NCBI GenBank assembly: GCA_025354405.1
Contig: JANXMY010000232.1
Span: forward strand, 1 to 36,810
DNA: 36,810 bases
Direction of reading: 5' to 3'
Origin: Armatimonadota bacterium
GTDB taxonomy: Bacteria > Armatimonadota > Armatimonadia > Armatimonadales > Capsulimonadaceae
Of the stretch, positions 1 to 36,810 are shown piece after piece (the stretch's first letter is position 1; each line of letters opens with the position of its first letter). The notes beneath the pieces are model-generated. The model made no database searches. It was not told where the DNA came from and was given only the letters and a program-made list of their open reading frames with translations. Position numbers and translations under genes: made by a program.

Positions 1-291
1 CGACACACTTTTGGCAAACTTGTGGGCATTGCCTCGCTCGGCTCCCGGTACGTCGTAAGCCAGCACGGTTCCTGCCGGCTCAAATTCATGATAGACTTCC
101 GGAACGGCGACTAGGTAGCCGGCACCGGCCAGCAACGCCGCCGTGCGCCGGATCGGACCGGTGATCTGAAAAATCTCGGAGAACAGCACTACGCCTGGGT
201 ACCGGCCTTCAGCGGCAGGCCGGAAAACAGCAGTACGCATCGGGCCGCTCGGCGTCATCAGGTCAGCAGCCTCTTCGTCATGCAGCGTCAT
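1..291 (-). CDS. Dienelactone hydrolase family protein, 3' end cut by window edge
   Basis: Ninety-seven codons are visible, read from the ATG at 291 to the window edge. The start of the protein is a DLH-type alpha/beta hydrolase: MRTAVFRPA, then a PGVVLFSEIFQ strand with the turn that precedes the first helix, then RRTAALLAGAGYLVAVPEVYHE. DLH-family enzymes are cytosolic hydrolases with a Cys/Ser-Asp-His triad; the nucleophile and the rest of the triad lie outside the window, so the substrate cannot be judged. A GGAG sits about 8 nt before the ATG. The gene follows the beta-helix gene on the same strand, but a strong terminator at 327-354 separates them, so it is probably expressed separately or by read-through. 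Family assignment comes from the N-terminal third only. Confidence 0.75.
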   Translation of the reverse strand, partial: MTLHDEEAADLMTPSGPMRTAVFRPAAEGRYPGVVLFSEIFQITGPIRRTAALLAGAGYLVAVPEVYHEFEPAGTVLAYDVPGAERGNAHKFAKSVS

Positions 292-326
292 AGGGTTTCT
301 CCGGGAAGCAGGAGGAATTGTAGCAC

Positions 327-354
327 AAAAAAGGGCAGGGAGTTATCCCTGCCC
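327..354 (-). terminator. Rho-independent terminator of the beta-helix gene
   Basis: On the minus strand GGGCAGGG, a 6-nt loop and CCCTGCCC form a perfect 8-bp GC-rich stem followed directly by six T. It lies 26 bp past the stop codon of the 380-2794 gene and between that gene and the dienelactone-hydrolase gene. On the plus strand the stem is not followed by T residues, so it should act on minus-strand transcripts only. Confidence 0.9.
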
Positions 355-379
355 CAAGATAATCTTCCGAAGCGGAACC

Positions 380-2794
380 TTACGGATAGTTCAGCGCGAG
401 ATCGACAGCTCCCAAAAGCCGGAAGTCATCCAGAGCCGCCGCCGCCGGGGCGATCTGCGCCTGCATTAACTGGCTGTAAGCCGCAGTGCTGAGCTGCATC
501 GGACCGGCTAAGAGGGGTCCGCTTAGCGAACCGGCACCCATATTTTCCGTGGCCGCTTTCAAGAGAGTTGAAGCGTTGGCACTGCCACCCGGAGAAAGAT
601 TCGCCAGGGCATTCCAGGCAGGCTCCGTATACTGATAGTTTTGCAGCAGCGTCAGGTGCGCACCAGTATCAACAGCCACGTCCATCTCACCGACGCTGGC
701 GTTGCCTAAGAGCACAATATCGACCGGCCGTGCTCCCATCTGCAGAACACGCGGCTTGATCGGTCCCAGCAAGCTGCCGCCTGTGTAGGAAACGCGGCCC
801 TCATAATTATCGACCGTGATCGGAGTCGAATCATAGGTTCGCGTGTACGATCCTTGGATCGTAATATGGCCCGGCAGACCCGGTGCCGCCCCATCGCCGC
901 TGACACGCAGAGCGTGGAGTGTCTGCTCCGTGTAGAAGTTGGTCCCGACAAAGTCCTGGTTGTCACGCACAACGATATCGCAGGTATTGGCGCAGGCATT
1001 ATGCGCCAGCATCCCGATAAAGCCGCTCTTTTCATAAGCCGCGCCATCGATCTGCACAGCCCCGAGCAGGAAGTTCCCTAAGATGACGGCTCGCGAGCAG
1101 TTGGTGAAATGTGTCATTCCCGTGACATCATCCAGGAGAACTGTGGCGGAAGAGGGCAGCGAGTCGAATTCCATCCCTCGATACGACTGGGTATTTACCA
1201 GACGACCGTTGCCCCCCAGGGTGTCGCCCGGTCCCAGAAGAGTGGCTTCAGACCAGAGCCTTTCGTAGAGCATCCTCGATGTGAACGCACCGGCGGCGGT
1301 CTGGCGTACGACTGCAGTCTTCAGCGGGATCACAAAACTCATGCTTTTCAGAGATAGAGACTGCGGGTCCTGTACACTCCAAACCACTCCGTTATCCGGA
1401 CCCTTCCAGCTCAGAGTCGTCTGATGACCGGACCCCTCGACGGAATAGTTTCCCCCGGTGATGGGCAGGGTGCCGGAAACGATGTAGTTGCCCGCCGGGA
1501 AGTAGACTACCGTGCCTGCTTTGCTTACACGGGCTGCCGCAAGCGCATTCTGAATGGCCTGCGTGTCGTCATGCATGCCGTCACCGGCTGCTCCGTACCC
1601 CGCTTTGACATCCAGTGTCGTCGTCGGTATCCCGGTCTCCGTGCTGCGAAAGAAAGTCTGGTGGGCATCCAGCAGGTTTGGCCCGCGCAGGCCAGGAGGT
1701 ATCTCCGACACCTTGGCATTGCGCCCGGCATCATACACGGCGGATGACGAAGGCGCAGTGCTGTTGGAGATGAGTGCCAGCTGTGTCCAGCCGGCGTAAT
1801 TGATAAAACGCACGGGGGCTTTCGTGTCCGGCGGATGCGTGAAAGAACAGTCGAAAATCGTGGTTGGCCCGCGCATGGCAAATGTCATCGCCCCCTGGCT
1901 GCCGGTCCATCCCTCCACACGGCAGTCTTCGATCGTCGCCCCGCAGCCATCCCCGGAACCCGGAACGAGAATAAATTGCTTGGAGCCGACGGACGTGCAT
2001 CGGCGCACAGAGTGCAGCTGGCTGCAAAGATAGATGTCTTCCAGACGACTGCGCTCAAAATGACAGTCTCGGACGGCAACATTCCCGCGCACGCAGTTAA
2101 TTGCGATTCCGTTATCCTGAAACTCACAGCCGTCAAAATTGTTGTTGTAGTCGTTCCAGCTCAGGAAGGCAGCCCCGCTGCCACAGTTCTGAAACGAGCA
2201 GTTCCGGAAAGTCATCTCCGAAGTCGGAATGATCTGGCTGTAGCCCACTCGTATCCCGGTATCTACAAAGTTCAGAAACGATTCATCTTTATGCAGCACG
2301 GCTTCTTCGTAAGACGTTTTCGCCTGATGATCAATTCCGACACTGGCCTTACCGGCACCGTCCCAGACGATCCCCACGTAGCGGGCGTAGGAAGCACCGT
2401 TGGAGATAAACATCGGCTGTCCGGCGGCACCGCTCCAGACCACTCGCGTGTTTCGGCCCTGACCGATCACTGAGGCCCCGAGGACGTTTTTCAGCATTAA
2501 AGTCCGGCTGATTCGGTAAGTTCCGGCGGGGAGGTAAAGCGTTTTGCGCCCATAAATGCCGGTCGCGATACTGTTGAGAGCGAGTTGAAGCGCAGTGGTG
2601 TCGTCATGTAGGCCATCACCGTAAGCCAGCGGCTTCGCGTTCACCTTGACGTTGTTCCAGTCCGAGCGCGGCTGCCAGTTCAGCACGGGCAAAAGGGGCA
2701 AAGAAGCTTTGGCGGCAGGAGTGCTCGTCCAGAAGCTCAGGGCCGCCAGTACGAGGGCAGGCCAGAGGGAGATATATTTCTTGCTTTGCAGCAT
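380..2794 (-). CDS. Secreted tandem pectate-lyase-fold (beta-helix) protein
   Basis: This 804-residue protein begins with a Sec signal peptide (hydrophobic segment about residues 9-28, cleavage probably after AAKA). It contains two copies of the N-terminal signature of the pectate lyase superfamily / GH28-related domain (PF12708 type): around residues 58-100 (YGDGLHDDTTALQLAL, then YLPAGTYRIS) and around 395-445 (DGMHDDTQAIQNAL, then YFPAGNYIVSGTL). Each copy is followed by rung-like repeats expected of a right-handed parallel beta-helix. Relatives are polysaccharide lyases, hydrolases, epimerases and phage tailspikes; catalytic residues cannot be assigned here. An AAGGA lies 8 nt before the ATG. 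Its position at the distal end of the EPS operon suggests that it trims, epimerises or binds the polymer outside the cell, which is inference. It has no C-terminal PEP-CTERM or anchoring motif. It has its own putative promoter and terminator. Confidence 0.85.
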   Translation of the reverse strand: MLQSKKYISLWPALVLAALSFWTSTPAAKASLPLLPVLNWQPRSDWNNVKVNAKPLAYGDGLHDDTTALQLALNSIATGIYGRKTLYLPAGTYRISRTLMLKNVLGASVIGQGRNTRVVWSGAAGQPMFISNGASYARYVGIVWDGAGKASVGIDHQAKTSYEEAVLHKDESFLNFVDTGIRVGYSQIIPTSEMTFRNCSFQNCGSGAAFLSWNDYNNNFDGCEFQDNGIAINCVRGNVAVRDCHFERSRLEDIYLCSQLHSVRRCTSVGSKQFILVPGSGDGCGATIEDCRVEGWTGSQGAMTFAMRGPTTIFDCSFTHPPDTKAPVRFINYAGWTQLALISNSTAPSSSAVYDAGRNAKVSEIPPGLRGPNLLDAHQTFFRSTETGIPTTTLDVKAGYGAAGDGMHDDTQAIQNALAAARVSKAGTVVYFPAGNYIVSGTLPITGGNYSVEGSGHQTTLSWKGPDNGVVWSVQDPQSLSLKSMSFVIPLKTAVVRQTAAGAFTSRMLYERLWSEATLLGPGDTLGGNGRLVNTQSYRGMEFDSLPSSATVLLDDVTGMTHFTNCSRAVILGNFLLGAVQIDGAAYEKSGFIGMLAHNACANTCDIVVRDNQDFVGTNFYTEQTLHALRVSGDGAAPGLPGHITIQGSYTRTYDSTPITVDNYEGRVSYTGGSLLGPIKPRVLQMGARPVDIVLLGNASVGEMDVAVDTGAHLTLLQNYQYTEPAWNALANLSPGGSANASTLLKAATENMGAGSLSGPLLAGPMQLSTAAYSQLMQAQIAPAAAALDDFRLLGAVDLALNYP

Positions 2795-2932
2795 GTGGGT
2801 AGTCCTTGTTTGCAGTTCTCGAAATCGTCACCACCCCTGCGAAGGCACCCGCTGAACGGCTGCCTAAGAGTGTGGGGATCATTACGATTATCGGGTAGTC
2901 AGAGCGAAATTCGCCTGCCAACGATACTGTGT

Positions 2933-2962
2933 TTTATGGAACTGACCAATAACAAAAGTCAA
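2933..2962 (-). promoter_or_regulatory. Putative sigma-70 promoter for the beta-helix gene
   Basis: Reading the minus strand, TTGACT (2962-2957) is followed 18 nt later by CATAAA (2938-2933). The spacing is acceptable, the -35 is good and the -10 is mediocre. It lies in the 183-bp gap between the methyltransferase and the beta-helix gene and would give a leader of about 130 nt. It suggests that the beta-helix gene can be transcribed independently of the EPS operon. Confidence 0.35.
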
Positions 2963-2977
2963 GTCTATAAATTTCCA

Positions 2978-3652
2978 TTAGATGCTCGCGGTTGCAATAA
3001 TCTCTGCGGATCTTTTTATTCTACCGAACCAATACACGGATTTCCGGTATGCTTCCGGCCCAAACCGCTGAAATATCGGCATCAGAACACGCCTGCCATT
3101 GTACCAGTTGATTTCTGATTCGATCTTCTGAAAGCCGACATCAGCCAGCAGGTTCCCTATCGTATGCCTGCTCCAGGCATACAGATGGTGGTTAAGATCC
3201 TGTGGATCTGGCCTCATATACGGCGATTCGATCGGAAGGACGACAATCAATGTGCCGCCTGGCTCAAGGTGCTGAAGAAGCTGCGTAAGCAAAATATGCG
3301 GTTCGGGAACATGCTCCAATACATGTCTCAAAAGAATATGATGGAATCGAAGCCCTTCTTCCAGGTCATCAAGAGATGAAACGGTTTTGACGCCCAGAGA
3401 ATTCGCATGCTCGCGAGCAGAGGGGGCAGGTTCTGTGGCGTAAACATCGGCGATATCTCTGAGGGCGACCAGATTGTTTCCCAAACCTGCACCAACTTCC
3501 AGGACTCTTTCGCCTTTCTTTAAGTCAGCGAAATATGTCAATCTGGCGTAGTGCCCCCAGGCCTGGATCAGCGCATCGTTTCCGATCATTTCGGCATGGC
3601 GCATTTTATGATATTCATTTCCCTGCTGGCTGGTATAGTCAATTAGTGGCAT
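2978..3652 (-). CDS. Class I SAM-dependent methyltransferase
   Basis: This 224-residue protein has the Rossmann-like SAM-binding motif I at residues 50-60 (VLEVGAGLGNN), an acidic residue at the end of the second strand (YATEPAPSA), and the later HHILLRHVLEHVPEP and LEPGGTLIVVLP segments typical of the Methyltransf_11/23 group. Such enzymes in EPS loci methylate sugars or nucleotide sugars, but substrate cannot be read from sequence. A well-placed GGAG lies 6 nt before the ATG. It is the last gene of the EPS operon, 18 bp downstream of a GT2 gene, so O-methylation of the polymer is the likely role, by inference. Confidence 0.85.
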   Translation of the reverse strand: MPLIDYTSQQGNEYHKMRHAEMIGNDALIQAWGHYARLTYFADLKKGERVLEVGAGLGNNLVALRDIADVYATEPAPSAREHANSLGVKTVSSLDDLEEGLRFHHILLRHVLEHVPEPHILLTQLLQHLEPGGTLIVVLPIESPYMRPDPQDLNHHLYAWSRHTIGNLLADVGFQKIESEINWYNGRRVLMPIFQRFGPEAYRKSVYWFGRIKRSAEIIATASI

Positions 3653-3670
3653 TTTAGTCTCCGTGCCCGA

Positions 3671-4534
3671 TCAAAGGGTCCTATATTCTGAAATGTGCAA
3701 TTCCAGTTCTCGGGTTTTGATCACGATCATGTATTCATAAATCGCCTGTAAATAGGCGTAAGTCAGTCCAGCCCTGCCATCCAAAAATGCTCGGCGAACA
3801 AGCATCATATACAGCCACTTCAGAAAAGGGCGGCCGGGCAGACGGTAAAACAGTTCTTTCTGATGTCCCCGGCGTCGGTTGAAGTCCGGGGCAAAGAATG
3901 CCGAATTGAGAGAAAAATCGGTGTTTTCACGGCGGGTACGCACGATATGCTCCGCCTCCATGCTGGAATATAGATTGTGTTTGTCCACCCAGTGCTTGAT
4001 GCCTTTGGAAAAGGGAAAATGGTCAAAAGGAGCGTCCATCTCCCGGATCTTACCATCTACCTTCAAGACTTCGTTGATCTCGCGTTCGTAGTGTACCTTA
4101 CCTGGACGCACCAGACGGATATAGTAAGGTGAAATCTGAGCATGTGCCAGCCAGGTACCGAGAAAGAAATCGCGGCGGCGCAGGCGGCAGGCGCAAATCT
4201 CGGTCTGAGCCTCCGCCGCAAAGCGGGCCATCGCCTCAGCCGACGCGGCGGGGACGCGCTCATCGGCATCCAAGATTAGCAGCCAGGGATACTTCCAAGG
4301 AAGGCTCGACAGGGCCTTGTTCCGCTGCAGCGAGTAGCCTTCAAACTTGTTTTGCGCCACTTGCGCCCCCAGCGCAGCGGCGATCTCCACCGTCCGGTCC
4401 GTAGAGAATGAGTCGAATACATGGACATCGTCTGACCATGACACGCTTTCCAGGCAGCCGGGCAGGTCCAGCTCCTCGTTTTTCGTCAAAATCAGCACGG
4501 AGATCGGATAGGAAATCTCGCGACCAAGGCTCAT
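3671..4534 (-). CDS. Glycosyltransferase family 2, WaaE/beta-1,4-glucosyltransferase-like
   Basis: This 287-residue cytosolic or membrane-associated GT-A enzyme begins with ISVLILTKNEE (residues 11-21). It has D41SFSTDRT for nucleotide binding and LILDADERV at about residues 86-94, where D89-x-D91 should coordinate the metal. The order ILTKNEE, SDDVHVFDSFSTD and DADER is characteristic of the WaaE/KdtX-like subgroup that adds a sugar to LPS or EPS precursors. Its ATG overlaps the stop of the acetyltransferase gene by 4 bp (ATGA), which indicates translational coupling. Donor and acceptor sugars are unknown. Confidence 0.88.
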   Translation of the reverse strand: MSLGREISYPISVLILTKNEELDLPGCLESVSWSDDVHVFDSFSTDRTVEIAAALGAQVAQNKFEGYSLQRNKALSSLPWKYPWLLILDADERVPAASAEAMARFAAEAQTEICACRLRRRDFFLGTWLAHAQISPYYIRLVRPGKVHYEREINEVLKVDGKIREMDAPFDHFPFSKGIKHWVDKHNLYSSMEAEHIVRTRRENTDFSLNSAFFAPDFNRRRGHQKELFYRLPGRPFLKWLYMMLVRRAFLDGRAGLTYAYLQAIYEYMIVIKTRELELHISEYRTL

Positions 4535-5118
4535 TCGGCTCCTCCCAGGACCCGAGGCTTCAGGGGGCGGCAGGGGTTCCCGGCACAGACCATCCAGGGA
4601 GGCATATCTTTGGTGACCACGGAGCGGGCACCGATCACCGCCCCAGAGCCGATGGTGACACCTGGGGCGACAAATGCCCCGGCAGCCACCCAGGCATTGT
4701 CTCCGATTGTGATGGGCGCCCAGATCAGCTCCATGTCCGTTCGGGTATAGTCGTGGGTCCCCGTGCAGAGATACGTGCCCTGAGAGATCACCGTCATGCT
4801 CCCGATGGTTACCTTGCCATAGTTATAGATCTCGACATCATCGCCCACGGCGGAGCCGTCATAAATCTCGAAGTTCGCGGGAATCAAGATGTGGCAGGTG
4901 GGCAGGATCAAAGCATCACCGTGTATCGTCGCGCCGAAACGCCGCAGCAGCCACAGACGCCACGGATTGCCGAGCCGCTTCGGGGTCGGGCGGAAGAGCA
5001 GCAGCCGGCACAGGTTCCAAAGACCGCGCGTGAGCTTGGTGCGGAGCGTCCACTGCGTGTTGCTCTTGCGCAGATCAAGCATTTGCTCTTTGGGCATCAA
5101 AATTTGCTCTTCGGTCAT
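4531..5118 (-). CDS. wcaF: WcaF-type colanic-acid-like O-acetyltransferase (left-handed beta-helix)
   Basis: This protein of about 195 residues carries hexapeptide repeats (DALILPTCHILIPANF, VTIGSMTVIS, ITIGDNAWVAAGAFVAPGVTIGSGAVIGA) and ends with the family-typical GARSVVTKDMPP...AGNPCRPLKPR. The catalytic His of this fold is probably the one in TGTHDYT. Family members transfer an acetyl group from acetyl-CoA to a sugar hydroxyl of a lipid-linked repeat unit. The start is uncertain: codons read TTG ATG immediately after the previous stop. I chose the ATG at 5118, but the AGGA is better spaced for the TTG at 5121. Residues 2-15 are an imperfect in-frame duplication of seven codons (TEEQILM / PKEQMLD). 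The 3' end overlaps the GT2 start by 4 bp. Confidence 0.85.
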   Translation of the reverse strand: MTEEQILMPKEQMLDLRKSNTQWTLRTKLTRGLWNLCRLLLFRPTPKRLGNPWRLWLLRRFGATIHGDALILPTCHILIPANFEIYDGSAVGDDVEIYNYGKVTIGSMTVISQGTYLCTGTHDYTRTDMELIWAPITIGDNAWVAAGAFVAPGVTIGSGAVIGARSVVTKDMPPWMVCAGNPCRPLKPRVLGGAE

Positions 5119-5121
5119 CAA

Positions 5122-6207
5122 TCAGTGATTCCTCGCGGTGCGCTCATACAGTTCGGCATACCTGCGGCCTACCACCTCGGTCGAATGATGCTCTTTGTGG
5201 AAATCGTAGAAGCGGCGGCCCTCCAAGACAACCGCCTCAGGCTGTTCAAGCCAGACCGCCAGAGCGTCCGCAAGCTTGCCCGGATCACCAAATGGGATCC
5301 GGTTGGTCAAAGCGGCAGCTGGCGGGACCCCGTCTCGGGAACCGTCTACATCGGTTACCAGAGTCGGGCGGCCTCGGGCCGCCGCTTCCATAACGACAAC
5401 AGGATGCCCCTCAACTTCACTCGCCAACACCGCGAAGAGGCAGCGGTTCATCTCCGCCGGGATGTCCTTCTGAAAGCCGCGAAACTCAACAAGTTCCGTC
5501 AGCCCCAGTGCATCGACCTGATCGGCCAGAGTCTGTTTCAGCGAACCCTCGCCGATAAGAAGCAACTTCGCACGAATGCCGCGCTCGGTCAGTATTTTCC
5601 AGGCTGCGATGAGATGAACATGCGCTTTGACGGGATCGAGACGCGCGACGCAGATCACTGTGCCTCTGACATCCGGCACGCGGACATCCGGGCACTCCGG
5701 CGGGAAATCGCTGGGGTTGCCGATGATGTCGATGCGGGTGATACGCGTGGTCTTTTTTAGATTCTCCGCGACCGACGGCGAAATGGCGACTCCGGAGCGC
5801 GGACTGGTCAGCGCGAACCACGTTTCCGCCGGATAGCTGAGCTGAGCAGTATAGATCAGCCGGAACCTGCCGAAGCCCTGGAGCGGATAAAGCAGGGCGG
5901 CCAGACGCCGATGATGCACATGGACGAGTCCGATCCCTTCGCGCCTAAGCCAGCGCAGAAACGCCGCCGTCTGCTGGAACAGCCGGACCGGGTGGCTGTC
6001 CATCAGCAGGAATGGCAGCAGCCGCCCCGGCGGGATCCAGCTGATATCCTCCTCCTGGCTGCCGTGGCGGCAGTCGACAAAGTGCTGCTCAATCCCGAGC
6101 GGAGTGACGCCGTGGAAGATACGCCGGGCCGCGACCGTAACCCCGCTGCTGCGGTAGTAATTGGGATTGACGACACATACTTTCATCGGCGCGCTACCGT
6201 CATTCAT
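5122..6207 (-). CDS. Glycosyltransferase family 4
   Basis: This 361-residue GT-B enzyme starts with the N-terminal Rossmann strand MKVCVVNPNYYRSSGV. The C-terminal donor-binding half begins near residue 183 (GTVICVARLDPVKAH) and includes LLIGEGSLK, FRGFQKDI and the EX7E signature E266GHPVVVME274. It transfers a nucleotide-activated sugar to a lipid-linked acceptor at the cytoplasmic face, with a retaining mechanism typical of GT4. The first ATG (6207) overlaps the upstream stop by 4 bp and is used here. A second ATG at 6186, directly before the conserved KVCVVN strand, is equally plausible, since neither has a good Shine-Dalgarno. Specific sugar is unknown. Confidence 0.88.
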   Translation of the reverse strand: MNDGSAPMKVCVVNPNYYRSSGVTVAARRIFHGVTPLGIEQHFVDCRHGSQEEDISWIPPGRLLPFLLMDSHPVRLFQQTAAFLRWLRREGIGLVHVHHRRLAALLYPLQGFGRFRLIYTAQLSYPAETWFALTSPRSGVAISPSVAENLKKTTRITRIDIIGNPSDFPPECPDVRVPDVRGTVICVARLDPVKAHVHLIAAWKILTERGIRAKLLLIGEGSLKQTLADQVDALGLTELVEFRGFQKDIPAEMNRCLFAVLASEVEGHPVVVMEAAARGRPTLVTDVDGSRDGVPPAAALTNRIPFGDPGKLADALAVWLEQPEAVVLEGRRFYDFHKEHHSTEVVGRRYAELYERTARNH

Positions 6208-7373
6208 GGTAACTGCACCGACTCAGGCTGCAGTCCCAAGATCCGCAGCAAGCTTTCCGGGGCGAGAGCCATGTCAAACCGCTTCGCGAAACAGTCCGAG
6301 GCGGCGCGGCGCATCTCCTGATACTCTCCGGCACTCAAATCCTGCCACTTCTGGAGCAGTGAGTTTGTGCCGTCCAGATTGTCCTCCGCCACAAGCCCCG
6401 CCCCATCGGCCTGAATCTCCCGCCAGATATTGATCTTATTCGAGATCAGGACCGGCAGGCCGCAGGCCAGTGCCTCGACGACGGCGATGCCGAAGTTTTC
6501 CTGATGCGAGGGCAGGATGAACGCCTCCGCAGCGGCGAGTGCCCCCCACTTTAAGTCACCGGTCAGCATGCCGGTCCAGGTGATTCTGTCCCCCACCCCA
6601 AGCTCCAGTGCCCTTTTTTCCAATGGCTCACGAAGGCCGTCCCGGTCCGGCCCAGCCATGACCAGATGCAGGGCAGGGTCACGGGCCGCCGCCGGTGCAA
6701 AGGCTTCAATCAGCAGATCACAGCCCTTTTTCGCATGGATACGGCTGAGGAAGAGCAGCAGCCGCTTTCCGGCAATTGCCGGGAAGGCGTCGCGAAATGC
6801 GCACCGCGCGGCTTGCATATCCAAGACCGGACGCGCAATTCCAAAATGCACGACCTGCTCGACCGCCACATATCTGCGGAAGGACTCCCGCGCCAGCCGT
6901 TTTTCCTCATCGCAGGTAAAGAGTACGGCCCGCGCATCGCGCAGGACAGGGTATTCACCCCAGGGCCAATAAAGACTCTTCTTCAGGTGCTTCCAGGGAT
7001 AAGTCTTCTTAAACCACGGATCCAGCATGCCATGCGGGTAGACGAAATACGGTGTCGCTGTGCCCGCCAGTGCCCACCAGGTCGCAAAACTGCTGTACTG
7101 CCACAGGCCATGCACGAGAACGGCATCAAAGCATGGGGCATTCGCTTTTAGCCAGGGAATCAGGGCCGAATTATAGCGATACTCCGTCCGGCTCGGCCCG
7201 AGCGCATGTGTCGTCAGAGGGCCTTCCAGAACCCAGGGGGACTGCGGGGCATCGAGGCAGACGATCTCCGAGTGATGCCCCGCCTCGGCGAGTCCCAGGC
7301 TAATTTGCCGCACACTTTCAATGACGCCGCCGCTATCGGGGTCAGTGGAGGAGATAACGTTTAGAATTTTCAT
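6204..7373 (-). CDS. Glycosyltransferase family 4
   Basis: This 389-residue GT-B enzyme opens with MKILNVISSTDPDSGGVIESV, the Gly-rich acceptor-side loop. It has PYFVYPHGMLDPW near residue 115, which is common in WcaL/WfgS-type GT4s, and a donor domain with LFLSRIHAKKGCDLLIEAF (207-225), MAGPDRDG and the EX7E motif E292NFGIAVVE300. It is predicted to be cytoplasmic and to build the repeat unit. The ATG overlaps the stop of the Wzy-like gene by 4 bp (ATGA), and the 3' end overlaps the next GT4 in the same way, so three consecutive genes are coupled. Substrate is unknown. Confidence 0.9.
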   Translation of the reverse strand: MKILNVISSTDPDSGGVIESVRQISLGLAEAGHHSEIVCLDAPQSPWVLEGPLTTHALGPSRTEYRYNSALIPWLKANAPCFDAVLVHGLWQYSSFATWWALAGTATPYFVYPHGMLDPWFKKTYPWKHLKKSLYWPWGEYPVLRDARAVLFTCDEEKRLARESFRRYVAVEQVVHFGIARPVLDMQAARCAFRDAFPAIAGKRLLLFLSRIHAKKGCDLLIEAFAPAAARDPALHLVMAGPDRDGLREPLEKRALELGVGDRITWTGMLTGDLKWGALAAAEAFILPSHQENFGIAVVEALACGLPVLISNKINIWREIQADGAGLVAEDNLDGTNSLLQKWQDLSAGEYQEMRRAASDCFAKRFDMALAPESLLRILGLQPESVQLP

Positions 7374-8929
7374 AGGCCGAGCAGTCGGCCTTCCGGGGCT
7401 GCTGCCAACCCGACCGTCGCCCGGCGGCGTGTGGCCTCGCGTCGCCGCTCATTCAGCAAAGCCAGATCAACTAGCCAGTTTATACCCAGCACTACTAGGC
7501 TATAGACAATCGGACCTTGAAGGATGGCAATCAGCAGCAGAGAAAGTGCCTGCTCCGAATAGCTCAGGGTAAGTTGAGAGAGCCAGGCCAGTGCGAACAC
7601 GTTGTACCAAAGATTGGTCTCGATAACGATCCGATAGAACGAGAACAAAAAAAACGAGAAAATGAAGGGCATCAGGAATACCCCCGGCCAGCCAAAGCAG
7701 CTGAACGCATCGCAGGCGAATCCCGTTGTGATTCCAGTGGTGTTGTCATGACGTGCGACGATCCCCGGCTCACGGCGTGCGAGTGTTGTCGAGTTGTACG
7801 GCTTATCCGGCAGCAAAATACGAGGCACCACCATCGCAAATGCCGGGGTGATCGTGTCCATTTCCGTTGTCCCGCCTCGAAGCGTCGCGTCGACGATCGC
7901 ATCCGCAATCACGAGGACCGAGAACCGCTCTAAATTCGGACGGTTGCCGTCGTAGTAGAGGAAACGGTAGCGCGGGCCTTTCTGCCGAGCCTTCACCTGA
8001 TACTTCATTGGATTTTCGATCATATCCACAAGTATCCCAGAGGCTTTGCCAATATTTGCCTCCAGATTCCGTGTGCGGACAAAATTACGCGCATAAAGCG
8101 CATACGGAAAGATAATGAACGTGGCGATGTACCAACCGGCAATCACCACTCCATAGTGAATGGGCCGAAATCGGAATCCGAACGCCCAGCAAGTCACAAA
8201 GTAAATAATGAATGCTTCAATCGTGATGTGCCGAATCGCCACGATTACCCCAACGATTGAAGGCAGCAGCATAGCAACACCGTTCAAAAGGCCGAAGCTT
8301 CGTCGCCCATTAGAGGACAAAATTATGTAAGCAGTTCCAGACGCAACGGACAGCGGCGGAAGATAAGATAGACTTGCAAATATGCCATGCAGACTACCTG
8401 CACTCACCTGACCAGTATCACTGTTAATGCTGCTTTCACCGAGAATCTGAACGACAGACAAAGCGGTCGAGATGATTGCTACCCATTTGAGCCGCTGAGG
8501 GTCTACTTCCGGCAGAAACCAGGGTTTTCGGCGCTGAAATCCCAGCTTGATCGACAAGGCTCCGGCCAAAGCGATCCCAGCCATCGTGAGGCAGTAGATT
8601 CCGATCGTCTCCAGCGGCCACATCAGGGGCTTGTCCGCTGGCTGCCAGAAAAAAACTTTTGCCACCTGGGCAAAAAGCACGTTCTGAACAGCCAGGATGA
8701 AAACGCAGAGACCCATCAGCGACCGCAGCCCACCCGCAAATCGGACCGCGAAATAGGACAGCACACCGAAGATGAACACTAGCAGTGCGAACATCTGCGT
8801 CGTCCCGCTCATGAGCTGGAGCATGAACAGGAGTACCGCCGCTGCGAGCCAGTAGAGGGGGCGCCAATTATGCATTGACGCTTCCGTGAAGGGCCGCCGG
8901 ATAGCTTGTCGTGCCAAGATATTACTCAT
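7370..8929 (-). CDS. Wzy-like oligosaccharide repeat-unit polymerase (membrane protein)
   Basis: This 519-residue protein has about 11-12 hydrophobic segments. The first cluster lies between residues 24 and 70 and another at the C-terminus (about 415-490). A long polar stretch of about residues 290-400 contains many Arg, Lys and Tyr residues (KARQKGPRYRFLYYDGNR) and resembles the large periplasmic loop of O-antigen/EPS polymerases. Primary sequence identity in Wzy proteins is low, so the call rests on topology, length and position between glycosyltransferases in a locus that has a flippase but no other polymerase candidate. It is probably an inner-membrane enzyme that joins undecaprenyl-linked repeat units. 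An internal Met19 is an alternative start. Confidence 0.65.
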   Translation of the reverse strand: MSNILARQAIRRPFTEASMHNWRPLYWLAAAVLLFMLQLMSGTTQMFALLVFIFGVLSYFAVRFAGGLRSLMGLCVFILAVQNVLFAQVAKVFFWQPADKPLMWPLETIGIYCLTMAGIALAGALSIKLGFQRRKPWFLPEVDPQRLKWVAIISTALSVVQILGESSINSDTGQVSAGSLHGIFASLSYLPPLSVASGTAYIILSSNGRRSFGLLNGVAMLLPSIVGVIVAIRHITIEAFIIYFVTCWAFGFRFRPIHYGVVIAGWYIATFIIFPYALYARNFVRTRNLEANIGKASGILVDMIENPMKYQVKARQKGPRYRFLYYDGNRPNLERFSVLVIADAIVDATLRGGTTEMDTITPAFAMVVPRILLPDKPYNSTTLARREPGIVARHDNTTGITTGFACDAFSCFGWPGVFLMPFIFSFFLFSFYRIVIETNLWYNVFALAWLSQLTLSYSEQALSLLLIAILQGPIVYSLVVLGINWLVDLALLNERRREATRRRATVGLAAAPEGRLLGL

Positions 8930-8938
8930 AGTGATTTC

Positions 8939-9946
8939 TCAGAGGGTTCGGACAGGTCTCAATTTTTTGTAGGTCAGCGGTTTGATAAACCTGAACCCAA
9001 AACGCATAGCTAGATTCTTAATGCCCGTTATCTTCGCTGCTTGCGACGGCTCATCCGGCACAGCATACTTGCCGAGCATTTCTTCCAGTTCCTTCGCCTC
9101 TTGTGCCCTCCCGTGAATTTTGGCCCAGCAAATCACAGATTGAATGGTCGCGGCGGAGTGGCGGTAGGCGGAAGCCCGCAGATTCCGAGCCTCTCCGGCA
9201 TACTGCGGGGGGACGCGAGAAAGAACATCATCGATGACCCCAAAGTACTCACGCTCGGTCTGGTGGGCATTGATCTGGCGCACCATGTCCTCCGACACAT
9301 TACTGCCGTGCCTGCGATGCGCTGCTAGAGGCGCGTCGATGTAGGCGACATAGCCGAGCAGACAAACGCGTAGACTCAGGTACCAGTCGTGGGCCGAAAG
9401 CAGCGGCAAAGTCGTAAATCCCCCAGCCCTCACGACGGCGTCGCGGCGAAAGAGGATCGTCGGCGATTTGATGTGGTACTGAACGAGGATACGCTGAAAC
9501 TCGTCCCATCCAGTGCCGACATAATCACTCTTTTTCGGCCACCCGCCCCAGGTTCCATCGTCCTGGTCCAGGTAAAGCCCACGGCAATAGGCCAGTACGA
9601 CCTGTGGGTTTTGGTCCAGCACGGCACACATGCGCTCCAGAAACGTGTCGGCGCAGTAGTCATCGCTATCCGTACGGTACAAAAACTCCCCACGCGCCAG
9701 ATCAATACCTCTCTGGTTGGTCTGTGCAATGTGGCAGTTGGTATCGTTTTGCAGTACCGTGACACGGGTGTCATGCCGGGTCAGCTCACGCGCATATTCA
9801 AAGCTGCCATCCGGGGAACAGTCGTCGATGATAATCCATTCCCAGTCCTGATACGATTGGCTGAGAATCGAATCGACCCGCCGCCGCAAAAACGGTTTAT
9901 GGTTGTACATTGCCGTAACAATGGAAACTTTTGGTATGTTACTCAT
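8939..9946 (-). CDS. Glycosyltransferase family 2
   Basis: This 335-residue GT-A enzyme has KVSIVTAMYNHKPFLRR at residues 6-22, WIIIDDCSPDGS at 37-48 (nucleotide-binding Asp pair) and the metal-binding R91TDSDDY. The domain then continues with VLAYC and SPTILFRRDAVVRAGGF, so a complete GT2 catalytic domain ends near residue 230 and is followed by a helical tail with no recognised domain. It is probably a cytoplasmic inverting transferase acting on the lipid-linked intermediate. It lies 9 bp upstream of the polymerase gene. Interestingly both start with MSNI, but nothing else is shared. Substrate is unknown. Confidence 0.88.
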   Translation of the reverse strand: MSNIPKVSIVTAMYNHKPFLRRRVDSILSQSYQDWEWIIIDDCSPDGSFEYARELTRHDTRVTVLQNDTNCHIAQTNQRGIDLARGEFLYRTDSDDYCADTFLERMCAVLDQNPQVVLAYCRGLYLDQDDGTWGGWPKKSDYVGTGWDEFQRILVQYHIKSPTILFRRDAVVRAGGFTTLPLLSAHDWYLSLRVCLLGYVAYIDAPLAAHRRHGSNVSEDMVRQINAHQTEREYFGVIDDVLSRVPPQYAGEARNLRASAYRHSAATIQSVICWAKIHGRAQEAKELEEMLGKYAVPDEPSQAAKITGIKNLAMRFGFRFIKPLTYKKLRPVRTL

Positions 9947-9956
9947 ATCAGTCGTT

Positions 9957-11171
9957 TTAGCTGACAGCCGTCAAAGGCCTTTTATTCTTCAAACGTAAAC
10001 TCGGTGCTTCGATGAACTTCCAACTTAGGAAGGCCAGTCCCGCAGTGACGATCAAGGCCGAGAAAAACAACGCTGCGATTGAGAGCTGAGTACTCAAGTA
10101 GTGTACCAGAAGCTGCTGGACTGGGAAAGCATACAAATACAAACCATAAGAAAGATCGTGCTTTGTACCCACCCTCGAAAATGGGCTGGGCAAAAAGGCG
10201 ATGTACAAAAGCAGGTAGCTTCCCGCTAGCGGCAGGACATAGGCAATAACAGGCAAAACATAAATCGACGCGAGAAGGGCTGCCAGTGCGACGATTGCAA
10301 GTGGAAGGCGAAGTGGAATAATCCTGCGATAAAGATAAAGGCACATACCGCTGATAAAGTACAGATACATACGGGGACCAAGTCCATGGCTAGTGCCTAT
10401 CTTCGTCAAAATCCGCCCGGCAAACGAAAATTCATTGAGTTGCAGCAAACCCGGCATTGCCGTCAGAGATCCGCTGCAGTAAAGGAAGTATACAAGGTAG
10501 GCCCCGGCGAACAACATGGCTGGTAAGGCCCGAAGAATGGCGCTTGAAATAAACCGAGAAGCTCGAAGCGAAGCCCAGCCTAGCAATACAACTAACAGGT
10601 AACACTGAAACTCGAAAGGGATGGTCCACAACGAACCGTTCATCGCGCCGGAAACGGGCATGTACCTGAAAACGGGCGGCACGGTCAGGTCCAGTAAAAT
10701 TAGGTGCGGGAAAAATGTAAGCCCTTCAGTCCCCAACTGATACCAATAAGCAGATATATTGTCCGCCGCCAGAGGACCGACAATCAACGCGCAAAACAAA
10801 GACACGATTATGAACCCTGGATAAATACGCAAAATGCGTTTCTTCAAATAGTCCCAGACACCGAAACTCCGCTGCCAGCTCATTGTCACTAAGTAGCCAC
10901 TGATGACAAAAAAGCCATAAACCGCCAGATGACCGAGGTCAATTGGATGATCCATCGGAAGATCTTTTTGATCGCGTAAAAAATGCGCGGTTGGATCGAG
11001 GACTTCCAAACCATACTTGATCGGGTAACAATGTGAAAAGATCACGGAAATTGCCAGCACCACTCGCATGACATTAAAGTTGTTTTGCGGAAAAGTCGGT
11101 TTCTGTATCAGAGCATCTGCATTCTTCTGAAATCTGGCAATTGTCGGCGGCTCTCGTTCTACTGGAATCAT
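9957..11171 (-). CDS. Acyltransferase family 3 (OafA/YrhL-like) integral membrane protein
   Basis: This 404-residue protein has about ten membrane segments. Family signatures include NFNVMRVVLAISVIFSHCYP near residue 33 (with the catalytic-type His of PF01757), GFFVISGYLV, LKKRILRIYPGF, the late DLSYGLYLYAFPVQQLL and WKFIEAPSLRLK close to the C-terminus. OafA-like proteins O-acetylate or otherwise acylate surface polysaccharide at the cytoplasmic membrane using acyl-CoA. With the WcaF-type enzyme this gives the locus two distinct acetylation systems. The ATG is preceded by AAAGGA about 10 nt upstream. It lies 15 bp from the flippase gene. Confidence 0.88.
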   Translation of the reverse strand: MIPVEREPPTIARFQKNADALIQKPTFPQNNFNVMRVVLAISVIFSHCYPIKYGLEVLDPTAHFLRDQKDLPMDHPIDLGHLAVYGFFVISGYLVTMSWQRSFGVWDYLKKRILRIYPGFIIVSLFCALIVGPLAADNISAYWYQLGTEGLTFFPHLILLDLTVPPVFRYMPVSGAMNGSLWTIPFEFQCYLLVVLLGWASLRASRFISSAILRALPAMLFAGAYLVYFLYCSGSLTAMPGLLQLNEFSFAGRILTKIGTSHGLGPRMYLYFISGMCLYLYRRIIPLRLPLAIVALAALLASIYVLPVIAYVLPLAGSYLLLYIAFLPSPFSRVGTKHDLSYGLYLYAFPVQQLLVHYLSTQLSIAALFFSALIVTAGLAFLSWKFIEAPSLRLKNKRPLTAVS

Positions 11172-11186
11172 CGCTAAGCGTCCTTT

Positions 11187-12728
11187 CTAAGCCGCAGGCT
11201 GCACGCGCGGCCCTCTCAGACGAAGGCGCACTTGTGCCAGCTTTTGACGCAGCAAATTTCGCTCCCCGGGGCTGATCCAGACAAATCGCGCGGCCAGGCA
11301 GGAGGCTGCCAGCGTTGCCGCTCCCACTTCCGCCCATTGCAGCAGAGGGGGGCCCCAGACGACGTGCTGGGCCAGCCACCCCGCTCCCAGAGCGCAGGAG
11401 AAGATAGCCGCGAGACCCAGCCAGAGGCGGGCGGCATACGGCGCGTAGGTTTCTCCCAGCACCGTGCAGGTGTCCTTGACCACGAAATGATAGCAGGCCA
11501 GCAGTTCGCCGATGATCAAGCTGAGCGGGATCGCATTCAGCCCGAGCACCGGGGCGAGCATCAGCATGCTCCCGAGGGAAGCCACGCCGGAAGCCAGATA
11601 CGACCAGGCCTGATTATGGTGACGGTTGATCGCCGCCGTGACATTGGTATTGGCGATCCACGGAGCCTGCAAAACGATGTAGATCAGGAGCAGGCGCAGA
11701 AACCAGAGGTTCACATGGACTTTGGGCATCCAGACACTGAGGACGGAAAGGCCTTGAAACCAGAGCGCGGCGGCAATGGCGACGCAGAGTGTTGCAGAAG
11801 AGGTAACGACGAGGCGATTCAGCAGCCGCAGCCGGACGATGTCGCCCTGGGCGTACAGAATGGTCATATCCGGCCAGGCCGTGGTCCCGATAATCCGTAC
11901 CGTCTGTATCGCCATACTGGTCAGGGTACGGGCGGTGGTGAAAACGGCAGCGGCGACGACTCCGAAGAGTGCCGAAGTGACGGTGACGCTTCCCTGCTGC
12001 ATCAGCGAGAACGAGACCGCGATCACCGCGAACATCAGGCTGGGCCGCAGCAGCTGACGCATCACGGTTTTATCGGAATGGGAAACACCCGGCAGGAGCT
12101 GCGGATAACGGCGGCGGATGTCCCAGAGAACGCAGACGACGACAGGAATCATCGGGACCAGCTGCAGCAGGGCTAAAGTCCGCATCCCGCAGCCAGCCTC
12201 CAGACCGATTACTGTCATCAGCAGCACACCTGCGGATCGCCAGTTGTTGATCCATTTGGAGCGGGCCGGATCGCCGACCGTGGTGTAGAAGTTCCCCAGC
12301 AGACCGACCGGCATCATCCACAGTACCTGCAACGCCAGGAGCCAGAGGATCCAGGGAGCGTCCGGCACGGCGGAACGTTTGACACCGAACCAGGAATTGA
12401 CCGGCAGCAGCCAGAGGCCCAGTCCTAGGAGCAGGCTCGCCCCAAAAGCCAGGATTAAATAAAACACCGTGGCGGAGTGCTGACACCGCCGATAATCTTC
12501 CTGGTCGTCGCGAGTATGGCTTGCAAGCAGCCGGTTACCGACCGCGGAATTCATACCGAGATCCAAGTTACCGAGGGTGGAAGACATCGTTGAAAGAACA
12601 ATCCAGGTTCCGTAAACGGCAAGCGACCAGTGCCTGAGGAACAAGGGGGCAAGCAGAATCTGACCGAACAGATTCAGCATCTGACCGCCCGTAATCGCGA
12701 AGAAATGTTTGACTAAACGTAGGCTCAC
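11187..12728 (-). CDS. Wzx-type polysaccharide flippase (MOP superfamily)
   Basis: This polytopic membrane protein has about 12-14 helices and 513 residues with the chosen start. It has the N-terminal LRLVKHFFAITGGQMLNLFGQ and LAPLFLRHW, as in Wzx/RfbX-type repeat-unit exporters. It should move undecaprenyl-pyrophosphate-linked repeat units to the periplasmic side. An ATG at 12788 would extend it by 20 residues into the upstream gene with a non-hydrophobic peptide. Instead I take the GTG at 12728, which overlaps the upstream TGA by 4 bp (GTGA), as at other junctions of this operon. The C-terminal tail is basic. It is the only flippase in the window. Confidence 0.85.
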   Translation of the reverse strand: MSLRLVKHFFAITGGQMLNLFGQILLAPLFLRHWSLAVYGTWIVLSTMSSTLGNLDLGMNSAVGNRLLASHTRDDQEDYRRCQHSATVFYLILAFGASLLLGLGLWLLPVNSWFGVKRSAVPDAPWILWLLALQVLWMMPVGLLGNFYTTVGDPARSKWINNWRSAGVLLMTVIGLEAGCGMRTLALLQLVPMIPVVVCVLWDIRRRYPQLLPGVSHSDKTVMRQLLRPSLMFAVIAVSFSLMQQGSVTVTSALFGVVAAAVFTTARTLTSMAIQTVRIIGTTAWPDMTILYAQGDIVRLRLLNRLVVTSSATLCVAIAAALWFQGLSVLSVWMPKVHVNLWFLRLLLIYIVLQAPWIANTNVTAAINRHHNQAWSYLASGVASLGSMLMLAPVLGLNAIPLSLIIGELLACYHFVVKDTCTVLGETYAPYAARLWLGLAAIFSCALGAGWLAQHVVWGPPLLQWAEVGAATLAASCLAARFVWISPGERNLLRQKLAQVRLRLRGPRVQPAA

Positions 12729-13882
12729 GCAGTATGTCCTGACAGTTCCTGAAGCACGGAAACCATTTTGTCCCCGTAGTCGTTCCATCCGCCCAGGGAC
12801 GCGACTCGCGCCAGGCTTGCCCGGCTCAACCGGTCGCGTAATGGTGGGTCCTGAGCGAGTTGTTCCAGGTGCTTCAAAATCGCAGCAGAGTCGCGAATCG
12901 GGATCAGGAACCCCTCACAGCCGTCGTCGATCAGATGCTCTCCGCCGCTGTTCGTGGAAGCGATCACCGGGCAGCCGCAGGCCATCGCCTCGCCCATGAC
13001 CATCCCGAAACCGTCGTTCAAGCTGGGAAACACCATGACATGGCTTCGGCTCATAATTTCTTTCAGGCGGCTATTTGGCAGCGGTCCGGTTAATTCGACA
13101 TTCGCCAGCGATTTCCCCTGCAGGTAGCGGGCCATTTCGGGGAGGACGGCTCCAACGAGGGTTAGCCTCTTTTTCGGATGCTGCAATTTCTGGAACGCGT
13201 TCAAAAGATAGGGTATTCCCTTGAGAAACGAAACGGCTCCGACAAAAAGAACTTCGAACGTTTCCGGGTCAGGCTGTGAGACCGGTTCAAAGCTGCTAAG
13301 ATTGGCCCCATACGGAACCACTCTGATCTTTTCCGGCGATACGCCCTGCTCCGTAAAAGTACGGAGCGCAAACCGCGAGGGCAGCGTGATGACATCCGCC
13401 TGAGCGTATTCCGCTTCCTCTCGCGCGATATCCTGGGGATCAACGCCCGGAAAGACTTCGTCCCAGCGGGCAAACTCTTCCGGGAGCATTTCGCTCCAGA
13501 ACCGAATGTGAGACGCGCCGCGATCACAGATGTACCGTCCGCCACGTTTCTGCGAAAGCTTACCGGCGAAGAGGCCCGAGCCGGAGTGGGCGAGAAAAAC
13601 ATCGCACTCCGGCAGATTTCGCGCGACATACGCATCGAAGCTCTCGCGATGCCAGCGGCTCAGCCCCCAGGTCTGTCGGGCGGTCAGTCCGAACCTCTGC
13701 ACTCCGCGCTCAATCAGGTTCACCCAAGGAAACGTCTGTATCTTATCCATCGGGATCCCCTCTTCCCGCAGCTTCTGGACGGGATAGGAGGAGAAAATGG
13801 ATTCCAATACGCTATGCCGATACAGCTGACGCGCCAGATGAAAGTGATGAAACTTGCCGGAGACGGATTGGACGATTTTCAT
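12725..13882 (-). CDS. Glycosyltransferase family 4
   Basis: This 385-residue GT-B enzyme starts MKIVQSVSGKFHHFHLARQL. The hinge is marked by TLPSRFALRTFTEQGVSPEKIRVVPYGA, and the donor domain by VLFVGAVSFLKGIPYLL, LTLVGAVLPE and FPSLNDGFGMVMGEAM around residue 290, in which the first Glu of the EX7E motif is replaced by Asp. The IRVVPYGANLSSFEP stretch is typical of GT4. It is predicted to be cytoplasmic and to add a sugar to the lipid-linked repeat unit. It sits between the foldase gene (28 bp upstream) and the flippase gene (4-bp overlap). Confidence 0.88.
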   Translation of the reverse strand: MKIVQSVSGKFHHFHLARQLYRHSVLESIFSSYPVQKLREEGIPMDKIQTFPWVNLIERGVQRFGLTARQTWGLSRWHRESFDAYVARNLPECDVFLAHSGSGLFAGKLSQKRGGRYICDRGASHIRFWSEMLPEEFARWDEVFPGVDPQDIAREEAEYAQADVITLPSRFALRTFTEQGVSPEKIRVVPYGANLSSFEPVSQPDPETFEVLFVGAVSFLKGIPYLLNAFQKLQHPKKRLTLVGAVLPEMARYLQGKSLANVELTGPLPNSRLKEIMSRSHVMVFPSLNDGFGMVMGEAMACGCPVIASTNSGGEHLIDDGCEGFLIPIRDSAAILKHLEQLAQDPPLRDRLSRASLARVASLGGWNDYGDKMVSVLQELSGHTA

Positions 13883-13910
13883 GGCCGTCTTTCAGCGCGG
13901 GCTTTCACGA

Positions 13911-14942
13911 CTAATGCGCCGCCATGACGGGCTGGTACTGGGTCCAGAACGCCTGCAAAATGGATTTATGCTGAAAATCCTGGAACTCAGCCTGCACAGC
14001 CGCGCCTTTCAGTCGGGTGCCCTTGGCGATCTTTTCGCCCAAAATGCAATCGTCTTTGACTTCCGAAAACGGCTTGGTCAAGCTCAGCTTTTTGTCCTCG
14101 CATCGAAAGAGCCACAAGCCGTTGTGGAATGAGACCGGGCCGTACGTATCGCCAATTTTCAGTGCAAACAGGGCCTGTTCCAGAGCTGGCGTCGGACTGA
14201 GCGGAGATCGCCCGCGCTGCAAAGGCTGAAGCAGACCGCCTTTGTTCTTACTGCCCGCATCGAGGCTGTACTGCGCCGCGACTTGCTCGAAGGGCGTGTG
14301 TACGGCTAGCTCCGACTGCACTTTTGCCATAGCGGCCGGAGTCGCAACTCCGATCGCACGGACAAAAAGGGTCTCGGGCTGATAGAACAGGGCCCGAAGG
14401 TTGCGCGGGCTGGTCTCATTCTCGTAATATTTTTTGACCTCAGCGTCGGTGACAGTCACGCCCTGAGTCAGCACGGCGGCCTGTGCCAGCTTGACACGTA
14501 AGTTGTCTTTGTACTGGGATTCAGTCTGACCACTCGCTGCCAGTTCCCGGGAAAAGTTCGGGTTGGCATGCATCTTTTGAAATCTGTCTTCGACATCCGC
14601 ATCGGTCGGAGCGGCACCTTTTTTTACGGCAAATTGCAGCTGAAGCTGCTCCTGGACGATCTGATGCAGCGTCGCCGGTCCGGCCACAGCCTGCAGACGG
14701 GCAAAGAGCTGATCGGAGGTGATCTTGGAGCCGTTGACCGCGGCGATGTTCTGAGCGGATTCATGGCGATGCCGTGTCGCGAGGACACCGCCGCCAAACC
14801 CGACCACCAGCGCCAGCCCGGACAGCAGCCAGGGTGCGAGGCGTTTCATCGGAGAGGCATCGGGCAGGTCGGCTCGAAGAGCACGCTCTCGGGCAGTCAA
14901 GTTCTTATCTTTGCTGAACTTGGGCAGAGCGGGAATTGACAT
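13911..14942 (-). CDS. PpiC/SurA-type peptidyl-prolyl isomerase (EpsD-like foldase)
   Basis: This 343-residue protein has a basic cytoplasmic N-terminus and one membrane segment at about residues 35-53 (LAPWLLSGLALVVGFGGGVLA), then a periplasmic part. After it come a SurA_N-like helical region (NGSKITSDQLFARLQ, then the VTDAEVKKYYE linker) and a parvulin-like domain at about 190-290 (FEQVAAQYSLD, KNKGGLLQPLQRG, LEQALFALKIGDTYGPVSFHNGLWLFR). EPS loci with exosortases often contain an EpsD-family member of this group, which fits the neighbouring epsI and exosortase genes. Its client is unknown; outer-membrane or export components of the EPS machine are candidates. Isomerase activity cannot be judged from sequence alone. 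Confidence 0.8.
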   Translation of the reverse strand: MSIPALPKFSKDKNLTARERALRADLPDASPMKRLAPWLLSGLALVVGFGGGVLATRHRHESAQNIAAVNGSKITSDQLFARLQAVAGPATLHQIVQEQLQLQFAVKKGAAPTDADVEDRFQKMHANPNFSRELAASGQTESQYKDNLRVKLAQAAVLTQGVTVTDAEVKKYYENETSPRNLRALFYQPETLFVRAIGVATPAAMAKVQSELAVHTPFEQVAAQYSLDAGSKNKGGLLQPLQRGRSPLSPTPALEQALFALKIGDTYGPVSFHNGLWLFRCEDKKLSLTKPFSEVKDDCILGEKIAKGTRLKGAAVQAEFQDFQHKSILQAFWTQYQPVMAAH

Positions 14943-14968
14943 ACTAAGATTTCACTTTCGGGTTAAGA

Positions 14969-15631
14969 TTAGAATTTAAACGGAGCGGCATGACTTTGTG
15001 ACTTGCTGCTGACGGTGGCCTTGAGTGCTCGGAGCGGCTCATGCAAGGCCGTTGTGAAATCGGTGAGCGCTTTACGGCCTTGCGGGTCATCGGAGGTGAT
15101 CAGACGAACAAACAAAGACATATTCTTATAGCGATTTAAATAATGCCCACGTACAGCCGCGATTTTGCGCACAAATTCATTGGGTGGCGGTGCCGGAGGG
15201 AAATAGCCGGTCAGCCAATAGAGTACAGACTGTCGCTGCCCGTCCAGCTCCGCGCTCATGCGGGTTCCAGGGTCCCCGTCTATCTGAATTGCCTGGATAT
15301 CGCTTAGCTTCCATCCCTGCGAGGGGAAACACGCCTGCGGACTGTGCATGTCTTCGTCTTCTGTGGCCGTCAGCAGCATCAGGTCTACCTGCTCGCCAGT
15401 CGGACTCGTGTATACGCGTTCAACGATCTTGGCGGTCGGCAGGGCACGGGCGATATCAATATCGACATCGCGCAGCGGTCCGCCCGACCAAACACCGATC
15501 TTGGAGGGGAAGCTTTCCACCGGCAAGCGATGGGGCTTCGGTACATCCAGCTGACCTAAGCCGTAATTCGCGCCTGTCGCCGCCAGAACAAGGATGCAGG
15601 CGATTAGAGGGAGAAACGAAGATTTCGACAT
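14969..15631 (-). CDS. epsI: EpsI family exosortase-associated protein
   Basis: This 220-residue protein has one N-terminal membrane segment or uncleaved signal (residues 6-25). It has the EpsI (DUF3485) hallmarks KIGVWSGGPL, LMLLTATEDEDMHSPQACFP followed by SQGWKL (HSP..CFP..GW), and VLYWLTGYFPPAP. EpsI domains occur either fused to an exosortase or, as here, encoded next to it. Their biochemical role is not established. AAGGAG lies at ideal distance from the ATG even though this start is inside the exosortase gene (28-bp overlap), so the two products are probably made in a fixed ratio. Confidence 0.88.
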   Translation of the reverse strand: MSKSSFLPLIACILVLAATGANYGLGQLDVPKPHRLPVESFPSKIGVWSGGPLRDVDIDIARALPTAKIVERVYTSPTGEQVDLMLLTATEDEDMHSPQACFPSQGWKLSDIQAIQIDGDPGTRMSAELDGQRQSVLYWLTGYFPPAPPPNEFVRKIAAVRGHYLNRYKNMSLFVRLITSDDPQGRKALTDFTTALHEPLRALKATVSSKSQSHAAPFKF

Positions 15632-16485
15632 CCCAGGCTCCTTCCAAGCAGCACAAGCAGTCCAAACGCAAGCAAAATCGCCAGATATTCCGCCATGTCA
15701 TGCGCCGCATGCAGTGCGTGGAGGCCGCCGCTTGTGGCTGCAGCGATCAGTCCCGCAATGCGCAGGACATTCGCAATCAAAGCGATTGGCAGGACGCAGA
15801 TCAGCAAAATCAACCGGACCCGATTACTCTCGGTAAACAGATATCCATAAAGCAGCGTAAAGGCACTTAGGCTGAGAAACTTATGAAACCCGCTGCAAGC
15901 CGCCGCCACTTCCAGCACTGCCCCAGGCACCTGGATCACGTTGCCGTTACGCACCAGTGTAAAGCCGAGCAGGTCCATAAGACCCGCCGCTCCGACGGTA
16001 CTGGCATTTTGGATCCAGACCGTCATGCCGCTCAGCAGCGAATGCGGCAGCGGATTTGCCAGCAGCGAGAACACGATTGCAAAACGGACAATCCGCAGCA
16101 TCTGCGGCCCGAACAGCATCAAAACGCCGCCTGCCAGTGTCAGAGCGAGCGACCACATGCCGATATATTTAATCTGCAGCAGATAACTTGCCGACTGTAA
16201 AAGCACGCCCGCCACGAGCAGCGGCAGTCCCCACACACTCGGCTGCACCGGCGCACTTCGGATGTCGTCCCGGCGCAGCCAGAGCAGGAACGCGCACAGC
16301 GGAAAGATAAACACGCCATGCGCGTAGTTATCATTGATCATCCATTGCTGCCCGGCATCAATCAGCGTCGGGGTGTACAGTGCCAGGACGCCAAGGGCGA
16401 ACAGCAGTCCAGGCCACCTTGCCGAAGGTGCGGGTAAGGTGCCGATCACTGACACTGCCCTCTTTTTTTCTGCTCCGATAATCAT
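15604..16485 (-). CDS. xrt: Exosortase (EpsH-like transpeptidase)
   Basis: This 293-residue integral membrane protein has about eight helices. The early NYAHGVFIFPLCAFLLWLRR is typical of exosortases. The proposed catalytic residues are all present: C197 in LEVAAACSGFH, R242 in IANVLRIAGL and H262 in ALHAAHDMAEY. Exosortases are thought to cleave and process PEP-CTERM-type sorting signals at the membrane, and EPS-locus members are needed for polymer export or linkage. No PEP-CTERM protein is encoded in this window. It lies 8 bp downstream of the Wza-like gene and overlaps epsI. The subtype (XrtA, XrtB and so on) cannot be fixed here. Confidence 0.9.
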   Translation of the reverse strand: MIIGAEKKRAVSVIGTLPAPSARWPGLLFALGVLALYTPTLIDAGQQWMINDNYAHGVFIFPLCAFLLWLRRDDIRSAPVQPSVWGLPLLVAGVLLQSASYLLQIKYIGMWSLALTLAGGVLMLFGPQMLRIVRFAIVFSLLANPLPHSLLSGMTVWIQNASTVGAAGLMDLLGFTLVRNGNVIQVPGAVLEVAAACSGFHKFLSLSAFTLLYGYLFTESNRVRLILLICVLPIALIANVLRIAGLIAAATSGGLHALHAAHDMAEYLAILLAFGLLVLLGRSLGCRNLRFSL

Positions 16486-16493
16486 AACTTTTT

Positions 16494-17717
16494 TTAGCGG
16501 TTATTCAGGACTCTCGCCGTGTAGGCGGCTGAGCCGACACCGGAAATCAGCGACAAGAGATCGCTGATATTCGCTGTATGGTGCTTGTCCGGAATATACA
16601 TTGTGTCGCCATTGGTGACAAACGGATTGCCCTCATACTTGCCCTTAAGCAGAAAGTCGTTCAGGTTTACCCGGGCCATCTGCTCATCATTCTCTGCATC
16701 TTTCTTCGGATTTTTCTCTGAATCCTTTTTCGGGTCCTTCTTCATCGTGTTAATGTTCATCACATTGATCTTGCCTAAATCAGCCTGCGGGAGAGGGCCG
16801 CCCACTCCGCCCAAAGCGTCGACAATTCGGTCACCTGGCTTGAAGTAATAAAAGCCTGGACGGGCGACGTCACCAAAGACATAGACCTTGTTGTGCAGCT
16901 CAGGAATATTAATACTATCGTAGGGCGACATTTTGACATTCGCCGACATATCGCCGTGCAGAAGCATCGCATCCAGGTCGATTTTCGACTCAGCGCCGTT
17001 GTGGGTGAATGTCGCCGCTTTTAAGTCCGCGACTTCCGGAAGTGCACCGCCGCAGGCATTGATCGCTTCCAGAATAGTCAAGTGATCGTTATAGGTCAGT
17101 GACCCAGGCATTTTGACCTGACCGACGACGCTCACTTTGCCTCTTTGCTCGGGCACATAAATGACATCTCCGGGGGCAAGCTCGCTGTTCACCGCAGGAT
17201 CGGACACTTTGGTGTCCGGGTAGCTGAGATCCAGAAGCTGAACTGTGCCGTCGGCATGGGTCAGCGTAGAATGCACGGAATCACCACCGGGCAAAGAGCC
17301 GCCAGCTTCGGCCAGCGCATCGATCAGGTGCATTCCGGGCCGGAAGGGCAGTGTGCCGGGATGTGTCAGCCAGCCGCTGAAGACAACGTTCTGCACGTGC
17401 TTCTGCATCAGCGAAACACTCACGGCCGGATTGATGACATATTTACGCCAGCGCTTTGTCAGCAGACGTGCGGTCTGGGCCGTCGTCATCCCGGAGACAG
17501 AGACGTTGTCCAGCAAAGGGAGCGCCACTGTGCCGTCCGGGGCGACGACGGCCTGAGCTACCGACAGATTGGTAAAATTGACGACAGTTATGCTCACCAC
17601 ATCCGATGGGGCGAGCTGATAGCTTGCCGTCACTGCGACCGGCACCCCAGTCTGCTGGGCGTGAGCTGGGATCAGAGTGGCCGACACGAGCAGGGAAAGT
17701 GCAATGGAGAGTTTCAT
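16494..17717 (-). CDS. Wza-like polysaccharide export protein with three SLBB domains
   Basis: This 407-residue protein has a Sec signal peptide (residues 1-20, cleavage near AHA-QQ) but no lipobox Cys, unlike E. coli Wza. Then follow a Poly_export domain (YQLAPSDVVSITV to PAVSVSLMQ, about 33-125) and three SLBB-type repeats starting near VVFSGWLTHPGTLPF, VSVVGQVKMPGSLTY and VYVFGDVARPGFYYF. A Lys/Asp/Glu-rich segment of about 25 residues (KKDPKKDSEKNPKKD and flanks) is inserted late in the third repeat region. It should form the periplasmic/outer-membrane exit channel, working with the Wzc-like protein encoded 11 bp upstream. AAGGA precedes the ATG at good distance. Confidence 0.88.
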   Translation of the reverse strand: MKLSIALSLLVSATLIPAHAQQTGVPVAVTASYQLAPSDVVSITVVNFTNLSVAQAVVAPDGTVALPLLDNVSVSGMTTAQTARLLTKRWRKYVINPAVSVSLMQKHVQNVVFSGWLTHPGTLPFRPGMHLIDALAEAGGSLPGGDSVHSTLTHADGTVQLLDLSYPDTKVSDPAVNSELAPGDVIYVPEQRGKVSVVGQVKMPGSLTYNDHLTILEAINACGGALPEVADLKAATFTHNGAESKIDLDAMLLHGDMSANVKMSPYDSINIPELHNKVYVFGDVARPGFYYFKPGDRIVDALGGVGGPLPQADLGKINVMNINTMKKDPKKDSEKNPKKDAENDEQMARVNLNDFLLKGKYEGNPFVTNGDTMYIPDKHHTANISDLLSLISGVGSAAYTARVLNNR

Positions 17718-17728
17718 AGGATTTTCCT

Positions 17729-20044
17729 TTACGATGCCGAGGCCGCCGTTTCCGGCATTTCTCCATCAGTTTCCAGAGACTTGTGAGCTGCCGAGTTTGC
17801 GTAGAGCAGGTCTTGTGGCCGGTTGACGACTAGGGTTTGATCAAATTTGGCAGGAAGAGCATGACGCTCGACCGGACTGGAAAGAGCAGCATAAGAAAAG
17901 CGTGAGCGGAACACACGCTGCTGGGAACGTGTGAGACAGTTCGCCAGAACTGTCACTTTCTTCCCGGTCGCGTGGAGGGCCAATGAGGCATTATGGAGAG
18001 TGTCCATGTCTCCAAAGTTCATGCGCACTACCTGCATCAGGCAGTCGGCATGGGCGGTCAGCAGCAGCGTATCCGCGACGGAGGAGCAATCCGGGGCATC
18101 GATAATCAGGACGTCGGCCTTGACACGGAGACTGTCCATGATTTCGGCCAGCCGCGGGTGCGACAGCAGCACGGTCGGGTTCTGCGTGCTCTCTCCGGCG
18201 GGAAGAACGGTGAGGCCGTCGATCTCCGTGGTCGTGAGCGCTTCGTCCAGAGGGAGCGTCCCTGCCAGTACGTCGGCAAGGCCACCGGTTTTCCCGTCCG
18301 GGAAGAGCGAGTTTTTCGCCGGGCGTCGCAGATTAGCATCCACAAGAATGACCGTTTTGCCGGCTGCGACCATGCTGCGGGCAAGCTGAGCCGCCGCCAC
18401 AGATTTGCCTTCGCCGGGAAGGGCACTGGTAATTAAAATCGTCTGCTGTGGGAACTCCTCGTGCTCGAGCGTGTGGTGGTGGAGATACGCCAAGTTCACT
18501 CGTGCCAGGCTGAACGCCTCCTCAAACTCGGGAAGCTGCCGTCCGTTCGCCTGGGCCGTCATGTAGGCGCGGGGTGTCCGAGGAAGCATGCCGATGATCG
18601 GTCCGGCAATCAGTGCACGCATCTCATCCAGAGTACGTATCCGCTGGTCAAGCTGCTCCAGCAGAAGCACCATGCAGAGGGAAAGCAGGAGGCCCAGCGC
18701 GAGGCCCAGCGCCATATTTGTTTTCAGATTTGGCTTGTAGGGCAGCACTGGGACAAATGCGCTCTGGATCAGCTGGACATTGCCGGAAACCCGGTCCCGG
18801 TCCAAACGCACTGCATTGAGATTGGCCTGAAGCTGGGTATAGAGGTTTGTCTGGAGCTGGGTATTCCGGTCCAGCTGGGCATACTGCATTTGAATATCCG
18901 GCAGGCCTGAAACCTTGTTTTGCAGAGCCTGACCTGCCTGCACAGCGGCATTCAGCCGGGCCTGGGTCAATGCCAGATTGACCCGTGCATCATTTGTTTG
19001 TGAGACAAGTCCGCTTCGGACTTCGAGGGAAGGGGCATCGTTGTTGCCGGCGGCACGCAGGGCGCGCGCGAGCTGAATCTGGACATTCGCGATTTTGGCG
19101 TCTAGCTCCGGCAGGATGCCAGGATAATCCTTGGTGTAGCGCAGCTCTGCATCTTTACGCTCTGATTGCAGTTCACCTAGTTTCGCCTGGAGACTAATTA
19201 CCAGCGAGCCGTCTGGAACACCGTCAGCAGAGTGAACGGCGGCATTGGCCGCTTTCAGATGCGCCTCCAGAACTAGGAGGCGTGCCTGCTGGCCAACCAG
19301 ATCCTGTTTGAGGAGGGAGACGTTTGAATCGGACTGCTCGGCGGTCGCAACCGCCGCAATCTGCTCCCCGGGGACATTTGCCAGGTGATGCGACTGCTTG
19401 AAATTTCTTTCTTGACGCTCCGCCTCCTGAAGCTGAGTGTTGGCTTTCGCGGCTCGAAATCGGAGACTTTCTTCGGCACTACGAATGTCCCGCTGGGCGT
19501 TGTCTTTTTTCCAGAGAACGTAGGCCTGGGCGACGGCATTTGCAAGTGTTTGCGCCTGAGTCCGGTCTGTCCCGTCCGCAGTCACGACAAGCAGTGTCGA
19601 GTCGAGAGGATTCGTGACCTTGACCGCGTCCTGGATGTCTTCCATCGTGTAACTAGTATCAGTCGTGCCGCCGCGTACGAGGGAGTCATTCTTTAACTGG
19701 TTAAGAGTTCGCTCGACCATGCCGGCACTCTGGATCATGGCAACCTGGGTTTCCATGGTCTCGGTTGAAGGTGCAGCAGAATTGGTGTTCGATGTTGAAG
19801 TGCTGGAAAAGATCGCTTGCGGAACGAGCTGAAGCTGCGCCTCCGCACGCCAGACTTTCGGCGTGTTAAGGGTCCAGAGATAAGCCCCGCCCAGACAGAT
19901 TAGAATAATCGGAAGGACAACCCATTTTCGACGGCGAAGCATCGAAGAAAAGTCCTTCAAGTCGATTTCCGGGCTGCTGGACGGTGTTCCTGGATAGGGT
20001 CCCGGTTGATAGCTAGGCTGTGGTCCGCTTAATAATTCATTCAT
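17729..20044 (-). CDS. Wzc-like polysaccharide co-polymerase / BY-kinase-type ATPase
   Basis: This 771-residue protein has a Wzz domain with TM1 at about 41-58, a long coiled-coil periplasmic part (about 160-425), a Pro-containing region before TM2 (about 444-463), and a cytoplasmic ParA/BY-kinase domain. The latter has Walker A A541LPGEGKS548, Walker A' VILVDANLRRP (565-575) and Walker B DVLIIDAPD (644-652). It should control chain length and couple assembly to export through the Wza-like channel. The C-terminal tail lacks the usual Tyr cluster of Wzc/BY-kinases, with only isolated Tyr residues in SYAAL and LLYANS. Autophosphorylation may therefore be absent or use other residues. It is the second gene of the operon. 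Confidence 0.9.
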   Translation of the reverse strand: MNELLSGPQPSYQPGPYPGTPSSSPEIDLKDFSSMLRRRKWVVLPIILICLGGAYLWTLNTPKVWRAEAQLQLVPQAIFSSTSTSNTNSAAPSTETMETQVAMIQSAGMVERTLNQLKNDSLVRGGTTDTSYTMEDIQDAVKVTNPLDSTLLVVTADGTDRTQAQTLANAVAQAYVLWKKDNAQRDIRSAEESLRFRAAKANTQLQEAERQERNFKQSHHLANVPGEQIAAVATAEQSDSNVSLLKQDLVGQQARLLVLEAHLKAANAAVHSADGVPDGSLVISLQAKLGELQSERKDAELRYTKDYPGILPELDAKIANVQIQLARALRAAGNNDAPSLEVRSGLVSQTNDARVNLALTQARLNAAVQAGQALQNKVSGLPDIQMQYAQLDRNTQLQTNLYTQLQANLNAVRLDRDRVSGNVQLIQSAFVPVLPYKPNLKTNMALGLALGLLLSLCMVLLLEQLDQRIRTLDEMRALIAGPIIGMLPRTPRAYMTAQANGRQLPEFEEAFSLARVNLAYLHHHTLEHEEFPQQTILITSALPGEGKSVAAAQLARSMVAAGKTVILVDANLRRPAKNSLFPDGKTGGLADVLAGTLPLDEALTTTEIDGLTVLPAGESTQNPTVLLSHPRLAEIMDSLRVKADVLIIDAPDCSSVADTLLLTAHADCLMQVVRMNFGDMDTLHNASLALHATGKKVTVLANCLTRSQQRVFRSRFSYAALSSPVERHALPAKFDQTLVVNRPQDLLYANSAAHKSLETDGEMPETAASAS

Positions 20045-20132
20045 GCGTGGTATTTATTCCGAGTATTGATTTCGATTGAGGCCGCCGCGTTGCGAAATCT
20101 CACAACTAGATACGGAAAACAGATCAAGATTG

Positions 20133-21410
20133 TTACCCTTTTCCAGATAACGTTTCCAGCTCTACTGACAATGATCGATCCGACTGCCCCCCCTGTGCCG
20201 CTTCCATCAGCGTGGAATGGTACTGTATGGCAAGGTGCCCGGTCGAATATTTTTCCAGCAGTATCGAGCGCGCATTCTGACCAAGGCGATCGACTTCCCC
20301 CGGGTCATCGGCCAGAGTACGAAGAGTCCTTACCATATCATCGGCAGAATCCTGTGCAATATGAACGCCGCACTGGGCTTCATCGATCACACGGGCGACT
20401 TCAGAGACTGGAGACACCGCTGCAATAGTTGGGCGGCCGGAAGCCAAAATACTATAAAACTTGCTGGGGACGCACAGCCCTTCCATGCCCGGTTCCAATG
20501 TGACCAGCGACACATCCGCAGTTGCGAGAAGATCAGCATAATCCTCCTTGGAGACAAAGGGGAACATACGAACACTGCCGATTTTTTCAGTGGCGATCCG
20601 CTGTGCGATATGCTCTTTCTGGGCACCGTCCCCCACCAGTACGAATGAAATGGTGCTCTTGCTCTGTGCCAGGATTGTCGCCGCATCTAAGACCGTGTCG
20701 AAATTATGATAGCGCCCAAAATTCCCAGAGTACAGGACGACAAAGCCGGTAATCCCATGCTTTTCCCGGAAACGACTCTGCCGGCTGCAGGGAGCGATCT
20801 CCTCCGGGTCCGAGCCGATTGGGATCACTTCGATTTTCCCCAGCGGCAAAGAATAGGCTTCGCTCAGACGCTCCTGCATACAGCGGCCTAGAACCACGAC
20901 TTTCGCGGCGGAGTGCAGCCAGCGTTTCTGGGAGGCACGAAAGATTCGGGCCGCCGGATGCGATTCTGACATCATCTTCATGGTGACAGAGCGGTCAGGC
21001 TCCAAATCGTAGACAATGTAGACGAACGGCGTTCCTTTGAGCCACTTAAGGAACTGAGCACACATCGCCACCATGGGCGGAGCCGTTCCAATCAGCACGG
21101 TATCGTATTTACCGAGACGCATAAGTTTGGTCAGGGCAAATAGGCAGAAAAGAAGATTCGCACCGAGGCGTAGTACTGGAGAAAGGCCATTTGGCCGGGG
21201 GGTTGCGAGACGAAAAATACGTACGCCGTTCCACTCTTCATACGCAGGCAGTGAGGCATTCTGCCGGCGGTACAGATTTTTGCTGGTAACCACATCGATT
21301 TCAATGTCGCTGAATGTCTCCCGCAGAGAGCGAACCAGGTCGGACAGCACCGTCCCCGTTCCGCCCGCATTGTCCGGGTAGAAATATTCATTGATTATGC
21401 AGATATGCAT
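20133..21410 (-). CDS. WcaI/WbuB-type glycosyltransferase family 4
   Basis: This GT-B enzyme of about 425 residues starts MHICIINEYFYPDNAGGTGT. Other features include RTDIE-type acceptor-domain helices, FVYIVYDLEPDRSV near residue 150, a donor domain with VVLYSGNFGRYHNFDTV, LVGDGAQKEHI and, around residue 310, EGLCVPSKFYSILASGRP, the variant signature of WcaI/WbuB enzymes that replaces the usual EX7E. It probably adds a sugar at the cytoplasmic face. The codons read TTG ATG; I use the ATG at 21410, though an AGGA is better spaced for the TTG at 21413. It is the first gene of the EPS operon, about 180 nt downstream of the predicted sigma-54 start point and 88 bp ahead of the Wzc-like gene. Confidence 0.88.
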   Translation of the reverse strand: MHICIINEYFYPDNAGGTGTVLSDLVRSLRETFSDIEIDVVTSKNLYRRQNASLPAYEEWNGVRIFRLATPRPNGLSPVLRLGANLLFCLFALTKLMRLGKYDTVLIGTAPPMVAMCAQFLKWLKGTPFVYIVYDLEPDRSVTMKMMSESHPAARIFRASQKRWLHSAAKVVVLGRCMQERLSEAYSLPLGKIEVIPIGSDPEEIAPCSRQSRFREKHGITGFVVLYSGNFGRYHNFDTVLDAATILAQSKSTISFVLVGDGAQKEHIAQRIATEKIGSVRMFPFVSKEDYADLLATADVSLVTLEPGMEGLCVPSKFYSILASGRPTIAAVSPVSEVARVIDEAQCGVHIAQDSADDMVRTLRTLADDPGEVDRLGQNARSILLEKYSTGHLAIQYHSTLMEAAQGGQSDRSLSVELETLSGKG

Positions 21411-21601
21411 CAAGATAAAGTTCCTGCGGATTAAGCAGAATTCCTACTTGTCTCTGGTACGGGGAAACGACCCGGGTGGCTTGGAGTATCCAGCAGAAGA
21501 AAGCTCCCGATGAATTTTATCAGACATGAAATCGCCTTTCTTGTTCTCATCCTGCTTATTTGCTATGGGAGACGAAAAAAGTCAGCACTGCAAAGTCATA
21601 G

Positions 21602-21618
21602 TGCAAGAATCATGCCAA
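21602..21618 (-). promoter_or_regulatory. Sigma-54 (RpoN) promoter of the EPS operon
   Basis: The minus strand reads TTGGCATGATTCTTGCA. Compared with the consensus YTGGCACG-N4-TTGCW it has one mismatch (C to T), with the exact 4-nt gap. The -24 GG is at 21616-21615 and the -12 GC at 21604-21603. Transcription would start near 21591, about 180 nt before the first ATG. It faces the operon and lies outside any gene. Sigma-54 promoters need an enhancer-binding activator, and about 250 bp of gene-free DNA lies upstream to hold its sites. No activator gene is in the window. Confidence 0.7.
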
Positions 21619-21866
21619 CTTATCGTCGGAACCCATGAGAGTATGCAGGAAGCGAAAAGTGGAGCCGCAACACTATAATACCGTAAGCAAGGGCAAAAAA
21701 CAACCGCAGGGCCCGATTCCGATTCATTGAGAGCATATGCCTGACAATGTCCAAAATCGCTGTGAAGCGGGATATTTGACGAGGTGACACCAATGCCTTC
21801 TCCATCGCCGGCGGGACGATCAGTTACGCGACATTGCTCGGCTCAAGCTTAGCAAGTGAAGCGGAA

Positions 21867-21886
21867 AGTATGCTTTCTCGCATACT
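21867..21886. promoter_or_regulatory. Inverted repeat, candidate activator/repressor site
   Basis: AGTATGC and GCATACT form a perfect 7-bp dyad around a 6-nt centre (TTTCTC). It is about 285 bp upstream of the predicted sigma-54 start point and about 70 bp upstream of the gmd promoter, so it could serve either operon. The length and symmetry suit a dimeric DNA-binding protein. It lacks a T-tract, so a terminator is unlikely. Confidence 0.4.
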
Positions 21887-21955
21887 GCCAATTTCCTAGG
21901 ACTGAGCAGGCCAAAGCCCCAACAAAATCACCATTTTTTCCTCAGACCTAGAGAA

Positions 21956-21985
21956 CAGACAAGTCTGCCGGAAAGGCGGTATAAT
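21956..21985 (+). promoter_or_regulatory. Sigma-70 promoter of gmd-fcl
   Basis: A perfect TATAAT (21980-21985) is preceded 18 nt upstream by CAGACA (21956-21961), which matches TTGACA at four of six positions. The start point would be near 21992, giving a leader of about 63 nt before gmd. A dyad immediately follows the -10. Confidence 0.55.
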
Positions 21986-21987
21986 CG

Positions 21988-22002
21988 TTGCGCCCGGCGC
22001 AA
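21988..22002. promoter_or_regulatory. Dyad overlapping the gmd start point
   Basis: TTGCGCC, a central C and GGCGCAA form a perfect 15-bp interrupted palindrome beginning 3 bp after the -10 hexamer. A protein bound here would cover the predicted +1. It could alternatively be a small 5' hairpin in the mRNA. Confidence 0.35.
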
Positions 22003-22054
22003 AGTGCTTCTTAAACGCCGAGGATAGCTTTGAGCCTATTACGAAAGGTTTTTC

Positions 22055-24039
<1,985 letters not shown>

Positions 24040-24050
24040 AAGATGAGATT

Positions 24051-25145
24051 TCAAGAGACACGCCCGAGGATCTCCTGAACCGCTGCCCAGACCTGATCCA
24101 CGTGGATCCCCGTCATACAGGGATGACCCGGCACGGGGCAGAGGTCGACGCCACACCCACCGCAGGGCATGGGATGACGCAGAACCAAATGGCTCTCTCC
24201 CAGTGGCTCCCACTGGCCCGGAGCGTCGCGGTCGGCATACAGTGCGACACACGGCACACCCAGCGCGGCGGCCAGGTGTGTTGTGCCGGTATCCAGTCCT
24301 AAAAGCAGGCAGCATTTCGAGATCAAAGCCGCTGACCCGATGACGGAGAACTGTCCTGCGGCATTAATTCCCTGGCCCCAAGCAGACACTAGCCGATCTC
24401 CTGCCTCCTTCTCAGCCGGACCACCGATAATGATAATCTCCATTCCTAGCGAGATCAATCGTCTGCCGATCTCCTCGAAACGCTCAATCGGCCAGAATTT
24501 CGCCGACTGGTTCGCACCGGGGCAAACCGCCACCTGCATCTTCTCCGAACGGCACTTCCCTTCCAGCCACAGCCGAGCCTCATCACTTTTATGGATAGGG
24601 ACTGCCAGGAGCGGAAGTCCCATATCGAAAGAGCGCCGTTCTTCGATTCCGTCTTGTTCAAGACGATCCAGCCGCATGATTGCTTCATGGGGAACGGTGG
24701 ATAGTCGTCCGGCGGCGTCCCTGGTATCAAAAACTTTCGGGTCAACAGCGTGGAAACCGATACGCTGAGGAATGCCGCACAGGCGAAAAAAGAGCCGGTC
24801 GCGCCGGACGGAGGACGGACAGCGCTCTCCGGGAGCGACATAGACGATGGCATCGGCTTTTAAAGCACGAAGTTTGGACCAGAGTTCAATCCAGGTTTTC
24901 CACGTACTGCGGCCCGAGAACTGCTCAAATGTTACTGAGCCGTTGACCAGGCCGGAGCCTTCCAGCACTTGATGCGGTAAGGCGCGGCTGTCGCGCGGGG
25001 CATTATGCAGCACCCGGATATCGGCATCCGGCCCGAAATGCCGCCGGACCGCTCGGTAGGACGGCACAGAAACCACCGTATCTCCCAGCGAACCAATTTG
25101 ATACACCAGAACCAGCGTTTTGGCCCGTTTTGGATTCAGACTCAT
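24051..25145 (-). CDS. Glycosyltransferase family 9 (ADP-heptose:LPS heptosyltransferase-like)
   Basis: This 364-residue GT-B enzyme has an N-terminal TLVLVYQIGSLGDTVVSVPSYRAVRRHF, which is the GT9 IGDxxxxxP acceptor motif. The C-terminal half contains VAVCPGANQSAKFWPIERFEEI, IIIGGPAEKE and LLLGLDTGTTHLAAALGVPCVALY, the GT9 donor-binding signature. The last 60 residues are Cys-rich (HPMPCGGCGVDLCP). GT9 enzymes transfer heptose or related sugars to LPS core or other glycolipids at the cytoplasmic face. Heptose as donor is not established here. It follows the rhomboid gene after 66 bp on the same strand and is outside the EPS operon. Confidence 0.85.
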   Translation of the reverse strand: MSLNPKRAKTLVLVYQIGSLGDTVVSVPSYRAVRRHFGPDADIRVLHNAPRDSRALPHQVLEGSGLVNGSVTFEQFSGRSTWKTWIELWSKLRALKADAIVYVAPGERCPSSVRRDRLFFRLCGIPQRIGFHAVDPKVFDTRDAAGRLSTVPHEAIMRLDRLEQDGIEERRSFDMGLPLLAVPIHKSDEARLWLEGKCRSEKMQVAVCPGANQSAKFWPIERFEEIGRRLISLGMEIIIIGGPAEKEAGDRLVSAWGQGINAAGQFSVIGSAALISKCCLLLGLDTGTTHLAAALGVPCVALYADRDAPGQWEPLGESHLVLRHPMPCGGCGVDLCPVPGHPCMTGIHVDQVWAAVQEILGRVS

Positions 25146-25211
25146 AAGACTCCGAGAAGTGTGGAAAGCCGTAAAACAGAAGGTTCAAGGTCTGCCTGAA
25201 TCCTTCGGAAA

Positions 25212-26438
25212 TCAAACGTTTTTTTGCAGTGATTCATTGACACTCCGCACCCATTCGCTTTGCGGATATTTTAAGACGAACCCGGCGAGTATTGTTTCCG
25301 CCTCTTCCGGGTGATCTCTACGGAGAAGCTGTCCCAGTTTCAAGCGAGCCATCTGGTCCTCCGGCGCATCTGCCGTTTCTTCCATAATTGCGCGAAGCAA
25401 AGTGATCGCCGTTTCAGCGTCGCCGATACCTTCCGCCGCACTCGCCAGACGCAAACGTTCATGGGGTGACAGCAGCAATGGCAGGCCCAGGGCACGGGCA
25501 TCTCCGGCACATTTCGCAGCCGCTGGGCTATCTTCCTGTTTGAGAAAGCTTCGGATCGCCCCCAGCATCTCCAGTCCGGCCTCCACGCGATCCGTATCGG
25601 ATCCGACAGCCAGCAGCCGGGCCATTTCCGCCCGTACCACCGCGTTTTCCGAATCTCGATCCAAATAGGTGTGATACGTGCGCAGCGCAGCTTCTGAGGC
25701 ACCCTCGGCGACTGCCGTCCGAGCATCCTGGAGGAGGTAATCCTGTCTTCCATCCCGCAGCAGACCCGTCAGCTCCGCTGCGACGAGGCCAAAGACAAAG
25801 CCGCCGATGTGGGCCCAGTAAGCAGTGCCGCCGGGCTCGGGCTTCCAGAGAAACAAGAGTCCGCCACCAATATTTTGCAGCAGCCACAACCCCAACCCAG
25901 CGACCGCGGGGACTTCAAGCTGGCTCCAGCTGCGGAAAGCCAGAGCGGCGGGCAGCCAGTAAAGTTTAATCTGGGCGCGATGAAACCGGATCGCAAACGG
26001 CGCGAGGATGGCGGAGATTGCCCCGGAGGCTCCAACCAGCGGCACAGCCACGATCTCCCCGCGGGCGAGGATAATCGCCATATGCAGCAACCCTGCCGCA
26101 ATTCCGCCACCAAGATAGAGGGCGAGAAACGCTTCTCGACCAATAGCCTCTTCGACATGTGGGCCAAACAACCACAGAAAAACCATGTTCCAGAACAAGT
26201 GTCCAACACTCACATGCAGGAATATGCCAGTAAGAAGCGCAGTAAAATGGGGGTGTTTGGGAATCAGCCCCCAGCGCTCAAATGCACCTGGGGTATGGTA
26301 CGTCAGCAGATACGCAATCACGTTTAAGGCGATCAGTGAGTAGGTGATCCAGGGAAACCGCCGCCCGCGCCGGTCGGTGCTGTAAGGCAGCGGCAAAAGC
26401 ACGGTTAAAAACAACAGCCAGTAGGGAGAAAGAGTCAT
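25212..26438 (-). CDS. Rhomboid intramembrane serine protease with helical C-terminal tail
   Basis: This 408-residue protein has a membrane part of about residues 1-230 with at least six helices. It has the H80LFWN84 motif, the catalytic Ser in V135GASGA (S138) and the catalytic His in YWAHIGGFVFG (H210), so it should be an active serine protease cutting within membranes. Residues about 240-408 are Ala/Leu/Glu-rich and resemble degenerate TPR-like helix pairs (for example AAEGIGDAETAITLLRAIM and HPEEAETILAGFVLKYP). The tail may be a protein-binding module. It lies 8 bp downstream of the Gfo/Idh/MocA gene and is probably co-transcribed. Substrates are unknown. Confidence 0.9.
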   Translation of the reverse strand: MTLSPYWLLFLTVLLPLPYSTDRRGRRFPWITYSLIALNVIAYLLTYHTPGAFERWGLIPKHPHFTALLTGIFLHVSVGHLFWNMVFLWLFGPHVEEAIGREAFLALYLGGGIAAGLLHMAIILARGEIVAVPLVGASGAISAILAPFAIRFHRAQIKLYWLPAALAFRSWSQLEVPAVAGLGLWLLQNIGGGLLFLWKPEPGGTAYWAHIGGFVFGLVAAELTGLLRDGRQDYLLQDARTAVAEGASEAALRTYHTYLDRDSENAVVRAEMARLLAVGSDTDRVEAGLEMLGAIRSFLKQEDSPAAAKCAGDARALGLPLLLSPHERLRLASAAEGIGDAETAITLLRAIMEETADAPEDQMARLKLGQLLRRDHPEEAETILAGFVLKYPQSEWVRSVNESLQKNV

Positions 26439-26446
26439 AGAGAACT

Positions 26447-27502
26447 TTATATCGCAATCGGCACACGCTTGCCAGTAGCGGAAGATTCGATTGCCGCAAA
26501 CACCATCGCCAGGCTTTTGATATTGTCATGGCATTCACCCATCGGCGTCGCCCCGGTAGTCAAAGCATGAATAAAATCCCGAAGTGATCCGGCGATTCCG
26601 CCAGGGACGCCTTCCGGCACCGCGATTGTGCGCGGCTCGGTCTCACTGAAAAATCCGCCTGTTTTGACAACGACTTCTGCCTCAGGAGTATGCACACCAT
26701 CCCAGAGTGCCGATCCGTGTGGACCAACTGCTCGCCATTCACATTCCCAGGATGTATTCTTGCCCTCACTGCACCATGCACCGCGGTAGTTGTAGCGCAG
26801 GCCCCCGGTCATCTCGAAGAGCGCAGTCGCACAGGCATCACCCTTGTACCAACTCCAGGCCGGGTTGAACTCCTCGCAGTAAACTGAGATCGGGTCCGCA
26901 CCACTCAGGTACCGGGCTTGGTCCAAAGTGTGGATCGCCATGTCAAGCAGCAGAACACTTGCCATCTCATCCCGAAACCCACCAAAGTGTGCTCCAAGGT
27001 AGAAATCCGAGTTAAGAATTCCCAGTGCCCCGATCTGCTCCTGAATCAATTGTCGGTACACCATCAGCTTTGCATCATAGCGGCGGCTCTGGCTGACCAT
27101 GTAAAGTTTGCCGGATTTTTCGGAGGCCGCGACCATCTCGCGGGCCTTGGCCATGCTGTCGGCCATGGGCTTCTCGCCTAATACGGGAACGCCGGCAGCC
27201 AGAGCCAGCAGCGTCACATCCCGATGCGCCTCGGGGATAGTCACGTCCACGACAAAATCGGGCCGGGTCTCGGCCAGAGCTTTCCCCAGATCCGTGCCGG
27301 TATAGGCCGGGGCAAGGCTTAGCGCTTCCGCCGCTTCTGCCGCCGCCCCAGGGCGCAGATCGACCCAGCCGACGAGGTCCACATCGGGATGATCTTTGAG
27401 ATTATCCCCCCAGGTTTTGCCCATTCCGCCCGCGCCAACCAAAAGTGCTTTCAGTGTAGTCATGTTGTTTTTTATCAAGCCTAGCATTGGCTTTGTATCC
27501 AT
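26447..27502 (-). CDS. Gfo/Idh/MocA family NAD(P)-dependent oxidoreductase
   Basis: This protein of up to 351 residues has an N-terminal Rossmann fold (TLKALLVGAGGMGKTW) and VPVLGEKPMADSMAKAREMV with the conserved EKP Lys. A C-terminal alpha/beta substrate domain follows (DMAIHTLDQARYL, with the active-site Asp/His region). Members oxidise or reduce sugars or cyclitols, usually at C1 to C5. The substrate is not predictable. Three in-frame ATGs are possible (27502, 27487, 27463). The last leaves only three residues before the Rossmann strand and may be the true start, since none has a strong Shine-Dalgarno. It follows a 66-bp gap after the small ORF and precedes the rhomboid gene by 8 bp. Confidence 0.87.
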   Translation of the reverse strand: MDTKPMLGLIKNNMTTLKALLVGAGGMGKTWGDNLKDHPDVDLVGWVDLRPGAAAEAAEALSLAPAYTGTDLGKALAETRPDFVVDVTIPEAHRDVTLLALAAGVPVLGEKPMADSMAKAREMVAASEKSGKLYMVSQSRRYDAKLMVYRQLIQEQIGALGILNSDFYLGAHFGGFRDEMASVLLLDMAIHTLDQARYLSGADPISVYCEEFNPAWSWYKGDACATALFEMTGGLRYNYRGAWCSEGKNTSWECEWRAVGPHGSALWDGVHTPEAEVVVKTGGFFSETEPRTIAVPEGVPGGIAGSLRDFIHALTTGATPMGECHDNIKSLAMVFAAIESSATGKRVPIAI

Positions 27503-27568
27503 TCTTCAATCTTTTTTGCATTCTACCTTATTTGGGGTACCGATAATGCCTCGAGATCGGCCATTGCC

Positions 27569-27769
27569 TCAGTACATCCCGATCTGCGCCTCCGCCCCGG
27601 CAACGAGCTTCGCCTGCGTCGGGGTCATCGGCGTTTCCGGCGGCAGAGTTGGGCCGGTAACGCTGAGGGGCAGCAGCCGATGAGGCGCGAGAGAATGCCG
27701 CAAGAGTACGACTCCTCCAATAAGCAGTGCTATCAGCACCAGTATATAAGCCGTTCGCTTCGCTTTCAA
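27569..27769 (-). pseudogene. Short membrane-anchored ORF, probable 5' remnant of a DUF1287 protein
   Basis: This is a 66-codon ORF. The codon at 27769 is TTG and overlaps the lnt stop by 4 bp (TTGA), with AGGA 7 nt upstream; a GTG at 27790 is a weaker alternative. The product has KAKR, one membrane segment (AYILVLIALLIGGVVLL), a Pro-rich linker and TPTQAKLVAGAEAQIGMY, then a stop. That last stretch resembles, from memory, the beginning of DUF1287 (YijF) domains, which would normally continue for 150 more residues with a Cys-containing motif. None of the three frames downstream continues it. It is either a truncated gene or a true small membrane protein in the lnt operon. Confidence 0.5.
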
Positions 27770-29160
27770 ATGGCTATCCTGTCTTTCCACAATCGTGCTG
27801 CGAGAAAATTAATCCCAGTTAAGCCCAAACACACATACGCCAGCCAATCGCCCCAGCGCGTGAAGAATGTCCCCTGCCCGCTTCCCAGCTCTACTGTGCT
27901 GACCAAAACATCCGGCGCGAAGAGAGGCGACTGAGCGAGTATCCTGCCACTGGAACTCACGATCTGCGACAGGCCATTTGAGTCGGCCCGGACAAAGGGG
28001 ACACGGTTTTCGACCGCGCGGAACGGCAGCATAGCCCCGTGCAGCCGGTGCAGGACTCCGCGCGGTGTGGGAGGATCGTAGTTGGGCATGGCAACGAGCT
28101 TTGCTCCCTGCTGAACAGTCTCACGGGTCGTGTTGGTGTAGCAGCTATCGAAGCATATCTCCAGACCCAGCGGCCCCTCCGGCGTCTGCACAACGGTCGC
28201 CGCTCGGCCTGAGAGGTTCGTCTCACGCTCCGCCAGGTAGAGATGGATTTTGTGGTGGGTCGGTGCAAGCACCGTTCCATCGGAGCCAATATAGGCCGCA
28301 CAGTTGAAAGGCCTTGGGTGGGTGTCATCGGAGTACCCAACAACGAGAGCAGCTTTTAGGGTTCGGGCAAGGGCGCGTGTCTCGTCTTTTGGGCTGTTCG
28401 GTTCAAACTCGCCCCCTAATGCTTCTTCTGACCAAACAATCAGCTTAGCCCCTAATCCTGCCGCCTGACGGGTCATTTGCGCCCGGTCAATACCGGTCAC
28501 TCGCGGAGCAAGATCGCCGGTCTCGCCGCTGGTCAGATCCTGGATTGCGGCGACTTGGAGACGCGGATTGGCGGCGGGAGTTTGCGCGAGATGGAACACA
28601 CCGATACCGATGATGACTGTAACCGTTCCCAGGCCGATGCCAGCGGGGGCGAACCGGCGGCGCAGCGCAAAATCCGCCAGGGCGGCATTGGCCCACCAGA
28701 GCAGGAACGAGACACCCCAGATTCCGGTCCAATCGGCAATCTGGATTAGCGGCAAGTTTTTATATTGGCACAGAGCGATATTCAGCGGCAGCGGCAAAAA
28801 TGAAGTCAGCCACTCCCCGCCTACGCCCACGCAGGTGACGACGAGGACCCGCCGGACTGGATTCCAGCCCACGGGCACGACCGCCGCCGCCAGGGCGACG
28901 ACCGCGAACAGGAACGACAGCCACAAAAACGGGATGTACGCCCAAAAAAGCCGGGAGGTATCATGATACCACCCGGCCTGGACAACCCCACACATTCCTC
29001 CCGCCAGCATTCCCATCCCCACCGCTTCCAATGGCCGGCGCCCCGGAGCGGCCCAGAGCAGAGGAACGAAGGCGGCCCAGCCCAGCCATTCCTGATCGAA
29101 CGGCGGCAGGCTGAAGGCGAACAAGACGCCCGAGAGTATGGCCGCAAGCAGTGGTTTCAT
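27766..29160 (-). CDS. lnt: Apolipoprotein N-acyltransferase
   Basis: This 464-residue inner-membrane enzyme adds the third acyl chain to lipoproteins. The N-terminal half has about six to seven hydrophobic helices with the Lnt-typical start GVLFAFSLPPFDQEWLGWAAFVPLL. The periplasmic nitrilase domain (about 200-440) has the catalytic triad E245 (VWSEEAL), K304 (THHKIHL) and C336 (LEICFDS). A C-terminal membrane segment follows. It is somewhat shorter than the E. coli enzyme (512 residues). It implies a diderm envelope with triacylated lipoproteins. A hairpin with T-tract lies in codons 62-73 in the sense direction. It lies 7 bp after the small exported-protein gene. Confidence 0.93.
   Translation of the reverse strand: MKPLLAAILSGVLFAFSLPPFDQEWLGWAAFVPLLWAAPGRRPLEAVGMGMLAGGMCGVVQAGWYHDTSRLFWAYIPFLWLSFLFAVVALAAAVVPVGWNPVRRVLVVTCVGVGGEWLTSFLPLPLNIALCQYKNLPLIQIADWTGIWGVSFLLWWANAALADFALRRRFAPAGIGLGTVTVIIGIGVFHLAQTPAANPRLQVAAIQDLTSGETGDLAPRVTGIDRAQMTRQAAGLGAKLIVWSEEALGGEFEPNSPKDETRALARTLKAALVVGYSDDTHPRPFNCAAYIGSDGTVLAPTHHKIHLYLAERETNLSGRAATVVQTPEGPLGLEICFDSCYTNTTRETVQQGAKLVAMPNYDPPTPRGVLHRLHGAMLPFRAVENRVPFVRADSNGLSQIVSSSGRILAQSPLFAPDVLVSTVELGSGQGTFFTRWGDWLAYVCLGLTGINFLAARLWKDRIAI
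28950..28977 (-). terminator. Terminator-like hairpin inside the lnt coding sequence
   Basis: On the minus (sense) strand GCCGGG, a T-T mismatch position, GGTAT, a CATG loop, ATACC and CCCGGC make a 28-nt stem-loop with 11 paired positions, followed at once by TTTTTT. It covers codons 62-71 of lnt and has the full shape of an intrinsic terminator in the coding direction. It may attenuate lnt and everything downstream in that operon, or it may be a chance palindrome. Confidence 0.5.
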
Positions 29161-29167
29161 TCAGGCA

Positions 29168-29629
29168 CTATACCCGAACGTCGATAATTGCGCTTACCCC
29201 CACCCCCTTGACCCGCTTGATGCTCTTGAGATCACTCGGCTTCTCCGTGTTAATGGGAATCAAAGCTTTCAAGCGGAAGCGGTCACTGGCAATACTGCCC
29301 TCCACCTGACCAACCGCCTGGACCTGATCGACCTGAACTTTTGGGCCGGAAACCTGCACCGCGCCGACATAGCCGCCCTGGCCGATGCTGACAATCGGTA
29401 CCACTTTGGTGGATTCATATCGGCTCGGCCCCGCCGTTCCAGTGATCTTGTTCAGCCCGTCATTGATCGGACGCTGAAACTGTTTGACCAGAATGCCGAT
29501 TCCCGCGCCCTTCAAGATGGTGCTCAGGATGTCGGCGTGAACGACTCCGCCAGTCAGTGTGGCACCCAGGAGTGTTCCCGCCAGGCCGGCGGCGATAATT
29601 TTCGTGTTAATTGATTTTGGGTTCTGCAT
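29168..29629 (-). CDS. Small exported protein of unknown function
   Basis: The ATG at 29629 has a good GGAG 8 nt upstream. It starts a 153-residue protein with a signal peptide (KIIAAGLAGTLLGATLTGGVVHA, cleavage before DIL). An upstream in-frame start at 29758 would add 43 residues through the terminator of the next gene and is unlikely. The mature part has a Gly/Ile/Val helix-like stretch (GAGIGILVKQFQRPIND) and then alternating Val/Gln segments (YVGAVQVSGPKVQVDQVQAVGQ), ending VGVSAIIDVRV. These suggest beta strands. I do not recognise the family. It is the first gene of the lnt group, 7 bp upstream of lnt. Confidence 0.7.
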   Translation of the reverse strand: MQNPKSINTKIIAAGLAGTLLGATLTGGVVHADILSTILKGAGIGILVKQFQRPINDGLNKITGTAGPSRYESTKVVPIVSIGQGGYVGAVQVSGPKVQVDQVQAVGQVEGSIASDRFRLKALIPINTEKPSDLKSIKRVKGVGVSAIIDVRV

Positions 29630-29699
29630 AATTGGTACTCCTTCGATAGTACTATGACGCCTGGAACGAGAGCCGGGTTCCCGACGCACATGAAAAAAG

Positions 29700-29732
29700 A
29701 AAACCCCTGGAGCAGAAAGCTTCAGGGGTTTT
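29700..29732 (-). terminator. Terminator of the SLH porin gene
   Basis: AAAACCCCTGGAGC and GCTTCAGGGGTTTT flank a 5-nt loop and pair along 14 positions with one mismatch (a G-T wobble on one strand). On the minus strand the stem is followed by TTTTCTTTTTTC, so it ends the porin transcript about 70 nt past its stop codon. On the plus strand the trailing T-run is short, so it is mainly a minus-strand terminator. Confidence 0.85.
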
Positions 29733-29804
29733 GAGTTCACTGTTCCCACACGGGACACGATGAGTATTTCAAATGTTGATGTTCAGATCGCGCTAAGACT
29801 GGGC

Positions 29805-31979
29805 TTAGAACTTGAGCTGGAACTGTGCGGTCGCGACGCTGCCGTCCGACTTGCCGCCGAAGTTCGGCGATCCGGGGATGCCACCGCCGAAGCCGGTGCC
29901 CTTGTCATCGTAGTGAACGATCTGGTAAAGAAGCTTCACGGATGCATTGGGGCTGAACGTGTGGCCCAGGCCGATGGTCGTGTAGTTCTCTTCCGGGCGT
30001 CCGCTCTTGACAATGTTCGTGCTGGCGCCGTTCTGGTTACGAATATCGTACTGAACGTCTTCGTAGCCAAGATCAACAGCATAGGTGCTGCTCAGACCGT
30101 AGCCCAGACCAACCTGGTAGCGGCTGACATGATCGGCACCGCCGTGCTTGCGATTGCCATTGTTGTCTGTGTAGTCGACTGCGCCACGCAGCGGCGAATT
30201 GATGGGCGAGCCATCCTTGTTTGTGCCGTAAGCTGCCGTGTAGAACTCACCGTCCGCATTGAAGGACAGTTTCGGTGTCAGAGCGATCTTAGCCGAAACG
30301 ATCGGGCCACGAACGTTGGTCGGGTTGCTCCATGCGCCGAGTTTGCCCCAGTAGCCAGGAGCAGAGAACTCTGGTCCGACGTACTGGTAGCCACCCTTAA
30401 GGTGGACGGGGCCAATGGCGAAGCCAGCGTTGTATTCCTGCGAGGAATAGCGGAAGCCATTACCGACATTGTTGAAGCCCTGGTTGTAGCCATGCGCGGA
30501 AACCGTGTACGCTGCATCCACCAGGATACCGCCCTTTTTGACACCCGGCAGACCGAATGGCAATGCGCCGTTCAGGTCAAGTCCGTATACCGACAGGCGA
30601 TTGAACTGTGCGTTCTTGCCGCCGCGATTTGGGTCGGTCAGACCGTCCTGGATGCCCAGGCCGTTCGCACCGTCGTTGCGGAGGCCCGCTTCGACAAGTG
30701 TTGCACCGACGACGAAGCCTTCCGGTGCGCCGATGGTGGCGCGAACGCCCGCCATCTGGTCCAGCGGAGCAGCATGGTTAGCAGCGATCAGGCCGCCGGG
30801 CCGCGTCTGCTGCGAAGTGCTGAAGGGGTTTCCGAAGGTCGGCGTGAACGCCGCGGAACCGCCATAAGGCTGGGAGTAAGGGATCGCCGAAAGCTTGCCT
30901 GCGAACGCATTCACATGCGCCGGTCCGAGCTTCAGGGTGGCTCCGATACCATCCGTGATGGTGTCGCCGGAGTCGGTCTGTATCAGGTTGGTGTAAACAT
31001 CAGCATCCGCCTGCTTCAGGGTGTACTTGGTGTACTGGGTGCCAAAGCGGCCTACGAGCAGCTCAGCGCCGCCCAGAGGTCCGAGTTTGACTGCAGCATC
31101 CAGGTAAGCCTTGTAGACGTTGGCGTACTGGTTGTTGGCGTTCAGACCGCCGGGAGACAGCGAGGATGCACCGGCACCCGTGCCGCGTCCGGGGAAGGAC
31201 GCCGTGTTGCCGACTGCGCTCAGGTAGTTACCAAAGTCGAGGTCGACGTTCGCCGTTGCATTGCTGGAGACTTTGCCGCGGATGTGCAGCAGGATGTCGT
31301 TGTAAACATCGGTGTTGCCCAGCAGACGGTTGTCAAAGCTCGGGTCGAATGGCTGTGCATTCCCGTTGCGGTCCAGGAACTGGTAGTAGGTCCCGCGAAC
31401 ATTGCCATTCTTCGGGCCACGCCGCGAAGCGACGCCCTGCGCGATGACATTAACTTCACCGGTGACATGAAAACGGTCCTGCTCAGCGGCGAGTGCGCTG
31501 ACTTTACCTTCTACGTTGTCCATGCGGCCCGTCAGGGCATTGACGCGGGCTTCCAGGCTGTCGAGGCGGGCATTGGCCGCAGCGACGTCCTGGCCGAGCC
31601 GGGTCAGTTCAGGCTCGAAGCCATTGACCAGGGCGCGGAGTGCATCGATCGCGGCGGTATTGCCCGCGATGCGGTTCTCCAGGTCAGTCCGAAGAGCGGA
31701 CAGGTCGGCTGCCGAGGCGCCGCCCTTGTTCATCTGCGCGAGCAGACGAGCGATGGCAACTGCAAACTCGTAGCGGGTCATCGGGCGGCGGCCACCGTAG
31801 GTGCCATCCGGGTAGCCGATCACGATGCCGGCTTTCTGCAGGGTGTCCACCGACTGGTAAGCCCAGTGATCGGTGGGGACGTCAGCGAACGGGCCGCTGG
31901 CCGCCTGAGCGTGGGAAATGGCGGGCAGACCAATAAAGGCCATGCTTACACCGGCGAGAAGTACAAGTGACTTCTTCAT
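29805..31979 (-). CDS. SLH-domain outer-membrane porin (SlpA/OmpM-like)
   Basis: This 724-residue protein uses the ATG at 31979, which has AGGAG 9 nt upstream and directly precedes a signal peptide (MKKSLVLLAGVSMAFIGL, cleavage near AQA). An ATG 33 nt further up is rejected. Residues 30-80 form one SLH domain (FADVPTDHWAYQSVDTLQKA, GYPDGTYGG, MTRYEFAVAIARLL). About 88-166 form a coiled coil (ENRIAGNTAAIDALRAL, ARLDSLEARVNAL). From about 170 comes a beta-barrel rich in Gly, Asn and aromatic residues, ending in VATAQFQLKF with a terminal Phe, as needed for BAM insertion. The SLH domain should bind peptidoglycan-linked polymer and tether the outer membrane. It is a monocistronic unit with its own terminator and long leader. 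Confidence 0.92.
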   Translation of the reverse strand: MKKSLVLLAGVSMAFIGLPAISHAQAASGPFADVPTDHWAYQSVDTLQKAGIVIGYPDGTYGGRRPMTRYEFAVAIARLLAQMNKGGASAADLSALRTDLENRIAGNTAAIDALRALVNGFEPELTRLGQDVAAANARLDSLEARVNALTGRMDNVEGKVSALAAEQDRFHVTGEVNVIAQGVASRRGPKNGNVRGTYYQFLDRNGNAQPFDPSFDNRLLGNTDVYNDILLHIRGKVSSNATANVDLDFGNYLSAVGNTASFPGRGTGAGASSLSPGGLNANNQYANVYKAYLDAAVKLGPLGGAELLVGRFGTQYTKYTLKQADADVYTNLIQTDSGDTITDGIGATLKLGPAHVNAFAGKLSAIPYSQPYGGSAAFTPTFGNPFSTSQQTRPGGLIAANHAAPLDQMAGVRATIGAPEGFVVGATLVEAGLRNDGANGLGIQDGLTDPNRGGKNAQFNRLSVYGLDLNGALPFGLPGVKKGGILVDAAYTVSAHGYNQGFNNVGNGFRYSSQEYNAGFAIGPVHLKGGYQYVGPEFSAPGYWGKLGAWSNPTNVRGPIVSAKIALTPKLSFNADGEFYTAAYGTNKDGSPINSPLRGAVDYTDNNGNRKHGGADHVSRYQVGLGYGLSSTYAVDLGYEDVQYDIRNQNGASTNIVKSGRPEENYTTIGLGHTFSPNASVKLLYQIVHYDDKGTGFGGGIPGSPNFGGKSDGSVATAQFQLKF

Positions 31980-32300
31980 AGTGAGTGTCTCCTGACAACG
32001 AACGTCTCGCATCCCGGCCCTATTTTCTCAAAGCCAGGTCGAAAAGACCAGCACTCAGCTGCAGAGCGCGAAAGGCTGGCAATTCGGTAGTGTTCTTCTT
32101 CCCCAAGTATCCATGTTGCCTTGAAGGTCCGAACCATCCCCACTGCCTCACGTCTCGCGATGCCGCCGGGTGTGAACTGTTTCCACCTGCTGCGCTTCGA
32201 GTGTTTGACCGGTTGCGCACCGCCTCACCACCAATGGGAGGAACGGTACCGAAAGCAATTCAATTTTGGATGTCTTGAAGCTGCTTCCAAAGCAAGAGAC

Positions 32301-32316
32301 AACGCAAAATTGCGTT
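32301..32316. promoter_or_regulatory. 16-bp dyad near the porin promoter
   Basis: AACGCAA and TTGCGTT are separated by two bases (AA). The site begins about 20 bp downstream of the minus-strand TATAAT and so falls in the early transcribed region. Its form suits an operator for a dimeric regulator of the porin gene. The regulator is unknown. Confidence 0.4.
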
Positions 32317-32334
32317 TGTTTCATGATTTGTACG

Positions 32335-32340
32335 ATTATA
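32335..32340 (-). promoter_or_regulatory. Putative -10 element of the porin gene
   Basis: A perfect TATAAT reads on the minus strand within a GGATATAATCG context. The sequence 17 nt upstream is AT-rich but has no clear TTGACA, and it lies at the end of the YqgF-like gene. AT-rich upstream DNA could act as an UP-like element, which is inference. Confidence 0.4.
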
Positions 32341-32345
32341 TCCAA

Positions 32346-32771
32346 TTATTTTGAAAAATAATCCTCGGCCAACATCAAAGCCGCGTAATCATCATAGGGA
32401 ACTTCGGGGGAACGCATGCTTCGGGGGAGCAGTAGGCGCCAGCCAGGGGCCCGATTCTCCGCCAGAAACCGCTGCCGTGCACGCTGCGATGTGTTGTGCT
32501 CATCGATGGTTTGGAGGGGGAGGAGAGGAAAAGTCTTGGCGAGAGCGCGCCGAAGCGTGGCACTGTTCGTGCCGTCTCCGATCAGCAGCTTCGCGATCTC
32601 AGGTCGGCGTCGCAGAATCTCGCCGACCGCCAGGGTCAGCCGCTCCGTCTCTACCACGGCCCGCTCCAGGCACTGGGTAGCTTCGGAGGTCGAACCAACA
32701 TCAGGGCCGGAGACGACCGCCAGGCCGCATTTGGCACGCCCAGGATCGATAGCGAGAAGGATGAGGGGCAT
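32346..32771 (-). CDS. YqgF/RuvX-like RNase H-fold nuclease
   Basis: This 141-residue protein starts at the ATG at 32771, with AGGA about 7 nt upstream. Longer in-frame versions run into the repeat region and encode its peptide, so they are rejected. The order LLAIDPGRAKCGLAVV (first Asp), LLIGDGTNS, QTIDEHNTSQRAR (acidic centre, like the DERLT motif) and PYDDYAALMLAEDYF (last Asp) follows the YqgF/RuvC-like RNase H core. Sequence departs noticeably from classical RuvX. YqgF proteins mature the 5' end of 16S rRNA or act on Holliday junctions, and which applies here is open. It lies between the repeat element and the porin, on the same strand. Confidence 0.7.
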   Translation of the reverse strand: MPLILLAIDPGRAKCGLAVVSGPDVGSTSEATQCLERAVVETERLTLAVGEILRRRPEIAKLLIGDGTNSATLRRALAKTFPLLPLQTIDEHNTSQRARQRFLAENRAPGWRLLLPRSMRSPEVPYDDYAALMLAEDYFSK

Positions 32772-32794
32772 TATTTTTCCTGTGCGGAGTCTTT

Positions 32795-33071
32795 GGAACC
32801 CACCCCGCAGCGAATTAGGAACCCACCCCGACACTCGAGAATCCACCCAGCAGCAGGATAAGAACCCACCCCGCAGCAAGCTGCGACCCTCCCGAAACGG
32901 GAGGGTTTGCGGGTGAATATCTGTTGAGTTTGGTCTTCTTGGCATAGCCTTTTGGAAGAGATTTTTGTCTTGTTGACAAACACTTTGTCCCCTTCCCGCT
33001 CACCTTCCCGTTTCGGGAGGGTCGCAGCTTGCTGCGGGGTGGGTTCCTAGTTCGCTGCGGGGTGGGTTCCC
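32795..33071. repeat. Compound palindromic repeat with inverted arms
   Basis: The unit GGAACCCACCCCGCAGC recurs at 32795 and in diverged form at 32818, 32841 and 32861. The fourth copy runs into AAGCTGCGACCCTCCCG-AAA-CGGGAGGG, itself a hairpin (32888-32905). The same series appears in inverse orientation at 33007-33071, again ending with two GGGGTGGGTTCC units. The arms share about 40-65 bp of near identity around a central stretch of about 100 bp that holds a small GACAAA/TTTGTC hairpin (32975-32989). It fills most of the 340-bp gap between the YqgF-like and kinase genes. No transposase is present. It is probably a MITE/REP-like element, possibly doubling as a terminator for the kinase gene. 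Confidence 0.8.
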
Positions 33072-33111
33072 AAGAGCCTGTCAAGCGAAAAGCATACTTC
33101 GAGAGAAACAC

Positions 33112-34584
33112 TCACCCCAGCATCTTCCGGTACAACGCTTCGTGTCGGGTGCGGGCCTTCTCGTATACCGCGTGACGGGTCGGATCAGGGCTGTAGACGC
33201 GGCCCAGGTAAGCCGGGGCAGCTGAAAAGTCGGGCAGCAGGCCAAGGCTATTTAAGGCTAGCAGGGCCGCGCCCCGGCTCGATGCTTCAAAGACTTTGCT
33301 GGCGGTGACGGGGACGCCGAAGACGTCGGCCATGATCTGGATCCATGTCGGGTCATGCACCAATGCCCCGCCTGAGGCCACGATCTCCTGAGCGAAGGGG
33401 TACTGTTTCGTCAGAACGTCATGCACGGCGGCGAAGCGGTAAGCGATCGCCTCCAGCGACGCCCGCAGGATGTCCTGCGAAGTCGTGTGCAGGTTCATGC
33501 CCGTGATCATGCCCTGTGCCCCGGCGTGCCAGCCCGGAGAGCGTTCCCCAGCCCAGAAAGGAAGCACCGAGAGGCCGTGGCCGTCGGGCGGCATCTTCCC
33601 CAGGCGGCGCGAGAGAGTCTTGCGGTCGCCAAGCTGTAAATTCGCGCTTTCCCAGGCATAGACATTGCCGCCGTTTGCGAATGCTCCGCCGACCAGAAAG
33701 CGGCTTGAATCCACGCGGTAGCAAAAGAGGCCCGGAGAGATATCAACCTGGGGGGCTTCGACCGCCACGCGCATCGCCCCAGAGGTGCCGATATTGATTG
33801 CAATCCGCGAGGCATCCAGCGCTCCGCTGCCCGCATTCGAGCAGGCCCCGTCCCCGGCTGCCGGGAACCAAGGCAGGCTCTGCAGTGCGCCCAGCGGCTT
33901 CGCCCATTCCTGAGTCAAACCCGATTGGGACACTGACCGGTCCACCAGGGGATTGAGCTGATCAGGAGACAGTCCGAGCAGCTTCAGCGTCGGCGTGTCC
34001 CAGTCCGCTTTGTTCTGGTCGAATACTCCCGTACCTGAGGCCATGGAGAGGCTGCACGACGCCGACCCAAACAGGCGCAAGGCGACATACTCGCCGAAGC
34101 CCATCCAGCGGGACACCTTCCCATATGTCTCGGCCTGCGTCTCTTTTAACCAGCGCAGCTTGGCGGGCCAGTAGGAGGGATGCAGCACGCACCCCGTTCG
34201 GGCATGATACTCGTCCTCGTGGATCTCGGTATGCAGCGCCGAAACCTGCCCTTGTGAGCGCGTGTCCGCCCAGGAATAGACGGGTGTCACTGCTTTGTTA
34301 TCCGCCCCGACTCCGACCAGGCTGTGCCAGAAGCACGAAATGCCAACCCCGGCCACGCGGCTCAGGGCCTCTTTATCCGTTTTTCGCAGCAGCTGGCCGA
34401 CGCTGGCGACAGTCAATGCCAGCAGCTTCTCGGCGTCCGCCTCCACGCCGCCGTCTCCGGTCGTACGCTGGACATAGGCCGCCTGGACCTCCGCCTCCGG
34501 CACGGCACGGCCCCGGGCGTCGAACAGCATCGCGCGAACGGAGGAAGTCCCCATATCGAGAGTAAGTATCAGTGATTTTTTCAT
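33112..34584 (-). CDS. FGGY family carbohydrate kinase (gluconokinase/xylulokinase-like)
   Basis: This 490-residue sugar kinase has the ATPase-fold phosphate-1 loop LTLDMGTSSVRAMLFD (7-22), the sugar-side segment SCFWHSLVGV...YSWADTRS, FPAAGDGACSNAGSG and INIGTSGAMRVAV (phosphate-2). The C-terminal ATP region is ASGGALVHDPTWIQIMADVFGVPV. The SWADTRS and CFWHS segments are closer to FGGY gluconokinases than to glycerol kinases, but the substrate should be treated as open. It would phosphorylate a free sugar or sugar acid in the cytosol. It is divergent from the lipoprotein gene with a shared 39-bp promoter gap. Confidence 0.85.
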   Translation of the reverse strand: MKKSLILTLDMGTSSVRAMLFDARGRAVPEAEVQAAYVQRTTGDGGVEADAEKLLALTVASVGQLLRKTDKEALSRVAGVGISCFWHSLVGVGADNKAVTPVYSWADTRSQGQVSALHTEIHEDEYHARTGCVLHPSYWPAKLRWLKETQAETYGKVSRWMGFGEYVALRLFGSASCSLSMASGTGVFDQNKADWDTPTLKLLGLSPDQLNPLVDRSVSQSGLTQEWAKPLGALQSLPWFPAAGDGACSNAGSGALDASRIAINIGTSGAMRVAVEAPQVDISPGLFCYRVDSSRFLVGGAFANGGNVYAWESANLQLGDRKTLSRRLGKMPPDGHGLSVLPFWAGERSPGWHAGAQGMITGMNLHTTSQDILRASLEAIAYRFAAVHDVLTKQYPFAQEIVASGGALVHDPTWIQIMADVFGVPVTASKVFEASSRGAALLALNSLGLLPDFSAAPAYLGRVYSPDPTRHAVYEKARTRHEALYRKMLG

Positions 34585-34587
34585 CGC

Positions 34588-34618
34588 TTGGTAAACCGGC
34601 GAACAATTAAGGTATAAA
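34588..34618 (+). promoter_or_regulatory. Possible leaderless promoter of the lipoprotein gene
   Basis: TATAAA (34613-34618) lies only 5 nt before the ATG at 34624, so transcription would start at or within the start codon. A weak -35 TTGGTA (34588-34593) is 19 nt upstream. The AGAGG directly before the ATG is too close to act as a Shine-Dalgarno. The opposite strand offers TATACC at the same place for the kinase gene. Confidence 0.4.
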
Positions 34619-34623
34619 GAGGT

Positions 34624-35154
34624 ATGAGTTCTTTTTCGAGGCAGGCGGCCTCTCGGCTGGCCATGTCTTTCCTGGCTGTTTCGGGTTTATTCGCCGCCGG
34701 CTGCACTCCTCCTCCCCCGCCAATTCCTGTCGTCAAGCCGCCTCTGCCCGTGGGCGTCACCGCTAACTCGGGGGGCGATACGCGCGGCACCATCCTCTAC
34801 CACACCCCGCTGCACGCCCCGGTCAAACCGATGCCGGACCCGTACGATGCCATCAGCAGCAAGTTCGTAATTGGCGAACGCCAGAAAATGGCCTGGGCCT
34901 TAGCGGAGCTCGACGATCACGCGCACCTCGCCGCCGTCCACGCCTACCCCGTCCCGGACCCCTCCTGGAAAGGCTATGACAAAGAAAAATCCCTCACCCA
35001 GGCCCGTCGTCAGGCCCGCTTCAATGCCTACCTGCTGGAAAAGTACCGCGCCCGCTTCTGCAATCAGTATCACCTTTCCTACGATCAGATGAAACTGATT
35101 ATCCAGGAAAGCCGCCTCAAAAACTGGTCCATGCCGGTTCCGCCGGAGGAGTGA
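34624..35154 (+). CDS. Putative lipoprotein of unknown function
   Basis: This 176-residue protein has a signal peptide (basic SSFSRQAASR, hydrophobic LAMSFLAVSGLF) ending in a lipobox-like AAGC with Cys27. It is followed by a Pro-rich linker (TPPPPPIPVVKPPLP). Lipidation would need Lgt, Lsp and the Lnt encoded in this window. The mature part is Ala/Arg/Lys-rich and probably helical: GERQKMAWALAELDDHAHLAAVHAYP and SLTQARRQARFNAYLLEKYRARFCNQYHLSYDQMK-like segments. I do not recognise a domain. It converges with the broken DUF7674-like gene over 5 bp. Confidence 0.75.
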   Translation: MSSFSRQAASRLAMSFLAVSGLFAAGCTPPPPPIPVVKPPLPVGVTANSGGDTRGTILYHTPLHAPVKPMPDPYDAISSKFVIGERQKMAWALAELDDHAHLAAVHAYPVPDPSWKGYDKEKSLTQARRQARFNAYLLEKYRARFCNQYHLSYDQMKLIIQESRLKNWSMPVPPEE

Positions 35155-35159
35155 ATGCC

Positions 35160-35731
35160 CTATTCGGTGAAGCGACGTGCGCGACGTGCGAGGCTGGTCT
35201 TCTCAGGGTGCAAGGCAAGAAACTCACGCAGTATCTGCACCAGTATCGCTAACCTACTCCAAAAAATCCGCTTAGTGGCTTTAGAGATGTGATTTTCTGA
35301 AAATTGCATAATGCACATGTCACGGACTCTCTTGCCCATGTAAGGATAAATGGCTTCTATTTTGCTCACGTGGGTCGTGATTAATGACTCACAAACAGTT
35401 ACTGCGATTGCATTTGCCACGTCTGAATCCGCACTTGCTTCTTCTAGCCAATTCATGATCTCTGTCAGTTGGAATGAACCCTCAGCATCACACGATAACG
35501 CTAGGATTAGTGGCACAAGCAGATCCTCAAATACTATTGTAACGCCTGGGCTGTGCATTTCCTCAAACGATTTGCCTGTGGTGTAAGCGGCTCCCATGTC
35601 CCGATAGTCTTGTACGTCCCACAGAGCACCCGCATCCAAAGATCTTTTTTCATCAGGGCGTATTCATCCCTGATCTCTGGCACAAAGTCTAGCAAAGCTG
35701 GGAGAATGTTTTGGTAATTAAGTACAATGAT
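35160..35731 (-). pseudogene. Frameshifted DUF7674-like gene
   Basis: The region encodes one protein in two frames. The 5' frame (35731 to about 35640) reads IIVLNYQNILPALLDFVPEI then RDEYALMKKDL. The 3' frame (about 35639 to 35160) continues with LDAGALWDVQDYRDMGAAY, GVTIVFEDLLVPLILAL, NWLEEASADSDVANAIAVTV and PYMGKRVRDM. The whole resembles, from memory, the small DUF7674 family (PEL..EY, FxDxxxPxL, LEE..S.D..V.N.V.VSV, YMG). A single missing base around the A6 tract (35650-35645) or the following T3 explains the break. The expected start position, 7 nt after AGGAG, is ATC instead of ATG. The open 3' ORF alone would need a TTG start at 35639 with no ribosome site. Sequencing error or slippage remains possible. 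Confidence 0.6.
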
Positions 35732-35744
35732 CCCAAATCTCCTG

Positions 35745-35954
35745 TCAGATTCCTAACCCTACGCACCCGGATTGGAAATCCGGGTCTTTGATAGAGCGAT
35801 TGTCTACTGCGTAGACATAAGATAAACCCACGGGGACATTGTCTTTGTCCGCCCTGCGGACACTCGCACTTTTACAGACCTGGATTTCCAATCCGGGTGC
35901 GACATATACAGCGGTGCTAATCGCCATAAAATCCTGTTCCAATTGCAGCGTCAT
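35745..35954 (-). CDS. 69-codon ORF running through a palindromic element
   Basis: The ATG at 35954 has GGAGT 7 nt upstream, an ideal ribosome site. The first 18 codons (MTLQLEQDFMAISTAVYV) lie outside the repeat. The next 46 are the palindromic element at 35762-35901 read in frame, and the last six are flanking DNA. The product matches no family I know. It may be the 5' end of a gene interrupted by the element, or a real small ORF that tolerates it in frame. Given the intact initiation site I list it with low confidence. Confidence 0.3.
   Translation of the reverse strand: MTLQLEQDFMAISTAVYVAPGLEIQVCKSASVRRADKDNVPVGLSYVYAVDNRSIKDPDFQSGCVGLGI
35762..35901. repeat. 140-bp palindromic (MITE/REP-like) element
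   Basis: Terminal 26-bp inverted repeats match at 25 of 26 positions: CGCACCCGGATTGGAAATCC at the left (35762-35787) and its complement at the right (35876-35901). Each arm is itself a hairpin (CCCGGATT/AATCCGGG). Between them lie two perfect small hairpins, TGTCTAC-TGC-GTAGACA (35801-35817) and GTCCGC-CCT-GCGGAC (35847-35861). No transposase is encoded. The design suggests a dispersed non-autonomous element. No target-site duplication is obvious. Confidence 0.8.
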
Positions 35955-35983
35955 AATATAACTCCATTCTTACTCCCATGAGT

Positions 35984-36796
35984 TCACCCAAACAACCCGT
36001 TCACGATCCCGCCGTCTACCGAGATCGTCTGGCCGGTCAGGTAGGTGGCTTTGTCGGAGGCTAAAAACGCCACGAGGTGGCCCAGCTCGCGCGGGTCGCC
36101 GAGGCGGCCCAGGGGGATGGCTTTGGCGGCTTCGGCGGCGACTTGTTCGGGGGTGAGGGCCGTCCCGGCGGCGCGGGCGGCATAGACCTGCTTGATGCGG
36201 TCGGTGTCGAAGGAGCCGGGGCAGACGTTGTTGACGAGGATGCCATCCGGGGCCAGCTCGAGAGACAGGCTTTTTGCCAGGCCGATCACGGCAGGGCGCA
36301 GTGCATTGGAGAGAAAAAGGCCGGGGATGGGTTGCTTGACACTGGTGGAGACGATGTTGATGATGCGCCCGCCGCCGCGCTCTTTCGCTGCCACCAGGTA
36401 GGGGATTGCGGCGCGAATCAGGCGCAGGACCGGCCAGAGCGTACTCTCCAGCCCCGCCTGCCAGTCCGATTCGGACAAGTCGGCGAAGTTGCCGGGGGAG
36501 GGCCCGCCGCCATTTGTGACGAGAATATCCAGATGGCCGAAGCGGGCCACGGCGGCCCGCACTAGGCGCTGGATGTCTTCGGGGTGGGTGACATCGCCGG
36601 TGACGGTGTGGACATCGGCCCCGTGGACCGACATGACCTGACGGATCTCCTGGGCCGCCCGGGCTAGCTCCTCAGGGCGACGCCCACTGATGACGACCTT
36701 TGTCCCCTCACGGGCCAGAGCCTCCGCACAGGCGCGTCCGAGACCTTTCGATGAAGCGGTCACCAGGGCGACCTTGCCGGTTAATCCAAGTTCCAT
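35984..36796 (-). CDS. SDR family oxidoreductase lacking the YxxxK motif
   Basis: This 270-residue classical-length SDR has the cofactor loop T13ASSKGLG20, GRRPEEL suggesting NADP(H) preference, DILVTNGGGPSPG in place of the usual NNAG, IINIVSTSVKQPIPGL, VNNVCPGSFDTDRI and the C-terminal YLTGQTISVDGG. At the active-site helix the usual Y-x3-K is replaced by S173NALR177 (LSNALRPAVIGLAKSL). I have seen this SNALR form in a subgroup of SDRs annotated as 3-oxoacyl-ACP reductase-like, so it is probably a family trait rather than a defect, but canonical FabG chemistry should not be assumed. The start follows a TATACT by 6 nt. Confidence 0.88.
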   Translation of the reverse strand: MELGLTGKVALVTASSKGLGRACAEALAREGTKVVISGRRPEELARAAQEIRQVMSVHGADVHTVTGDVTHPEDIQRLVRAAVARFGHLDILVTNGGGPSPGNFADLSESDWQAGLESTLWPVLRLIRAAIPYLVAAKERGGGRIINIVSTSVKQPIPGLFLSNALRPAVIGLAKSLSLELAPDGILVNNVCPGSFDTDRIKQVYAARAAGTALTPEQVAAEAAKAIPLGRLGDPRELGHLVAFLASDKATYLTGQTISVDGGIVNGLFG

Positions 36797-36802
36797 GCGG
36801 CC

Positions 36803-36808
36803 AGTATA
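36803..36808 (-). promoter_or_regulatory. -10 element of a possible leaderless SDR transcript
   Basis: TATACT on the minus strand is followed by six bases (GGCCGC) and then the SDR ATG, which places the predicted +1 on the start codon. No Shine-Dalgarno is possible in this arrangement. The -35 region lies beyond the window edge. Confidence 0.4.
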
Positions 36809-36810
36809 CC

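Follow-up and report, generated by a model that had tools for sequence, protein, structure and literature searches.

The window, the whole 36.8-kb stretch of DNA analysed here, is one entire contig of a 3.6-Mb, 96% complete MAG from the Armatimonadota. Sixteen minus-strand open reading frames occupy 21410 to 2978 in succession, with no more than 88 nt between neighbours (Table 1), and terminator-like signals inside this series occur at chance level; the 16-gene, 18-kb operon described in the initial annotation therefore holds as a directional run. Its domain content is that of an EPS/exosortase system, and the combination of an exosortase, an EpsI-family protein and EPS genes identifies it as an exosortase (EpsH) locus. 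The exosortase scored below the cut-off for every named Xrt subtype and is 93% identical to that of a same-genus genome in the public genome set. A pectate-lyase/beta-helix protein gene (380-2794, minus strand) lies 183 nt behind the methyltransferase gene and may either close the EPS run or form a unit of its own. The SLH protein noted previously is present at the domain level (29805-32012).

Table 1 Coordinates of features in the window and of related genes elsewhere
Feature	Position	Strand	Basis
Sigma-54 -24/-12 promoter element TGGCATGATTCTTGCA	21617..21602	-	Motif, PWM score, genome-wide enrichment
Predicted transcription start	21591..21591	-	~12 nt downstream of GC; from sigma-54 promoter geometry
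Predicted 5′ leader, ~180 nt	21411..21590	-	
GT4-type glycosyltransferase, first gene of run	20133..21410	-	
Wzz/GNVR chain-length protein fused to BY-kinase-like AAA domain	17729..20044	-	
Polysaccharide export protein (Poly_export, SLBB)	16494..17717	-	
Exosortase	15604..16485	-	PF09721 177.7 bits; TIGR02602 above cut-off
EpsI-family exosortase-associated protein	14969..15631	-	DUF3485, TIGR02914 above cut-off
PpiC-type peptidyl-prolyl isomerase	13911..14942	-	
GT4 glycosyltransferase	12725..13882	-	
Wzx-like flippase	11187..12788	-	Weak NCBIfam match
Acyltransferase 3	9957..11171	-	
GT2 glycosyltransferase	8939..9946	-	
Possible Wzy-like repeat-unit polymerase	7370..8929	-	Weak TIGR04370 match, below cut-off
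GT4 glycosyltransferase	6204..7373	-	
GT4 glycosyltransferase	5122..6207	-	
Hexapeptide-repeat acetyltransferase	4531..5121	-	
GT2 glycosyltransferase	3671..4534	-	
Methyltransferase, last gene of tight run	2978..3652	-	
Sigma-70-like match CAGACA-18-TATAAT	21956..21985	+	Consensus match only; such counts at chance level
Sigma-54 activator, response regulator (receiver) + AAA+	L048:10085-11407	-	
Divergent RpoN-like proteins	G049:C211, G022:C29, G032:C176, G060:C163, G045:C62		
Divergent RpoN-like proteins, further	G036:C2, G058:C181, G042:C17, G028:C77, G054:C25		

The -24/-12 element upstream of the gene run

The minus-strand reading of 21618..21602, TTGGCATGATTCTTGCA, contains the element TGGCATGATTCTTGCA, with GG at 21616-21615 and GC at 21604-21603. 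Compared with TGGCACGN4TTGCW, the element shows a single departure (T for C) and keeps the exact GG-GC spacing of 10 nt, and its -12 GC lies 193 nt upstream of the first-gene ATG at 21410. The initial annotation had described one mismatch from the RpoN consensus with exact spacing, in an intergenic and correctly oriented position about 190 nt before the first gene, and each of these points was borne out. Using a PWM trained on 26 other sites of the same genome, with the window site left out, we obtained a score of 25.5 of 28 bits for the element and 10.4 for the runner-up on either strand of the window; no position in 60 Markov-1 copies of the window reached the score of the element. We regard this 16-base element as very probably a genuine sigma-54 promoter.

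At sigma-54 promoters, transcription starts about 12 nt downstream of the -12 GC, and this geometry gives the predicted start and leader listed in Table 1. With 193 nt between the GC and the operon, this leader exceeds those of most other sites in the genome (mostly about 45-110 nt). The 3′ portion of the leader, beginning near 21488, can be aligned at 82% with DNA of G001, the same-genus genome. An RNA element in the leader was rejected, as 21411..21590 gave no Rfam match.

Sigma-54, its activator and its sites in the genome

The genome encodes one rpoN (TIGR02395, 302 bits against a cut-off of 277) and one bona fide sigma-54 activator (PF00158, E of about 2e-72 to 7.9e-72), whereas five other PF00158 matches, at 2e-8 or weaker, are probably other AAA+ proteins. 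Because the MAG is 96% complete, a second activator could be missing; other members of the family that have an activator carry one each. The initial annotation had anticipated rpoN together with an activator bearing AAA+ and HTH domains. Both rpoN and the AAA+ activator are present, but the HTH is missing: the chain stops 32 residues past GNVREL, and Pfam gives RR, Sigma54_activat and AAA lid domains only. The protein thus has the type Ic composition, that is, a receiver and AAA+ without an HTH. Its sigma-54 contact loop reads NAFTGA, and this type of change (G1 to N) occurs in functional sigma-54 activators (PMC3162934). Shortening by an assembly error or frameshift was rejected, because the same short end is found in 33 genomes, including the single-contig G002 and G039. 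The gene before that of the activator codes for a kinase of 1238 residues that carries four GAF domains together with PAS, HisKA and HATPase; hydropathy shows no convincing TM segment in this kinase.

Genome-wide, the strict motif TGGCAYGN4TTGCW has 11 matches against 0 in a reversed-pattern control, and the relaxed motif TGGCAYGN5TGCW has 33 against 6. Judged by eye, about 27 of the relaxed matches precede genes and about six lie inside genes, the latter being the number that the reversed control predicts. The roughly 27 sites lead EPS, exosortase and PEP-CTERM genes, which is the clustering that had been foreseen. Their first genes encode a polysaccharide export protein, a UDP-sugar dehydrogenase, a second Wzz-BY kinase, a WcaJ/WbaP-type sugar transferase, an acetyltransferase (followed by a glycosyltransferase), a GH44 protein, a PqqD-like protein (followed by an HprK-like gene), a SARP/AfsR-like regulator, PilM and PEP-CTERM proteins whose tails read VPE[PTA], as well as a cold-shock protein (cspA) and CsrA, both identified from sequence alone. 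With a site before csrA, a post-transcriptional regulator would share the same switch. The sites preceding csrA and the cold-shock protein gene (L066:1344-1359, minus strand, and L069:5555-5570, plus strand) are near-perfect (TGGCATGATTTGTGCA).

Two or three of the exosortase operons are led by sigma-54 sites. At the second exosortase locus there are two good sites and a PEP-CTERM gene. At the third (L164:5241-5256, minus strand, G000:C106), a well-placed near-consensus site reads GA in place of the -12 GC and may be dead or weakened. By tail profile the genome has about 28 PEP-CTERM genes, of which about eight have a site directly upstream, and one further gene sits inside the exosortase-2 locus; sigma-54 control of every PEP-CTERM gene was rejected on this count. 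The eight site-led genes give a rough hypergeometric value of about 4e-11 (3000 genes assumed, 27 sites), which is optimistic because the tail profile was built from site-led genes. An unbiased Pfam model finds seven PEP-CTERM genes, two with a direct site (hypergeometric 0.002).

Two strong divergent sites 1.8 kb apart (L060:6435, minus strand, and L060:8259, plus strand; G000:C17) lead only small unrecognised open reading frames, so that the RNAs made from them might code for small proteins or for none. Elsewhere, a sigma-54-led secreted protein (L052:14656-15618) continues into an extended Gly-Thr-Thr repeat where the contig stops.

Distribution across the Armatimonadota

In the same-genus genome G001, the site is kept before the same gene (AAGTTGGCATGAATATTGCACT against AAGTTGGCATGATTCTTGCACT), with largely diverged DNA flanking it in the gap. 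This local match was read by eye; a MAFFT alignment of the promoter gap in three genomes gave no useful information, since the gaps are of unequal length. A site also precedes the same operon in G004 and, more weakly, in G003, and sites precede Wzz- or export-led EPS genes in genomes of other families (G052, G039, G048 and G059). No site was found at the orthologous operon of G025, at this position in the rpoN-less G008 and G029, or at many other exosortase loci of the phylum. Among 61 genomes, an excess of relaxed-motif matches over the control was confined to those that have rpoN together with an HTH-less activator (594 versus 268); the counts were 72 versus 82 in rpoN-less genomes and 166 versus 185 in rpoN genomes with only other activators.

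Armatimonadota genomes mostly have one or two sigma-54 activators each. Of 57 typable activators, 33 end 25-48 residues after GNVREL, a tail too short for the usual HTH, and we therefore class them as HTH-less. Kinase motifs lie just before the activator in eight families (f1, f2, f5, f7, f9, f14, f18 and f24). In a tree of AAA+ domains, 29 of the 33 HTH-less activators belong to a single well-supported group of 36, together with seven HTH-bearing proteins, and this mixture indicates that the HTH was lost (or regained) more than once. Short HTH-less activators outside the main group are found at G036:C40 and G060:C120 (family f6) and in G027 and G041, the last two with no kinase motifs found adjoining them; these are possibly independent losses.

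Each of the 33 genomes that encode an HTH-less activator also has an exosortase match, and such an activator is absent from the 13 genomes that lack an exosortase (Fisher 6e-6, not corrected for relatedness). At the family level, both occur together in 11 of 25 families, and the activator occurs alone in none of the 25.

Mode of activation and relation to known systems

We propose, with a probability of about 0.8, that a working-type sigma-54 promoter drives the 16-gene run as part of a cell-exterior regulon of about 27 promoters under one two-component system that acts independently of enhancers. The regulon would span EPS synthesis and export, exosortases, a subset of PEP-CTERM proteins, the type IV pilus and csrA/cspA. 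RNA polymerase with sigma-54 would wait in closed form at the -24/-12 elements; a histidine kinase of the GAF/PAS type, soluble for the most part, would read a cytosolic signal and phosphorylate the response regulator-AAA+ activator, the ring of which would reach the holoenzyme from solution and open all sites together. The functional pairing of kinase and regulator, cotranscription, enhancer-free activation, the start site and the signal are elements that we infer. One signal may thereby activate the entire set simultaneously.

Activators without a DNA-binding domain have precedents in FlgR (PMC3162934) and CtcC (PMC7482065), which are presumed to act from solution; FlgR has been described as its genome's sole activator. 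Such type Ic proteins have been put at about 4% of all sigma-54 activators (Francke et al. 2011, PMC3162934). The Armatimonadota activator resembles Helicobacter and Campylobacter FlgR and Chlamydia CtcC in combining a receiver with AAA+ and lacking an HTH, but its contact loop is NAFTGA, whereas that of Campylobacter FlgR is GAFTGA with G5 changed to D. FlgR targets flagella and CtcC late developmental genes, whereas the Armatimonadota set consists of EPS, exosortase, PEP-CTERM and pilus genes, and an activator of this kind occurs widely within one phylum.

No shared upstream enhancer was found: a k-mer test of the 150 nt upstream of 28 sites gave no recurrent k-mer above the null and, as a positive control, recovered the promoter itself. 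Given the missing DNA-binding domain and the lack of a shared upstream motif, the activator most likely works enhancer-free from solution, in the manner presumed for FlgR and CtcC; all promoters would then fire together, with selectivity coming from the -24/-12 element alone. An alternative that we consider unlikely, although it is the strongest, keeps the promoter sigma-54-dependent and has the HTH-less activator targeted by a separate, unrecognised DNA-binding partner. Most characterised sigma-54 activators do act from enhancers, the motif test was simple, and it could have missed a weak or variable enhancer motif. Nevertheless, no k-mer recurred in the 150 nt upstream of the sites, and both FlgR and CtcC work as activators without a DNA-binding domain of their own (PMC3162934, PMC7482065).

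In Proteobacteria, a sigma-54 PEP-CTERM/EpsH regulon operates with PrsK, PrsR and PrsT (Haft et al. 2006, PMC1569441), and RpoN-dependent pepA has been established experimentally in Aquincola (PMC9850573). These cases lend some plausibility to a PrsK/PrsR-type promoter acquired with the exosortase module, at which a PrsR-like Fis-family regulator would bind an enhancer. The systems are alike in the -24/-12 sites before PEP-CTERM genes, in a two-component NtrC-family activator with an adjacent kinase, and in the tie to EPS and exosortase. They differ in the activator, which in the Armatimonadota has no Fis/HTH domain and reaches only 374.3 bits against the PrsR model TIGR02915 (cut-off 502.6), and in the kinase, which is GAF/PAS-rich, unlike the transmembrane PrsK; PrsK is absent from the best 25 of 94 NCBIfam families matching it. 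In the PrsK/PrsR regulon an enhancer, Motif 1, lies some 63 nt ahead of the promoter. Our general k-mer test of 28 upstream regions showed nothing recurrent above the null. The Armatimonadota sites, in another phylum, also lead the EPS/exosortase operons themselves. On the model scores, the missing HTH and kinase match, and the missing enhancer signal, we rejected both PrsK/PrsR as the system operating here and its transfer; an acquisition of that kind together with the exosortase module is improbable. The further suggestion that the whole regulated module had been transferred fares no better: the HTH-less pair and its promoters are spread over Armatimonadota families, the GC content of the operon (0.56) is near that of the remaining window, and such deep conservation within the phylum fits an old lineage-specific version better than a recent proteobacterial transfer.

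Slightly less probable still is that an ordinary sigma-70 promoter mainly drives the operon, with the sigma-54 site secondary or inactive. Sigma-54 sites can be occupied yet silent. However, the region holds about as many sigma-70-like matches as chance predicts (12 versus 9.4 expected), with none on the minus strand between 21410 and 22055, and the sigma-54 site persists in a relative with diverged flanks; a sigma-70 promoter for the operon was rejected for want of an above-chance candidate on the correct strand of the gap. The plus-strand match in Table 1 faces the divergent GDP-mannose dehydratase gene (22055-23071), which suggests, from position and consensus, that this gene has its own promoter. 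A mere chance look-alike has a negligible likelihood and was rejected, because although consensus matches at single sites are often fortuitous, none of the 60 random windows matches the score of TGGCATGATTCTTGCA, the genome-wide strict and relaxed counts exceed their controls and the site is kept in relatives.

Sigma-54 has been described as a controller of the bacterial exterior that regulates genes for EPS, the cell surface and motility (Francke et al. 2011, PMC3162934), and the proposed Armatimonadota regulon follows this theme for EPS and surface genes; PEP-CTERM and exosortase are nowhere mentioned in that study (PMC3162934). Among the papers searched, we found none joining Armatimonadota with RpoN or sigma-54, and one co-mention, in passing, of Armatimonadetes with exosortase. 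Control in the Armatimonadota appears to reach the same targets as the proteobacterial regulon by a different and simpler route: in this distant phylum, through a solitary activator unable to bind DNA alone. The best-known natural activators lacking a DNA-binding domain, FlgR and CtcC, serve motility and chlamydial development, and a third natural group, found in many environmental genomes, would show sigma-54 regulation with selectivity resting on the core promoter. We give about even odds to a broader reading, namely that in much of the Armatimonadota sigma-54 is a dedicated cell-exterior factor, with one HTH-less two-component input opening every promoter enhancer-free and exosortases, EPS, some PEP-CTERM proteins, pili and csrA forming one programme. 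About 27 sites and one activator would offer a simple genomic handle for predicting matrix-building expression in little-studied bacteria.

Some Armatimonadota also encode divergent RpoN-like proteins (Table 1) that match only part of the sigma-54 DNA-binding domain; this class may represent another type of sigma-54. HTH-bearing activators occur in several of the genomes concerned, and G054 has the two genes within 3 kb of each other.
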